Source: Lachnospiraceae bacterium | Lineage (GTDB): Bacteria; Bacillota; Clostridia; Lachnospirales; Lachnospiraceae | DNA length: 64,000 nt | Reading direction: 5' to 3' | NCBI GenBank assembly: GCA_024684215.1 | Contig: JAIKXH010000092.1 | Span: forward strand, 1 to 64,000 | In this document: one piece after another, positions 1 to 64,000 of the stretch | Layout of the letters: each line of letters starts with the position of its first letter | Numbering within the stretch: the stretch's first letter is position 1 | The notes under the pieces: model-generated | What the model was told of the DNA's origin: nothing | Seen by the model: the letters and a program-made list of their open reading frames with translations, nothing else | Database searches by the model: none | Translations under genes and position numbers: made by a program

Positions 1-1144
1 TGATAGAAATCTTAGCACAATACTTCTTCCATCCCTCAGGAAGTCTGGTTGACCAGAGAACGGTGAGGTTGGGCTCGGGTGATGCACCAAGGTTCTCAAG
101 AGTGTGGAGATAACGGAAAGAGGTCTTGGTAACCATGTGCCTTCCGTCAACACCTACACCGCCGAGAGACTCGGTAACCCATACGGGATCTCCTGCGAAA
201 ATCTGGTTGTACTCGGGAGTACGAGCAAACTTTACGCAACGAAGCTTCATGATGAAGTGATCAACGAACTCCTGGATCTGCTCCTCGGTGAAGGTTCCGT
301 TCTTGAGGTCACGCTGTGCGTAGCAATCGATGAAAGTTGAAGTACGTCCGAGTGACATTGCGGCACCGTTCTGCTCCTTAACTGAGCAAAGGTATCCGAA
401 GTAGGTCCACTGGATAGCTTCCTGTACGTTAGCTGCGGGCTTGGAGATGTCGCATCCGTAAGATGCTGCCATTTCCTTCATCATCTTAAGAGCGGTGATC
501 TGCTCTGAGATCTCTTCACGAAGACGGATAACGTCATCGGTCATAACACGTCCGGTAGAATCCTTCTGTGCCTGTTTATCTTCGATAAGTCTGTCGATAC
601 CGTAGAGAGCAACACGACGATAGTCGCCGATGATACGTCCACGTCCGTAAGCATCAGGAAGTCCGGTGATGATGTGTGAAGAACGACAAGCTCTCATCTC
701 CTGGTTGTAAGCATCGAAGCAGCCTGCGTTATGGGTCTTTCTGTGAGTTGTGAAGAACTCGGAAATCTCAGGGTCAACTTCATATCCGTTGTCTGAGCAA
801 GCCTTCTCTGCCATACGGATACCACCGTAGGGCTGAAGTGATCTCTTAAAAGGCTTATCGGTCTGGAAACCAACGATGGTCTCCTTGCTCTTATCAAGAT
901 ATCCGGGGCCGTGTGAAGTGATGGTAGAAACTACCTTGGTGTCCATATCAAGAACGCCGCCTGCTTCACGCTCCTTCTTCTGAAGATCAAGTACCTGAGC
1001 CCAGAGATCCTTGGTGTTCTGGGTAGGACCTGCCAAGAAGCTCTCATCTCCGTCATAGGGAGTATAGTTTCTCTGGATGAAGTCGCGGACATTGATTTCT
1101 CTGTCCCACTTGCCTGTTACAAAATCTTGCCATTCAGGTCTCAT
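1..1144 (-). CDS. pflB: Pyruvate formate-lyase (formate C-acetyltransferase), N-terminal half, cut by window edge
   Basis: Reading leftward from the ATG at 1144 gives a protein starting [13 protein letters not shown], and about 381 codons lie in the window of a family usually near 750. The translation follows the PFL N-terminal domain closely, for example [18 protein letters not shown] and [18 protein letters not shown] splits pyruvate with CoA into acetyl-CoA and formate through a glycyl radical. The catalytic Cys pair and the Gly radical site lie beyond the left edge, so they cannot be checked. An AGGAGG site lies at 1154-1159, about ten bases upstream of the start. It has its own promoter and is divergent from the small DUF1858 gene. 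The activating enzyme is not in the window and could lie further left. Confidence 0.97.
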
Positions 1145-1220
1145 TACAAAATGCCTCCTATAATAAAATATAATTTAGTTATAAATCTGAAGCGCAATGC
1201 TTCGAATTTGACTTCATATA

Positions 1221-1249
1221 ATTATAGGTAATATGAAAAATATAGTCAA
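1221..1249 (-). promoter_or_regulatory. Sigma-A-type promoter for pflB
   Basis: On the minus strand TTGACT (1249-1244) and a perfect TATAAT (1226-1221) are separated by 17 bases. The 5' leader of about 75 bases carries a small hairpin, GAAGC/GCTTC (1189-1203), before the ribosome binding site. Confidence 0.8.
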
Positions 1250-1367
1250 GAAGAATGGGGGAAAATAATCGTTAAAAAAGTATGAAATTTTGTGGGAAAT
1301 CACCATAAATTCAGCACTTTAAAGAGCTATCGCGTCAGAGTTTAGAAAACTTTAACCATTAATAGTG

Positions 1368-1394
1368 TTGACTTGGAATAAAAAAAGTTATAAA
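1368..1394 (+). promoter_or_regulatory. Probable promoter for the DUF1858 gene
   Basis: TTGACT at 1368-1373 is followed by TATAAA at 1389-1394 with a 15-base spacer. Reading TAAAAG at 1391-1396 as the -10 instead would give a 17-base spacer. It is the only good promoter-like pair in the 302-base gap between the divergent genes. Confidence 0.5.
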
Positions 1395-1446
1395 AGTGGA
1401 TAGTAGAAATAAAACCGAAAACACTTATTTATGGAGGATATAACAA

Positions 1447-1638
1447 ATGACCGGAATTACAAAAGACATGACTATGGGTGAAATCATTATGGCTCAGCCC
1501 GATGTTATTCCCGTTCTTATGAGCGCAGGAATGCACTGCATCGGTTGCCCTTCAAGCGCAGGAGAGTCACTTGAGATGGCAGCAGCCGTTCACGGCATCG
1601 ATATCGATGAACTTATGAAGGCAATTGAGGAAGCTTAA
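1447..1638 (+). CDS. DUF1858 / hybrid-cluster-protein-associated redox disulfide domain protein
   Basis: This 63-residue protein consists of one DUF1858 domain. It opens with the typical [28 protein letters not shown]-type helix pattern (residues 4 to 31) and carries the CIGC redox pair near residues 31-34, followed by [11 protein letters not shown]. The family is known from anaerobes as stand-alone mini-proteins or as N-terminal parts of ScdA/RIC-type and hybrid-cluster-associated proteins; a thiol-redox or metal-handling role is inferred only. GGAGG at 1434-1438 sets the start. Its stop codon overlaps that of the convergent membrane protein by two bases. The divergent neighbour is pflB. Confidence 0.85.
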
Positions 1639-3254
1639 TCAGTTGTTTGCGGTTTACCATTTATATGTGAATAGATGGTAAAACCTACTATAGCCGGAGT
1701 TGTAAGTACGACAGGAATCATGTAACGCATTGCACAGGCAAGTGGTGAGACGGTGCATACAAGGATAGTTATAACAGCAGGTATAAAGAGAATCAGGGAT
1801 TCTTTTTTCTTTGTAAAACAGCAGAGCAAAAACATAATAACGATGATCCAGGTATATGAACCGGGCGTGTTTATGTATTTAGTGAGAGGGAAATAACTAC
1901 TCTTATTCAATGTGTCTATAAAGTGCTGTCTTGTCTGTGCCGAAACTCCGGAACTAAGCTCAAGCTTTTCCGAAAAAAATCCACTGTAATCTTCAAATAT
2001 ATAAGCCCCGGTATCCTGCTTTACAGGCGCGAGGTAACCGTATGCCCCGTTTACATATGAAGCGACAAATGTAAGAGGATGTTTCCTAAACAGACTGAGC
2101 CATACTTTAAAATATGCTTTGTTGTCTGTGGCTATATAGTAGATTTTAATAGGATCCGAAAAAGTTGGATCATAGTTTTGCATTTTATCATAGGATTGAA
2201 AGTTTTCTTCTATTACTGCGACTTCCTCGGGGGTAACTTCTTCAGGATAGGTGTTTACAAATCTTGCGGTCTGCTGGAAAGTGACGCCTATGACTTCAGA
2301 AATCGATGTGGCAGTGACTCCCGCAGTGGGCAAAATGATTTTCGTGGTACACATATATACTGCAAATACAGCAATGGTTGTAACAAGAATTCGCAGTCGC
2401 ATTTTCTTTTTTAAATAAAATCCCAATACAATAAGAGCGGGAATAATGGCATAGATCCCATTGTTCCTCAAAAAAGCGCACAGTCCCGAAACAACAAACA
2501 AAACGAGACAGTTTGTTATCGAGGCTTCTTTTTTGTATAAAACTTCTGACATCAAAACTGTTTGAAGCAAAAGCATAACGGCAAAAAGAAAATCTTTTTC
2601 CACCCAGGCGGCGTACCCGCCCAAAATAGGGGGAAGAGCATAAAAAAGGATTCCTAAAAAAGCCCCCAATTTTGGAATACCAAGCTTTAAAAGCTTGTAC
2701 ATAGCATAAGAATATACGGCACCGGCAAGCACAGTTTGGAACAATTGATATAAAAAGAATCCAAAATTGGCCGATACGACAGTCTTACCAAAAGAATAAA
2801 GCCATCCCATTAATAAAGAAGAGAGGGGAGGATGCCACATAGACCACGGTAATTCCCCAAGATAGTATTTGAATTGGGTCTCCGTATCGGGATTGCCGGA
2901 TCCCGGATAAGTTCCCAAAAGCCAGGGAAGGTAGCAAAGTATGGTAAAACACCAGGCTGCAAAGAAAAAAATAAGGCAAAATCTATTGCTGTTGGTGTAA
3001 CCTGAAGAACGCCTTCCTATAAGATTAAAAATAATTCTGATTATATTGATTGAAATGAAAAGTATTACGGTAAGAATACATATTTTAACGAAATATCTTA
3101 GGACAGTGCCGAATGTGGCATACATTCCCGCTATAGTGTTAAAGTCTCTAAAGTGAATGCATACAAAATACAATACGGCCATTATCAAACTGATAATGGT
3201 CGTAGAGATTACTTTTTTTGCAGAAAAATCCATTAGATTTTTAAGACGATTCAT
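1635..3254 (-). CDS. Polytopic membrane protein, DUF6020 / GT39-like
   Basis: The 539-residue product has about a dozen hydrophobic segments. After the first segments it carries a loop reading [18 protein letters not shown], with WHPP soon after. The loop resembles the acidic first extracellular loop of GT-C mannosyltransferase-like proteins and the DUF6020 family. A lipid-linked sugar transferase or a remodeller of surface polymers is possible, but no catalytic site can be assigned with certainty. It starts four bases after the mecA stop, so the two are probably co-transcribed from the mecA promoter. It ends tail-to-tail with the DUF1858 gene. Confidence 0.6.
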
Positions 3255-3258
3255 TAAA

Positions 3259-3969
3259 TTAAACCTCAGCTAATTTGTTTATGGCATCGTTAGCGATGAT
3301 GACATCGGAGTGCTCACGTATAAACTCGCGGGCAGAATCGGGAATACTGCGTCCGTTTCCGTATTCCGAAGCGACAAGGCAAACATTCTTGAATTCGTCC
3401 TTAGACGAGTTCTCGGGGCTGATGATTATCTGATATTCTCCGGAAGAGGTCTTGAACAGTGAACTGTTTCCTTTGAAAAATCCGGCCTGCCTGCTAAATG
3501 AGACCACAGCGGAGAGTGTGGTGAAGGTAAAGGAAAAGCTGTACTTTGGAACATCGTCGGTAAGAGCTTCCTTTAGCATTTCTCCAAATGAAGGGACGGC
3601 AGGCTCCGGCTTCGAGAACATACTGTTTATATACTCGTCCGCATCCTCGTCATCTTCGTCTTCGTCAATCTCGGGATTGTTATACGGCGAGAAACGTGAA
3701 AATCTTGTATCAAGTTCCTCGGGATCATCAATTTTGGTAATAATCAGAACGATATTTCCCGATGCGGTGGGTATAGCTTCTACAACAAGAGGAATGTTGT
3801 CGGTTTCAAAGCCGTACTCGTAATCCGCCTGCTTTACCATCTCACGGAAAAGATTTTGCGTTTTTTCAGAGCCGTAAGCCAATTCGCTTAAGCGAAGGTT
3901 GCGCTTGGCAAGGTCCTCTCCGGTGAGCGTGCAGCGTATCTGATTATCGTTTAATTTTTCGATTTTCAT
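3259..3969 (-). CDS. mecA: Adaptor protein MecA
   Basis: This 236-residue protein starts MKIEKLNDNQIRCTLTGEDL, the characteristic MecA N-terminal substrate-binding domain, and ends in a ClpC-binding-type alpha/beta domain from about residue 140. A very acidic linker, EIDEDEDDEDADEY near residues 98-111, joins them, as usual in the family. MecA delivers substrates such as ComK or Spx to the ClpCP protease in Firmicutes; its target here is unknown. An AGGAGG ribosome site lies just upstream of the ATG at 3969, and a clear promoter lies at 4029-4057. Confidence 0.9.
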   Translation of the reverse strand: MKIEKLNDNQIRCTLTGEDLAKRNLRLSELAYGSEKTQNLFREMVKQADYEYGFETDNIPLVVEAIPTASGNIVLIITKIDDPEELDTRFSRFSPYNNPEIDEDEDDEDADEYINSMFSKPEPAVPSFGEMLKEALTDDVPKYSFSFTFTTLSAVVSFSRQAGFFKGNSSLFKTSSGEYQIIISPENSSKDEFKNVCLVASEYGNGRSIPDSAREFIREHSDVIIANDAINKLAEV

Positions 3970-4028
3970 AATAGTTACCTCCTATCATATGAAATAGGAA
4001 AATCCGCTCATCTTTATGAGTTTTACCT

Positions 4029-4057
4029 AATATATCTTTTTAGGCAGGTTTAGTCAA
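4029..4057 (-). promoter_or_regulatory. Promoter for mecA and its downstream membrane-protein gene
   Basis: On the minus strand TTGACT (4057-4052) is followed after 17 bases by TATATT (4034-4029). The leader between it and mecA contains a CTCAT/ATGAG hairpin near 4008-4020. Confidence 0.75.
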
Positions 4058-4183
4058 TATCTCAGGGGGTTATTTTATAAAAAGTTTATCGTTATAAATA
4101 GGTAAAATATTTAGATTTAAAATTGTTAAAAATAATAAAAAGTACTATACAAGTTTAACAAAAAAAACAATAAGGTGACAGCT

Positions 4184-4327
4184 ATGTCACACAAAAACCG
4201 TCGTTTTCCACAAAACAGTTCAAGACCGCATCGACTAGGGAATCCGGCAGTATTTTTTGAAGAAAAAACGCATGAAATTTTTATTTGTAGTAATAAAAAT
4301 GACGAAAGAAAAAAAGCCTTGCTATGA
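4184..4327 (+). CDS. Possible small ORF (47 aa) with good ribosome site
   Basis: An ATG at 4184 follows AAGGTG (4172-4177) at six bases. The product is basic (MSHKNRRFPQNSSRPHRLG at the N terminus) with no recognised domain. It ends at a TGA (4325-4327), after which the same frame stays open to 4486. I cannot name it. It may be a real small gene, a remnant of a longer one or chance. Confidence 0.25.
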   Translation: MSHKNRRFPQNSSRPHRLGNPAVFFEEKTHEIFICSNKNDERKKALL

Positions 4328-4396
4328 ATTGTGGCAGTGTATATAATCGCCACTAGCAAAGAAAAAAGCAAATCTTCGCCGCCGGGGGGAGGTGGG

Positions 4397-4486
4397 ATGC
4401 TTAATATCGAATCATGTTCTGTTGGTCTGTATATAGAAATCAATGATATGCTCATATATTTACTACAGCCAAATCTTCCGTCGTAA
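4397..4486 (+). CDS. Possible 29-residue peptide ORF, in frame with the preceding small ORF
   Basis: ATG 4397 follows a G-rich GGGGGGAGGTGGG run that could act as a ribosome site. The peptide begins MLNIESCSVGLYIEIND and is hydrophobic in its second half. It lies in the same frame as the ORF at 4184 and is separated from it by a TGA and 23 sense codons. Low confidence. Confidence 0.15.
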   Translation: MLNIESCSVGLYIEINDMLIYLLQPNLPS

Positions 4487-4639
4487 AAAGTCACTTTACA
4501 TCTAGACATCATTCGATGAAATTCCAATTACTTATAAATACTCTAAATTATTATGGCGTGCTTTCAATTTGCTCACAGGAGAATATATCACATTCCTTTT
4601 GGAGGGATAGGCCGATCAAATAATGCTTAACTCCTGGAT

Positions 4640-4713
4640 TATTCGCATTAAATAAAGGTAGGAATTGCCGCTAAGCAAATATGCGAATATGAAATTTTGT
4701 AATGACGGCAATT
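4640..4713 (+). repeat. Two interleaved inverted repeats (pseudoknot topology)
   Basis: TATTCGCAT (4640-4648) pairs with ATGCGAATA (4681-4689). AATTGCCG (4663-4670) pairs with CGGCAATT (4706-4713). The arms alternate in the order a-b-a'-b', the layout of an H-type RNA pseudoknot, about 100 bases before the GH18 gene. As DNA, each could instead be a bipartite protein site. Confidence 0.45.
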
Positions 4714-4812
4714 AAATGGTGTGTTAGAATAAGTCTGTATGCAATCTTATAAATTTTGTATATGATGCGGACTTTTCTGCACACTATTTTTTATGCAAAG
4801 AAGAGAAAGAAA

Positions 4813-6540
4813 ATGAAGAAAAAGATTATTGTTATAGCAGTGGCTATAGTGGCGATTTTGTTAATCGCATATTTTGGGGTGGGAAGAAGCTTTTTTGAGA
4901 AGTATTCCTACGGAACGGAGATGGCTGATCTCGGGGAGTATTTTGGCGTTTCGGAAGGTGAACTTGCAATAGTTATCGAAAATGAGACCATTGTCCCTAA
5001 GGCAATCACCGAGGGCGGAGAGGTTTTTTTAAAGCTTGAAACCGTAAATGACAGAATATCAGAAGGTTTTTATTACGATGGTACATACAACGGCGGAACG
5101 CTTATGTATACATGCGCAGACGGAACTTACGAGACTGTTCTCGGTTCCGATGCATGTACTCTTGACGGTGCGCCGGAGAGCCTTGGTTATGTCGGCTGCA
5201 TAGAAAAAAACGGTGAGGTTTATATCTCGACAAACTATATTTCAAAGTTTCTTCAGGCATCTTTTGAGATATATGAAAAACATGTCAGAGTATCAACAGA
5301 CGGAGGAGATTTTGATGCGAAAAAAGTAACTTCCGATACTCAGATAAGAACTCTCGGCGGAGTAAAGAGCCCTATTTTAAGGGAAGTGGCAGAGGGTGAG
5401 ATCGTCGAGCTTATTGAAGCTATGGAGGAATGGAGTAAGGTCGTAACTGCCGACGGATTTACCGGATATATTGAGAACAAAAGACTTGATGATGCGGGAA
5501 TAATGTCATACAGCGCAGCGACGGCACCGGATATTTCGACGGTAACTCCGAATCTTTTAAGTGAGAGAGTGGTTCTCGGCTTTAACTCAATAGCGGGAGT
5601 CGGCGGAAATGATACGGTATACGGAGCGCTTGATGAAGGAAACGGAATGAACGTCATCGCACCCACATGGTTCTCTGTAACAGGTTCGGACGGCTCTATA
5701 AGAAATTTTGGAAGCTCTGCCTATATAGAGGCGGCACATAACAGAGGAGTGAAAGTCTGGGCTGTTGCGGATGATTTCAATTACCGCAATGACAATGGAG
5801 ACACATCTTTTTCGGATATAGACTTTTTATCAAATACGGTATCCAGAAGAGCTCTTGAAAACAATCTTGTTAATGCCTGCGTTTCGCTCGGAGCAGACGG
5901 GTTAAATCTCGATTTTGAGAAATTAAATTCCGAATGCGGACCTCATTATGCGCAGTTTATAAAGGAACTTTCCGTGCTTACACACAAAAGCGGACTTGTT
6001 CTTTCCGTAGACAATTACGTACCTTTCTCATATAACGAGTTTTACAGGCTGGATGTACAGGGCAAATTTGCTGATTACGTGCTTATCATGGGATATGACG
6101 AGCATTACCACGGAAGCGGAAATATAGGAAGCGTCGCAAGCTTTGATTATGTTTGCTTCGGAATGGACAAAACTCTTGAAAATGTACCTGCAAACCGTAT
6201 TATAAATGCTATACCTTTTTACACCATTGTTTGGAAGGAAGAAAACGGAAAAGTCAGTGATTCATACCTGACACTGGCCAATCAGGCTGAGTATATTTCA
6301 AAGTACAATATAGGCTATGACTGGGATGAGGAAACATGCCAGAATTATGCACAGTGGCAGAGCGGAAGTACAACATACCAGGTTTGGTTTGAAGACAGTG
6401 AGTCTATCAGAGCAAAGCTTAATGCAATGAATTCCAGAAACATCGGAGGCGTTGGTGTGTGGAGACTCGGATACGGTACAAGCGATGTCTGGAACCTTAT
6501 CGGTCTGTACAAGACTATGACCACGGAAAGCACTAATTAA
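4813..6540 (+). CDS. Membrane-anchored GH18 family glycosidase with SH3-like domain
   Basis: The preferred start (ATG 4813, MKKKIIVIAVAIVAIL) puts a single N-terminal signal anchor first; upstream in-frame starts (TTG 4756, ATG 4762) would add about 19 unlikely residues. The 575-residue product then has a stalk/copper-amine-oxidase-N-like region (about 30-160), an SH3-like cell-wall binding stretch (about 170-230) and a YaaH/YdhD-type GH18 barrel (about 250-570). DGLNLDFEK holds the GH18 catalytic Glu, and the barrel ends with GVGVWRLGYG. The expected role is hydrolysis of beta-1,4 N-acetylglucosamine-type bonds in peptidoglycan or a surface glycan, outside the membrane. It ends directly against the TsaC/Sua5 start codon with no gap. 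Confidence 0.85.
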   Translation: MKKKIIVIAVAIVAILLIAYFGVGRSFFEKYSYGTEMADLGEYFGVSEGELAIVIENETIVPKAITEGGEVFLKLETVNDRISEGFYYDGTYNGGTLMYTCADGTYETVLGSDACTLDGAPESLGYVGCIEKNGEVYISTNYISKFLQASFEIYEKHVRVSTDGGDFDAKKVTSDTQIRTLGGVKSPILREVAEGEIVELIEAMEEWSKVVTADGFTGYIENKRLDDAGIMSYSAATAPDISTVTPNLLSERVVLGFNSIAGVGGNDTVYGALDEGNGMNVIAPTWFSVTGSDGSIRNFGSSAYIEAAHNRGVKVWAVADDFNYRNDNGDTSFSDIDFLSNTVSRRALENNLVNACVSLGADGLNLDFEKLNSECGPHYAQFIKELSVLTHKSGLVLSVDNYVPFSYNEFYRLDVQGKFADYVLIMGYDEHYHGSGNIGSVASFDYVCFGMDKTLENVPANRIINAIPFYTIVWKEENGKVSDSYLTLANQAEYISKYNIGYDWDEETCQNYAQWQSGSTTYQVWFEDSESIRAKLNAMNSRNIGGVGVWRLGYGTSDVWNLIGLYKTMTTESTN

Positions 6541-7614
6541 ATGAAAACCGAAATAATTAAGATAGAAAAAAATGATTCCGGCGCTTTGACTTTGGGAGAT
6601 ATAGAGGCCATAGAAAGGGCCGGAAGAATGATAAAAGAGGGGGGACTTGTTGCTTTCCCCACCGAAACGGTTTACGGCCTCGGTGGAAACGCACTGGACC
6701 CCGAGAGCTCAAAAAAGATATATGCCGCAAAGGGAAGGCCCTCTGATAATCCCCTTATTGTTCATATCTCTGAGTGGGAAGACATTTATAAGATTGCAAA
6801 AAATGTTCCGGGAGAGGCTAAACTTTTGGCCGATACATTTTGGCCCGGCCCGCTTACAATGATTCTTAAAAAAAGCGAAATAGTTCCGAAAGAAACTACA
6901 GGCGGCCTTGATACGGTTGCGGTAAGATATCCATCGGATATTGTGGCAAAAAAACTTATTGAGTCTGCGGGAGGCTTTGTGGCTGCCCCGAGCGCCAACA
7001 TTTCGGGCAAACCGAGTCCTACCGAAGCAAAGTATGTTTGCGAAGATATGGACGGAAGAATATGTGCTATAATAGACGGCGGAGAGGGAGAAATAGGACT
7101 TGAGTCCACTATAGTCGATCTTACGGTTTCACCGCCGCAGATTTTAAGACCCGGGTTTATCACCGCGGAAATGCTGGGAAGTGTTTTGGGACAGGAGATT
7201 AAGGTCGATAAAGCAATATTAAATCCCGACAGCAATTTAAAGCCCCGCGCACCGGGAATGAAATACCGGCATTACGCGCCTTCCGGAGAGCTGGTCATCG
7301 TAGAGGGCGATGATGAAAAAGTAATTGAGAAAATAAGTAAGCTTTTAAAAGAAGACAAAGAAAAAGGTATAAAAACCGGAGTGATGGTCTGCGAAGAACA
7401 TAAGGAAAAGTATGACGCAGATGTCATAAAAATCACGGGAAAACGCGGAGATCAAAAAGAAGCCGCTCATCGGCTTTATTCCATACTTAGGAGCTTTGAC
7501 GACGAAGATGTGCGCTCGATTTATTCCGAGAGTTTTTCAGACAAAGGGTTTGGAGCGGCAATAATGAACAGGCTTTTAAAAGCTGCGGGTCACAAGGTTA
7601 TTTCTTGTAAATAA
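6541..7614 (+). CDS. ywlC: L-threonylcarbamoyladenylate synthase (Sua5/YwlC type)
   Basis: The YrdC/TsaC domain (residues about 15-210) contains GGLVAFPTETVYGLGGNA and the KxRxSxNPL-like motif AKGRPSDNPLIVH, which bind ATP and threonine. A Sua5 C-terminal domain follows after the linker APGMKYRHYAP. The 357 residues fit full-length Sua5/YwlC rather than short TsaC. The enzyme makes threonylcarbamoyl-AMP from Thr, bicarbonate and ATP for the tRNA t6A37 modification. It begins on the base after the GH18 stop, so it depends on translation or transcription from upstream. Confidence 0.95.
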   Translation: MKTEIIKIEKNDSGALTLGDIEAIERAGRMIKEGGLVAFPTETVYGLGGNALDPESSKKIYAAKGRPSDNPLIVHISEWEDIYKIAKNVPGEAKLLADTFWPGPLTMILKKSEIVPKETTGGLDTVAVRYPSDIVAKKLIESAGGFVAAPSANISGKPSPTEAKYVCEDMDGRICAIIDGGEGEIGLESTIVDLTVSPPQILRPGFITAEMLGSVLGQEIKVDKAILNPDSNLKPRAPGMKYRHYAPSGELVIVEGDDEKVIEKISKLLKEDKEKGIKTGVMVCEEHKEKYDADVIKITGKRGDQKEAAHRLYSILRSFDDEDVRSIYSESFSDKGFGAAIMNRLLKAAGHKVISCK

Positions 7615-7697
7615 TAAATTAAACCGGTTAGAAAATTAGGAAAGGAAAAGAAAATCCAATCACCCTAAATGGACAATTGGATTACAAGAGAAAAGAA

Positions 7698-8126
7698 ATG
7701 ATAGCAATAGGAAGCGATCACGGCGGATTCGAAATGAAGGAAGCCGTAAAGGATTATCTTGTTAAGAAGGGCTATGAGGTAAATGATTGTGGAACATACA
7801 GTATGGACAGTTGCGATTATCCTCAGTTCGGAAAGGCTGTAGCCAAAATGGTAGCCGATAAAAAGGCTGAAAAGGGCATAGTTATATGTACCACCGGAAT
7901 TGGGATCAGCATGGCTGCAAATAAGGTAAAAGGCGTAAGGTGTGCTCTGTGTTCCGAACCTCTCGGAGCTAAGATGACAAGACTCCACAATGATGCGAAT
8001 GTTCTCGCAATGGGAGGAAAAATGATCGGAATCAATCTTGCCTATGAGATCGTGGATACATTTTTAAACACTCCTTTTTCCGCAGAGGAAAAGCATTCGA
8101 GAAGAATCGCCCAGATTGAAGAATAG
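7698..8126 (+). CDS. rpiB: Ribose 5-phosphate isomerase B
   Basis: MIAIGSDHGGFEMKE at the N terminus and the active-site Cys region GIVICTTGIGISMAANK identify RpiB of the RpiB/LacA/LacB family. It interconverts ribulose 5-phosphate and ribose 5-phosphate. The ATG at 7698 is chosen because the conserved first strand begins there; a TTG at 7677 would add seven non-conserved residues. The 142-residue length is normal. Placement between ywlC and upp upstream of the ATP synthase operon matches the order known from Bacillus (ywlC, ywlF, upp, atp). Confidence 0.95.
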   Translation: MIAIGSDHGGFEMKEAVKDYLVKKGYEVNDCGTYSMDSCDYPQFGKAVAKMVADKKAEKGIVICTTGIGISMAANKVKGVRCALCSEPLGAKMTRLHNDANVLAMGGKMIGINLAYEIVDTFLNTPFSAEEKHSRRIAQIEE

Positions 8127-8206
8127 TATATAAAGTCACGCATAATTTAAACGGACTGATATTAATATTTTAATAAATTAACAATGTATTACCAGGAGGT
8201 TATGTA

Positions 8207-8836
8207 ATGTCAAAAGTTGTAATAATGGATCATCCCCTTATCCAGCACAAAATAGGGTTTATCAGAAGAGTGGAAACAGGTACAAAGGATTTCAGAGATA
8301 CCATCAGCGAGATAGCAATGCTTATCTGCTATGAGGCTACAAGAGATCTGAAATTAAAGGATGTTGAGATTGATACACCTATTTGCAAGACCACCGTTAA
8401 AGAACTGAGCGGAAAAAAGCTTGCCATTATTCCTATTTTAAGAGCAGGCCTCGGAATGGTTGATGGAATGCTTAATCTTATTCCCGCGGCTAAGGTTGGA
8501 CATATCGGACTTTATCGTGATCCGGAGACTCATAAACCTGTTGAGTATTATTGTAAATTACCTGCAGACAGCAATGAGAGAGAAGTATTTGTAGTGGATC
8601 CCATGCTTGCTACAGGCGGTTCGGCTGTTGCGGCGATTCAGATGCTTAAGGACAAGGGATGCAAAAATATTCATTTCATGTGCATCATTGCAGCTCCCGA
8701 AGGAATTAAAGCTATGACCGAGGCACACCCCGATGTAGATCTTTATGTCGGCGCTCTTGATGAGAAGCTTAATGACCATGCATATATCGTTCCCGGTCTC
8801 GGTGATGCCGGAGACAGAATATTCGGTACCAAATAA
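8207..8836 (+). CDS. upp: Uracil phosphoribosyltransferase
   Basis: The 209-residue product matches Upp throughout, including the PRPP-binding loop [17 protein letters not shown] and the uracil-binding end [17 protein letters not shown]. It salvages uracil to UMP using PRPP. AGGAGG lies seven bases upstream of the ATG. It is followed after 44 bases by a dCMP deaminase gene, so this part of the run concerns pyrimidine salvage. Confidence 0.98.
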
Positions 8837-8880
8837 TAGAGATGTTTTTGACCGTTGGTTAACTGCATGGGGAGGATAAT

Positions 8881-9366
8881 ATGCCTAAAAGAGAAGATTA
8901 TATTGGCTGGGATGAATATTTTATGGGCGTTGCACAGCTTTCGGGCTTTCGCTCAAAAGATCCCAATACACAGGTTGGATGTTGCATTGTAAGCGAAGAT
9001 AACAAGATTTTATCCATGGGCTATAACGGCCTTCCCAAAGGGTGTTCTGATGAGGATTTTCCCTGGGACAGAGAGGGAGACGAACTTGACGGTACAAAGT
9101 ATGCTTACGTAACCCACGCAGAGTTAAACTCAATTCTCAATTACAGGGGAGGTTCCCTTGAGGGAGCGAGCTTGTATGTGTCTTTATTCCCGTGCAATGA
9201 ATGTGCCAAAGCAATAATCCAGGCAGGAATAAAAAGAGTTGTTTTTGACAGCGATAAATATGAGGGAACCGCGGCTAACAGAGCGGCAAAGAGAATGTTT
9301 GATGCTGCCGGTGTGGAATATGTTCCGTACAGCAGAACGGGACGCGTAATCAAGATCATGATATAG
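8881..9366 (+). CDS. dCMP deaminase (ComEB-type zinc deaminase)
   Basis: This 161-residue protein has both halves of the zinc cytidine/deoxycytidylate deaminase signature: THAELNS (His ligand and catalytic Glu) and PCNECAKAI (two Cys ligands). DPNTQVGCCIV and GYNGLPKGCSDEDFPW are typical of dCMP deaminases. It produces dUMP for thymidylate synthesis. A GGGGAGG ribosome site lies close upstream. It is 13 bases from the following cell-wall hydrolase gene. Confidence 0.95.
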   Translation: MPKREDYIGWDEYFMGVAQLSGFRSKDPNTQVGCCIVSEDNKILSMGYNGLPKGCSDEDFPWDREGDELDGTKYAYVTHAELNSILNYRGGSLEGASLYVSLFPCNECAKAIIQAGIKRVVFDSDKYEGTAANRAAKRMFDAAGVEYVPYSRTGRVIKIMI

Positions 9367-9379
9367 TGAGGATGACAGT

Positions 9380-10552
9380 TTGAAAAAAGGGCGAAGGATT
9401 TTTGCTCTTGTGCTGGGTATTGTTTTGGGAGCAAGCCTTATCAGAACTCCCGAAATAACCAGTGAGGCAAGTAATGCTGCGGCAATACAGCAGCAGCTTG
9501 AACAGGCTCAAAGGGAAAAAGAAGAGCTTGAAAACAAACAAGAGCAAAATGAAAATGAACTGAGCGGACTAAAACAGGAAAAAAATACCTTGCAAGGAAA
9601 GCTCTATGAACTTAATACCACGCTGGAAGAGGTCGGCTATCACCTTGAGGATCTGGAGGACCAGATCAATATAAAAGAGGTGGATATTCAGACTGCGGAA
9701 GAAGAACTGGCAGAAGCTATAAGGGTTGAAGAAGAGCAATATGCCAGCATGGTTCTCAGGGTTAAACAGACCTATGAACGTAATGACACAAGTGTCATCA
9801 ATGCTATACTTCATGCCGGGAGCCTTGCAAAACTCCTTAATATGGAGGAGTATTATCGTAAGATCGAGGAATACGATCAGCGTAAGCTCAAGGAATTCAA
9901 GGAAATAACGGCATACATAGCTCAGGAAAAGGAAAGGCTTGAAGCTGAGTACGCTTCATTGGAGGAACTTAAAAAAGAAGCAGAAGCTGAGAGAAAACGT
10001 GTCGAGGAAGTAGTGGCAAGGACCCAGAACGAAATTAGCAAATATACGTCACAAATAGCTGATACGCAGGCTGCGATTGAGGCTTATGAGGCCCAGATAG
10101 CAGAAAAGGAAAAGGATGTTGAATATCTAAAAAAACTGCTTGAAGAGGAACGGGCTAAATCCAGACTGGCCCAGAATTCTACTTGGAGAAATATCAGTGA
10201 TGTAACTTTTGCAGAAGGAGACAGGACTCTTTTGGCGAATCTTATATACTGCGAAGCGGGGGGAGAGCCGTACGAAGGTCAGGTGGCTGTAGGAGCGGTA
10301 GTAATCAACAGGGTACTGAGCTCTGTCTTTCCCGATACCGTATCGGGAGTAATCTATTCACCCAGACAGTTTTCACCGGCGGGAAGCGGCAGGCTTGCGC
10401 TTGCACTTGCTCAAAACAAAGCGACGGACAGCTGCTACAGAGCAGCGGATGAAGCTATGAGCGGATATACAAATGTAGGTACATGCGTATACTTTAGGAC
10501 GCCTGTTGAGGGGTTATCCGGTATTTCTATAGGCGGCCATATATTTTATTAG
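9380..10552 (+). CDS. Secreted coiled-coil cell-wall hydrolase (CwlO-like N terminus, SleB/Hydrolase_2 C terminus)
   Basis: Translation starts at TTG 9380 behind GAGGATG, giving MKKGRRIFALVLGIVLGAS, a clear signal peptide. Residues about 30-260 form a long Glu/Lys/Gln-rich coiled coil like the N-terminal regulatory part of CwlO/PcsB-type FtsEX-controlled hydrolases. Residues about 275-390 are a SleB/Hydrolase_2 domain (LLANLIYCEAGGEPYEGQVA, AVVINRVLS, GGHIFY), which in spore formers cuts peptidoglycan as a lytic enzyme. The pairing of the two parts is unusual to me, though similar proteins may occur in Clostridia. It is the last gene of the run before the ATP synthase operon. Confidence 0.85.
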   Translation: MKKGRRIFALVLGIVLGASLIRTPEITSEASNAAAIQQQLEQAQREKEELENKQEQNENELSGLKQEKNTLQGKLYELNTTLEEVGYHLEDLEDQINIKEVDIQTAEEELAEAIRVEEEQYASMVLRVKQTYERNDTSVINAILHAGSLAKLLNMEEYYRKIEEYDQRKLKEFKEITAYIAQEKERLEAEYASLEELKKEAEAERKRVEEVVARTQNEISKYTSQIADTQAAIEAYEAQIAEKEKDVEYLKKLLEEERAKSRLAQNSTWRNISDVTFAEGDRTLLANLIYCEAGGEPYEGQVAVGAVVINRVLSSVFPDTVSGVIYSPRQFSPAGSGRLALALAQNKATDSCYRAADEAMSGYTNVGTCVYFRTPVEGLSGISIGGHIFY

Positions 10553-10598
10553 ATTTACGAGATTATTTTGTTAAAGAATTCAGATATATAGAAATCTA

Positions 10599-10639
10599 TA
10601 AAAAAGATAAAAGGACTGTAGCTTTTGCTACAGTCCTTT
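10599..10639 (-). terminator. Terminator of the DUF402 gene
   Basis: A perfect 13-bp stem (AAAGGACTGTAGC at 10610-10622 with GCTACAGTCCTTT at 10627-10639) and TTTT loop is followed on the minus strand by a T-rich tract. The stem includes the last codons and stop of the DUF402 gene. On the plus strand no T run follows, so it may end the hydrolase transcript only weakly. Confidence 0.8.
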
Positions 10640-11107
10640 GTGGTCTAAGTGTGCTTGAAATTTATCGAATTTATCTCGATATATTATCGTGAGCAGATTG
10701 TTTAAGGTCCTAAGACAACCAATCATTTGATCGTCGGTTATAAGCCCTTGCTCCTTGGCGTCCGCAAGTTCGTCGAGGTCCATGACCTTTATCCTTCCGC
10801 CGGGATAAACTATTACGTCCGCAAGTAAGTCTGTAACTGTCAGCTCACGCCCGCCATCGGAAAAATCATATTGAACGACGTCGCAGTACCAATATAGGAG
10901 ATCTCCGTTTTCTTTGTAAAACTTGCTGATCTTAATACCTTCGTTTAAAAAGTAGCAGGAGGTGCCGTGGTCAAACTCAGCTTTTGGCCTGAGTGTTTTC
11001 CAACTTGTCAGGATGTAATCCTCCGTCCTCTCAACAATAATGTCTTTGTCGAGGAGAATACACTGCGCGGGAATGATCCGTTTTCTGAAAATCTTCAAGT
11101 CTTCCAT
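10628..11107 (-). CDS. DUF402 domain protein
   Basis: The 159-residue product fits the DUF402 family: an N-terminal beta barrel (RTEDYILTSWKTLRP, LLYWYCDVVQYDFS) followed by LLADVIVYPGGRIKVMDLDELADAKEQGLI, which carries the conserved Asp residues that bind metal and phosphate. Characterised relatives include nucleoside tri/diphosphate phosphatases and FAU-1-like RNA binders, so activity on nucleotides is a family-based guess. An AGGAGG site precedes the ATG. It runs against its neighbours between the hydrolase gene and the atp promoter. Confidence 0.85.
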   Translation of the reverse strand: MEDLKIFRKRIIPAQCILLDKDIIVERTEDYILTSWKTLRPKAEFDHGTSCYFLNEGIKISKFYKENGDLLYWYCDVVQYDFSDGGRELTVTDLLADVIVYPGGRIKVMDLDELADAKEQGLITDDQMIGCLRTLNNLLTIIYRDKFDKFQAHLDHKGL

Positions 11108-11157
11108 GCTTTTGACCTCCTATTTCCATAAATTATATCATAGTGTCTTAATTTTTA

Positions 11158-11186
11158 TAGACTTTTTTTACATTTTTAGGTATAAT
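11158..11186 (+). promoter_or_regulatory. Promoter of the ATP synthase operon
   Basis: TAGACT (11158-11163) and a perfect TATAAT (11181-11186) are 17 bases apart, with transcription expected to start about 35 bases before atpZ. Confidence 0.6.
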
Positions 11187-11229
11187 TAACTCTATATTTT
11201 TAGGCTGTTTTGGTTCATTCGGGAGAAAG

Positions 11230-11685
11230 ATGTCGGACAGATTAAATGACCCAAAAAATAAAAGAAATAAAAGCAGTGGAAGAAACGATGTTTACCGCAA
11301 CCTGACGCTTATAACTCAGTTTACGCTCTTTATGCTCGTTCCGATAGGCGGACTTTCTGCGGCAGGATATTTCCTTGATAAACATTTCGGGACATCATGG
11401 ATAGTCATAGCAGGTTTCTTTTTGGGAGCCGTGGCCGGCGGAAACAGTGTTTACCGCCTGGCGATGAAAATTGCGAATGAGAAAAGGAAAGAGCCTGAGA
11501 GAAATATCATAAATCGCAGAAAAGATCCGGCTGAAACGAATACCGATAAGATATCGGCCGATAAAATTTCAGATGATGCGAGTTTTGCCGATAACGCATC
11601 GGGCTATAAGGTTTCAGCTGATAAAGTTACAGAAGATAAAACTATAGTTGATAAGACGGATGAAACGGATGATAGAATTTCTTAA
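11230..11685 (+). CDS. atpZ: AtpZ/AtpI-family membrane protein with a repetitive hydrophilic tail
   Basis: Residues about 20-85 form two transmembrane helices with a glycine-rich pattern (LVPIGGLSAAGYFLDKHFG, FFLGAVAGGNSVYRL) typical of AtpZ, a small assembly or Mg2+/Ca2+ transport factor in bacterial atp operons. The last 55 or so residues are a low-complexity tail of recurring DK(I/V)(S/T) units that is not part of the usual family. The tail also overlaps the start of the next gene. First gene of the operon, with GGGAGAAAG upstream of its ATG. Confidence 0.8.
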   Translation: MSDRLNDPKNKRNKSSGRNDVYRNLTLITQFTLFMLVPIGGLSAAGYFLDKHFGTSWIVIAGFFLGAVAGGNSVYRLAMKIANEKRKEPERNIINRRKDPAETNTDKISADKISDDASFADNASGYKVSADKVTEDKTIVDKTDETDDRIS

Positions 11686-12082
11686 AAAACGAAACAGAAC
11701 CGTCTTGGAGTTGTGGACCGGAATGACTCTTGTCGGTATTATATGTGAGATTTTTGTACTGATTTTTTCACAGTCAAAGGGCATGGCGTCGGCATCGTTA
11801 TGGCTCGGTGTTGTACTTGGCTTCGCATCGTCGATTCATATGTACAAGAGCCTTGACAGAGCTCTTGATTTTCCGGAGGCTGCCGCAAAGAAAAAGATAG
11901 TTTTTTCATACAGTATCAGATATGCGGTGGTGATTGCCGTATTTGCCATTATATGCATTACAGATTTTTTCAATCCGCTTTTGGTTTTTTTAGGATATAT
12001 GACACTTAAAATAGGGGCACTGATTCAGCCTCAGACCCACAAACTGTATGTTATGTTGTTCCATGAAAAAGAGACAATTTAA
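11669..12082 (+). CDS. atpI: ATP synthase protein I (AtpI)
   Basis: Four hydrophobic helices in about 137 residues, ending near PLLVFLGYMTLKIGALIQPQTHKL, match the ATP synthase I family, which helps assemble the c-ring. The ATG at 11669 (MIEFLKKRNR) is favoured because GGATG lies six bases upstream; in-frame starts at 11648 (TTG) and 11660 are possible. It overlaps atpZ by about 17 bases, suggesting coupled translation. Confidence 0.8.
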   Translation: MIEFLKKRNRTVLELWTGMTLVGIICEIFVLIFSQSKGMASASLWLGVVLGFASSIHMYKSLDRALDFPEAAAKKKIVFSYSIRYAVVIAVFAIICITDFFNPLLVFLGYMTLKIGALIQPQTHKLYVMLFHEKETI

Positions 12083-12120
12083 TACGTGTACTACTATAAA
12101 ACAGGTAAGGAGGTGAAGCT

Positions 12121-12849
12121 ATGAACTATTGTGTTTTGCTTGCCGATGACATTGACTTCATGGTCCATGGAATATTTAAGTACAATTTCTTCGGGCTCGG
12201 AGAAGTATGGATCACAACAACGCATGTCTGCCTACTGATAGTTATGCTGATTTTGATTGGCTTTGCGATTGCCGCTAACAGATGCATCGCTAAGGCAAAG
12301 GATGAGCCGACAGGTTTCCAGAATGTTGTGGAGATGATAGTTGAGATGCTTGATGGCATGGTTGACAAAACCATGGGACGTGCAGCACCGAAATTTTACA
12401 ACTACATCGGAACGATATTTATCTTTATATTGTTCTCAAACATTTCAGGATTACTTGGCCTGAGGCCACCCACAGCCGATTATGGTACGACATTGGCGCT
12501 TGGTGTAATTACATTTGTGCTTATACATGTAAATACCTGGACTCACAACAAACCCGCTGACATTTGGAAAGACAAGTGTTCACCGTTACCGCCGTGGTTG
12601 CCTATTTGGCTTCCCATAAATATCATATCGGATATTGCGGTTCCGATCTCACTTAGCCTGCGTCTTTTTGCCAACGTTCTTTCCGGAACGGTTATGATGG
12701 CACTCATATACGGACTGCTCAGATGGATTGCTACAGGTTGGCCGGCTGCACTGCATGTGTATTTCGACCTGTTCTCGGGAGCTATTCAGACGTATGTATT
12801 CTGTATGTTGACAATGACATATATTTCAAATGCAAGAGGCGACAAATAA
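12121..12849 (+). CDS. atpB: ATP synthase F0 subunit a
   Basis: This 242-residue polytopic protein has the subunit a signature ISLSLRLFANVLSGTVMM with the essential Arg that faces the c-ring ion site. An aqueous half-channel region and a C-terminal helix (LFSGAIQTYVFCMLTMTYI) follow. It forms the stator side of the ion path. AGGAGG lies close upstream of the ATG. Confidence 0.97.
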   Translation: MNYCVLLADDIDFMVHGIFKYNFFGLGEVWITTTHVCLLIVMLILIGFAIAANRCIAKAKDEPTGFQNVVEMIVEMLDGMVDKTMGRAAPKFYNYIGTIFIFILFSNISGLLGLRPPTADYGTTLALGVITFVLIHVNTWTHNKPADIWKDKCSPLPPWLPIWLPINIISDIAVPISLSLRLFANVLSGTVMMALIYGLLRWIATGWPAALHVYFDLFSGAIQTYVFCMLTMTYISNARGDK

Positions 12850-12864
12850 CAAATACATAACTAG

Positions 12865-13200
<336 letters not shown>

Positions 13201-13249
13201 TAACGAAGAATGTCACGGCAAAACGTGATCAGTTGAAAGGAGAAAACGA

Positions 13250-13789
13250 ATGGTACTATTGGAAGGAGAATCATTGTCCAGATTGTTTGGTCTGGATCTT
13301 CAGCTTGGAGCTGACTTCTTTCTATCGGTAATAGCCATCTTCGTTTTGTTTTTTGCATTCAGTTTTCTTTTGTTTAATCCCGTCCGGAAAATGCTTAACA
13401 ACCGTAAGCAGCGCATCCATGATGAGATAAAGGACGCAGCCGATATTAAGCAAGAAGCGGAAAAGTTCAAAGCCGAATACGAGGATAAATTAAAGAATAT
13501 TGACAAGGAAGCTGAAGAGATTTTAAGCAGTGCAAGAAAGCGTGCCCTTGAGGGTGAAAACAGAGTCATTGAAGAGGCCCGCGAGGAAGCTGACAGAATT
13601 ATTGCACATGCTAGAACGGAAGCCGAGCTTGAAAAGCAGAAAGCAATGGATGAAGTAAAACGTGAGATGATCGTAGTTGCTTCCATGATGGCAGAGAAGG
13701 TTGTATCTGAAAAAATAGATACTACCATACAGGACAAATTGGTAGAAGATACGCTTAAGGAAATAGGTAAAAGCACATGGCAAAATTAG
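13250..13789 (+). CDS. atpF: ATP synthase F0 subunit b
   Basis: One N-terminal transmembrane helix (residues about 22-42) is followed by a long charged coiled coil (RKQRIHDEIKDAADIKQEAE and onward), the peripheral stalk. The 179-residue length is a little longer than the usual 160-170. It overlaps atpH by 13 bases. Confidence 0.95.
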   Translation: MVLLEGESLSRLFGLDLQLGADFFLSVIAIFVLFFAFSFLLFNPVRKMLNNRKQRIHDEIKDAADIKQEAEKFKAEYEDKLKNIDKEAEEILSSARKRALEGENRVIEEAREEADRIIAHARTEAELEKQKAMDEVKREMIVVASMMAEKVVSEKIDTTIQDKLVEDTLKEIGKSTWQN

Positions 13790-14325
13790 TTTCCAAAACC
13801 TACGGCGAGGCCTTGTTTGAGCTTGCGCACGAGGAAGACAAAGCATCAGAAATGCTTGAGGAAATTCAATCCGTGCGTGAGATACTTGAGTCCAATCCGG
13901 AATTTACGAAGCTGATGCTTCATCCGGGAGTAGCTAAGCAAGATAAGCTGAAAATGGTCGATGAAATATTTAAAGGAAGAGTCAGCGACGAAATTGCGGG
14001 GTTTATCCGCGTGGTTGTTGACAAAGAAAGATTTCGTGACATTGACTCAATCTTTACCTACTTCATTGACAAAGAGAAAGAATTCAGAGGAATAGGTGTG
14101 GCATATGTCACTACACCTAAGGCTCTCGATTTAGAGGGCAAGAGCATGGTCAAAAACAAACTGCTTGAGACTACTGATTACAATACTCTCGAGATGCATT
14201 ACGAAGTTGACCCCACTCTTATAGGTGGTATGGTTATCCGAATAGGAGACCGTGTCGTGGATTCGAGTATCAAGAGCAGATTGAATGATTTGACAAAGGA
14301 ATTATTAGAACTCCAGCTGGGGTAA
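13777..14325 (+). CDS. atpH: ATP synthase F1 subunit delta
   Basis: The 182-residue OSCP/delta protein begins MAKLVSKTYGEALFELA and ends in the conserved DPTLIGGMVIRIGDRVVDSSI motif. It links the b stalk to the alpha-beta head. The start lies inside the 3' end of atpF. Confidence 0.95.
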   Translation: MAKLVSKTYGEALFELAHEEDKASEMLEEIQSVREILESNPEFTKLMLHPGVAKQDKLKMVDEIFKGRVSDEIAGFIRVVVDKERFRDIDSIFTYFIDKEKEFRGIGVAYVTTPKALDLEGKSMVKNKLLETTDYNTLEMHYEVDPTLIGGMVIRIGDRVVDSSIKSRLNDLTKELLELQLG

Positions 14326-15870
<1,545 letters not shown>

Positions 15871-15892
15871 CAAAAATAAGAGGTAATTAACT

Positions 15893-16741
15893 ATGGCATC
15901 AATGCGTGATATTAAACGCCGGAAGTCTAGTATACAGGGAACTCAGCAGATTACCAAAGCCATGAAGCTGGTATCCACCGTAAAGCTTCAAAGAGCGAGA
16001 ACGGCAGCTGAAAAATCCCAATATTACTTTGACAGTATGTACCGGACCGTCAATTCAATATTGTCGCGTGTGGGACATATCGAACACAGATATCTTCGCC
16101 CCGGAGATTCGGAGCGAAAGGCTGTGGTAGTAATAACCTCCAACAGAGGTTTGGCCGGCGGCTATAATTCCAATGTGGTGAAACTGATTACCAGAAATGA
16201 TGCTTTTAAAAAGGAAGACCTAGATATTTATTCTATCGGAAACAAAGGCCGTGAAGCCTTTGCAAGATATGGATACACTATCAAAGAGGACTTGCCGGAA
16301 ATAGTGGAAGATCCCCTTTATTCGGAAGCAAACGAGCTTACAAACAGGCTTTTAAGCAGCTTTGAAAAGGGAGAGGTCGGAGAGATATATCTGGCATACA
16401 CCTTCTTTAAAAATACCGTAAGCCAGGAGCCCAGACTTATAAAGCTTTTGCCCGTTGAGGCTAAGAGCGAGGATGATGCTCAGGCGGTAATGAACTTTGA
16501 ACCTGAAGATATTGAAGCGATTGATATGATCATTCCCAAATATATAAGCAGTCTTATATATGGAGGATTAAAGGAAGCTATCGCAAGTGAAAACGGCGCC
16601 CGTATGCAGGCAATGGATAATGCTACAAGCAATGCCGAGGATATGATAAGTAAGCTTTCACTTCAATACAACAGAGCCCGTCAGGGATCTATAACTCAGG
16701 AGCTTACAGAGATTATCGCAGGCTCGGAAGCAATCGGATAA
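15893..16741 (+). CDS. atpG: ATP synthase F1 subunit gamma
   Basis: The 282-residue central stalk protein begins MASMRDIKRRKSSIQGTQQI and ends with the conserved MDNATSNAEDMISKLSLQYN-type helix and RQGSITQELTEIIAGSEA. It rotates inside the alpha-beta head. Only 22 bases separate it from atpA. Confidence 0.97.
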   Translation: MASMRDIKRRKSSIQGTQQITKAMKLVSTVKLQRARTAAEKSQYYFDSMYRTVNSILSRVGHIEHRYLRPGDSERKAVVVITSNRGLAGGYNSNVVKLITRNDAFKKEDLDIYSIGNKGREAFARYGYTIKEDLPEIVEDPLYSEANELTNRLLSSFEKGEVGEIYLAYTFFKNTVSQEPRLIKLLPVEAKSEDDAQAVMNFEPEDIEAIDMIIPKYISSLIYGGLKEAIASENGARMQAMDNATSNAEDMISKLSLQYNRARQGSITQELTEIIAGSEAIG

Positions 16742-16750
16742 TCAGTTAAT

Positions 16751-16764
16751 GCCGCTTAAGCGGC
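16751..16764. repeat. 14-bp palindrome between atpG and atpD
   Basis: GCCGCTTAAGCGGC is a perfect palindrome in the 39-base gap before atpD. Its 12-base core CCGCTTAAGCGG recurs at 60619-60630. It could form an RNA processing or stability hairpin. Confidence 0.6.
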
Positions 16765-16780
16765 GGAAATGAGGTTATAA

Positions 16781-18181
<1,401 letters not shown>

Positions 18182-18234
18182 TTACGGATTATTTGTTTCG
18201 CATGGTCAAAGATGGGTAACAAAAAGGAGCAAAT

Positions 18235-18636
18235 ATGGCTGAAAATAAGTTCAATCTCCGCATAATTACTCCCGAGAGGGTGTTTTATGAGGGAGAAGCC
18301 CAAATGGTGGAATTTAATACAACCGAGGGAGAAATCGGAGCATATCCCGGTCATATTCCCCTTACGGTTATAATAAAGCCCGGTATACTTCGCATCCATG
18401 AAGCGGATGGCGAAAGGATAGCCGCGCTGCATTCGGGCTTTGCAGAGATTCTGCCTGACAAGATATCTATTCTCGCTGAGGTAATAGAATGGCCCGATGA
18501 GATTGATGAAGACAGAGCAAATGCTGCTTTAGAGCGTGCAAAGGAAAGACTTAAAAACAAGTATGAGAACCTTGATGTTGCCAGAGCGGAAACAGCGCTT
18601 CAGAGGGCTATGGCTCGAATTAATGTTTTAAAATAA
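18235..18636 (+). CDS. atpC: ATP synthase F1 subunit epsilon
   Basis: The 133-residue protein has the N-terminal beta sandwich (FNLRIITPERVFYEGEAQMVEF, GEIGAYPGHIPL) and C-terminal helical hairpin (RANAALERAKERL) of epsilon, which inhibits ATP hydrolysis. Last gene of the operon, with a strong terminator 30 bases downstream. Confidence 0.97.
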   Translation: MAENKFNLRIITPERVFYEGEAQMVEFNTTEGEIGAYPGHIPLTVIIKPGILRIHEADGERIAALHSGFAEILPDKISILAEVIEWPDEIDEDRANAALERAKERLKNKYENLDVARAETALQRAMARINVLK

Positions 18637-18665
18637 AGATTTGTGTGATACAATCTAATAAACCT

Positions 18666-18693
18666 AAAGGCGCCCGCCGGGGCGCCTTTTTAT
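18666..18693 (+). terminator. Terminator of the ATP synthase operon
   Basis: A GC-rich stem (AAAGGCGCCC with GGGCGCCTTT) around a short loop is followed directly by a T run, a classic intrinsic terminator. Confidence 0.9.
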
Positions 18694-18752
18694 CTTTGTG
18701 AGAGAAGCAAATGCTTCATTAAGCCGAATTTGAAGTGAGAAAACAGTAGATT

Positions 18753-21302
18753 ATGAATTTTGCGACAATCAGAAAAAATTTAATACGTATAGTGGTACTG
18801 ATAGTCGTTTTCATCGCAACGCTTATTGTTGCCTCGAGAATTTTAAACAGAGATATAGATAATATCACTATGGACCTGGAGCCGGCGACGCTCCCTGTTA
18901 TAGACATGGTGCGCGGTGACTTTTTGTACAATAAATTGTATGGATATACCGGCAAAAGAGATGTCACGGAAACGGCGGAAAATCTTACGGTTTTGGGGGA
19001 TGAAAGAAATCTCTCTTTTAGAGTAAAAACTTATGGTAACGAATACGAAAGCATTTTGTATGAAGTAAGAAGCTCTAACGGAGAAAGACTTATAGAGTTC
19101 GGAGAGGTCGAGGACATAAAAAAATCCGGGTATTACCTTACCGCAAATCTTTCTTTTAAAGACCTTCTTACCAAGGATGTTTACTATTCGTTGGAACTTA
19201 CTTTTAACGGACCTGAGGACAAATCTGTATATTTTTATACCAATATTGTATGGGGAGATGATCTTGGCGCAGATGATAAATTATCATTTGCGGAATACTT
19301 CCACGATAAGCTTTTTGACAAGGAAAACGCGAGTGAGATCCGCAAATATATAGAGACAAATTCTTCCCTCAATGACAACTCCACTTTTGCAAGTGTGGAT
19401 ATACATTCAAGCTTGGATCAGATAACCTATGGTGATTTAAAAGTCACTCAGACAGGCGAGCCCGATATTGCGATAAAGGAAATATCGGAGCAGATGGCAG
19501 AGATAACCATTGATTATTTTGCTTTCTCGGGAGATGACGAAAATAAGATATATTACAGACTTACCGAGTATTTCAGAGTCAAAACCGGTAAGGAAAGAAT
19601 GCTGCTTATAGACTACCAGAGAACCATGGAGCAGGTTCCCGATGAAGACAGTTTGTGTGTAAATGATAAGATCGTCCTCGGAATTGCCGACAGGGGAGTG
19701 AATTACTCTGAAAGCGAAGACGGTAACACTGTAGCTTTCGTTTACGGCGGAAGACTCTATTCCTATCAGTCAAAGGAAAATAAACTCACGAGAGTATTTT
19801 CATTTTCCGGTAATGAAGAATTTGATGAGAGAGCTATTCACAGTGCTCACGACATAAAGATTTTAGACATCGAAGAAAGCGGTACTATTAAATTTGCGGT
19901 ATACGGATACATGAACAGCGGCCGCCATGAGGGCGAAGTCGGTATAGAGGTATACAGCTTTGACGGAAAATTAAATACTATAGAGGAACTTATATATCTT
20001 CCCTATGAGAGATCATGGGGAACACTTAAAGCGGAACTTAATACTCTTTTGTATCTTAACCGCGAAGAGCATTTATTCCTTGCTCTCGAGAATAAGGTAT
20101 ATTGCGTGGATTTAAAAAGCAGAAAGTATACTGTCAGAAATGATTTGGGCGGAGATGATACGCTGGTAACAAGCGCAGACCACAGAATACTTATTAGCCG
20201 GAGTGCTTACGAGGAGTCTCAGCTTTCAAAGAGCATAACACTTACAAATCTTAAATCTGAAAAAGACAAAGAAATTGCCGCAACAGAGGGTGACTGTATA
20301 AGGTCGCTCGGATTTATCGGACCTGATGTAATATACGGTATGGCACATATAGAGAATATAAGAAGAGAAAGCTCCGGCAGACTCTTCTTCCCAATGTATA
20401 GTATTGTGATCTGTGACGAGGAAGGTAATCTTATTAAGAAATATGAATATGACGGATATTACGTAGTGTCAGTGGAACTTAACGACAATCAACTTACTCT
20501 GAAAAGAGTATCTATTGACGAAAAGGGTAAAATAAAAGATGAAAAACCTGACTATATAACCGCTGAGGATGTGACGGGCGGTGTAAACGTTACCGATGCA
20601 ACAGCGGTTGTCGATACTTACAAGACATATGTACAGCTTCAGCTTCCCGGTGAGGTAGACAGTGACCTTTTAAAGGTTGCCAGCCCCAAAGAGGTAGTGT
20701 ATGAGGGTGGCCGTGATTTAGCGCTCGAGATCGAAAAAATTGACAGATATACCGTTTATGACGCTTACGGTGTGGCAGATATCTTTAACCTGGCGTCAAA
20801 TGCCATTGAACTTGCAAATGTAAAAGCCGGTTGGGTCTGCGATCAAAACGGGGATATTTTGTGGAAGAGGACGCCGAGAAGTACCAAGAACCAGATAATG
20901 GCTATAGAGGCAGAGGGGTGCGAGACAGATGAAAGTCCCTTGGCTGTTTGCTTGGATGCCATGCTTGCAAATGAAGGTATTATCAGAAATTCTCAGTATC
21001 TTTTGGACGAGGGAAGTTCAGTGCTGCAGATACTGGGTGACAATATGGAAAATTGCAAAATTTTGGATTTGACCGATTGTGAACTTGACATGATGTTATA
21101 CTATGTTAATATTGAAACGCCGGTACTTGTTATGACGGGGGACGAGGACGCATTATTAATAGTCGGCTATAATGATACCAATTCATATATAGTTGCACTT
21201 GATCCAAAGAAGGGTTCTTTGGAAAAAATGGCTTATGATGATGCGGCGGAATTGTTTAAGGACTACGGCAACAATTTCATTACATATATAAAGATGCAGT
21301 AG
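18753..21302 (+). CDS. Large membrane-anchored protein with degenerate C39-like C-terminal domain
   Basis: I do not recognise a named family for this 849-residue protein. It has an N-terminal anchor (residues about 8-28) and a long extracytoplasmic region of mixed beta character, with a propeller-like middle around residues 300-620. Residues about 725-849 resemble a papain-like/C39 peptidase: C733 sits in SPLAVCLDAMLANEG, and LLIVGYNDTNSYIVALDPKKG matches the family's GY and DP motifs. The His expected just before LLIVGY is replaced by Asp, so peptidase activity is doubtful. It follows the atp terminator and precedes murC by 21 bases, so a role in envelope biology is plausible but inferred. 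Confidence 0.6.
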   Translation: MNFATIRKNLIRIVVLIVVFIATLIVASRILNRDIDNITMDLEPATLPVIDMVRGDFLYNKLYGYTGKRDVTETAENLTVLGDERNLSFRVKTYGNEYESILYEVRSSNGERLIEFGEVEDIKKSGYYLTANLSFKDLLTKDVYYSLELTFNGPEDKSVYFYTNIVWGDDLGADDKLSFAEYFHDKLFDKENASEIRKYIETNSSLNDNSTFASVDIHSSLDQITYGDLKVTQTGEPDIAIKEISEQMAEITIDYFAFSGDDENKIYYRLTEYFRVKTGKERMLLIDYQRTMEQVPDEDSLCVNDKIVLGIADRGVNYSESEDGNTVAFVYGGRLYSYQSKENKLTRVFSFSGNEEFDERAIHSAHDIKILDIEESGTIKFAVYGYMNSGRHEGEVGIEVYSFDGKLNTIEELIYLPYERSWGTLKAELNTLLYLNREEHLFLALENKVYCVDLKSRKYTVRNDLGGDDTLVTSADHRILISRSAYEESQLSKSITLTNLKSEKDKEIAATEGDCIRSLGFIGPDVIYGMAHIENIRRESSGRLFFPMYSIVICDEEGNLIKKYEYDGYYVVSVELNDNQLTLKRVSIDEKGKIKDEKPDYITAEDVTGGVNVTDATAVVDTYKTYVQLQLPGEVDSDLLKVASPKEVVYEGGRDLALEIEKIDRYTVYDAYGVADIFNLASNAIELANVKAGWVCDQNGDILWKRTPRSTKNQIMAIEAEGCETDESPLAVCLDAMLANEGIIRNSQYLLDEGSSVLQILGDNMENCKILDLTDCELDMMLYYVNIETPVLVMTGDEDALLIVGYNDTNSYIVALDPKKGSLEKMAYDDAAELFKDYGNNFITYIKMQ

Positions 21303-21323
21303 AAAGATATAAGAGGTATTAAA

Positions 21324-22736
21324 ATGTCTTCAGAAGTGAGCTATAAGCTTGATTTTGCACACCCCGGAAAGATTTATTTTGTCGGAATCGGCGGAATAAG
21401 CATGAGCGGACTGGTAGAAATATTGGCTGATGCCGGATTTGAGGTGTCCGGCTCTGACAGAGATAAAACTCCCATAACCGAGAAACTTGAAAAAGAGGGC
21501 GTAAAGGTATATTACGGTCAGAAAAAGGAAAATATTACAAAGGATTTGGACTGCGTTGTGTTTACATCCGCAATCAGCAAGGATAATCCGGAGTATATAC
21601 AGACTATGGAACTGGGCCTTCACCACATTAACAGAGGCGAATTGGTAGGACAGATGATGAAAAATTATGGAGTTCCCATTGCTGTAAGCGGTACTCACGG
21701 AAAAACCACCACGACTTCCATGGTCAGCGAGATTTTGCTTGCGGGAGGGGTCAATCCCACCATAAATAACGGTGGTGTTTTGAAGTCGATCGGAGGAAAC
21801 ACAAGAGTCGGAGGGCATGATTATTTTGTTGCAGAAGCTTGCGAGTACACCAACAGTTTCCTTCATTTTTCGCCAAAAATAGGTGTGATAATGAACATCG
21901 AAGAGGACCATCTGGACTTTTTCAAAGATTTGACAGATATCAGGAATTCGTTTAGAAAATTTGCCGAGCTTCTTCCCGAGGATGGGGCGCTTGTTATATG
22001 CGGAGATATAGAGAATTATCACGAGATAACTTCGGGACTTTTATGTAAGGTTGTAACATTTTCCGCCAAGGGAACCGACTTTTACGGCGCACCCACCGAT
22101 TATAAAGCATACAATATAAGCTATAATAAATTCGGCTGTGCAAGCTTTGATGAGATTAACAAAAGGGGACTTAGAAAGATATCTCTGAAGGTTCCCGGCG
22201 AGCATAATATAACAAATTCGCTTGCCGCTCTTGCGGTTTCAGATATAGTCGGTATAGATTACCAGACTGCCGCTGCGACGGTAAATGATTTCTGCGGTGC
22301 CGACAGGAGGTTTGAATACAAGGGAGAAATAAACGGATTTAGCATAGTGGATGATTACGCACATCACCCCACAGAGATAAATGCAACCATGAAAGCTGCA
22401 TCCATGATAGCTTACAATAAGCTGTATGTTGTATTCCAGCCCCATACATATACCCGAACAAAGAGTTTTTTCAAAGAATTCGTAGATGCTCTTTCACCGG
22501 CTGATGTGGTTATAATGCCTGATATTTATGCCGCACGTGAAAAAGACACACTGGGCATAAGCTCGAAGGATTTATGCGATGCTTTGGAAAAAATAGGGAC
22601 AGAGAGTCATTACATACAGGATTTCAAAGAAATAGAAAAATTCCTTTTGGAAAATTGCACAAAGGGTGATTTGGTAATAACTATGGGAGCCGGAGAAGCT
22701 AATAAAATAGGCGATTCCCTCCTTGCAGGGAAGTAA
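21324..22736 (+). CDS. murC: UDP-N-acetylmuramate--L-alanine ligase
   Basis: The 470-residue Mur ligase has the N-terminal GIGGISMSGLVEIL nucleotide fold, the ATP-binding loop GTHGKTTTTSM and the conserved DDYAHHPTEI motif of MurC. It adds L-Ala to UDP-MurNAc in the cytosol. AAGAGG lies upstream of the ATG. A strong terminator follows immediately. Confidence 0.98.
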   Translation: MSSEVSYKLDFAHPGKIYFVGIGGISMSGLVEILADAGFEVSGSDRDKTPITEKLEKEGVKVYYGQKKENITKDLDCVVFTSAISKDNPEYIQTMELGLHHINRGELVGQMMKNYGVPIAVSGTHGKTTTTSMVSEILLAGGVNPTINNGGVLKSIGGNTRVGGHDYFVAEACEYTNSFLHFSPKIGVIMNIEEDHLDFFKDLTDIRNSFRKFAELLPEDGALVICGDIENYHEITSGLLCKVVTFSAKGTDFYGAPTDYKAYNISYNKFGCASFDEINKRGLRKISLKVPGEHNITNSLAALAVSDIVGIDYQTAAATVNDFCGADRRFEYKGEINGFSIVDDYAHHPTEINATMKAASMIAYNKLYVVFQPHTYTRTKSFFKEFVDALSPADVVIMPDIYAAREKDTLGISSKDLCDALEKIGTESHYIQDFKEIEKFLLENCTKGDLVITMGAGEANKIGDSLLAGK

Positions 22737-22744
22737 TAATCCAC

Positions 22745-22800
22745 AATATCCACAAAAAAGTTTAAGGATCTGGTTAAACTGATTTGTGGATATTTTTTTT
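22745..22800 (+). terminator. Terminator after murC
   Basis: AATATCCACAAA (22745-22756) pairs with TTTGTGGATATT (22783-22794), with an inner GTTTAA/TTAAAC stem, and eight T residues complete the run from 22793 to 22800. The stem sequence itself contains TATCCACA, so it overlaps the DnaA-box-like motif set found just downstream. Confidence 0.85.
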
Positions 22801-22805
22801 GTAAC

Positions 22806-22918
22806 TGTGGATATTTAATGTTTATACATGTTTTTAAGAACAGTAGGCAATACGAGGATAACAGCAAGGTAAATGACACTGTGGTCATATGTTATCCACG
22901 TAATCCACAGTATCCACA
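22806..22918. promoter_or_regulatory. DnaA-box-like cluster with three tandem 9-mers
   Basis: TTATCCACG (22892-22900), TAATCCACA (22901-22909) and GTATCCACA (22910-22918) abut head-to-tail at an exact 9-base pitch. CTGTGGATA at 22806-22814 is an inverted relative. Each differs from the DnaA consensus TTATCCACA by one base or by one end base. They lie upstream of a DnaD/DnaI replication-restart gene pair. DnaA binding is an inference. Confidence 0.5.
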
Positions 22919-23056
22919 TGGTGTCCAATTTATTACCCTTAAAAACCGAATGGGCACTTTGTCCATTTTAAGAACCCGGTCTGTATGGTATAAATATAAA
23001 GGACTTGATTGCGGAGAGATTTATGGCAATTTATACTACAGTCCGGGGGTTTACCA

Positions 23057-24199
23057 ATGTCCGGTTTCACAGTTTTTCAGGATAGCTATATCGGGGCTAC
23101 TATAGTTTCCAATCGCTTTATAGACGAATATATGACAGAGGCCAATGATGCACAGCTCAAGGTATATTTATATCTTGTGCGTATGCTTAATGCTCATCTT
23201 GAGACCAGCCTCGGCGATATTGCCGACAGATTTAATCACACGGAAAAGGACGTTATCCGTGCTTTCAAATACTGGGAGAAAAAAGGGCTTCTTACTATAG
23301 ATTACGACGGCGACAATAATATTGCAGGGGTTCACCTTGTAAACCTTTGCAAGGGTGATTCAAACGGACCTACCGTTGAGTCTACCCATAAATCTGTCAA
23401 GGTCTCTGCACCTTCCGTATCCAAAAAGGATACTATTTCAGATGCGGAAGCTGCAAAAACAGAAGAACCAATGGTTAACGGAACCGTATCTTCCGATGAA
23501 TATACGGAGAATTCTGTTGCAATACCCATGAAGCCTTCTTTTGGTGCAAAAGAATTAAGCGGTTTTTCGAATAAGGGCGGAAAACAGCTTGTTTTCCTTG
23601 CTCAGGCATATTTCGGAAAGCCTGTCACTCAGACCGATCTACAGACACTTGCATATATAAGTCAGATTCTGGAATTTTCCGATGACCTTGTTGACTACTT
23701 ACTTCAGTATTGTGCCGAAAAGGGCAAAAAGGATTTCAGGTATGCCGAAAAAGTAGCCATTGGTTGGAAACAAAACGGAGTGGAAACACCGGAACAGGCC
23801 AAGGGAGCAAGCCTCAGATATGACAGAGGCGTATATGACATTATGAAAAGGCTTGGAAAATCCGGTTCACCTACCGTTAAGGAGATGGAATACATTACAT
23901 CTTGGAGAGACAAAGACGGTTTTTCTGACGAACTTATAATGGAAGCATGTGACCGCGCTGTTTTAAATACAGACAGCAACCGCTTCAGTTATGTGCAGGG
24001 AATTCTCAATAAATGGAAGGCTCAAAACATCACCAATTTAGATGATGTAAAAAGAGTGGATGAGGAATTCAAAAAATCCACTGCACAGAGTTCGTCACAC
24101 AGCGCTTCTCCTAAGAAAAATTCTGCCGGAAGCTTTGGAAACTACAAGCAGAACGATATTGATTACGATGAGCTTTCAAAAAAGATTTATGCAAACTGA
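23057..24199 (+). CDS. DnaD domain replication initiation protein
   Basis: ATG 23057 (MSGFTVFQDSYIGATIVSN) is preferred over an upstream TTG at 23009. The N terminus (to about residue 100) is a winged-helix domain with LEKLGLL-like EKKGLLTIDY. A variable linker follows, then two DnaD/DnaB_2-type C-terminal domains (about 165-245 and 270-345; the second contains EYITSWRDKDGFSDELIMEACDRA with the family YxxxIL-like YVQGILNKW). In Firmicutes such proteins help load the replicative helicase at oriC or restart sites. It is 19 bases upstream of a DnaI-like ATPase, supporting that role. Confidence 0.9.
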   Translation: MSGFTVFQDSYIGATIVSNRFIDEYMTEANDAQLKVYLYLVRMLNAHLETSLGDIADRFNHTEKDVIRAFKYWEKKGLLTIDYDGDNNIAGVHLVNLCKGDSNGPTVESTHKSVKVSAPSVSKKDTISDAEAAKTEEPMVNGTVSSDEYTENSVAIPMKPSFGAKELSGFSNKGGKQLVFLAQAYFGKPVTQTDLQTLAYISQILEFSDDLVDYLLQYCAEKGKKDFRYAEKVAIGWKQNGVETPEQAKGASLRYDRGVYDIMKRLGKSGSPTVKEMEYITSWRDKDGFSDELIMEACDRAVLNTDSNRFSYVQGILNKWKAQNITNLDDVKRVDEEFKKSTAQSSSHSASPKKNSAGSFGNYKQNDIDYDELSKKIYAN

Positions 24200-24218
24200 T
24201 AATGCATGAGGTTTAAAA

Positions 24219-25187
24219 ATGTCACTGACAAATGAACAATATGATTCGATAATGCGCGAATATGATGCCATTAGAAATCGAAATGCCAGAGCAACCACCG
24301 AAAAGCAAAAAATGATATATAATAAGTTTCCGGAGCTTAAAGCCTGGGAAAACAGAGCAGTAACTTTAAAGGTTCAAAAAGTAAAGCAGATCATGGAAGG
24401 AGCACCTCAAAGCAGTATAGATAATCTTGAGGATGAAGCCACCATGCTTCTTGTAAATAGAATGTCACTTTTAGAGAGTAATGGGCTTTCTCCGGAAGAT
24501 TTAGAGCCTATATATGATTGTAAGGATTGCCATGATACCGGGTATATTTACGATTCATACGGAAATAGGGAAAAGTGCCACTGCTTTAGAGAACGTGAGA
24601 TCAATATACTCTATAACCAATCCGGGATCAGGCAGCTTCTTAAACGAGAAAATTTCTCAAAGCTCACATATAAGTATCATGAAGGTGAGGATCTAAACAG
24701 GCTAAAAGGTGCGGTGGATGTATGCAGAGATTTTGTAGATAATTTCGATAAAGAATATAAAAATCTTGTATTAAACGGCACTGTCGGAACCGGAAAAAGC
24801 TTTTTATCATGCTGCATAGCTTCGGAGCTTTTGGAAAGTTACCATTCCGTGATATACTTAAGTGCAATATCGCTTTTTGAGATATTGGCAAAAAAGCAGT
24901 TTTCCGGAGATTACAGTGATAAAGGCGAAGAGACTGAAAACCTTTATGAATGCGACCTGCTTATTATTGACGATCTGGGTACGGAGCTTTCAAACAGTTT
25001 TGTGGCTTCTTCATTGTTTGGTCTTATCAATGAAAGGGATCTGAGGCGTAAATCAACTATCATTTCTACAAATCTTGGTCTGCCCGAAATAAGGGAAAGA
25101 TATGCTGACAGAGTACTGTCGAGACTTACCGGAAATTATATTTTTCTAAAACTTACCGGTAAAGACTTAAGAACTCTTGTCAAATAA
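24219..25187 (+). CDS. DnaC/DnaI-like helicase loader ATPase
   Basis: The 322-residue protein has an N-terminal helical region, a Cys cluster (YDCKDCHDTGYI and EKCHCF, about residues 98-125) that probably binds zinc as in DnaI, and an AAA+ domain. Walker A is GTVGTGKSF and Walker B is LLIIDDLG, with an Arg-finger region near LSRLTGNY. It loads the DnaB-type replicative helicase onto single-stranded DNA. It forms a pair with the upstream DnaD gene. The prs promoter begins inside its 3' end. Confidence 0.92.
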   Translation: MSLTNEQYDSIMREYDAIRNRNARATTEKQKMIYNKFPELKAWENRAVTLKVQKVKQIMEGAPQSSIDNLEDEATMLLVNRMSLLESNGLSPEDLEPIYDCKDCHDTGYIYDSYGNREKCHCFREREINILYNQSGIRQLLKRENFSKLTYKYHEGEDLNRLKGAVDVCRDFVDNFDKEYKNLVLNGTVGTGKSFLSCCIASELLESYHSVIYLSAISLFEILAKKQFSGDYSDKGEETENLYECDLLIIDDLGTELSNSFVASSLFGLINERDLRRKSTIISTNLGLPEIRERYADRVLSRLTGNYIFLKLTGKDLRTLVK

Positions 25188-25206
25188 AGGGTACTTCGTA
25201 TATAAT
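25177..25206 (+). promoter_or_regulatory. Promoter of prs
   Basis: TTGTCA (25177-25182) and a perfect TATAAT (25201-25206) are 18 bases apart. The -35 element lies in the last codons of the helicase-loader gene. Confidence 0.7.
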
Positions 25207-25274
25207 GTCAAAGGTCTTTGGGGGACCGGGGATAAATATATTGTTTATTGCTAAAATTACAGGAGATTTATCTA

Positions 25275-26474
25275 ATGGGTAATCGTGAAGAAAAGAGAAA
25301 TCTTGAGACTATTCCGGTGGGTTCACTCGGAATTATAGCTCTCAAAGGATGCAAAGGACTCGGAGAAAAGGTTGATGCCTTCCTTGTAAAATGGCGTGCC
25401 GAGCGTGAGAGTGAGCATAAAGGATCGCTTGCTTTCGCGGGATATCAGAGGGATACCTACCTCCTCGAGGCAAAGGTTCCGAGATTCGGATCCGGTGAAG
25501 CAAAAGGACAGATTTTGGAATCTGTTCGCGGAACAGATCTTTTCCTTTTGGTTGATGTACTTAACTATTCTCAGACATATTCTCTTTGCGGACATGAGAA
25601 TCATATGTCTCCCGATGACCATTATCAGGATTTAAAGAGAATTATAGCTGCCGTCGGCGGTAAGGCGAGAAGAATCACCGTAATAATGCCTTTCTTATAT
25701 GAAAGCCGTCAGCACAAGAGAACGGCCAGAGAGTCTCTTGACTGCGCTATTGCGCTTCAGGAACTCGTTAAAATGGGTGTTGATAATATTATTACTTTTG
25801 ACGCTCACGACCCCAGAGTACAGAATGCTATTCCTCTAAGCGGTTTTGAGACTGTTCAGCCCGCTTATCAGTTTATAAAAGGTCTTCTTAAAAACTACGG
25901 CGGACTTCAGATTGATGCCGATCATATGATGGTTATCAGCCCGGATGAAGGCGGAATGAAGAGAGCTATCTATATTGCCAACGTGCTGGGACTTGATATG
26001 GGTATGTTCTATAAGAGACGCGACTATACAAGAGTTGTTGATGGAAGAAATCCTATCCTTGCGCATGAATTCCTCGGAAGTGATGTAGAGGGCAAGGACA
26101 TGATCATTATTGACGATATGATCTCATCCGGTGAGAGCGTGCTTGAAGTTGCGGCAGCTCTTAAAGAAAGAAAAGCCAATCGAATCTTTGTATTTGCAAC
26201 ATTTGGACTTTTCACCAGCGGACTGGAGAAGTTTGATAAAGCTTTTGAAGAGGGACTTATCACAAGAGTTCTTACAACCAACCTTATTTACCAGACACCG
26301 GAGCTTTTGGACAGGGAGTGGTATATCAACTGTGATATGAGTAAATATATAGCTTATATTATTGATACATTAAACCATGATTCATCCATTTCCGACCTGC
26401 TTAATCCCAATGAGAGGATTCAGAATATTGTTTCCAGATATAAGAACGGTGAACTGGAGATCAATCAAAAATAA
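25275..26474 (+). CDS. prs: Ribose-phosphate pyrophosphokinase (PRPP synthetase), long form
   Basis: ATG 25275 (MGNREEKRN) lies nine bases after AGGAG; an earlier in-frame start at 25248 is unlikely. The product has the PRPP synthetase features ITVIMPFLYESRQHKR (catalytic flexible loop), VISPDEGGMKRA and the PRPP-binding loop MIIIDDMISSGESV. At 399 residues it is longer than the classical 315-residue enzyme, with an N-terminal extension seen in a clostridial subgroup. It makes PRPP from ribose 5-phosphate and ATP, feeding upp among others. Confidence 0.93.
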   Translation: MGNREEKRNLETIPVGSLGIIALKGCKGLGEKVDAFLVKWRAERESEHKGSLAFAGYQRDTYLLEAKVPRFGSGEAKGQILESVRGTDLFLLVDVLNYSQTYSLCGHENHMSPDDHYQDLKRIIAAVGGKARRITVIMPFLYESRQHKRTARESLDCAIALQELVKMGVDNIITFDAHDPRVQNAIPLSGFETVQPAYQFIKGLLKNYGGLQIDADHMMVISPDEGGMKRAIYIANVLGLDMGMFYKRRDYTRVVDGRNPILAHEFLGSDVEGKDMIIIDDMISSGESVLEVAAALKERKANRIFVFATFGLFTSGLEKFDKAFEEGLITRVLTTNLIYQTPELLDREWYINCDMSKYIAYIIDTLNHDSSISDLLNPNERIQNIVSRYKNGELEINQK

Positions 26475-26565
26475 AGTTTGCTACAGATTAAAACAAAGTA
26501 CCTTTGTCATATTGACCGGGGACAACAATAAAAAAGTTTACAAATGTTAATCTAATTGTGTTCAC

Positions 26566-26606
26566 AAATGTCAACCTAACGCGCAAGCATAGGTTGACAT
26601 TTTTTT
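26566..26606 (+). terminator. Hairpin with T run: prs terminator overlapping BirA-type operator 1
   Basis: AAATGTCAACCTA (26566-26578) pairs perfectly with TAGGTTGACATTT (26590-26602), followed by more T. Read as DNA, ATGTCAACC, 15 bases, GGTTGACAT (26568-26600) also has the exact layout of a BirA biotin operator. Its right arm contains TTGACA (26594-26599), which could be a -35 element with GATAAT at 26615-26620 as the -10, though the spacer is only 15 bases. Confidence 0.7.
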
Positions 26607-26631
26607 GATATAATGATAATCTTTTCGAAGA

Positions 26632-26664
26632 TTGATAACCATACATCCGGAGTAGGGTTAACAA
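26632..26664 (+). promoter_or_regulatory. BirA-type biotin operator 2 upstream of bioY
   Basis: TTGATAACC (26632-26640), 15 bases, then GGTTAACAA (26656-26664) matches the known Firmicutes BirA operator (inverted TTGTTAACC half-sites separated by about 14-16 bases) with one mismatch. It lies 30 bases before bioY and should repress it when biotin is plentiful. Confidence 0.75.
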
Positions 26665-26694
26665 TCAAATAACAGAAATGAGAGAAATAAAAAA

Positions 26695-27303
26695 ATGAGT
26701 AATGCAGCGACAGAAACAAATGTATCAAAAAATGAAACTTCTAAGAACAATAAGGTGAATATTGACAGTAAATTCAGAACTATTGACCTGGTGTTTATAG
26801 CAGTGTGTGCGGCACTGATAGCCGTATGCTCATGGATATCGATCCCTATGACTGTACCTTTTACCCTTCAGACCTTTGCGGTATTTTTTGCGGTATATTT
26901 TTTAGGCGGTAAAAAAGGAACAATTTCAGTACTGATCTATATCCTCATAGGAGCTGTAGGAGTGCCTGTGTTTGCAGGCTTCAAGGGCGGCCCCGGGGCA
27001 CTGTTTGGAACAACCGGCGGCTATATCATCGGATTTATTTTCACCGCACTGGTATTTTGGCTTATGACAAAGCTGTTAGGCAGAAAACTATGGGTGGAAA
27101 TTGTCGCAATGGTATTGGGATTATTGGTATGTTATGCCTTTGGTACAGCCTGGTTTATGATAGTCTATGCCAGAAATACAGGTGCCATTTCACTTGCAAC
27201 CGCACTCGGCTGGTGTGTATTTCCTTTTATCTTGCCCGATCTTGCTAAGATGGCACTCGCTCTTGCACTTGGAAAAACCATCAGAAAAGTAATAAAATGG
27301 TAA
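26695..27303 (+). CDS. bioY: Biotin transporter BioY (ECF transporter S component)
   Basis: The 202-residue protein has six predicted transmembrane segments after a hydrophilic N-terminal stretch of about 27 residues. It contains the BioY signatures PFTLQTFAVFFAVYFLGGKKG and FKGGPGALFGTTGGYIIGF. It binds biotin and works with the shared energy-coupling module, which is not in the window. Two BirA-type operators upstream support the substrate. Confidence 0.95.
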   Translation: MSNAATETNVSKNETSKNNKVNIDSKFRTIDLVFIAVCAALIAVCSWISIPMTVPFTLQTFAVFFAVYFLGGKKGTISVLIYILIGAVGVPVFAGFKGGPGALFGTTGGYIIGFIFTALVFWLMTKLLGRKLWVEIVAMVLGLLVCYAFGTAWFMIVYARNTGAISLATALGWCVFPFILPDLAKMALALALGKTIRKVIKW

Positions 27304-27435
27304 TATTTATTAAAAAATCCGCAATAAAAAAGTCAAACATTGTTACTATTTTGAGCTTTCATTCGTCAATTTGGCGAAAAATTGTATAAATTAGATAGAA
27401 AATTAACAAAATTCCAAAAGGATTTGTGTAAATTA

Positions 27436-27464
27436 TTCCATATATTCGCAAATAGTGTTATAAT
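27436..27464 (+). promoter_or_regulatory. Probable promoter of glgC-glgD
   Basis: A perfect TATAAT at 27459-27464 has only a weak -35 (TTCCAT, 27436-27441) at 17 bases. An activator or extended contact would be expected. Confidence 0.4.
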
Positions 27465-27526
27465 AATGCCATGTTTATATGAGTTCTTCAGGTCTTACAA
27501 AAATTAACCTGAGAACTGGAGGGTGT

Positions 27527-28795
27527 ATGGTTAAAAAGGAAATGATTGCCATGCTACTTGCTGGCGGACAAGGCAGTCGCCTTGGAGTTTTGACATCAAA
27601 GGTTGCAAAACCGGCGGTTGCATTCGGCGGAAAATATAGAATTATAGACTTTCCGCTTTCTAGTTGCATCAATTCCGGCGTAGATACTGTGGGTGTGCTT
27701 ACTCAGTATCAGCCTCTACGCCTGAATACCCACATCGGCATCGGTATTCCGTGGGATTTGGATCGAAACATCGGTGGAGTCAGTGTTCTTCCTCCTTATG
27801 AGAGGAGTGAGAACAGTGAATGGTACACCGGTACGGCGAATGCTATTTACCAGAATATCGAATATATGGAAAGCTTTAATCCGGAATATGTTCTCATTCT
27901 TTCAGGAGACCATATATACAAGATGGATTACGAGGTAATGCTTGATTTCCATAAAGCTAACAAGGCTGATGTTACAATCGCTGTTATGCCTGTTCCTATG
28001 GAGGAGGCCAGCCGATTTGGAATCATGATAGCTGATGAGAATAAGCGCATTACAGACTTTGAGGAAAAGCCTGCAAAGCCTCGCAGCAATCTTGCAAGTA
28101 TGGGTATTTATATCTTCTCATGGAAGACGCTTAAGGCTGCTTTCACAGCTCTTAAGGATCAGCCAAACCTTGACTTTGGAAAACATGTTATTCCTTATTG
28201 CCATGAAAAAGGAAAACTTCTATATGCGTATGAATTTAACGGATATTGGAAGGATGTGGGAACCCTTAGCTCATATTGGGAAGCTAATATGGAGCTTATC
28301 GATATTGTTCCTGAATTCAACCTTTATGAAGAGTACTGGAAGATTTATACCAAGTCCGAAATTCAGCCCCCTCAGTATTTTTCAAGAGAGAGTAAGGTGG
28401 ATAAATCCATTATTGGTGAGGGCTCTGAAATATACGGAGAGGTTTACAATTCCGTAATAGGTTGCGGAGTTACAATCGGTAAGGGTACGATAGTCAGGGA
28501 TTCAATTATAATGAACCAGACTCGTATAGGAGAAGGAAGCGAACTTTACAAAGCGATTGTGGCCGAGGATACCGTGATCGGCAACAATGTAAAGCTTGGC
28601 ATAGGAGAGGAAGTCGAAAACGATACTGCACCTCATATTTATAATCACGGATTAGTCACTGTCGGAGAACGGAGTATTATTCCTGACGGAGTTACCGTAG
28701 GAAAGAATTCCGTAGTCTTTGGCGAAACCACAGCAGCGGATTACCCGGGTGGCAATCTTCCCAGTGGTAAAACTTTGATTAAGGTAGGTGATTAA
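27527..28795 (+). CDS. glgC: Glucose-1-phosphate adenylyltransferase
   Basis: ATG 27527 ([20 protein letters not shown]) follows CTGGAGGG; an upstream ATG at 27479 lacks a good ribosome site. The nucleotidyltransferase domain has [10 protein letters not shown], the [20 protein letters not shown]-type motif and [11 protein letters not shown] left-handed beta-helix C terminus follows. The 422-residue enzyme makes ADP-glucose, the committed glycogen precursor. Confidence 0.96.
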
Positions 28796-28797
28796 CC

Positions 28798-29916
28798 ATG
28801 AGAGCAATCGGTATTATATTAGCCGGCGGAAGCAATCACCGCATGGATGTACTTTCTCAAAAAAGAGCCGTGTGCGCGATGCCTATAGCAGGTAGTTACA
28901 GAAGCATTGATTTTACTTTAAGCAATATGTCAAACTCCCATATTCAGAAGGTAGCTGTACTTACCCAGTACAATGCGGGAAGCCTTAATGAACATTTGAA
29001 TTCATCCAAGTGGTGGGACTTTGGACGTAAGCAGGGCGGACTTTATGTACTTACTCCCGCAGTTACTGCCGAGAACAGTAACTGGTACCGCGGAACCGCT
29101 GATGCTATTTATCAGAACCTCAGCTTTTTAAAGAAGAGTCACGAACCCTATGTTGTAATCGCTAACGGTGACTGCGTATACAAGATGGACTTCAATAAAG
29201 TATTGGAGTATCATATCGACAAAAAGGCAGATATAACTGTTGTGTGCTCCGAACTTCCGGAGGGATCCGCTATCGAAAGATACGGTACCATCACCATGAA
29301 TGATGATAACAGGATCGAGGAGTTTGAAGAAAAGCCTTTACAGGCGAAATCAAGTATTGTATCATGTGGCGTGTACGTAATTCGTCGTCGCCAGCTCATA
29401 GAGATGATCGAAAAGAGCGCACAGGAAGACAGATACGACTTTGTGAGAGACATTCTCATTAGGTACAAAGATATCAAGAGGATATACGGTTATAAAACTA
29501 CGGAATACTGGAGAAATATAGCCGCAGTCGACGATTATTTCAACACAAATATGGATTTCCTCAAGAAAGAAGTAAGAGATTATTTCTTCCGTTCACATCC
29601 GGATATTTATTCAAAGGTTGACGATTTGCCCCCGGCGAAGTATAATCCAGGTGCAGCTATTAATAACAGTCTTGTATCCAGTGGTTGTATAGTTAACGGT
29701 GTTATAGAGGATTCCGTTATCTTTAAAAAGAGTTACATTGGCAATAATACGACCATAAAGAACTCAATAATTCTTAACGATGTTTATATAGCTGACAATG
29801 TAACTATAGAAAACTGTATTATTGAAAGTCATAGCACTATTAAGGCCGGTTCCTACTACAAGGGAGACAATGGAGTAAAGATTGTCGTAGAAAGGAACGA
29901 GCGGTACACAATTTAA
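28798..29916 (+). CDS. glgD: GlgD, regulatory-type subunit of ADP-glucose pyrophosphorylase
   Basis: The 372-residue paralogue of GlgC starts two bases after the glgC stop. It keeps the fold (IILAGGSNHRMDVLSQKRAVCAMPIAG-type opening, GDCVYKMDF) but differs at catalytic-loop positions: GGSNHRMD replaces GGQGSRLG. In Firmicutes GlgD boosts GlgC activity in a mixed tetramer. Co-transcription with glgC is almost certain. Confidence 0.93.
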   Translation: MRAIGIILAGGSNHRMDVLSQKRAVCAMPIAGSYRSIDFTLSNMSNSHIQKVAVLTQYNAGSLNEHLNSSKWWDFGRKQGGLYVLTPAVTAENSNWYRGTADAIYQNLSFLKKSHEPYVVIANGDCVYKMDFNKVLEYHIDKKADITVVCSELPEGSAIERYGTITMNDDNRIEEFEEKPLQAKSSIVSCGVYVIRRRQLIEMIEKSAQEDRYDFVRDILIRYKDIKRIYGYKTTEYWRNIAAVDDYFNTNMDFLKKEVRDYFFRSHPDIYSKVDDLPPAKYNPGAAINNSLVSSGCIVNGVIEDSVIFKKSYIGNNTTIKNSIILNDVYIADNVTIENCIIESHSTIKAGSYYKGDNGVKIVVERNERYTI

Positions 29917-30024
29917 ATTTGCTTACATCATTGACTGACCGTTGCCTAGAAATAGACACGGTCGGTTTGTGGTTAAGGGGACTTGCGTCTCGGAATAAAA
30001 TAGAATATAGGAGTGTAGTACGCA

Positions 30025-30285
30025 ATGGAAATTACGGATGTAAGAGTTCGCAAAACTACGAAAGAGGGTAAGATGAGAGCGGTAGTCTCAATTACTCTTG
30101 AAGATGAGTTTGTTATTCATGACATTAAAGTCATTGAGGGCGAACGAGGACTATTTATTGCGATGCCAAGTAAGAAGTCGGCTGACGGTGAGTATCGTGA
30201 TATCGCACATCCGATTAATTCAGCAACGAGAGAAAAAATACAGAAGATTATCCTTGAAGCATACAACAATGCTGAAGAGGAGTAG
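30025..30285 (+). CDS. spoVG: Septation/regulatory protein SpoVG
   Basis: The 86-residue product begins [19 protein letters not shown] and contains [11 protein letters not shown] and [19 protein letters not shown], the SpoVG hallmarks. SpoVG binds RNA/DNA and influences division and gene expression in Firmicutes. A long 108-base leader with a short hairpin separates it from glgD. Presence does not by itself prove sporulation. Confidence 0.95.
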
Positions 30286-30371
30286 GCAGCGGTTCGAAAC
30301 TGAAAGAGTCGTAAGGCGAATTCCCGCCCGGGAACTGCGGGAATGAAAAAACAATTGAATAAGGCAAACGA

Positions 30372-30413
30372 AACAGAAAGGAATTCTATAGGTAATTCTT
30401 TTCTGTTTTTTTG
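30372..30413 (+). terminator. Terminator after spoVG
   Basis: AACAGAAAGGAATT (30372-30385) pairs with AATTCTTTTCTGTT (30394-30407) with one G-T pair, followed by a run of T. A second short hairpin (ATTCCCG/CGGGAAT, 30320-30344) lies just upstream. Confidence 0.85.
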
Positions 30414-30416
30414 TGT

Positions 30417-30445
30417 TTGACTGTACTTAGGAATTTTTTTATAGT
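30417..30445 (+). promoter_or_regulatory. Promoter of pth-mfd
   Basis: TTGACT (30417-30422) and TATAGT (30440-30445) are exactly 17 bases apart, directly after the spoVG terminator. Confidence 0.75.
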
Positions 30446-30545
30446 AAAATCATAGAACGGCCTGAAAGTAAAGAATTATAATAATTACATTGATGGTTTT
30501 GGATTAAATACAGCAATTTGTAAAGTTTTGTCGGAGGAAGTATCT

Positions 30546-31118
30546 ATGTATGTAATTGCCGGCCTGGGTAATCCCGGTAAAGAATATGAAAATACAAGGC
30601 ATAATGCAGGATTTATGGTGGTTGAAGCCATTGCGGATAAAGCAGGAATAAAAATATCGGAGAAAAAGCATAAGGCAATTATCGGAAAAGGTACATTTGC
30701 CGGTGAAAAGGTAGTGCTTGTTAAGCCCCAAACCTATATGAACCTAAGCGGTGAAAGCATTCGTGAAGTAGCAGATTATTACAAAATAGATTCAAGCAGT
30801 GAACTCATAGTAATATCAGATGATATTGATTTGGATGTCGGGCAGCTTAGAATCAGACCAAAGGGAAGCGCCGGAGGTCATAACGGCCTGAAAAATATCA
30901 TACAACACCTTGGAAGTGATGTATTTATTAGAGTCCGTATAGGTGTCGGAGCAAAAAAAGTAAACGGAGATCTGGTATCGCATGTTTTGGGCAGCATAGA
31001 CAAAAAGGATATGGAAAGCTTTAACGAGGCGGTGGAGTCCGCTGTTAAAGCTGTGGAAACCATAATGGAAAGCGGCACTGAAATGGCGATGAACAGATTT
31101 AATACAAAGAAAAAATAA
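30546..31118 (+). CDS. pth: Peptidyl-tRNA hydrolase
   Basis: ATG 30546 (MYVIAGLGNPGKEYENTRHNAGF) sits behind GGAGG; the upstream TTG at 30528 is unlikely. The active-site His is in TRHNAG, and KPQTYMNLSGES and GSAGGHNGLKNI are present. It recycles peptidyl-tRNA released by stalled ribosomes. The 190-residue length is normal. It abuts mfd by one base. Confidence 0.97.
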   Translation: MYVIAGLGNPGKEYENTRHNAGFMVVEAIADKAGIKISEKKHKAIIGKGTFAGEKVVLVKPQTYMNLSGESIREVADYYKIDSSSELIVISDDIDLDVGQLRIRPKGSAGGHNGLKNIIQHLGSDVFIRVRIGVGAKKVNGDLVSHVLGSIDKKDMESFNEAVESAVKAVETIMESGTEMAMNRFNTKKK

Positions 31119-31119
31119 A

Positions 31120-34686
<3,567 letters not shown>

Positions 34687-36276
34687 TTAATCGCCCGGTT
34701 CTTCTTCGGGTATATTTACCAAATCCGGTTCGGGAATCGGCATATGGTTTTTAGCGGTCCATACGATAAGTCTGGCAAGTTCATCAGCGTTTTCGGGAAC
34801 TGATCCGGTGACGGGTATATACAAATCCTCGGGATCGATGGTTTCGGCTCCCTCAGAAGTCTGAATGGATGATGCACCGCCGTTTTTAAATACGCTGTCT
34901 CCGTATGAAAGCATTGTCTGAGTGACATTGTTTCTCGTTACGATGTCCTCTGCACCAAGCTCTATACAGCATATCGTGTGTGTGCCGTTATCACCTGTCG
35001 ATGCTATGGCGCTTACAAGGCAGCACCCCGCTTTGTTTGTCGTTCCGGTTTTTAAACCTATACATCCCGGAACGTTATAGAGCATAGAGTTTGTATTATA
35101 AACGGTTCTGTCAAATGACGGAAGATATTTTGCGGTTGTTGAAGTGATATCCGTTATCTGGGGATATGTAGATATCAGATAACAAACCAGCTTAAACATA
35201 TCGTTTGCAGTAATGTGATTTTGAATCTTTCCCCGGAAAGCTTCTTCGGTATAAACCGGCAGTCCGTTGCAGGTGAAAAACTCTGTTCCCTCCGAAAGCC
35301 CGATGGCAGCGGCTTTATCATTCATGCGCTTTACAAAAGCTTCCTCGCTTCCGGCTACAGCCTCGGCAAGCGCGAGAGTGCATTCATTGTTTGAAGGAAG
35401 GAGCATAGCATAAATGAGTTCTTCTATAGTCACCTTAGATCCGCTTTTAATATAAAATCCGCGGTCGATGGAGTGGGAGAGCTTTTGAACATTTTCAGAT
35501 GTCTCGGTTACACTGCTAAGAGTAATGCTTCCGGAGCTTACGGCATCCATTGCAACAATATAGCTCATAAGCTTTGTGGTGCTCGCCATGGGAACCGAGA
35601 TGTCAGGATTGTATGAATAATATATTTCTCCGTTAGTGGCATCACCTAAAAGTACTGCATTTGTTGCGAGGAAAAATCCGCTATCTTCAAGATGATCAGG
35701 ATCTATGGATAAAGGTGCGGACGGGTCGATATTTAGGGTGCTTCCGGAGTAAGAAACGTCTTTTCCGAGTATTAATATAAGGTCCGACAAATACATATAG
35801 CAGTCATAGTAGCCGGTTTCCTCGTCTTTGTAGAGGAAAGTATAGTAGTGTTTTACGGAACCGTCCAAATTAAAATAATTTCTTTTTCTGACATATTCTT
35901 CCGAGGAGGGATCCCTTGTGAGAACAGAAAAGAACGAGCCCTCCCCGCCCACGGGAGTGTATGAGCCGCCTTTTGTAAAACGTATTCCGTCCTTTTCTAT
36001 CAGCAGATCGAATTTTGCATCGGTACCTGATAAGGCAACCGCCATATCTCTCAGAGAAACATAGGAGTCATGGTCGTAATACATATCAATGTATTTGACA
36101 TTAAATAAACCTGAACCTTCAACATTAACTGAAAGATTGCGCAGGTACTCATAATCATAATCATCTGCAAATGACGGAAGCACACAGCATAAAAATACAG
36201 AAAAACATGTTATGACGGTTAGCAGTTTAACTGATATGGATTTTTTTGAAAAAGATATAAATCGTGATCGGAACAT
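34687..36276 (-). CDS. D-alanyl-D-alanine carboxypeptidase (S11 penicillin-binding protein)
   Basis: The 529-residue protein has an N-terminal signal segment (about residues 12-38) and a copper-amine-oxidase-N-like region (about 45-190). The S11 peptidase domain carries the three motifs: STTK (catalytic Ser), SNN and KTGTTNKAG. The N-terminal extra region makes it longer than typical DacA (about 400). It trims the terminal D-Ala of peptidoglycan pentapeptides at the cell surface. It converges on mfd and probably follows the unknown gene upstream at 36307-37032. Confidence 0.9.
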   Translation of the reverse strand: MFRSRFISFSKKSISVKLLTVITCFSVFLCCVLPSFADDYDYEYLRNLSVNVEGSGLFNVKYIDMYYDHDSYVSLRDMAVALSGTDAKFDLLIEKDGIRFTKGGSYTPVGGEGSFFSVLTRDPSSEEYVRKRNYFNLDGSVKHYYTFLYKDEETGYYDCYMYLSDLILILGKDVSYSGSTLNIDPSAPLSIDPDHLEDSGFFLATNAVLLGDATNGEIYYSYNPDISVPMASTTKLMSYIVAMDAVSSGSITLSSVTETSENVQKLSHSIDRGFYIKSGSKVTIEELIYAMLLPSNNECTLALAEAVAGSEEAFVKRMNDKAAAIGLSEGTEFFTCNGLPVYTEEAFRGKIQNHITANDMFKLVCYLISTYPQITDITSTTAKYLPSFDRTVYNTNSMLYNVPGCIGLKTGTTNKAGCCLVSAIASTGDNGTHTICCIELGAEDIVTRNNVTQTMLSYGDSVFKNGGASSIQTSEGAETIDPEDLYIPVTGSVPENADELARLIVWTAKNHMPIPEPDLVNIPEEEPGD

Positions 36277-36306
36277 TTAAGGACCTCTGAAATTATTTAT
36301 ATAATA

Positions 36307-37032
36307 TTATTGCTTATTATAAGCAACGGGATAGTCATAAAGCATCTTTAAAACTGTGTCGGAATTGTCTATCGGTGCGCTTAACGTAGCACCGAAATTA
36401 TCCTCACAGGGGGAGGTAAAGATTAAATAATCGTCCTTTACAAAGAAAGTTTCGCATACGGATTTGCCACCCGATATGCGCCTCATGGCATTGCCTTTTA
36501 CCTCATAAGTTCCGGAAATATTGTACATATCTTTTAGTGCATCTAGGGTAGGTAAAAGGGCCGGACCCTTTTCGGCAAGATAATCGGAGGCGCTCATTCC
36601 GAGAGCTTCTTCTATCAATTCTTCAATGCTTTTATCTGCAGAATCTTTATCAATTCCGGCATTTTCAAGCCTTTTATCGAGAAAACTGATAAGGCCCGAT
36701 AAAGCAAGGGCTGATGCGGAAGCTTTCGCTTCTTCGAAACTGCTTTCATCGATCTTTTCGGTAAATTTTCCCTCACTTGTAAGAGCCAAAGTAACCTTTA
36801 TTGTCACCTTAGTGTCATCAAATTCTACATTTGCCGCGGTTGTGGGATCTGCAAACCAAGCATTCATATCTTCTATAACATATCCGCGCATATCTATTTC
36901 ACGGCTCCACGAACCGAGATAGCTTGTATCACTTGCAAAATAATATTTGTAAGCCAATAGTCCGCCACCCGTTAAAATCACGAGGAGCAAAAATATTACC
37001 ATAAAAGTTAAGAATCTGTTCTTTTTTTTCAT
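36307..37032 (-). CDS. Uncharacterised membrane-anchored protein
   Basis: I do not recognise this 241-residue protein. Residues about 6-28 form a single anchor (FLTFMVIFLLLVILTGGGLLAY). The rest is predicted extracytoplasmic with GSWSREIDMRGYV near the start and an Ala/Ser/Glu-rich helical middle. The pattern recalls lipocalin-like or DUF4923-type envelope proteins, but that is weak. It lies 30 bases upstream of the carboxypeptidase in the same direction, suggesting co-expression. Confidence 0.6.
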   Translation of the reverse strand: MKKKNRFLTFMVIFLLLVILTGGGLLAYKYYFASDTSYLGSWSREIDMRGYVIEDMNAWFADPTTAANVEFDDTKVTIKVTLALTSEGKFTEKIDESSFEEAKASASALALSGLISFLDKRLENAGIDKDSADKSIEELIEEALGMSASDYLAEKGPALLPTLDALKDMYNISGTYEVKGNAMRRISGGKSVCETFFVKDDYLIFTSPCEDNFGATLSAPIDNSDTVLKMLYDYPVAYNKQ

Positions 37033-37235
37033 AAAAAGCCTCTCTGTAAAAGCTCCGGAAAAATCTCAAAGTATTTTTAATAAACAAATATATTACTAAG
37101 CAATTACATTTTTATCCTACCATAAGACGCTTTAATAATCAAAGAAGATAGAGCACAAGGCAGGATTTTTTATGGGACAATTTATCTTTGTGCATTTACA
37201 CAAAAAAAGGAAACGCTTTTTGTGAAAATAGTTTC

Positions 37236-37265
37236 TTGTCGGGGACGTTTGCTTCAATATATAAT
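37236..37265 (+). promoter_or_regulatory. Promoter of the TetR/alpha-galactosidase operon
   Basis: TTGTCG (37236-37241) and TATAAT (37260-37265) are 18 bases apart in the 287-base gap between divergent genes. No clear inverted repeat for TetR autorepression was found. A TTTGTG/CACAAA hairpin lies at 37185-37203. Confidence 0.6.
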
Positions 37266-37319
37266 GGAAACTGTAAGAGGATTTATCGTTTCCGAATCTT
37301 GTAAGGAAGGTAAAAAAAT

Positions 37320-37889
37320 ATGGAAAGAACAAAACAACAGGAACATATACTGGAAGGAACTATCAGAGTATTTAATAAAAAAGGAATGAAGTTCACTATG
37401 GATGATCTGGCTCATGAGTTATCTATGAGCAAAAAGACAATATATGTTTCGTACAAGGAAAAAAACGGACTATTTTTCGATATGGTTGATTACTTGTTTG
37501 ACAATATTGCCTGGAAAAAGAAGGAAGTAATCGAGGATAAATCGCTAACCACCACTGAAAAAATAAAAAAGATTTTAGGCGTTATGCCTGAAAGCTACAG
37601 CGAGATTGATTTCAGACAGTTATATATGCTCAGAGACAAATATCCTGACATCTACAGGAAAGTCGAAGAGAGACTTGAGACCGGCTGGGATGAAACCATA
37701 TCCCTTATCGAGCAGGGCATAAAAGAGGGCGTAGTAAGAGACATTCCGATATTTTTGGTAAAAACGATGCTCGAAGCTTCACTTGAACAATTTTTCTCAA
37801 GAGATGTGCTTGTGCAAAATAAAATGACATATTCGGAAGCGCTTAAAAATGTCGTAGAAATAATAGTAGACGGAATTTCCGCTAAGTAA
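37320..37889 (+). CDS. TetR/AcrR family transcriptional regulator
   Basis: Residues about 8-55 form the TetR helix-turn-helix (ILEGTIRVFNKKGMKFTMDD, LSMSKKTIYVSYKEKNGLF). The C-terminal ligand domain is unassigned. It is the first gene of a four-gene run with GT-B-like, GPH symporter and alpha-galactosidase genes, 12 bases from the next, so it probably regulates them. The ligand might be a sugar, lipid or glycolipid; nothing in the sequence decides this. Confidence 0.85.
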   Translation: MERTKQQEHILEGTIRVFNKKGMKFTMDDLAHELSMSKKTIYVSYKEKNGLFFDMVDYLFDNIAWKKKEVIEDKSLTTTEKIKKILGVMPESYSEIDFRQLYMLRDKYPDIYRKVEERLETGWDETISLIEQGIKEGVVRDIPIFLVKTMLEASLEQFFSRDVLVQNKMTYSEALKNVVEIIVDGISAK

Positions 37890-37901
37890 AAGGAGGTAGC
37901 C

Positions 37902-39407
37902 GTGGACAGATCTAAAAATATCTTTGGGAATGAAATGCCAAACAGCGTCGTAAAAAAAGCGCTGAAAAGCAAAAAGAAATATGAGAGAAAATACGGGGAT
38001 GATTCAAATAAGGATTACCCTGTAAGAATCGAAAAAAACAAATATATCGGAGACAGCCTGGGCGTAAACAATGTCCTTGTGGGAGATTTAAATACCAATG
38101 CCCACTACAACCCTGAAAACAATTTGCCGGGGCTGAACTGGGACAACGAAAAAGGAATCATTGTGGGAAATATACGCATGGGCTTTGGCCACTACCGTAT
38201 TTCAATGGCCATCGCTTCATGTGCAAAATACCTTGGTTATACGCCCTATTGGATGGATTTAAATTCATACAAAGAGACTACCTGCACCAAAGTAATCGGA
38301 GCGCAAAACGATCTGTATTCTTTAGGTTCAAGGCTTTCAAAGAATCCGATATTTAATAAATTTGTCTGGGAGCCTATGAATTATGAAGGCTTCAGGGCTC
38401 TTTCATACAATGCGGCGGATCAAAAAAACGCTGAGCTTATGGCTCCGGTTTACAAAAATGTTCCCAAGGATATACCTGTAGTGGGAACTCATGTATGGCC
38501 CGCTCAAGCTGCGCTTCATGCAGGCATGAAATATGTGGTAAATGCCATCCCGGATAACTGGCCGATGGCACTTCATTTTGCGGAGGGAGCAGTACATACC
38601 ATACAGTGCAGAAACGCATATCAGGGATATAAAATCTGCAACGGCATGATGAAGAAAAAGGTTTGCAAGCCAATGCCCGAGGGCTCTCTTGTGTACACCG
38701 GACATTATATCGACCATGAGCTTGTTTCGAATATAGAAAACGATTGCAATGCGAGGGAAAAGAGATTTGATGACAAAAAGCCTATGAGGTTTTTGCTTAC
38801 AATAGGCGGTGCGGGTGCGCAGAAAGAAATATTTGCTGCAATCATAGAATATCTGCTTCCTTTTATAAAAGATAAAAAAGCCGCTTTATATGTAAATGTC
38901 GGAGATTATAAAAATGTTTGGGATGAACTTCTTAGAGAGATTCCGGGAATGAAAGAATGTGCGACGGAGCATATGGATAACTGGAAGGAAACGGAAGGAT
39001 TTGCACAGTCTGCACTTGATGAAAATACTGAAATAACAGGTATTCACGGTTTTTGGCATAAGAATATTTTTGAAGCGGTTTATTGCACAAATCTGCTTAT
39101 GAGAAGCTGCGACGTGCTGGTTACAAAACCCAGCGAGCTGGCATTCTATCCGGTTCCGAAGCTTTTTATAAAGAGAGTCGGTAAGCATGAAATGTGGGGT
39201 GCAATACATTCGGCTGAGATGGGAGACGGAACGCTTGAGTGCAGAGATATTCCCCATACACTGCAGATGGTTGAAGAATTTATGACAAGCAAGAGCTTGC
39301 TTAAAGATATGTGCGATGCAATTATTTCAAACAAAGCATCCGGGCTTTACGATGGGGCGTATAAAGTGGTAGAGCTTGCAATGGGACTTAAGTCCAGGGA
39401 GGTATAA
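37902..39407 (+). CDS. Uncharacterised GT-B-like protein
   Basis: I recognise no named function for this 501-residue protein. NIRMGFGHYRISMAIASCAKYLG near residues 85-108 resembles the N-terminal GGGH-type motif of GT28/MGDG-synthase-like glycosyltransferases. The later stretch FLLTIGGAGAQKEIFAAIIEYLLPF resembles the start of the second Rossmann domain, and LVTKPSELAFYPVPKL near residue 405 fits a donor-site region (TKPG in relatives). It lies between a TetR gene and a GPH symporter. A galactosyl or glycolipid-related transferase is a guess from fold and context only. AGGAGG precedes its start (GTG 37902). Confidence 0.5.
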   Translation: MDRSKNIFGNEMPNSVVKKALKSKKKYERKYGDDSNKDYPVRIEKNKYIGDSLGVNNVLVGDLNTNAHYNPENNLPGLNWDNEKGIIVGNIRMGFGHYRISMAIASCAKYLGYTPYWMDLNSYKETTCTKVIGAQNDLYSLGSRLSKNPIFNKFVWEPMNYEGFRALSYNAADQKNAELMAPVYKNVPKDIPVVGTHVWPAQAALHAGMKYVVNAIPDNWPMALHFAEGAVHTIQCRNAYQGYKICNGMMKKKVCKPMPEGSLVYTGHYIDHELVSNIENDCNAREKRFDDKKPMRFLLTIGGAGAQKEIFAAIIEYLLPFIKDKKAALYVNVGDYKNVWDELLREIPGMKECATEHMDNWKETEGFAQSALDENTEITGIHGFWHKNIFEAVYCTNLLMRSCDVLVTKPSELAFYPVPKLFIKRVGKHEMWGAIHSAEMGDGTLECRDIPHTLQMVEEFMTSKSLLKDMCDAIISNKASGLYDGAYKVVELAMGLKSREV

Positions 39408-39408
39408 A

Positions 39409-41244
39409 ATGGAACAGGGTAAGAAAAAACTATCGGGTAAAGAAAAATTTGCGTATGGAATAGGCGCGGTCGGAAAAGATATGGTTTATATGCTTTCCGC
39501 CAGCTATATTCTTTATTATTACCAGGATATCATGGGTGTATCCGCATGGGTAATGGGTATCATCCTTTTGATCGCCCGTGTGTTTGATGCATTCAACGAT
39601 CCTTTAATGGGAGTACTCGTTGCAAAGACAAAAACCAAATGGGGAAAATTCAGACCCTGGTTATTTATCGGTACCCTTACAAACGCCGTTATACTGTTTG
39701 TAATGTTTGCGGCACCGCCCACACTTTCCGGAAGCGGACTTATTGCGTATGCAGCAATCTTTTATATACTCTGGGGCGTAACATACACAATGATGGATAT
39801 TCCTTACTGGTCAATGGTCCCTGCATTTACCGACGGAGGTAAAGAACGTGAGAATATGTCTGCTCTTGGAAGGACCTGCGCCGGCGTCGGCTCGGCTATA
39901 GTAACCATTGTCACTGTAATGGCTGTTTCCGCTATAGGAAGCGCGGCAACTTCAAACAGTGCCGACAACGAGACACTTAATGTTTCGAATGCAACCGCAT
40001 ACGTCGTAGAGATGGATGAGACAGATGCAGCAACAGGAAACGTTAAGACACTTACAGGGAATGTTACATTAAATATCACTGCCAACAAGTCAGAGTTTGA
40101 TGAGGCGATTTCGTTCAACGCAAATAACGTAAAGTATGATGCCAAGGTAGGCAGTCTTACCTATTCAAGCGAAGATTCCGAAGCACTTACACTTAAAGGG
40201 CTTGATGTTGCAATGGACTCGGCTGACGGTGAAGCGGTGATAGCGATTTATGTAACAAGTGACGAATATAACAAAATAACCGACGGTGATAGCACATCTA
40301 TCAATATTTCTTCCAAAAAAGAAGTTGAAAGAGTCGGATTTAAATGGTTCTCGCTCATCATAGCCGTTTTGTTTTTTGCATTTATCCTTATTACATGCCT
40401 GTTTATTAAAGAGAAATCTACCGTTGATGTACAGACTGCAAAAGTCGGAGATATGTTCAAAGCACTTCTCCAAAACGATCAGGCTATGGCAATGGTAATC
40501 ACCATAGTACTTGTAAATTCAGCTACGTATATAACATCAAACCTTTTGATCTATTTCTTTAAATATGATCTTGGCGGAGCAAACTGGCAGGGTAATTACA
40601 CTACCTTTAACACCTTTGCCGGAGCATGTCAGATTCTTGCGATGATGGCACTTTTCCCTCTCCTTAGGAAGTGGTTCAGCACCATGAAGATTTTCTATAT
40701 TTGTATCTTCTCTGCTATAGGCGGTTATATAGTACTGCTTATAATGGCGCTTACCGGAACGAGCATAGTTTATCCTTTCTTCGCTCCGGGATTCTTTATC
40801 ATGGCTGCAGTCGGAATGCTTAACGTTATAGTGACCGTATTCCTTGCCAATACCGTTGATTACGGAGAATTAAAAAATAACAGAAGAGACGAATCTGTAA
40901 TATTCTCAATGCAGACATTTGTTGTAAAGCTTGCTTCGGGTATTGCGGCACTTGCGGCTTCGATATGTCTTTCGGTGTTCAATATAAGTGAGTCGGAAAA
41001 TACCTATGAAGCGCTTGACGGAAGTCTTATTGCGGGCCTTAAGGGACATATTGCCGATATCTGTGCAAACGGGGCAACGGTTGTTTCCAACAATTCTGTA
41101 ATCGGACTCAGATTTGTAATGACAGTGCTTCCCGTAGGAGTGCTTGTTGTTGCACTTATCATATTTAAAGCAAGATATAAACTTACCGATGAGAAACTTG
41201 ATGAGATTACAAAGCAGCTTGCTGCAAAGAAGGTAAAAGCATGA
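39409..41244 (+). CDS. GPH-family (MelB-like) sugar:cation symporter with extra extracellular domain
   Basis: ATG 39409 (MEQGKKKLSGKEKFAYGIGAVGKD) follows GGGAGG; the 611-residue protein is far longer than MelB (about 470). The GPH signature FDAFNDPLMGVLVAKTKTKWGKFRPW is present with its cation-site Asp residues. Between helices five and six (about residues 180-309) lies a 130-residue hydrophilic insert rich in Thr, Ser and Asn, most likely outside the membrane. The next gene, an alpha-galactosidase, overlaps by four bases, so the likely substrate is an alpha-galactoside such as melibiose or raffinose. Confidence 0.88.
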   Translation: MEQGKKKLSGKEKFAYGIGAVGKDMVYMLSASYILYYYQDIMGVSAWVMGIILLIARVFDAFNDPLMGVLVAKTKTKWGKFRPWLFIGTLTNAVILFVMFAAPPTLSGSGLIAYAAIFYILWGVTYTMMDIPYWSMVPAFTDGGKERENMSALGRTCAGVGSAIVTIVTVMAVSAIGSAATSNSADNETLNVSNATAYVVEMDETDAATGNVKTLTGNVTLNITANKSEFDEAISFNANNVKYDAKVGSLTYSSEDSEALTLKGLDVAMDSADGEAVIAIYVTSDEYNKITDGDSTSINISSKKEVERVGFKWFSLIIAVLFFAFILITCLFIKEKSTVDVQTAKVGDMFKALLQNDQAMAMVITIVLVNSATYITSNLLIYFFKYDLGGANWQGNYTTFNTFAGACQILAMMALFPLLRKWFSTMKIFYICIFSAIGGYIVLLIMALTGTSIVYPFFAPGFFIMAAVGMLNVIVTVFLANTVDYGELKNNRRDESVIFSMQTFVVKLASGIAALAASICLSVFNISESENTYEALDGSLIAGLKGHIADICANGATVVSNNSVIGLRFVMTVLPVGVLVVALIIFKARYKLTDEKLDEITKQLAAKKVKA

Positions 41245-43658
41245 TCAGAGTATCAGGGAACAACGGATTTATCATAGAGACCGGTAAAACTTCATATATA
41301 TTCAAGGTATTGCCTACAGGACAGCTTGAGCACTTGTATTACGGAAACAGATTGAACATTCCCGAGGGAGCTGAAGATGAGGCTCTTGACGTGCTTTCGG
41401 AAAAGCATGCTTTCTATCCCGGAAATACTACCGGGTACGATCAGGAGCATCTGCAGTATTCGCTCGAGGATATGAGGCTTGAAATGTCTTCATACGGAAA
41501 AGGTGACATCAGAGAACCTTTTATAACGGTGATTCATGCCGACGGCAGTTCTACAAGTGATTTTGTTTACATGAGCTATGAGATAAAAAAAGGGACCTTG
41601 TCACTTGAAAGCCTGCCTTCTTCCTATGATGACAACGGTTATGCCGAGGTGCTTTGCGTTAAGCTTAAAGACAATTCCTACAATCTTGAACTCGAATTGA
41701 ATTATGTTGTGTATGAGGACTGCGATGTTATAACAAGGAATGCAAGATTTATAAACACAAGCAAAGAAAGGGTTATCCTATCAAGAATCATGAGCCTGAT
41801 GGTGGACCTTGACGAAGCCGGATATGTATTTACGACTTTCAGAGGCGGATGGGCAAGAGAAATGCAGCGCGACGATTGTCTTGTTACAGGCGGAAAACAT
41901 GTTTCATCATCTGTAACCGGAACCAGCTCAAGCAGAGCAAATCCGTTTTTTATGGTTCACCCGGCAGAGACAAACGAAGATTCCGGAGATGTATACGGAT
42001 TTAACCTTGTATACAGCGGAAACCACTATGAATGTGTAGAAGTCAGTTCCTTTGGAAAAACACGAATTGTTTCGGGAATAAATCCTGAGACCTTTAAATT
42101 TGAAATTGCACCGGGTGATAGTTTTGATTCGCCGGAGGCAGTTATGACATTCTCTTCAGACGGCTTTAACAAAATGAGTGACAATATGCACCTTTTTGTC
42201 AGGGAGCATATTGTCAGAGGAGAGTGGAAGAAAAAGACCCGTCCGGTTCTTTTAAACAGCTGGGAGGCTGCCTATTTTGACATAAATGAAAGTAAACTCC
42301 TTAAACTTGCTAAAGCCGGAAAAGAAGTTGGAATCGAGCTGTTTGTTATGGATGACGGATGGTTCGGAGAGAGAAATGATGATTCATCATCTCTCGGAGA
42401 CTGGTATGTCAACGAAAAAAAGCTCCCTCACGGTTTAAAGGGGCTTGCGGATAAGATTAACGCTGTGGGACTTGATTTCGGAATCTGGGTAGAGCCCGAA
42501 ATGGTAAACGTAAAGAGTAAGCTATACGAAGCTCATCCTGAGTGGAGTATAGAAATCCCCGGAAAGCCTCATTCTGAATCGCGTAACCAACGGATACTTG
42601 ACTTGTCGAATCCCAAGGTTTGCGATTACCTGACAGAAAAGATGACGGAAGTATTTTCCTCCGCAAATATTTCGTATGTAAAATGGGATATGAACAGGAA
42701 TTTCTCCGATTATTTTTCACAGCATCTTGGCGCAAATAATCAAGGTGAGCTTGCCCACAGATATGTGTGTGGTCTTTATCGCATGATGAGAACCCTTACA
42801 GAACGTTTCCCTCATATTTTGTTTGAAGGATGCAGTGCGGGAGGAAACAGATTTGACCTTGGAATTCTGTCATACTTTCCACAGATCTGGGCCAGCGATG
42901 ACACTGACGCTATGTGCAGATTGGCAATTCAGACCGGTTACAGCTACGGTTATCCGATGTCATGTGTGACTGCGCATGTATCTGATTGCCCCAATCATCA
43001 GACTCTCAGAAACACTCCATTGGAGACCAGATTTAATGTAGCTTCTTTCGGAGTACTTGGTTATGAGTGCAATCTCTGCGATATGAAAAAAGAGGAAATT
43101 GCCGCAATCAAGGCCCAGATAGAGTTGTACAAAGAGTGGAGAGAAACACTTCAGTGGGGAAGGTTCTACAGAGGAAGAGGCTCTGCTGCAATGCCGCAGA
43201 TGCAGGTGTCGGCAAGCGGATTTTCTCAAAGACCTTCATTTAGCGATAATTTCAGCGAGTGGACATGTGTTTCTGCCGATAAGAGTAAGGCGGTGGGAAT
43301 GATAATGCAGAGACTCGTTGTTCCGAATTCTCCATTCCATTGTTACAGAGCGAAGGGACTTGACGAAGAAGGCATTTACAGTTTTTATAACAGAGTGCTT
43401 AAGGTAGATGTCAGGGAATTCGGAGATTTGATAAATACCGTGGCGCCGATTCATGTAAAAAAAGACGGCCTGCTTATTGATATCATAGCTAAGTTTGTAA
43501 AGATGGACGGTGAAGCGGAGGATTACAAGGCATCGGGAAGCGTACTTATGAATGGAGGCGTTCATTTAAAACAGGCCTTCGGGGCTACCGGGTATAGTGG
43601 AGAGGTAAGGCATTTCCAAGATTTTGGCTCAAGATTATACTTTATGGAAAAACAATAA
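41241..43658 (+). CDS. Alpha-galactosidase, glycoside hydrolase family 36
   Basis: The 805-residue cytosolic enzyme shows the GH36 layout: N-terminal beta-supersandwich, catalytic barrel and C-terminal beta domain. The nucleophile is D483 in YVKWDMNRNFSDY and the acid/base is D553 in IWASDDTDAM; the 70-residue spacing equals that in characterised GH36 enzymes. FVMDDGWFGERNDD is the usual substrate-binding segment. No signal peptide is seen. Its ATG overlaps the symporter stop (ATGA), so it is translationally coupled. It should release galactose from melibiose or raffinose-type sugars brought in by the upstream symporter. Confidence 0.95.
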   Translation: MIRVSGNNGFIIETGKTSYIFKVLPTGQLEHLYYGNRLNIPEGAEDEALDVLSEKHAFYPGNTTGYDQEHLQYSLEDMRLEMSSYGKGDIREPFITVIHADGSSTSDFVYMSYEIKKGTLSLESLPSSYDDNGYAEVLCVKLKDNSYNLELELNYVVYEDCDVITRNARFINTSKERVILSRIMSLMVDLDEAGYVFTTFRGGWAREMQRDDCLVTGGKHVSSSVTGTSSSRANPFFMVHPAETNEDSGDVYGFNLVYSGNHYECVEVSSFGKTRIVSGINPETFKFEIAPGDSFDSPEAVMTFSSDGFNKMSDNMHLFVREHIVRGEWKKKTRPVLLNSWEAAYFDINESKLLKLAKAGKEVGIELFVMDDGWFGERNDDSSSLGDWYVNEKKLPHGLKGLADKINAVGLDFGIWVEPEMVNVKSKLYEAHPEWSIEIPGKPHSESRNQRILDLSNPKVCDYLTEKMTEVFSSANISYVKWDMNRNFSDYFSQHLGANNQGELAHRYVCGLYRMMRTLTERFPHILFEGCSAGGNRFDLGILSYFPQIWASDDTDAMCRLAIQTGYSYGYPMSCVTAHVSDCPNHQTLRNTPLETRFNVASFGVLGYECNLCDMKKEEIAAIKAQIELYKEWRETLQWGRFYRGRGSAAMPQMQVSASGFSQRPSFSDNFSEWTCVSADKSKAVGMIMQRLVVPNSPFHCYRAKGLDEEGIYSFYNRVLKVDVREFGDLINTVAPIHVKKDGLLIDIIAKFVKMDGEAEDYKASGSVLMNGGVHLKQAFGATGYSGEVRHFQDFGSRLYFMEKQ

Positions 43659-43669
43659 TATGCTATAAT
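43641..43669 (+). promoter_or_regulatory. Extended -10 promoter of the EAL gene
   Basis: TGCTATAAT (43661-43669) is an extended -10 element, with a poor -35 (TTTATG) at 17 bases overlapping the end of the galactosidase gene. Confidence 0.5.
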
Positions 43670-43724
43670 TACAGCTAAATATTTCAGTATTGGTTTTGTG
43701 TTTTTTGAGGTTTAATTAGAAGTT

Positions 43725-45644
43725 ATGAATACAGAAGCTATTCAGTACTACGAGAATTACACACCTGTCGCTGACGTAATGGTTATCGCTACCTGTATCG
43801 TATTTGCGGTACTTATTTACAATGCTTATATAAATAAAACCAAGACCTTTCTTTATCTGAAATTTATTATTGGAACGCTTGCCGTAGCATCAGTTAGCAA
43901 TATGCTTTATCACATTGCAATGAATTATATCGGAAGTGTTCCGAATTTCTTTATCTATTTTACCAGAGCAATGTATTTTATCGGACTGTTTACCGATCTT
44001 TGGCTTTACGTGCTATACGCAAAGGAAGTTATGGGGCTTGATAAGAAAAGCGGAAGACCGTACTTTTATATAGCGGCGGCAGGCTGGTTTACCATTCTGT
44101 TTTTCGAGACCGTAGGAACGGCGTTACATATCGGTTTTTATATAGATAAGGATTATGTTGTTCATAGGGAGCCCAATTATGTGTTCTCTGTTGGATATGC
44201 ATTTTTCATAATACTTATACTTGTCATGGTTTTCTTAAACAGAAAACATTTTATAAAGCAGGTGATAATAAGTATAGGTGAGACTGTCAGTGTGTCAATC
44301 CTGATAATGTTCATTCAGCAACTACACAATCAGTTTTCATTTACTACTGCTACTTTCCTGTTACCGATATACGGTCTTTTGTACCATATTCATTCAAACC
44401 CTTATGATATAGAGACCGGCACGGTAAGTGAACAGGCATTTATAGACCTTGTTGATGTGGCAAAAAGCAAGCATCAAGAGTATTATTTCCTGAGCATGTA
44501 CATGCAGGATTTTGAAGGAAAAGGAAGAAAATATCCAAGAGATATTCAGAGAGCCGTAAGATACTTTTCTACCAGATTTTTTAAGGCGGCTACTATTTTC
44601 CAAATATCCGGCGGCCATATGATAATGGTGGCGGACATAAAATTAAATCCCGGTTATAAAGAACAATCTCAGTGGATGTTGGATGAGTTTTTGAAGGTTT
44701 ATCCAAAATACAGGATAGATTATAAGATTGTGTTTTTTGGAATGGATGATCGTATAGCCGACGGAAACGATTATATTTCGTTTGTCAGATACATTCACGA
44801 CGCCATACCTCAAAATACGATTGTAAAAGCGCAAAAACGTGAATTTGACGAATATTTTAGGAATAAATATATAGTCGGAGAACTTCAGGACATAGTTGAA
44901 AAGAATGATTATGAAGACTCAAGAGTTTTGGTATATTGTCAGCCTGTGTACAGCATAAAAACCGGAAAGTTTGATACCGCGGAAGCGCTTATGAGACTGG
45001 TGCTTCCCGAGACCGGGATGGTATATCCGGATGTTTTTATACCAATTGCGGAGAGAAAACATTGTATCAGTATGCTCACAAAGATTATTCTCTACAAGAC
45101 ATGCAAGGAGATAAAAAAGCTTCTTGATGAGGGATACAATGTCAAGAGAATATCGGTCAATTTCTCTGTTTATGATATGAGAGAGGACAGCTTCTGTGAA
45201 ACTATCGAGAGCATTATAGGTAAAGCGGATATACCTTTTGAAAAGGTAGCTATCGAACTTACGGAATCTCAAAACGAGCAGGATTTTGAACTCATAAAGA
45301 CAAGAATAAACGAGCTTAAGGGCAGCGGAATAAAGTTTTACCTGGACGACTTCGGAACCGGATATTCCAATTTTGAAAGAATTATGGAACTTCCTTTTGA
45401 TATAGTAAAGTTTGACAGATCTCTCGTCATAGCATCCGGCAATGATGAAAGATACCGCACAATGGTTTCTAACCTTGCCAGAATGTTTAGGGATGTTCAC
45501 TATTCGGTTTTGTATGAAGGCATAGAAAATGATGACGATGAGAGGCGCTGCATAGACATGAGCGCAAGGTATTTGCAGGGATATAAATACTCAAGGCCTA
45601 TACCTATAGAGAAACTTACGGATTATTTTGAAAAAATCGGGTAG
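43725..45644 (+). CDS. Membrane c-di-GMP phosphodiesterase (degenerate GGDEF + EAL)
   Basis: The 639-residue protein has about seven N-terminal transmembrane helices (to about residue 225), a degenerate GGDEF domain (about 230-380, with SGGHMIMV where GGDEF should be) and a complete EAL domain (about 390-635). The EAL catalytic residues are all visible: AEALMR, SVNFS, IELTES, YLDDFGTGYSN, VKFDRSL, YEGIE and YLQGYKYS. It should hydrolyse cyclic di-GMP in the cytosol, under control of an unknown signal in the membrane. It is a single-gene unit with its own terminator. Confidence 0.9.
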   Translation: MNTEAIQYYENYTPVADVMVIATCIVFAVLIYNAYINKTKTFLYLKFIIGTLAVASVSNMLYHIAMNYIGSVPNFFIYFTRAMYFIGLFTDLWLYVLYAKEVMGLDKKSGRPYFYIAAAGWFTILFFETVGTALHIGFYIDKDYVVHREPNYVFSVGYAFFIILILVMVFLNRKHFIKQVIISIGETVSVSILIMFIQQLHNQFSFTTATFLLPIYGLLYHIHSNPYDIETGTVSEQAFIDLVDVAKSKHQEYYFLSMYMQDFEGKGRKYPRDIQRAVRYFSTRFFKAATIFQISGGHMIMVADIKLNPGYKEQSQWMLDEFLKVYPKYRIDYKIVFFGMDDRIADGNDYISFVRYIHDAIPQNTIVKAQKREFDEYFRNKYIVGELQDIVEKNDYEDSRVLVYCQPVYSIKTGKFDTAEALMRLVLPETGMVYPDVFIPIAERKHCISMLTKIILYKTCKEIKKLLDEGYNVKRISVNFSVYDMREDSFCETIESIIGKADIPFEKVAIELTESQNEQDFELIKTRINELKGSGIKFYLDDFGTGYSNFERIMELPFDIVKFDRSLVIASGNDERYRTMVSNLARMFRDVHYSVLYEGIENDDDERRCIDMSARYLQGYKYSRPIPIEKLTDYFEKIG

Positions 45645-45709
45645 ATATACTTGTTTAGCACCGGATTTTGCAACGTTTAGAAAATAATTGCGTGTATATG
45701 TATGAGAAC

Positions 45710-45744
45710 AAAAGACGAAAGAATTAAGTTCTTCCGTCTTTTTT
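45710..45744 (+). terminator. Terminator after the EAL gene
   Basis: AAAAGACGAAAGAA (45710-45723) pairs with TTCTTCCGTCTTTT (45729-45742) with one mismatch and continues into T residues. Confidence 0.85.
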
Positions 45745-45778
45745 ATGCGTAGCGCGCAAACTTTGGGAGAGACTTAAG

Positions 45779-46339
45779 ATGGAAGACAGAGCTATTGTTG
45801 ACCTGTATTGGGCGCGCGATGAAAAGGCTATAAAAGAGACTGAGAGTAAGTACTCCAAATATTTGAGTACAATTGCATATAATATTGTCACGGATATTAT
45901 GGATGCGCAGGAATGTTTAAATGATACATATTTACATGCCTGGAATGCTATGCCGGAGGACAGACCGGAAATGCTTAGTACATATCTGGGGAAATTTACC
46001 AGAAACATCGCAATAGATCTCTACAGGAAAAAGACCGCATCAAAAAGAAAGGCCTCGGAATACACTCTGTCTTTGGATGAACTTGATGAGTGCATTTCCG
46101 GAGGCAATAATGTTGAAGAGACTGTCGATAGGTCTCTTCTTTCAAAGGCTATATCTGATTTTCTCAGGCGAAGAAGCGAAGAAAAGAGAAATATTTTTAT
46201 CTGCAGATATTTTTACTGTGATTCGGCAAAGGATATAGCAAGTAAGGCCGGAATGAAGGAATCCAGTGTAAGGAGCATTCTTATGAGAGAAAGGGATGCG
46301 CTTAAAGCATACCTTAGAAAGGAGGGCTTCGAAGTATGA
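45779..46339 (+). CDS. ECF-type RNA polymerase sigma factor
   Basis: This 186-residue protein has sigma region 2 (LSTIAYNIVTDIMDAQECLNDTYLHAWNAMP, about residues 30-60; LGKFTRNIAIDLYRKK) and region 4 (FICRYFYCDSAKDIASKAGMKESSVRSIL, about 140-168). Regions 1.1 and 3 are absent. It is translationally coupled to the next gene by an ATGA overlap, the usual sigma/anti-sigma arrangement. GGGAGAG lies upstream of the ATG. Confidence 0.9.
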   Translation: MEDRAIVDLYWARDEKAIKETESKYSKYLSTIAYNIVTDIMDAQECLNDTYLHAWNAMPEDRPEMLSTYLGKFTRNIAIDLYRKKTASKRKASEYTLSLDELDECISGGNNVEETVDRSLLSKAISDFLRRRSEEKRNIFICRYFYCDSAKDIASKAGMKESSVRSILMRERDALKAYLRKEGFEV

Positions 46340-47115
46340 AAGATGGCGAAAACAGGACAGATGAAATAAAAGATGAAAAAAGAAATGCCGGGAGTCATAT
46401 AGGCTCTGTGATGCTTATGGATGCCATGGGAGATATAGACGAAGACCTTCTAAAAGGAGCAGACAGATTTAGAGGCGGAAAGAGAAAGAAAAAGGTAAAG
46501 GCCGGATACATAGCACTTCCTCTTGCCGGGGTTGCCGTTCTTGCTTTGGCAATTGTTACCGTCGGAAAGATGGGAATGCTTATGCCCAAAGGAGCAGCGG
46601 AGTCCGCAATGGTTGATGGCGCATACATGAATGAAGCATGTGATGAGGCTGCGATAGATTCCGGTTTTGAGACAGACTCTTTTATGGAGGAAGTATGTGA
46701 GGCGGAACCTGCTGTCACGGAAGAAGCGGATTTGGGAACAGTAAGCGGTGACGATATAAAAGCACTTGCCCAATATACCGGAAATGTTGATGAGGCCTAT
46801 GACTGGCCGTATTATACATATTTTGAGGGGATTGACATAGATTCGGACGGTAAAACGGATCACATCTACAGAAAATATGATGCCCAAAACGATACCGCAA
46901 AGTACAGTTTGAATCTCGGAAACGGAAATGTGGTGGAAATAGTTGAGACATATTCCTATGCACTACCATATATTGTGGTGGGGGATGAGTGCGGATACGA
47001 AAAGGACGATCTGGTCTTTAGGCTTACATACGATTCTGAGAAATACCCTGCTAAAGCAGCCGACGAAATCTATGTAATAAGCCATATTCAAGGGGATGAA
47101 TACACAGTTTGGTAA
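46336..47115 (+). CDS. Probable membrane anti-sigma partner with acidic extracellular domain
   Basis: The 259-residue protein starts inside the sigma gene stop (ATGA). Residues 1-55 are cytosolic with DAMGDIDEDLLKGADRFR, a motif I associate with ECF-linked regulators in Lachnospiraceae. One transmembrane helix (about 56-78) leads to an acidic extracellular region. That region holds DIDSDGKTD (about residues 172-180), which resembles a calcium-binding DxDxDG loop. An anti-sigma or signal-sensing role is inferred from the overlap and topology. No known anti-sigma zinc motif is present. Confidence 0.65.
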   Translation: MKDGENRTDEIKDEKRNAGSHIGSVMLMDAMGDIDEDLLKGADRFRGGKRKKKVKAGYIALPLAGVAVLALAIVTVGKMGMLMPKGAAESAMVDGAYMNEACDEAAIDSGFETDSFMEEVCEAEPAVTEEADLGTVSGDDIKALAQYTGNVDEAYDWPYYTYFEGIDIDSDGKTDHIYRKYDAQNDTAKYSLNLGNGNVVEIVETYSYALPYIVVGDECGYEKDDLVFRLTYDSEKYPAKAADEIYVISHIQGDEYTVW

Positions 47116-47159
47116 AAGGCAATTGTAAAATATTCACAAACTTTCTCTGAATTTTTTAT

Positions 47160-47207
47160 ACGCAATATTTAGTTATCACATATTTACAAAAACACAATAT
47201 CTTGTTA
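47160..47207 (+). promoter_or_regulatory. Tandem NrdR boxes
   Basis: ACGCAATATTTAGTTA (47160-47175) and ACACAATATCTTGTTA (47192-47207) both fit the NrdR consensus ACACWATATATWGTGT and start 32 bases apart, about three helical turns, the standard NrdR spacing. They flank and overlap the nrdD promoter. Confidence 0.85.
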
Positions 47208-47211
47208 GAAT
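47183..47211 (+). promoter_or_regulatory. Promoter of nrdD
   Basis: TTTACA (47183-47188) and TAGAAT (47206-47211) are 17 bases apart. The second NrdR box covers the spacer and touches the -10, as expected for a repressor. The leader can fold into a small AGGGCA/TGCCCT hairpin near 47222-47254. Confidence 0.75.
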
Positions 47212-47316
47212 AGTATCTCGTAGGGCACCATTGTTAGGAGCTTTTTGCCCTTGGAGAACTGTATTATGTAAACTTCCAATATAGGGAAGTTGAATACAAA
47301 GGAGAGATATTCTGAC

Positions 47317-49488
47317 ATGAAAATTATTAAGCGCAGCGGAGCAGAGGTCGAATTTGACAGTCAAAAGATAATTACCGCAGTTACAAAGGCAAATAATTCG
47401 GTTATTCCCAGTGAGAGAATGACTGATTTACAGATTCGCCGTATTGCGGAGGATGTAGAGATCGCTGTATCAAATATGAACCGCTCTCTCGGCGTGGAAG
47501 AGATTCAGGATATTGTAGAGAACCAGATAATGAATCAGCGCGCTTTTGAAGTTGCGCGTCATTATATTACCTATCGTTACACCAGAGAATTGGTTCGTAA
47601 GTCAAATACTACAGATGAGCAGATACTCTCTCTTATTGAGTGCAATAACGAAGAAGTTAAACAGGAGAATTCCAACAAGAACCCTACCATAGTCAGCGTT
47701 CAGCGTGATTATATGGCGGGTGAGGTCAGCAAGGATATCACCAGAAGATTCCTTATTCCCAACGACATAGCGCAGGCTCATGAGCAGGGTCTTATTCATT
47801 TCCATGATGCGGACTATTTTGCGCAGCATATGCACAACTGTGATCTTGTAAACCTTGAGGATATGCTTCAGAACGGTACCGTAATCAGCGGAACAATGAT
47901 TGAAAAGCCCCATAGCTTTTCTACCGCATGTAATATAGCAACTCAGATTATAGCGCAGGTTGCATCATGTCAGTACGGCGGACAGAGCATTTCGCTCACT
48001 CACCTTGCACCTTTTGTGGATATCAGCCGTCAAAAGATTCGCGAGCAGGTTACCGAGGAGCTTAAGGATTTAAACGCTTCAAAAGAAGATATTGAGCGCA
48101 TTACCGAGAAGAGACTCCGTGAAGAAGTCAAAAATGGTGTACAGATGGTTCAGTATCAGGTTGTAACGCTTATGACCACCAACGGACAGGCACCTTTTGT
48201 CACTGTATTCATGTATCTCAATGAGGCAAGAAACAATCAGGAAAAGAAGGATCTTGCACTTATTATCGAGGAAATGTTAAAGCAGCGTTATGAGGGCGTA
48301 AAGAATGAGAAGGGTGTGTGGATCACTCCCGCGTTCCCCAAGCTCATCTATGTTCTCGAGGAAGATAACATCCATGAGGACAGCGAATATTATTATTTGA
48401 CTCAGCTTGCCGCTAAATGTACCGCAAAGAGACTTGTTCCCGATTATATTTCGGAAAAGATCATGATTCAGAACAAGGTTGATAAAAACGGCGAAGGTCA
48501 TTGCTACACCTGCATGGGTTGCAGAAGCTTCCTTACACCTTATGTCGATGAAAACGGAAAGCCTAAATATTACGGACGTTTCAACCAGGGCGTTGTAACC
48601 GTAAACCTTGTTGATATCGGCCTTTCTGCAGAAAAGAATCTTGAAAGATTCTGGGAGATTTTTGATGAGAGAATGAAGCTTTGTCACAAAGCACTTCAGG
48701 CCCGTCACAACAGACTTAAAGGAACCGTTTCTGATGTTGCGCCCATTCTTTGGCAGCATGGTGCGCTCCTTCGCCTTAAGAAGGGAGAAAAGATTGATAA
48801 ATATCTTCACGGCGGATATTCGACAATCTCTCTCGGATACGCCGGACTTTGGGAGTGCGTATACAGCCTTATCGGAAAGAAACTCACCGAGCCCCAGGGT
48901 AAGGAACTTGGTCTTCAGATAATGAAGAAGTTAAATGAGTACACCTCACGCTGGAAGGCAGAGGAAAATATTGATTATTCACTTTACGGTACACCTCTTG
49001 AGAGTACTACTTACAAGTTCGCAAAATGTCTCCAGAAGCGTTTTGGAATTATAGAGGGCGTTACTGACAAAAACTATATTACCAACAGCTATCATGTGCA
49101 TGTTACCGAGAAGATTGATGCCTTTACAAAGCTCTCGCTTGAGTCGGAGTTCCAGGCACTTTCACCCGGAGGAGCTATTTCTTATGTTGAGGTTCCCAAT
49201 ATGCAGGATAATCTCGAGGCGGTTATCTCAATCATCAAATATATCTACGATCATATCATGTACGCTGAGTTAAACACCAAGAGTGATTACTGTCAGGTGT
49301 GCGGTTATGACGGAGAGATTGAGATAAAGGAAAATGAGGACGGAAAACTGATCTGGAGATGTCCCAGCTGTGGAAACGAAGATCAGAATAAACTTAATGT
49401 AGCCAGACGTACATGCGGTTACATCGGAACTCAGTTCTGGAACCAGGGAAGGACCCAGGAAATTAAGGAAAGAGTTCTTCATCTGTAA
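47317..49488 (+). CDS. nrdD: Anaerobic ribonucleoside-triphosphate reductase
   Basis: ATG 47317 (MKIIKRSGAEVEFDSQKI) follows GGAGAG; an upstream ATG at 47290 would add nine residues. The 723-residue enzyme starts with an ATP-cone regulatory domain (to about residue 95), has the catalytic glycyl-radical barrel, then four zinc Cys (CQVCGYDGE, CPSCGNED) and the radical Gly in RRTCGYIGTQFWNQGR. It reduces NTPs to dNTPs and needs the NrdG activase, which is not next to it in the window. NrdR boxes upstream indicate control by nucleotide status. Confidence 0.98.
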   Translation: MKIIKRSGAEVEFDSQKIITAVTKANNSVIPSERMTDLQIRRIAEDVEIAVSNMNRSLGVEEIQDIVENQIMNQRAFEVARHYITYRYTRELVRKSNTTDEQILSLIECNNEEVKQENSNKNPTIVSVQRDYMAGEVSKDITRRFLIPNDIAQAHEQGLIHFHDADYFAQHMHNCDLVNLEDMLQNGTVISGTMIEKPHSFSTACNIATQIIAQVASCQYGGQSISLTHLAPFVDISRQKIREQVTEELKDLNASKEDIERITEKRLREEVKNGVQMVQYQVVTLMTTNGQAPFVTVFMYLNEARNNQEKKDLALIIEEMLKQRYEGVKNEKGVWITPAFPKLIYVLEEDNIHEDSEYYYLTQLAAKCTAKRLVPDYISEKIMIQNKVDKNGEGHCYTCMGCRSFLTPYVDENGKPKYYGRFNQGVVTVNLVDIGLSAEKNLERFWEIFDERMKLCHKALQARHNRLKGTVSDVAPILWQHGALLRLKKGEKIDKYLHGGYSTISLGYAGLWECVYSLIGKKLTEPQGKELGLQIMKKLNEYTSRWKAEENIDYSLYGTPLESTTYKFAKCLQKRFGIIEGVTDKNYITNSYHVHVTEKIDAFTKLSLESEFQALSPGGAISYVEVPNMQDNLEAVISIIKYIYDHIMYAELNTKSDYCQVCGYDGEIEIKENEDGKLIWRCPSCGNEDQNKLNVARRTCGYIGTQFWNQGRTQEIKERVLHL

Positions 49489-49567
49489 TAAAATAAAAAA
49501 ATTTTAAAAAATTTTCAATTTTGTAACAGATTTGTATGAAAAATATGATATAACTATTATGGTGCCG

Positions 49568-49636
49568 AGGGTCAGAGGAACACTTAAGCCGTTTGCGAAA
49601 TCAAAGTGGCGTTCCTTTTGACCCTTTTTGGTTTTT
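49568..49636 (+). terminator. Long structured terminator after nrdD
   Basis: AGGGTCAGAGGAAC (49568-49581) pairs with GTTCCTTTTGACCCT (49611-49625) across a small internal loop, with an inner CACTT/AAGTG pairing and a T-rich tail. The 29-base apical part is larger than needed for simple termination. I matched it to no known riboswitch. Confidence 0.7.
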
Positions 49637-49678
49637 TATATATTATACATAAAAAAATACTGAATTTTTGTAAAACCA

Positions 49679-49707
49679 TTGTACCTTTTGAATGATATAA
49701 TTATACT
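49679..49707 (+). promoter_or_regulatory. Promoter of the hydrogenase-chemoreceptor gene
   Basis: TTGTAC (49679-49684) and TATACT (49702-49707) are 17 bases apart, followed by GGGGAGG ahead of the ATG at 49764. Confidence 0.75.
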
Positions 49708-49763
49708 TATCGATAAAAATTTTTTATTAGGGGAGGAAATATTTTTAAGATAGGAGAAACATT

Positions 49764-51713
49764 ATGTTGGGAGAAGGACTTGTTTTTACTAATGACAAGT
49801 GCGTCGGTTGCAACAAATGCATCAGTGTTTGCTCAGCCATGGGTGCATGTGTGTCTGAAGACCCCGATGAAAACGGAAAATCAAGAATTGATGTCGACGG
49901 AGACAGATGTATAGCCTGCGGAGCATGCTTCGATGTTTGTATGCACGGCGCAAGAGAGTATCGCGATGATACTGAAAGGTTTTTCGAGGACCTTAAAAAA
50001 GGTGAAAAAATATCGGTTCTTATCGCCCCGGCATTTAAGGCAAATTACCCGAATGAATATGAGAGCGTGCTTGGAGGTCTTAAAGCTTGTGGTGTTAAGA
50101 GGTTTATCAGTGTATCCTTTGGCGCCGATATTACAACTTGGGGGTATATCAACTACATTCAAAAGAACAATTTTCTCGGTGGCATTTCACAGCCATGTCC
50201 TGCAGTAGTCGGTTACATCGAGAGATATATGCCTGAAATCATTCCAAAACTATTCCCCGTACAGAGTCCCATGATGTGTGCCGCCATCTATGCAAAAAAA
50301 GAGATGGGTATCACAGACAAACTGGCTTTTATCAGCCCTTGTATTGCTAAAAAAATGGAAATAGACGATCCGAACAATAAAGGATACATCACATATAATG
50401 TAACCTTTGATCATCTTATGGATTACGTCCGTAAAAACGGAATAAAGGGTGCACCATGCAGCGATGAGATAGAGTATGGACTCGGATCTATATATCCTAC
50501 ACCCGGAGGTTTGAAGGAAAATGTATATTGGCTTCTCGGAGAAAGCGTCTTCATCCGTCAGATTGAAGGCGAAAAGAGAATGTACAATTTCCTTAAGGAG
50601 AACAAAAACAGGATAAATCAAAGCAAGACTCCTTATTTGTTTATCGATGCATTAAACTGTGAAAACGGATGCATTTGCGGTACAGGTACAGATCCAAAAA
50701 TCTCTGAGACCGATGATGCTCTATATGCTCTTTTAAATATCAGGGAGTCGGTTAAAAAGAATGGCAAAAAGGGAGCTTGGGCTAAAAACAATACACCTGA
50801 AAAAAGACTTGCCGCTCTTAATAAGCAGTTCTCCAATCTCAAACTGGAGGATTATTTAAGACATTATACAGATAAGTCGAAGTGCTGTCCTATTAAGGTC
50901 CCGAGCGCGGCAGAGCTTGATCGAATATTCCGTACTATGGGCAAAAATGATGAGGAATCCAGAAGTATAAATTGCTCCTGCTGCGGATATGATACCTGTA
51001 AGGATATGGCCGTTGCAATTTATAACGGCTTTAACCATAAGGATAACTGCGTGCATTACTTAAAGGGCCTTGTTGAGGAAGAAAGAGAAAACGCTCAAAA
51101 GCTCGTCGTTGAGGAAAGAGAGCAGTTAGATTCTCAAAAGCAGGCTCTGTTTGATACAGTAAAGGTAGTCAATGAAAACTTTGATACCTTAAGACAGTCG
51201 ATTGACGAGATGGTCGGCGGTAATGAGATGAATGCCTCTGAAAGCACGGGTATATCTCAGGATGTGGGAAATGTTGAAGAATTCTGTAATATGATGAATG
51301 AATCCATGAACGGAATTCTTGCAGCACTTACAGAACTTCAAAACAGTAACGCAAAGGTTGTGGACATTGCATCACAAACAAACCTTCTTGCGTTAAATGC
51401 GAGCATCGAGGCGGCAAGAGCCGGAGAGGCAGGAAGAGGATTTGCGGTAGTTGCCGATGAAATCAATTCCCTTGCTTCGGATTCAAGAGCTACCGCAGAA
51501 GGCACGGCGGTCAATAACAATGCCATAAAGGTTGCTATTGATGAGATGGTTTTAAATATCAAGAAGCTGCTTGAGATAGTTAACAGTGTAAACACAAGGA
51601 CCCAGAATCTTGCAGCATCCACAGAGGAGATATCCGCATCCACGACCCTTATTTTGGAAACTGTGGATAAGGTAGGCTCTGAAATCGAGAAGCTTGCAAC
51701 TCAGGCAAAGTAA
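49764..51713 (+). CDS. Ferredoxin/[FeFe]-hydrogenase-like sensor fused to chemoreceptor signalling domain
   Basis: The 649-residue protein has no transmembrane segment. In order: two 4Fe-4S clusters ([11 protein letters not shown] and [11 protein letters not shown], residues about 13-60) and a hydrogenase H-cluster domain (about 75-390). The four expected cluster ligands are C145 (QPCPAVV), C193 (SPCIAKK), C299 and C303 (NCENGC). Next come an FeS domain ([11 protein letters not shown], about 405-440), a helical linker and a methyl-accepting signalling hairpin. The hairpin tip, about residues 534-573, includes [20 protein letters not shown]. The hydrogenase part lacks the full-length loops of catalytic enzymes and looks like the sensory groups C/D. 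A hydrogen- or redox-sensing receptor is inferred. A GGDEF gene lies 38 bases downstream. Confidence 0.85.
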
Positions 51714-51751
51714 ATTTTTCGTCACTAAAGGACAAATACAGGAGGTTTTTG

Positions 51752-53056
51752 ATGTCCGATACCTATAAGGAAAAAAAGTACAGGAACACTATTTCTCAAA
51801 AAATGTTGGCAATAGTAATTGTTCCGACAATAATGTTGGCAGCTGTTACAGCAATGCTTGGATATAATTTTACCCTTGAGGCCCTGTCCGGAGAACTCAA
51901 AAATGAGTTAAGGACAGCGGCGGTAATGACAGAGATAAACATCAATACTTTGTATCCGGGAGATTATGAACTTGTAGGTGATGAGGGCCTTAGCCTTTTA
52001 AAGGGCGGGGAGGATATTACCACATGTTATGAGCTTGTAGATATCGTGGGGGATGAAACCGGTCTTGAACTCAGTCTTATATATAGTGACACCAGGATTC
52101 TTACAACAATCCGCGACAAGGACGGAGGCAGGCTTGTGGGAACCGGTATAGCAAAGCAGGTAAAGGATGATCTGGCATCTTCCGAAGAAAGCCTTTTTTA
52201 TAAAAAGACATTAATAGGAAGAGAGAATTATTATTCCTATTATTATCCGCTTATAAATTCCGACGGCCAAAAGCTATGCACTCTTGAGATCTGCAGTCCG
52301 TATTCGCCTTTGGCGGCTCTGGCTTGGAGACCTATCATGGTGATAGTCGGCCTTATTGTACTGGTCCTTATTGTTCTTGTTGTTTTGGTCTATATTCAGA
52401 CCAAGACAACAGGAACGGCTACAGCAAAGCTTATGGAGTTTACAAAGCAGGCGGCAGGAGGAAATGATGCCGCTCAGTTGGACCCTGCAGTACTTGAAAG
52501 GGAAGATGAACTCGGGGCAATAGGCAACTCCGTTTTGGAAATGCATCGTTCTCTTAGAGAAATGATGGATAAGGATGCGCTCACAAAGCTTTTAAACAGA
52601 AGAAGCGCAAACCGAATGCTTGACATGGTAAGGAATCATTATCGGGAGGGTGGAAAGCCGTACAGCGTTGCTATAGGAGACATAGATTTCTTTAAAAAGG
52701 TCAACGACACCTATGGACATGATGCCGGTGACCTGGTGCTTTTGACAGTTTCCAATATATTGCAGAAACACCTTAAGTCTTTGGGGTTTGTAGCAAGATG
52801 GGGCGGAGAAGAATTTCTTATGGTATTTGACAGGATGGAGATTAAGGAAGCCGAAGCAAAGCTGTGGGAGATACTCGAGGAAATCCGTTCTGCCGAGATT
52901 ATATACGAAGGTACCGTGATTAAGGTAACCATGAGCTTTGGCGTAGTCAGTGCACCGGACCTTACCCAGGATGAAATTATCAAGATGGCGGACGATAATC
53001 TCTATTATGCTAAAGAGAGAGGAAGAAACAGAGTGGTATCTGTTATCCCTGTATAA
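51752..53056 (+). CDS. Membrane diguanylate cyclase (GGDEF)
   Basis: ATG 51752 lies six bases after GGAGG; the in-frame TTG at 51749 is less likely. The 434-residue protein has two transmembrane helices (about 22-42 and 190-215) around an extracellular Cache-like sensor, a HAMP-like stretch (LMEFTKQAAGGNDAAQL) and a GGDEF domain from about residue 265. ARWGGEEFLMVF retains the active motif, and KDALTKLLNRR is the usual opening. The inhibitory I-site RxxD is absent. It should make cyclic di-GMP. Placement right behind the hydrogenase-chemoreceptor gene suggests a common pathway. Confidence 0.93.
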   Translation: MSDTYKEKKYRNTISQKMLAIVIVPTIMLAAVTAMLGYNFTLEALSGELKNELRTAAVMTEININTLYPGDYELVGDEGLSLLKGGEDITTCYELVDIVGDETGLELSLIYSDTRILTTIRDKDGGRLVGTGIAKQVKDDLASSEESLFYKKTLIGRENYYSYYYPLINSDGQKLCTLEICSPYSPLAALAWRPIMVIVGLIVLVLIVLVVLVYIQTKTTGTATAKLMEFTKQAAGGNDAAQLDPAVLEREDELGAIGNSVLEMHRSLREMMDKDALTKLLNRRSANRMLDMVRNHYREGGKPYSVAIGDIDFFKKVNDTYGHDAGDLVLLTVSNILQKHLKSLGFVARWGGEEFLMVFDRMEIKEAEAKLWEILEEIRSAEIIYEGTVIKVTMSFGVVSAPDLTQDEIIKMADDNLYYAKERGRNRVVSVIPV

Positions 53057-53087
53057 TTAAATTATTGTATACATGTATAATTTGTTA

Positions 53088-53116
53088 TTGACAAATAGGT
53101 TATAATCTCTTAAAAT
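53088..53116 (+). promoter_or_regulatory. Promoter of the liv operon
   Basis: TTGACA (53088-53093) and TAAAAT (53111-53116) are 17 bases apart. A TATAAT at 53101-53106 also lies nearby but has no well-placed -35. Confidence 0.65.
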
Positions 53117-53136
53117 CCATATTAAAGCCAATGGGG

Positions 53137-53161
53137 GCCTTCCTAATCGGAAGGCTTTTTT
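53137..53161 (+). terminator. Hairpin with T run in the liv leader (terminator or attenuator)
   Basis: GCCTTCC (53137-53143) and GGAAGGC (53149-53155) form a stem followed by six T. It lies between the presumed liv promoter and livJ, so it may end the GGDEF transcript or attenuate the liv operon. Confidence 0.7.
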
Positions 53162-53205
53162 GGTAGAATCGCAGATAGCGAAATAAGCTTTGGAGGAAAA
53201 TGATT

Positions 53206-54429
53206 ATGAAAAAGAAATTACTCTCTGTACTTCTTGCAGGTGTAATGGCACTTTCACTTGCTGCTTGCGGAGCAGGCGGATCAAGTGAGGGCGCAGCATC
53301 TTCAGATGCACTTCCCACAGCTCCCACCGAGGATGGAAGCCTTCAGGGAACTCTTAAGGTAGGTCTTATCGGACCTCTTACCGGAGGAGCAGCTCTTTAC
53401 GGAAACGCTGTTGATAACGGCGCAAAGATTGCCATCGAGGAGATCAACGCAGAAGGCGGCGCTTTCCAGATGGATTATAAGGCACAGGACGATGAGCATG
53501 ACGCAGAGAAATCTGTTAATGCATATAACCAGCTTAAGGACTGGGGCGTACAGGTTATCGTAGGTACCGTTACCACCACTCCTTGTATCGCAGTCAGTGC
53601 AGAAGCAAATACCGATCGTATCTTTATGCTCACTCCTTCAGCATCAGCTCAGGATGTAACCGCAAATAAGGATCAGACCTATCAGCTTTGCTTCTCAGAC
53701 CCTAACCAGGGTTCAGCATCAGCTCAGTATATTTCCGAGAACGGACTCGCTACCAAGGTTGCTATTATTTACAAGAACGACGATGCTTATTCAACCGGAA
53801 TTTATCAGACCTTTAAGGCTAAGGCTGATGAGCTCGGACTTGAGATCGTATCTGAGACCACTTTCATGGACGGAAGCGATAACGACTTTACCGTACAGCT
53901 TACAGATGCAAAGGACAAGGGCGCAGACCTCGTATTCCTTCCCATGTACTATACTCCCGCATCACTCATTCTTTCACAGGCTGATTCAATGGGCTATGCT
54001 CCTACATTCTTTGGTGTAGACGGTATGGACGGTATCCTTGGAATCGAGGGATTCGATACTTCTCTTGCTGAGGGAGTAATACTTCTTACTCCTTTCGCGG
54101 CAGATGCTACCGATGATCTTACAGTTAACTTTGTTACAAAATTCCAGGAAGCATATGGCGAGACTCCTATTCAGTTTGCAGCAGACGGATATGATTGCCC
54201 TAAGGTAATCTATGTAGCTCTTCAGAAGTATGCATCTGAAAACGGTGGACTCAATGTTGATGAGTTATCGGCTTCAGACCTTTGCCGAATTCTTATCTCT
54301 GTTCTTTCAGACTCTTCATTTGCAGTAGACGGTGTTACAGGTCAGAGCATGCAGTGGTCTGCAAACGGAGAAGTTAACAAGGCTCCTAAGGGTATGGTTA
54401 TTAAGGACGGCGTATACGTAGGACTTTAA
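53206..54429 (+). CDS. livJ: Branched-chain amino acid ABC transporter substrate-binding lipoprotein
   Basis: ATG 53206 (MKKKLLSVLLAGVMALSLAACG) is nine bases after GGAGG and gives a lipoprotein signal with the LAAC box; ATG 53200 is possible but too close to the ribosome site. A Gly/Ser/Ala linker leads to a type I periplasmic binding fold (VGLIGPLTGGAALYGNAVDNGAKIA). It captures Leu, Ile, Val or a related compound outside the membrane; the exact ligand cannot be read from sequence. Confidence 0.93.
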   Translation: MKKKLLSVLLAGVMALSLAACGAGGSSEGAASSDALPTAPTEDGSLQGTLKVGLIGPLTGGAALYGNAVDNGAKIAIEEINAEGGAFQMDYKAQDDEHDAEKSVNAYNQLKDWGVQVIVGTVTTTPCIAVSAEANTDRIFMLTPSASAQDVTANKDQTYQLCFSDPNQGSASAQYISENGLATKVAIIYKNDDAYSTGIYQTFKAKADELGLEIVSETTFMDGSDNDFTVQLTDAKDKGADLVFLPMYYTPASLILSQADSMGYAPTFFGVDGMDGILGIEGFDTSLAEGVILLTPFAADATDDLTVNFVTKFQEAYGETPIQFAADGYDCPKVIYVALQKYASENGGLNVDELSASDLCRILISVLSDSSFAVDGVTGQSMQWSANGEVNKAPKGMVIKDGVYVGL

Positions 54430-54462
54430 TCCATACTGATTATTATACTTGAAAATAATTAG

Positions 54463-54531
54463 TCGGGGCTGTCATCGCGGCGGCCCCGGTTATTTACTTT
54501 AAGGGGAATTTAAGTATTTCCTTTAAAGTAA
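54463..54531 (+). repeat. Two consecutive hairpins between livJ and livH
   Basis: CGGGGC/GCCCCG (about 54463-54487) is followed by TACTTTAAG and its partner CTTTAAAGTA (54496-54531). Neither has a long T run, so they may stabilise the livJ message or partly terminate it, giving more binding protein than permease. Confidence 0.6.
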
Positions 54532-54580
54532 ATAAATTTTGTAAGCTGCGATATTAGATTATTTATCGAGAGGGAACAAT

Positions 54581-55453
54581 ATGTTAAATTATCTGATCAG
54601 TGGAATAAGCCTGGGCAGTGTTTATGCAATAATTGCTCTTGGCTATACAATGGTTTATGGAATTGCGAAGATGCTTAATTTCGCGCACGGAGATGTAATT
54701 ATGGTCGGAGGATATGCGGCGTTTTGTGCGTCTACATATCTTGGATGGCCCATACCTCTTTGCATACTTTTTTCAATGATGATATGTACAATTTTAGGTA
54801 TTGTTATTGAAAAGCTTGCTTATAAGCCTCTTCGAAATGCTACAAGCCTTGCAGTACTTATTACCGCAATCGGAGTATCATATTTCCTCCAGAATATTGC
54901 ACTTCTTATCTGGACATCAAATCCCAAGGCATTTCCCAATATGGCTAATTTTATTCCGGCTATCAGCCTTGGAGATACAACCATATCATCCACAACAATC
55001 ATTACCATAATAGCCAGTGTGATAATCATGATAGGACTTACCCTATTTACAGGTAAAACAAAGATGGGCAAGGCTATGCGTGCCGTGTCCGAGGATAAGG
55101 GAGCGGCTCAGCTTATGGGAATCAACGTAAATGCCACGATTTCCATTACGTTTGCAATTGGTTCGGGACTTGCTGCAATAGCGGGCGTGCTGCTTTGCTC
55201 TGCATATCCTACGCTTATGCCCACCACCGGTTCTATGCCCGGTATCAAGGCGTTTACCGCTGCGGTACTCGGTGGAATCGGCTCAATCCCCGGAGCAATG
55301 CTCGGAGGAATATTACTCGGAATTTTAGAGAAATTTGCTCAGGCGTACATTTCAACTCAGCTTTCCGATGCAATTGTTTTTGCGGCGCTTATTGTGGTGC
55401 TGCTTGTAAAACCTACCGGTCTTCTTGGCAAGAAGATTACGGAGAAGGTCTAA
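54581..55453 (+). CDS. livH: Branched-chain amino acid ABC permease LivH
   Basis: The 290-residue polytopic protein begins MLNYLISGISLGSVYAIIALGYTMVYGIAKMLNFAHGD-type, the LivH start, and contains GKTKMGKAMRAVSEDKGAAQLMGIN, the coupling loop. It forms half of the membrane channel. GAGAGGG precedes the ATG. Confidence 0.96.
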   Translation: MLNYLISGISLGSVYAIIALGYTMVYGIAKMLNFAHGDVIMVGGYAAFCASTYLGWPIPLCILFSMMICTILGIVIEKLAYKPLRNATSLAVLITAIGVSYFLQNIALLIWTSNPKAFPNMANFIPAISLGDTTISSTTIITIIASVIIMIGLTLFTGKTKMGKAMRAVSEDKGAAQLMGINVNATISITFAIGSGLAAIAGVLLCSAYPTLMPTTGSMPGIKAFTAAVLGGIGSIPGAMLGGILLGILEKFAQAYISTQLSDAIVFAALIVVLLVKPTGLLGKKITEKV

Positions 55454-55471
55454 GGAAGGAGGTTGATTGAA

Positions 55472-56551
55472 ATGGGAAAAAAGGTTAACTTCCTCGGAAA
55501 AACGAATAAGAATTCTTTAAAAGGACTTATAAATTTTGGGATAATAATCGTGTTTTACGCGTTTATTACCATACTTAAGGGGGCAGGCGGACTTACAAAT
55601 GCACTTGAAGGTCAGCTTATACCTATATGCGCATACATTATAATGGCTCTTTCGCTTAACCTTGTTGTAGGTATCTCCGGAGAGCTTTCACTCGGACATG
55701 CCGGATTTATGAGTGTAGGTGCTTTTACCGGTGTTATAGTCGCGGGCGCGATGAAGTATAACGGAGTAAATGCAAACGCCCCCAGACTTATCGTTGCGAT
55801 TGTTGTAGGTGCGATTCTTGCCGCTATAGCTGGAATTTTGATAGGTATCCCCGTACTGCGCCTTCGCGGAGACTATCTTGCGATTGTTACACTTGCTTTT
55901 GGTGAGATTATAAAAAATGTACTCAACTGCTTATATGTCGGTATTGATAATGCGGGATTACATTTCTCTGTTACGGATGAAGCCCATATGGATATGGCTG
56001 CGGGAGGAACAACACTTGTAAGAGGACCTATGGGTGCTGTCGGAGTCGCTAAGGCTTCTTCATTTATAGCAGGCATTATTCTTATACTTATTGTGCTTTT
56101 TGTGATCCAGAACCTTGTAAACAGCCGCACAGGAAGAGCAATCATGGCCATCCGTGACAATAGAATAGCGGCGGAGGCTTCCGGAATAAATGTTACAAAA
56201 TACAAGATGATCGCTTTTGTTACATCAGCGGGAATAGCCGGAGCGGCAGGCGCACTTTATGCGCTTAATTACTCGACTATCGTTCCCAAGAAATTTGATT
56301 TTAATACATCAATTCTTGTACTTGTATTCGTTGTATTGGGCGGTATCGGTAATATGACGGGATCTATTATAGCTGCGGCGGTTCTTACAGTTCTTCCCGA
56401 ACTGTTCAGACAGTTCCAGGATTACCGTATGCTGGTATATGCAATAGTGCTTATACTTGTAATGATTGCCACCAACAATGAAAAGATAAAAGCTTTGTGG
56501 AAGCGATTTTCCGCGATTTTCTCAAAGAAAGGGGGCAACGTAAATGAGTAA
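55472..56551 (+). CDS. livM: Branched-chain amino acid ABC permease LivM
   Basis: ATG 55472 (MGKKVNFLGKTNKNS) is nine bases after GGAGG; a TTG at 55463 would abut it. The 359-residue polytopic protein has the LivM elements GISGELSLGHAGFMSVGAF and NSRTGRAIMAIRDNRIAAEASGIN. It overlaps livG by eight bases. Confidence 0.96.
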   Translation: MGKKVNFLGKTNKNSLKGLINFGIIIVFYAFITILKGAGGLTNALEGQLIPICAYIIMALSLNLVVGISGELSLGHAGFMSVGAFTGVIVAGAMKYNGVNANAPRLIVAIVVGAILAAIAGILIGIPVLRLRGDYLAIVTLAFGEIIKNVLNCLYVGIDNAGLHFSVTDEAHMDMAAGGTTLVRGPMGAVGVAKASSFIAGIILILIVLFVIQNLVNSRTGRAIMAIRDNRIAAEASGINVTKYKMIAFVTSAGIAGAAGALYALNYSTIVPKKFDFNTSILVLVFVVLGGIGNMTGSIIAAAVLTVLPELFRQFQDYRMLVYAIVLILVMIATNNEKIKALWKRFSAIFSKKGGNVNE

Positions 56552-57401
56552 TAATCCTAATGAGACAAAATACGTTGAAGTTCCCGGACCCGGAAAAATT
56601 CCCGAGAGAGATAAGGGCAAGCGCCCGGTACTTGAGGCAAGCCATCTCGGAATAGATTTTGGCGGGCTTACCGCAGTTGACGAGTTCAATATCGCCATAG
56701 GTGCAACGGAGATCGGCGGACTTATAGGGCCGAACGGTGCAGGTAAGACTACTGTATTCAACCTTCTTACCAAGGTTTACCAGCCTACAAGAGGCGTTAT
56801 CATGCTTGACGGTAAAGATACTCACGGTATGAATACCACCCAGGCAAACCAGGCGGGTATTGCCCGTACCTTCCAGAATATCAGACTTTTTGATAAGTTG
56901 ACGGTTGAGGAAAATGTTAAGATAGGACTTCACAATTCGATAGGATATCACCTTCCTTCGGCTGTTTTAAGACTTCCGAGATATTGGAAGGAGGAGAAGA
57001 AAGCTCACGAGAGAGCGTTAGAGCTCCTTGATATTTTTGATATGGCAGACTTAGCGGATGTACGTTCCGCTTCACTTCCCTACGGTGCTCAGAGAAGACT
57101 TGAGATTGTAAGAGCTCTTGCCACCAATCCTAAGATATTGCTTTTGGATGAGCCTGCTGCCGGAATGAACCCCTCAGAGACTGAGGAACTTATGAACAAT
57201 ATCAGAAAGATCCGCGATACATTTAATATTGCAGTCCTTCTCATAGAGCATGATATGAACCTTGTAATGGGTATCTGTGAGAATATCATAGTACTCAATT
57301 TCGGTAAGATTATCGCCAAAGGAACTCCCATAGAGATTCAGAATAATCCCAAGGTTATCGAAGCATACCTTGGAAATTCCGGCGAAGAAGGGGAGGAATA
57401 A
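56544..57401 (+). CDS. livG: Branched-chain amino acid ABC ATPase LivG
   Basis: The 285-residue ATPase has Walker A GPNGAGKTT, Q-loop FQNIRLF, Walker B LLLDEPAAGMNP and the extended LivG C terminus. The usual LSGGQ signature is changed to LPYGAQRR, as common in LivG. An N-terminal stretch of about 30 residues precedes the ABC fold. It energises transport together with LivF. Confidence 0.96.
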   Translation: MSNNPNETKYVEVPGPGKIPERDKGKRPVLEASHLGIDFGGLTAVDEFNIAIGATEIGGLIGPNGAGKTTVFNLLTKVYQPTRGVIMLDGKDTHGMNTTQANQAGIARTFQNIRLFDKLTVEENVKIGLHNSIGYHLPSAVLRLPRYWKEEKKAHERALELLDIFDMADLADVRSASLPYGAQRRLEIVRALATNPKILLLDEPAAGMNPSETEELMNNIRKIRDTFNIAVLLIEHDMNLVMGICENIIVLNFGKIIAKGTPIEIQNNPKVIEAYLGNSGEEGEE

Positions 57402-57403
57402 TA

Positions 57404-58117
57404 ATGGCTGATACACTTCTTAAAGTAGAGGATTTAAATGTTTATTACGGAAGCATCCATGCGATAAAAGGTATTTCCTTTGAAGTAAAAGAGGGAGAGA
57501 TCGTTACTCTTATAGGAGCAAACGGTGCAGGAAAATCCACCACCCTCAATACTGTTGCGGGACTTTTAAAGCCCAGAACCGGAAATATAGAGTTTTGCTC
57601 AAAAAGCCTTGTGGGTGTACCGGCACATAAAATAATAAAAGACGGACTTGCGCTTTGCCCCGAGGGAAGAAGAGTGTTTTTACAGCTTTCCGTAAAGGAA
57701 AACCTTGAGATGGGTGCTTATACAAGACCTGATTCGGAACTCGCCGAATCAATCGAAAAGGTATACGAGCTCTTCCCGAGATTAAAGGAGAGATACAAGC
57801 AGGTTGCGGGTACGCTTTCCGGCGGTGAGCAGCAGATGCTTGCAATGGGAAGAGCGCTTATGAGTAAGCCTCGTCTTATGATGCTTGACGAGCCCTCAAT
57901 GGGACTTGCACCTATTTTGGTTGACCAGATTTTTGATATAATCAAGGACCTTCATAAATCGGGAACAACTATTCTTCTTGTAGAACAGAATGCCAGAAAA
58001 GCTCTTGCCATCGCAGACAGAGCGTACGTACTTGAAACGGGAAAGATAGTTAATACCGGAACCGGAAGCGAACTTTTACATGATGACAGTGTAAGAAAAG
58101 CATATCTCGGCGGATGA
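57404..58117 (+). CDS. livF: Branched-chain amino acid ABC ATPase LivF
   Basis: The 237-residue ATPase has Walker A GANGAGKST, signature LSGGEQQMLAMGRALM and Walker B LMMLDEPSMGLAP. It starts two bases after livG. Last gene of the operon. Confidence 0.97.
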   Translation: MADTLLKVEDLNVYYGSIHAIKGISFEVKEGEIVTLIGANGAGKSTTLNTVAGLLKPRTGNIEFCSKSLVGVPAHKIIKDGLALCPEGRRVFLQLSVKENLEMGAYTRPDSELAESIEKVYELFPRLKERYKQVAGTLSGGEQQMLAMGRALMSKPRLMMLDEPSMGLAPILVDQIFDIIKDLHKSGTTILLVEQNARKALAIADRAYVLETGKIVNTGTGSELLHDDSVRKAYLGG

Positions 58118-58191
58118 TAAAAAATAAGTCGCAAATGAGCTAAAAATCAATAAGAATTAATAACTATATAAAAACGAATAACTATATAAAA

Positions 58192-58238
58192 GCCGGCCGG
58201 CTGCAACAATAAGTGCAACCGACCGGATATTTTTTTAT
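58192..58238 (+). terminator. Terminator of the liv operon
   Basis: CCGGCCGGCTGCA pairs with TGCAACCGACCGG with two mismatches, followed by ATATTTTTTT. The rest of the 219-base gap to 58336 holds the repeat at 58272 and AT-rich sequence, including ATAACTATATAAAA twice (58160-58190). Confidence 0.75.
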
Positions 58239-58271
58239 ATGATAAAATGCTTGCTAAGCCTTGCTGCGAAA

Positions 58272-58327
58272 ATGCTTAAAAAATAAGAAAACGCTTAAAA
58301 TGCTTAAAAACTAAGAAAATACTTAAA
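58272..58327. repeat. 28-bp direct repeat, two copies
   Basis: Two adjacent AT-rich units (58272-58299 and 58300-58327) begin ATGCTTAAAAA and agree at about 25 of 28 positions. They lie between the convergent livF and zinc-ribbon genes. No function seen. Confidence 0.6.
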
Positions 58328-58336
58328 AGCTGGGTG

Positions 58337-59029
58337 TTAAACATCTCCGGTAAGTCTGATCTTTGGCCTTGCGGGATATTTCTCGAATGCAAACAGGCAG
58401 ATAAGTGCGGTGACGGCACCTAAAAGATCGTAATTTGATCCGAGAGGTGCAATGTTGTTTGCGTATTTTTCTCCGAGCTTAACTTCGGGAAGGCCTATTG
58501 AATATCCGAAATAAATGTAAGGAATCTTTTCATAAGAGATGGATGTTACTTCTTTTTTCTCCACAAAAAGGGCACGCTTTTCAGTGATTACCACACCGGT
58601 TTTACCGTGTACAAAGAGTCCCTCGTCATAGTAGAGGACTATATGCTCCCCGGGCTCGATGTAGGAAGATATCCTAGCTTTTATGCCGGTCAAATTGTCT
58701 TCTCTGATACCGGGAGCGGAGAGATCTTCGTTGGAAAAAAGATATGTTTTTATATAATCCTCAAGCTTTTCCGAAGAGTCGTATTCATTTAAGTATTTTA
58801 CGAAGGCGTTAATGGTCTCTGCACGCTTGGGAGTTTCCATTAGGTCATCGTAATGCCAATCATACAAAAACCAGTCTTTGACGATGAGCTCTCCGTTTTT
58901 GGGGGCTACGGCAGCAGATGTCGCCTCATCTAACGCGAATTCAGATCCGCAATAGGGACATATAAGTTTCCTCCTGTCCGGAGAAAGTTCCAATTTTCCT
59001 GAGCAATTGGGACATTTGTTAAGTTCCAT
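58337..59029 (-). CDS. Zinc-ribbon protein with PH-like domain
   Basis: The 230-residue protein starts with a zinc ribbon (CPNCSG and CPYCG, residues 6-28). The middle is helical. Residues about 130-180 (HGKTGVVITEKRALFVEKKEV) look like a bacterial PH-like domain, whose typical line is ITNKRLIF. A short hydrophobic segment (LLGAVTALICLFAFE) lies near the C terminus. Function unknown; related proteins are scattered through Clostridia. It has an AGGAATG-type ribosome site and stands alone between convergent liv genes and the divergent acyl operon. Confidence 0.6.
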   Translation of the reverse strand: MELNKCPNCSGKLELSPDRRKLICPYCGSEFALDEATSAAVAPKNGELIVKDWFLYDWHYDDLMETPKRAETINAFVKYLNEYDSSEKLEDYIKTYLFSNEDLSAPGIREDNLTGIKARISSYIEPGEHIVLYYDEGLFVHGKTGVVITEKRALFVEKKEVTSISYEKIPYIYFGYSIGLPEVKLGEKYANNIAPLGSNYDLLGAVTALICLFAFEKYPARPKIRLTGDV

Positions 59030-59220
59030 CTTACATTCCTTTCGGTAAAAAAATTTAATAATTTACTCTTCTCTATTTTACAGCAACACAGCGCCTTATT
59101 CAAATAAAAAAACGTTAAAAGGTTGCCTTATTTTGAATTATGTGAGAAAATAAGTCGTTGTAGTGTGCCCTCGGAAGTCAATGACGAAAGAAGGATACGC
59201 GCTGCGATGCGGAGATAACT

Positions 59221-59964
59221 ATGAAGATTTTGCTGTTAAACGGAAGCCTCAGAGGGGGCAGAAGTTCATCACTAAAGGTTGCCCATGCTTTTATAGACGG
59301 CATGATGGAAGTCCTTCCCGATGCGGAACTTACCGAGGTAGCTTTAAAAGATAAAAAAATTGAACATTGCATGGGATGTCTTTGCTGCTGGAAAAATGAT
59401 AAGGGCAAATGTGTTATCCATGATGATATGGATGAACTGAGGGATCTGGTGATGGCGAGTGACGTTATCATCGAGAGCTTTCCTCTTTATTTTTTCGGCC
59501 AGCCGTCTAAAATGAAGGCTTTTGTGGACAGAATGATTTCCTATGTATCCGAGTATCGCGGAGTGGGAGGCAACGAAGAGAGCGGAAGTTTTCTTCATAA
59601 AATGCGTTATCCGGAGCTTATGAAAAAGAAGCTTGTGCTTGTCTCGAGCTGCGGCTACGAAAAGACAGAAGGCTGTTACGGTCCCATAAAGCAGCAGTAT
59701 GATATTATATGCGGCGAGGGTAATTATACACTTATTACATGTGCTCAGGGCGGTATGATTGCCGAGGAAACGTTGCAGTCAAAGGTTGAAAAGTATTTAG
59801 TGAGATTTACCGAGGCAGGCAGAGAATTTGCCGAAAAAGGAAAGGTCAGCGATGAGACGCTGGAAAAGCTCGCTGTTCCGATGCTTGGACATAATACATT
59901 TGAGAGAATCATAAATCTCAACTGGGACGACCCGAATGTCGGTCCTTATGGCAGAAAGAGTTAA
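59221..59964 (+). CDS. Iron-sulfur flavoprotein-like NAD(P)H-dependent reductase
   Basis: The 247-residue protein has the flavodoxin-like FMN-binding start MKILLLNGSLRGGRSSSLKVA and a Cys cluster HCMGCLCCWKNDKGKC (about residues 49-64). In iron-sulfur flavoproteins such a cluster holds a 4Fe-4S centre, and IIESFPLYFFGQPSKMKAF matches the FMN-site region. The C-terminal third is unassigned. It is two bases from the acyltransferase gene and heads the acyl carrier/ketosynthase operon. It may reduce a product of that pathway or simply travel with it. Confidence 0.75.
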   Translation: MKILLLNGSLRGGRSSSLKVAHAFIDGMMEVLPDAELTEVALKDKKIEHCMGCLCCWKNDKGKCVIHDDMDELRDLVMASDVIIESFPLYFFGQPSKMKAFVDRMISYVSEYRGVGGNEESGSFLHKMRYPELMKKKLVLVSSCGYEKTEGCYGPIKQQYDIICGEGNYTLITCAQGGMIAEETLQSKVEKYLVRFTEAGREFAEKGKVSDETLEKLAVPMLGHNTFERIINLNWDDPNVGPYGRKS

Positions 59965-59966
59965 TA

Positions 59967-60608
59967 ATGTCTTTTTTTAACGCTGTTTTAAAAGGAATTG
60001 CAAAGTTTTTATTTTGGGCTGCCTATCCGGTGCTGAGAGTCATATATCCCATGAAATTTCATTGGGAGGACAAGGCGCTTACGGAAAAGGCTTTATCCGG
60101 AAGTTGTGTCGTTTTCTCAAACCATCTGGGATACGTAGAGGGGCTTTATATGACAAGGCTTCTCAAAAAGTATCGTGTATGGACTTTTGTTGGCAAGGAT
60201 TGGTATGAAAAAAAGCCGATTAATTGGCTCTTCAGAAATCTTCCTTACATCTCGATAGACAGAAAGAGCGGACTTGATACACAGTGGCTCGACAGTACAA
60301 AGGAAATTATGGCAGGAGGCTCTTCCATATATATTTTGCCGGAAGGACATACAAGCCCGGCGGGTAGCATGGATACTTTCAAACCCGGATTTTTGGTCCT
60401 TGCAAAACAGACCGGGGCAACCCCGGTACCTGTATTTATCAGCAGAAAGATTAAGCCTTTCAGGCTTACACATCTTGTTATAGGAAAGCCGTTGGAACTA
60501 GATCTCAATGAGAAGGGAAGACCTTCACTGGTACTAAAAAAGTACTGTGAGGAATGTAAAAATTATGTCGGGGAGCTGGGCGAAAAGCTTGGCAGAGGGG
60601 AAGTGTAA
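59967..60608 (+). CDS. PlsC-type lysophospholipid/acyl acyltransferase
   Basis: The 213-residue protein has an N-terminal hydrophobic segment and the acyltransferase motifs: NHLGYVE (N52-E58) in place of the usual NHx4D, FRNLPYISIDRKSG and LPEGHTSPAGSMDTFKPG. The His is kept; Glu replaces the catalytic Asp partner at residue 58. It would transfer an acyl group from ACP or CoA to an alcohol acceptor. In this operon it may attach the product of the ketosynthase to a lipid. Confidence 0.85.
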   Translation: MSFFNAVLKGIAKFLFWAAYPVLRVIYPMKFHWEDKALTEKALSGSCVVFSNHLGYVEGLYMTRLLKKYRVWTFVGKDWYEKKPINWLFRNLPYISIDRKSGLDTQWLDSTKEIMAGGSSIYILPEGHTSPAGSMDTFKPGFLVLAKQTGATPVPVFISRKIKPFRLTHLVIGKPLELDLNEKGRPSLVLKKYCEECKNYVGELGEKLGRGEV

Positions 60609-60618
60609 ATGCTTATGA

Positions 60619-60630
60619 CCGCTTAAGCGG
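60619..60630. repeat. Palindrome CCGCTTAAGCGG, second occurrence
   Basis: This 12-base palindrome, identical to the core at 16752-16763, lies in the gap between the acyltransferase and acyl carrier protein genes. A related CCGCTTTAGCGG is at 61021-61032. Confidence 0.6.
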
Positions 60631-60701
60631 ATTCATATAAATAAGGATATTTATCTTTGATAAATCAATCCATAGACTTATTATACGAAAGGAATTAAAA
60701 A

Positions 60702-60950
60702 ATGAACGAGAAAGAACTTGAAGTAGCAGCTAAGATCAAGAGCATGGTTTCTGAGAACCTTAATATTCCCGAGGAAGAGCTTGATTATGAGATTCCTCTT
60801 TTCGGTGACGGTATCGGACTTGATTCCGTAGATTCACTTGAGATTATCGCATGCATCGACAATGAGTTTGGTGTAGTAATGACCGGTGTTCCCAAGGAGC
60901 ACTTCTACAACGTTACCAGCCTTACAAAGTATGTTGTAGAGCATATGTAA
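60702..60950 (+). CDS. Acyl carrier protein
   Basis: The 82-residue acidic protein has the phosphopantetheine site GIGLDSVDSLEII (Ser in DSVD) and the normal four-helix ACP length. It is probably dedicated to the ketosynthase gene that follows and not the general fatty acid ACP. AAAGGAA precedes its ATG. Confidence 0.93.
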   Translation: MNEKELEVAAKIKSMVSENLNIPEEELDYEIPLFGDGIGLDSVDSLEIIACIDNEFGVVMTGVPKEHFYNVTSLTKYVVEHM

Positions 60951-60961
60951 TATCAAGTAAT

Positions 60962-61003
60962 AAATGGTGGCTTTACGTGTTTTTTGCACTAAAGCCACCA
61001 TTT
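60962..61003 (+). repeat. Strong intercistronic hairpin after the ACP gene
   Basis: AAATGGTGGCTTT (60962-60974) pairs perfectly with AAAGCCACCATTT (60991-61003). There is no T run after it, so partial termination or message protection, raising ACP levels over the following gene, is likely. Confidence 0.7.
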
Positions 61004-61129
61004 AAGACGCATATTCAAAACCGCTTTAGCGGTTGTTAATTAAGATGATTATTCCACTGCAACCGGAGCCCTGGCGGTAAACCGGTTTATAGTTGTGTTT
61101 ATAAATATTTAAGTTAAGGAGCAAACCAA

Positions 61130-63508
61130 ATGAACAAAAACATCAATACACGTTGCGTAGTTACCGGACTCGGTATGATAAACGCAATCGGTAACAGCGT
61201 AGATGAATGTTGGAACAACGCTCTTATCGGTAAGGAAGGTATAGACGTAGTAAAATCTGTAAACGCAGATGATTGCTATGCCAATCTCGGAGCTGAAGTT
61301 GATTGTGCCGAGCTCGATAAGTATGAGGGTGTAGACAGAGCTTCAAAGCTTTGCCTCAAGGCTTCTGACGAAGCATTTAAGGATGCCGGAATCGATATGG
61401 CAAATGAGGACGCCACCAGATTTGGCGTTATTATGGGAAGCTGTGTCGGCGGTGTTGTCAGCATCGAAAATTATGTTGTAGGCGGTGAAAAGACCGAAGA
61501 CATCAGAAAAATGACTATTTCTCCTATTGCAAACCATGTTGCTAACAGAGTTGGTGCAGGTGGAGTTATTTCAAACGTAGGTAATGCATGTGCAGCCGGA
61601 AGTATCAGCGTAGCTTATGCTTGTGAGCTAATTCGCGCAGGCGTAGCAGACATGTTTATCGTAGGCGGTGCAGATGCTTTTGCGGCTGTTCCTTTTGCGG
61701 GATTCCATGCCCTTCACGCACTTTCCGAAGGACCTTGCTCACCTTTCAATCACTCTAACGGAATTACTTTGGGCGAGGGCGCCGGAGCTATCGTCGTAGA
61801 GTCTTACGAGCACGCTAAAAAGAGAAACGCAAAGATATATTGTGATGTATTGGCAGCAGGCGTAAGCAGTGATGCACATCATATCACTGCACCCAGACCT
61901 GACGGAATCGGCCAGATGTACGCTATCCGTACTGCTATCGCAAATTCGGGACTAAAGCCTGAGAATATCGGATATGTAAATGCACACGGAACAGGAACCG
62001 CTAAAAATGATGAAGCAGAGTTTCTTTCACTTCATGCAATTTTTGATGATGTAAATGACAATCTTTCCGTAAGCTCAACAAAGGCTATGGTAGGACACTG
62101 CCTCGGAGCAGCAGGCGCCATTGAAGCCGTATATGCCATCAAGGCACTTACCACAGATATTATTCCTCCAACCATCGGTTATACTGATGAGGATCTTGAG
62201 ATGCTTAAAGAGAAGGCAGGAAAGATTGATTTCATGCCCAACGTAAAGAAGGAGAAAAAGCTTGATTACGTTATGAGCAACTCCTTTGCATTCGGCGGAA
62301 GCAATGCTTCAATCATCTTCTCAAAGGGTGAAGGAAGTGTAGCTGAGACCGCAAACGATGAGCCCATCTATATCACGGGCATGGGAATCGTAAGCCCTCT
62401 TGGAAACGGTGTATCAAATTATATCGAGAAAGTAAAAGCAGGAGAGACCATCGAAGGAAATTCCGCTTTTGCGGAGACTACCAAGGAAGATTACGATAAG
62501 TACGATGTAAAGATGGCATTTTATCGTAAGCTTGATAAGCTTTCTCTTATGCAGGTTGTATCCGGACTTGAAGCCTTAGAGAGCGCCGGAGTTGAAATAT
62601 CGGACGACAAGGCAGAGGATTTCGGTATGATTATCGGTACTGATGACGGTCCTCTTACCACCGTATATAAATTCCAGGAGAATATCAGTACCAACGGAAC
62701 CAAGAGCGGTTCTGCATTTAACTTCCCTAATACCGTTTATAATGCAGCAGGCGGTTATCTTTCAATTAAAACCAATATGCGCGGCGTAAACGTAACTGTA
62801 ACCAATGGTGCTCAGTCCGGTATGAGTTCGCTTTGCTACGCTTATAACGAGATTCGTCAGAATCATGCTAAGGTAATGCTCGCAACCGGTACCGATGAGA
62901 ACAGTGAGGTTATGGAGAAGCTTTACAAACAGCTTGGCGCGGTAGCGGATTCAAAGGCTGTCCTCTACGGAAATACCGGAATGGCTATGTCAGACGGAAG
63001 TACCACTGTTGTACTTGAGAGTGCTGAGAGTGCTAATGCCAGAAATGCAAAGAAATACGCTCAGGTTTGCGGATACGGTATGACTCATGCAATTACCGAG
63101 TACGGCGAGGTAAAGGGTACAGAAAAGGGACTCGAAGATGCTATCGCTATAGCACTTAAGGATGCAGGAATCTCTGCTTCCGATATTGACGCCGTATACG
63201 GATTCGGCAACGGAGAAACAGATGTAGACAATATCGAAAAGAATGTTTACGGAAAGCTTTTTGATTCAAAGATGCCCGTACATAATGTAAAAGCTTATGT
63301 CGGAGACAGCCGCAGCGCGGCAGCAGCACTTTCTATCGCCACTGCAGCACTTACACTTAGCGGTGAGCTTGGAAATGAGCAGAAGGCATACTTCTTTGGA
63401 GATACTGTTACCGAAGGAAAAGCAGATACAGCTTCTTATAATTACGTACTTGCAACAGCAGGTTCCGAGGGCGGTTCCTATTGCGCAGTTGTACTTAAGA
63501 AGGCTTAA
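61130..63508 (+). CDS. Fused ketosynthase + chain-length-factor-like protein
   Basis: The 792-residue protein contains two complete thiolase-fold ketosynthase units. Unit one (about 1-405) is active by sequence: C154 in GNACAAGS, His in NAHGTGTAKND and His in VGHCLGAAG. Unit two (about 415-792, from PIYITGMGIVSPLGNG) has Q562 in TNGAQSGMS instead of Cys. Both His residues are lost: FGNGETD stands where HGTGT should be, and VGDSRSAAAA where GH should be. A Cys/Gln pair of KS and dead KS is the hallmark of KS-alpha and chain-length factor in type II polyketide and aryl polyene systems, where they are separate proteins. It should extend acyl chains on the neighbouring ACP. Product unknown. Confidence 0.9.
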   Translation: MNKNINTRCVVTGLGMINAIGNSVDECWNNALIGKEGIDVVKSVNADDCYANLGAEVDCAELDKYEGVDRASKLCLKASDEAFKDAGIDMANEDATRFGVIMGSCVGGVVSIENYVVGGEKTEDIRKMTISPIANHVANRVGAGGVISNVGNACAAGSISVAYACELIRAGVADMFIVGGADAFAAVPFAGFHALHALSEGPCSPFNHSNGITLGEGAGAIVVESYEHAKKRNAKIYCDVLAAGVSSDAHHITAPRPDGIGQMYAIRTAIANSGLKPENIGYVNAHGTGTAKNDEAEFLSLHAIFDDVNDNLSVSSTKAMVGHCLGAAGAIEAVYAIKALTTDIIPPTIGYTDEDLEMLKEKAGKIDFMPNVKKEKKLDYVMSNSFAFGGSNASIIFSKGEGSVAETANDEPIYITGMGIVSPLGNGVSNYIEKVKAGETIEGNSAFAETTKEDYDKYDVKMAFYRKLDKLSLMQVVSGLEALESAGVEISDDKAEDFGMIIGTDDGPLTTVYKFQENISTNGTKSGSAFNFPNTVYNAAGGYLSIKTNMRGVNVTVTNGAQSGMSSLCYAYNEIRQNHAKVMLATGTDENSEVMEKLYKQLGAVADSKAVLYGNTGMAMSDGSTTVVLESAESANARNAKKYAQVCGYGMTHAITEYGEVKGTEKGLEDAIAIALKDAGISASDIDAVYGFGNGETDVDNIEKNVYGKLFDSKMPVHNVKAYVGDSRSAAAALSIATAALTLSGELGNEQKAYFFGDTVTEGKADTASYNYVLATAGSEGGSYCAVVLKKA

Positions 63509-63537
63509 TTCTTCGTACTTATGAAATAATAAACGCC

Positions 63538-63570
63538 GGTGTGGGCGAATATTATATAAGCACCCGCACC
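63538..63570 (+). repeat. Intercistronic hairpin between ketosynthase and fabG
   Basis: GGTGTGGG (63538-63545) pairs with CCCGCACC (63563-63570) with one G-U pair. No T run follows. It parallels the hairpin after the ACP gene. Confidence 0.55.
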
Positions 63571-63608
63571 TACCGTTAAATAAATTCACAACACGAAAGG
63601 AAATACAC

Positions 63609-64000
63609 ATGGAGAACAATCAGGATGCAAAGGTGGCACTTGTAACAGGTGCGTCACGTGGTATAGGAAGAGCATGTGCAATTGCTCTCGGTAAGGCAGG
63701 ATACAAAGTAGGAGTTAACTACAATTCCAATGAAGCTGCCGCACAGGAAGTTGTTAAGGCTATTGAGGATGCCGGAAGCGAAGCTATCGCCATTAAGGCA
63801 AATGTTTCCGTTCTTAAGGAAGTACAGGATATGATGCGTACTTTAGTTAAGACATATGGCAAGATAGATCTTCTTGTAAATAATGCCGGAATCGTTAAGG
63901 ATGAGTACGTTATGATGATGAACCCTGATACCATAGATCAGTGTCTTAATCTTAACATCAAAGGATATCTTTACAGCTCACAGCAGGCAGCGGTTAAGAT
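63609..64000 (+). CDS. fabG: 3-oxoacyl-ACP reductase (FabG-like SDR), cut by window edge
   Basis: About 130 residues are visible from ATG 63609 behind AAAGGAAA. VALVTGASRGIGRACAIALG is the NADP-binding Rossmann start and LLVNNAGIVKD is the NNAG motif. The Ser-Tyr-Lys catalytic part lies beyond the edge. It should reduce the 3-keto group made by the fused ketosynthase, so the operon can make reduced or unsaturated chains. More genes of the pathway probably follow to the right. Confidence 0.93.
   Translation, partial: MENNQDAKVALVTGASRGIGRACAIALGKAGYKVGVNYNSNEAAAQEVVKAIEDAGSEAIAIKANVSVLKEVQDMMRTLVKTYGKIDLLVNNAGIVKDEYVMMMNPDTIDQCLNLNIKGYLYSSQQAAVK

What the first reader, a model, noticed from the sequence alone, without database searches (positions are those of the whole stretch)
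59221..64000. Candidate type II polyketide/polyene-like operon with a one-chain KS-CLF fusion
The gene at 61130-63508 joins an active ketosynthase (C154 and both catalytic His present) to a second ketosynthase fold with Gln at the nucleophile (Q562) and both His lost. In known type II PKS and aryl polyene pathways the KS and chain-length factor are separate subunits with this Cys/Gln pairing. Here they are covalently tied, next to a dedicated ACP, FabG, a PlsC-type acyltransferase and an iron-sulfur flavoprotein-like gene. The locus has the minimal machinery to build and lipid-attach a special chain in an anaerobic Firmicute. I do not know a described product for this arrangement.
Basis: partly seen in the sequence, partly recalled or inferred. 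Interest (0 to 1): 0.85.

Follow-up and report, generated by a model that had tools for sequence, protein, structure and literature searches.

The report
Fused-ketosynthase acyl-chain operon in gut anaerobes
A gut bacterium carries a compact operon, related to pigment-making enzymes, whose central enzyme is two ketosynthase folds joined in one chain; in several related species it is the only ketosynthase found in the draft genome, so it may make their membrane chains or a special lipid.

Summary
The fusion is real: a 792-aa ORF (61130-63508), KS half with C154/H286/H323, second KS fold without catalytic residues. One detail is off: Ala561, not Gln562, aligns with the Cys. The operon continues past the window as FabG, FabZ, FabD and an AccD-AccA fusion. 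The fusion occurs in 9 of 31 same-genus genomes, in 14 named Lachnospiraceae loci, 8 of them the same contigs, and on Lachnospira eligens megaplasmids. Trees put its KS and FabG with distant fused clusters of Firmicutes that resemble granadaene clusters, away from FabF, so 'polyene-like' is supported. One-chain KS-CLFs are known (PfaC). In 6 of 9 same-genus carriers no other ketosynthase gene was found; three tested carriers have their only FabD here, and 8 of 8 tested lack biotin carboxylase, though carriers G071 and G096 have it. The operon flavoprotein's nearest PDB sequence is a flavone ene-reductase. Best reading: a polyene-synthase relative that builds an acyl chain for membrane lipid, beside or instead of ordinary fatty-acid synthesis. 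Product, degree of reduction and malonyl-CoA source are inferred. New variant of a known kind.

The parts
59221..59964 (+). Flavodoxin-fold flavoprotein (Flavodoxin_2/FMN_red), CX2CX2CX7C motif; candidate ene-reductase of the pathway
   Evidence: Pfam; best PDB sequence relative 7D38 flavone reductase, E 1.8e-9; model fold matches azo- and quinone reductases as well; found in other carriers
59967..60608 (+). PlsC-family acyltransferase; first motif HX4E in this genus, HX4D in the other carriers aligned
   Evidence: PF01553; motifs
60702..60950 (+). Acyl carrier protein, GLDSVDS site
   Evidence: PF00550; best NCBIfam model PRK09184 (40.9 bits, below its cut-off 70), the model that one of two E. 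coli aryl-polyene ACPs passes; site conserved
61130..62341 (+). Ketosynthase half of the fusion, C154/H286/H323
62342..63505 (+). Chain-length-factor-like half: full KS fold, catalytic residues lost, Ala561 at the Cys column, Gln562 beside it (stop codon to 63508)
63609..64000 (+). FabG-type 3-ketoacyl-ACP reductase, cut by the window end (runs to contig base 64358); outside the window follow FabZ 64355-64798, FabD 64888-65844, AccD-AccA fusion 65920-67563 and a terminator-like hairpin 67604-67632

Best explanation
The operon encodes an acyl-chain synthase that shares ancestry with one-chain KS-CLF polyene synthases. FabD loads malonyl units on the operon ACP. The KS half condenses; the inactive half is held beside it as a chain-length factor, so that one chain supplies the pair that is two proteins in type II PKS. 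FabG and FabZ reduce and dehydrate each round. The operon flavoprotein, related to an ene-reductase, removes some or all double bonds. The chain is passed to the PlsC-family enzyme (or to PlsX where plsX lies alongside) and enters membrane glycerolipid. In species without FabF the operon is the only ketosynthase system detected and so makes whatever acyl chains the cell builds de novo. Shown: gene content, conservation, ancestry, gene losses in draft genomes. Inferred: pairing of the halves, ene-reduction, lipid attachment, product.
For: Most of the operon core recurs in carriers of 55-93% KS-CLF identity. KS, CLF and FabG each group with distant fused loci; KS plus FabF rejected, p-AU 0.009. 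FabD occurs only in this operon in G000, G014 and G008, and so does their only strong AccA-type match, while non-carriers G012, G027 and G007 have both near FabF. 6 of 9 same-genus carriers, and G071, G354, G355, show no other ketosynthase gene. G071 keeps FabK beside a FabZ, so chains of its only detected ketosynthase are probably reduced. L. eligens ATCC 27750 has plsX, accD, an accA-like frame and the flavoprotein near the fusion. Patatin genes sit beside the acyltransferase in L066, L067, L068. The flavoprotein was not found in the four distant fused loci. Foldseek's best match to the two-domain model is the PfaC KS-CLF.
Against: No product is known. All flanking genes are of fatty-acid type, so polyene, unsaturated or saturated cannot be told from sequence. 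The whole ORF passes the cut-off of one FabF-type model (PRK07314, 457.3 against 387) and nearly that of TIGR03150. The KS-CLF model is poor (mean pLDDT 58). The flavoprotein fold matches azo- and quinone reductases as well as flavone reductase, and flavone reductase does not use NAD(P)H directly. The own genome keeps FabF and FabK elsewhere and has 7 PF01553 matches. No PlsC homologue was found in the L. eligens stretch. 11 of 31 same-genus genomes have no match to the KS-CLF query, so species of this genus may live on outside fatty acids. The same-genus carriers are drafts, 72-94% complete.
Confidence: 0.55

Rival explanations
1. A conjugated polyene lipid pathway: no double bond is removed and a polyenyl chain is attached to a lipid, as in aryl-polyene or granadaene-type pathways. 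The flavoprotein does something else.
For: KS, CLF and FabG ancestry with distant fused clusters; no FabK in G014, G029, G009, G173 and only a weak 24% match in G006; no FabI-like SDR among the PF13561 matches (E up to 1e-10) of G014, G173, G009, G029; G353 keeps an ordinary fab cluster and also a short KS-CLF module followed by a PPTase; an AMP-binding ligase lies beside the module in G071 (L066); the E. coli aryl-polyene cluster also has an acyltransferase of this kind.
Against: A relative of an ene-reductase is kept in the operon and was not found in the four distant fused loci; G071 has FabK and no other ketosynthase; no exporter, starter ligase or sugar transferase was identified in the own operon.
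Confidence: 0.25
2. An ordinary fatty-acid synthase in which a FabF-like gene was duplicated and fused; the second half is a decayed copy with no chain-length role.
For: All flanking genes are standard fab/acc genes; the ORF scores 457.3 against PRK07314 (cut-off 387) and 485.4 against TIGR03150 fabF (cut-off 493.75).
Against: KS plus FabF clade rejected; the second half is kept at full length with an NGxQ(S/A)G motif throughout the Lachnospiraceae fusions and groups with the CLF halves of distant fusions (97/94; unresolved when five long rows are included).
Confidence: 0.1
3. The route to unsaturated fatty acids in these Clostridia: the KS-CLF branch makes and elongates enoyl chains.
For: No dedicated enzyme was known in Clostridia in 2009 (PMC2700279, passages); the operon FabZ forms its own clade.
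Confidence: 0.08

Closest known systems
Granadaene-type (cyl) and L. reuteri fun/pks polyene clusters of Firmicutes
   Same: Single long KS gene with FabD, FabG, ACP, FabZ. Fused loci that resemble them (G042, G074, Priestia plasmid) share KS and CLF clades with this operon, and FabG of G042, L. plantarum and Priestia loci joins its FabG. The label 'cyl-type' rests on gene functions given in PMC6985545 (passages); no streptococcal gene was compared.
   Different: This operon has the flavoprotein, PlsC and AccDA; no GcvT-like gene was found in L005, unlike L045, L070 and L136. 29-34% identity over the fusion.
PfaC KS-CLF didomain of polyunsaturated fatty acid synthase (PDB 6riw)
   Same: Active KS and CLF in one chain; best Foldseek match of the whole model.
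   Different: PfaC is part of a megasynthase (recalled); here the other activities are separate proteins; 18% identity and a low-confidence model.
Aryl polyene KS-CLF ApeO-ApeC
   Same: KS half falls in a clade with E. coli ApeO (ApeO a long branch); ACP nearest to the same model as one aryl-polyene ACP; acyltransferase, ACP, FabG and dehydratase in the E. coli cluster.
   Different: ApeO-ApeC is a heterodimer and ApeC about half size (PMC8358021, passages); no starter ligase identified here.
Primary type II fatty acid synthesis (FabF/FabH/FabK) of Lachnospiraceae
   Same: Same activities FabD, FabG, FabZ, Acc; the only FabD of three carriers lies here.
   Different: KS is not in the FabF clade; no FabH or FabK in the operon; FabG and FabZ form their own clades.

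Membership tests
Canonical type II PKS KS-CLF | KS with Cys-His-His paired with a KS fold that lost them | tested here: met
Canonical type II PKS KS-CLF | Gln at the nucleophile column of the CLF | tested here: not met
   Ala561 in the column, Gln562 next to it; the Streptomyces CLF has Gln in the column
Canonical type II PKS KS-CLF | Two separate subunits | tested here: not met
   one ORF
Canonical type II PKS KS-CLF | KS grouping with an actinobacterial KS alpha | tested here: not met
   StrepKSa falls on the FabF side (98/98)
Granadaene-type (cyl-like) fused KS cluster | KS, CLF and FabG in a clade with such clusters | tested here: met
   against loci that resemble cyl by gene content; the CLF clade appears only after long rows were dropped (unresolved)
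Granadaene-type (cyl-like) fused KS cluster | GcvT-like gene beside the KS | tested here: not met
   no match among the ORFs of L005
Granadaene-type (cyl-like) fused KS cluster | Exporter beside the KS | tested here: inconclusive
   none identified in the operon; an ABC transporter set of branched-chain amino acid import type (by reading, not scanned) lies upstream at 53200-58117
Granadaene-type (cyl-like) fused KS cluster | Polyene product | not testable with these tools
   no chemistry
PUFA synthase PfaC | KS and CLF in one chain | tested here: met
PUFA synthase PfaC | Part of a multidomain megasynthase | tested here: not met
   792-aa protein with the two KS folds only; other activities in separate ORFs
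Aryl polyene cluster | KS grouping with ApeO | tested here: met
   97/92 together with the distant fused KSs; ApeO itself sits with those (95/78)
Aryl polyene cluster | Starter ligase in the operon | tested here: not met
   none among the operon genes
Primary FAS II | KS in the FabF clade | tested here: not met
   p-AU 0.009; but one FabF-type HMM is passed
Primary FAS II | A known enoyl-ACP reductase available in the carriers | tested here: inconclusive
   FabK in G000, G008, G016, G071, G096, G077, G160; none convincing in G014, G006, G029, G009, G173; no FabI-like SDR in 4 genomes; FabV not tested

The most novel reading that the evidence does not exclude
A polyene-type KS-CLF has replaced FabF and FabH as the only fatty-acid ketosynthase of several gut and rumen Lachnospiraceae, a flavodoxin-type ene-reductase has replaced FabK, and malonyl-CoA is made without biotin carboxylase, AccDA taking its carboxyl group from the biotin carrier of an oxaloacetate/methylmalonyl-CoA decarboxylase.
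Probability: 0.22. Interest if true: 0.9.

Novelty: new variant of a known kind. Interest (0 to 1): 0.62.

Why it matters
It links polyene-type enzymes to the lipid metabolism of gut and rumen anaerobes. If the operon is the sole chain maker in species without detectable FabF, FabH, FabK and biotin carboxylase, those bacteria use an undescribed fatty-acid synthase, perhaps with ATP-free malonyl-CoA supply. If instead it makes a special chain, it is an uncharacterised membrane lipid found across several Lachnospiraceae genera. A named, sequenced strain, Lachnospira eligens ATCC 27750, carries a relative of it, so the question can be tested.

Tried and rejected
Structure of the fusion: the AlphaFold2 model from 14 sequences was poor (mean pLDDT 58); only the overall Foldseek match is used. 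Flavoprotein model: mean pLDDT 67.2, fold generic. The first tree left the CLF relations unresolved; five long rows (CLF_B_Lplant, EcApeC_CLF, KS_B_Lplant, KS_Serratia, G042c60_CLF2) were dropped for, 59 of 64 rows kept. FabH loss as the key to the fusion was rejected: 26 of 31 same-genus genomes lack a PF08541 match, 7 of 9 carriers and 19 of 22 non-carriers. That the operon PlsC is the cell's only one was rejected (7 PF01553 matches in G000). Ten literature searches listed no paper whose title or shown abstract is on this operon; the library holds open-licence papers only. Papers seen as passages: PMC10132072, PMC12144888, PMC8241843, PMC2700279, PMC6498181, PMC12134224, PMC6985545, PMC3199775, PMC7862272, PMC8358021; no paper was read whole. 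Celluxanthenes come from an iterative type I PKS and are not this system.

Full report
Observation. The ORF at 61130-63508 encodes 792 aa with two full ketosynthase folds. The KS half has C154, H286, H323; the second half lacks all three. Aligned with FabF, ApeO and a Streptomyces CLF, the Cys column holds Ala561, and the conserved Gln562 is its neighbour. In the Lachnospiraceae fusions the motif is NGxQ(S/A)G with x varying (A, N, S, M, T); the distant fusions L045 and L070 have no Gln there.

The operon. The window is bases 1-64000 of a 138288-base contig of a 2.79 Mb draft genome. Past its end follow FabG (63609-64358), FabZ (64355-64798), FabD (64888-65844) and an AccD-AccA fusion (65920-67563), then a terminator-like hairpin (67604-67632, a consensus match only) and a GH28 gene on the other strand. 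Before the fusion lie the flavoprotein, the PlsC-family acyltransferase and the ACP. A second set on contig C136 has ACP, FabK, FabG, FabF, FabZ and an AMP ligase; no FabD, FabH or Acc gene was seen there before the contig ends.

Distribution. Of 31 same-genus genomes (own included, within the 59), 9 carry the fusion, 11 have only single ketosynthase matches and 11 have none. Of 299 family genomes, drawn at about one per genus, 7 show a CLF match in a frame over 700 aa among the matches listed, the list being capped (G000, G173, G071, G096, G077, G160, G074); G074 is of the distant type. One, G41 (L062), is not titled as a MAG and so presumably an isolate. Two L. eligens megaplasmids carry it; the ATCC 27750 locus has ACP, fusion (54.8% identity), FabG, FabZ, FabD, AccD, an AccA-like frame missing from the gene table, flavoprotein and PlsX, but no PlsC match. 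The core order flavoprotein-PlsC-ACP-fusion-FabG-FabZ-FabD-AccDA recurs. G353 keeps an ordinary cluster with AccD, AccA, FabH, FabK, FabD, FabG, FabF, FabZ, and its fusion module lacks FabD and AccDA but is followed by a PPTase. A second group of fused loci occurs in G042, G074, a L. plantarum plasmid and Priestia megaterium plasmids; GcvT-like genes were found in L045, L070 and L136, annotated transporters in L131 and L136.

Ancestry. With five long rows left out, the KS halves of 14 Lachnospiraceae fusions, three distant fusions and ApeO form one clade (97/92) and the CLF halves of both fused groups another (97/94); FabF, FabB, ApeR and the Streptomyces rows form a third (98/98). Holding the Lachnospiraceae KS with FabF costs 48.7 log-likelihood units, p-AU 0.009. 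With all 64 rows the KS clade stands (98/96) and the CLF relation is open. FabG of the operon joins FabG of distant fused loci (99/97); FabZ forms its own clade, its relation to theirs unresolved. The ACP is nearer to the model passed by one E. coli aryl-polyene ACP, but under its cut-off. Against this, the ORF passes one FabF-type HMM, PRK07314.

Gene losses. FabD: one match each in G000, G014, G008, all in this operon; non-carriers G012, G027, G007 have one near FabF (G012 a second elsewhere); G010, 93% complete, has none; the distant-type carrier G042 has two. AccA-type: the same picture, apart from weak matches, in the own genome to a decarboxylase subunit. Ketosynthase census of 24 genomes: besides the fusion only a weak match, probably thiolase (not scanned), in G014, G006, G029, G005, G013, G009 and G071; no other match in G354 and G355; a further ketosynthase in G000, G008, G016, G173, G096, G077, G160, G074, G352, G353, G356, G357. 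FabH (PF08541): in 2 of 9 same-genus carriers (G008, G016); not tested in G071, G173, G354, G355. FabK: none in G014, G029, G009, G173 and a weak 24% match in G006; present in G000, G008, G016, G071, G096, G077, G160, G042 and three non-carriers; G005 and G013 not tested. No FabI-like SDR in the four genomes searched. Biotin carboxylase (PF02785): absent in the 8 same-genus carriers tested (G005 not tested) and in G173; present in carriers G071 and G096, in G042 and in 3 of 3 non-carriers; it rang in 13 of 14 control genomes. G008 and G016 keep FabH, FabF and FabK and still lack it. If completeness is read as the chance of seeing a gene, missing a present ketosynthase in all six is about 1e-5, and missing AccC in all eight about 7e-8; this assumes independence. 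The own genome has an oxaloacetate decarboxylase-type set with its own biotin carrier, a possible carboxyl donor for AccDA; nothing here shows that it is used. PF02436 of that set also occurs in the six non-carriers tested, so it is not special to carriers. Absence of biotin carboxylase in Thermotogales is in print (PMC3199775, passages).

The flavoprotein. Sequence search gives one clear PDB relative, flavone reductase of Flavonifractor plautii (7D38, E 1.8e-9, residues 1-143), an ene-reductase that does not use NAD(P)H directly (PMC7862272, passages). The model's fold matches azoreductases first and flavone reductase fourth. It was not found in the four distant fused loci. Among Lachnospiraceae loci it is missing from L041/L053, L067 and L069, each cut by a contig end on one side of the fusion, and is split into two frames in L060. 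It is the best candidate for a missing enoyl reductase, not a shown one.

Reading. Ancestry shared with polyene-type synthases, an ACP and acyltransferase in the operon, and patatin genes in three relatives point to chains for membrane lipid. Genomes with no other detected ketosynthase say the operon can stand alone; G071, with FabK and FabZ but no FabF, says its chains can probably be reduced; ketosynthase-free members of the genus warn that outside fatty acids may suffice for bulk membrane. I therefore commit to a lipid-chain synthase and leave saturated versus polyene open, with the odds given.

Noticed in passing
L088 5046-10569 (own genome contig C9): The 8 same-genus carriers tested and G173 lack a biotin carboxylase match while keeping AccDA; an oxaloacetate/methylmalonyl-CoA decarboxylase set with a biotin carrier is present in the own genome, hinting at malonyl-CoA by transcarboxylation.
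   Followed up: partly
genomes G003, G004, G010, G011, G018-G024: 11 of 31 same-genus genomes have no match to the ketosynthase query; G010 (93% complete) also lacks FabD, AccA-type and FabH matches, suggesting fatty-acid auxotrophy in the genus.
   Followed up: partly
window 49764-51713: Iron-only hydrogenase and ferredoxin domains fused to a chemoreceptor signalling domain, a possible hydrogen or redox sensor.
   Followed up: no
window 18753-21302: 849-aa ORF with no Pfam match, in the stretch after an ATP synthase alpha/beta-type gene.
   Followed up: no
L046 (G042:C60) 4800-18188: Three KS and CLF-like pairs, each as two separate genes, in one cluster of another family of the order.
   Followed up: partly
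L102 (G012:C1) 4561-16379: Second FabD, FabH-like, AccC-like and AccB-like genes in a cluster of a non-carrier, apparently another biosynthetic cluster.
   Followed up: no
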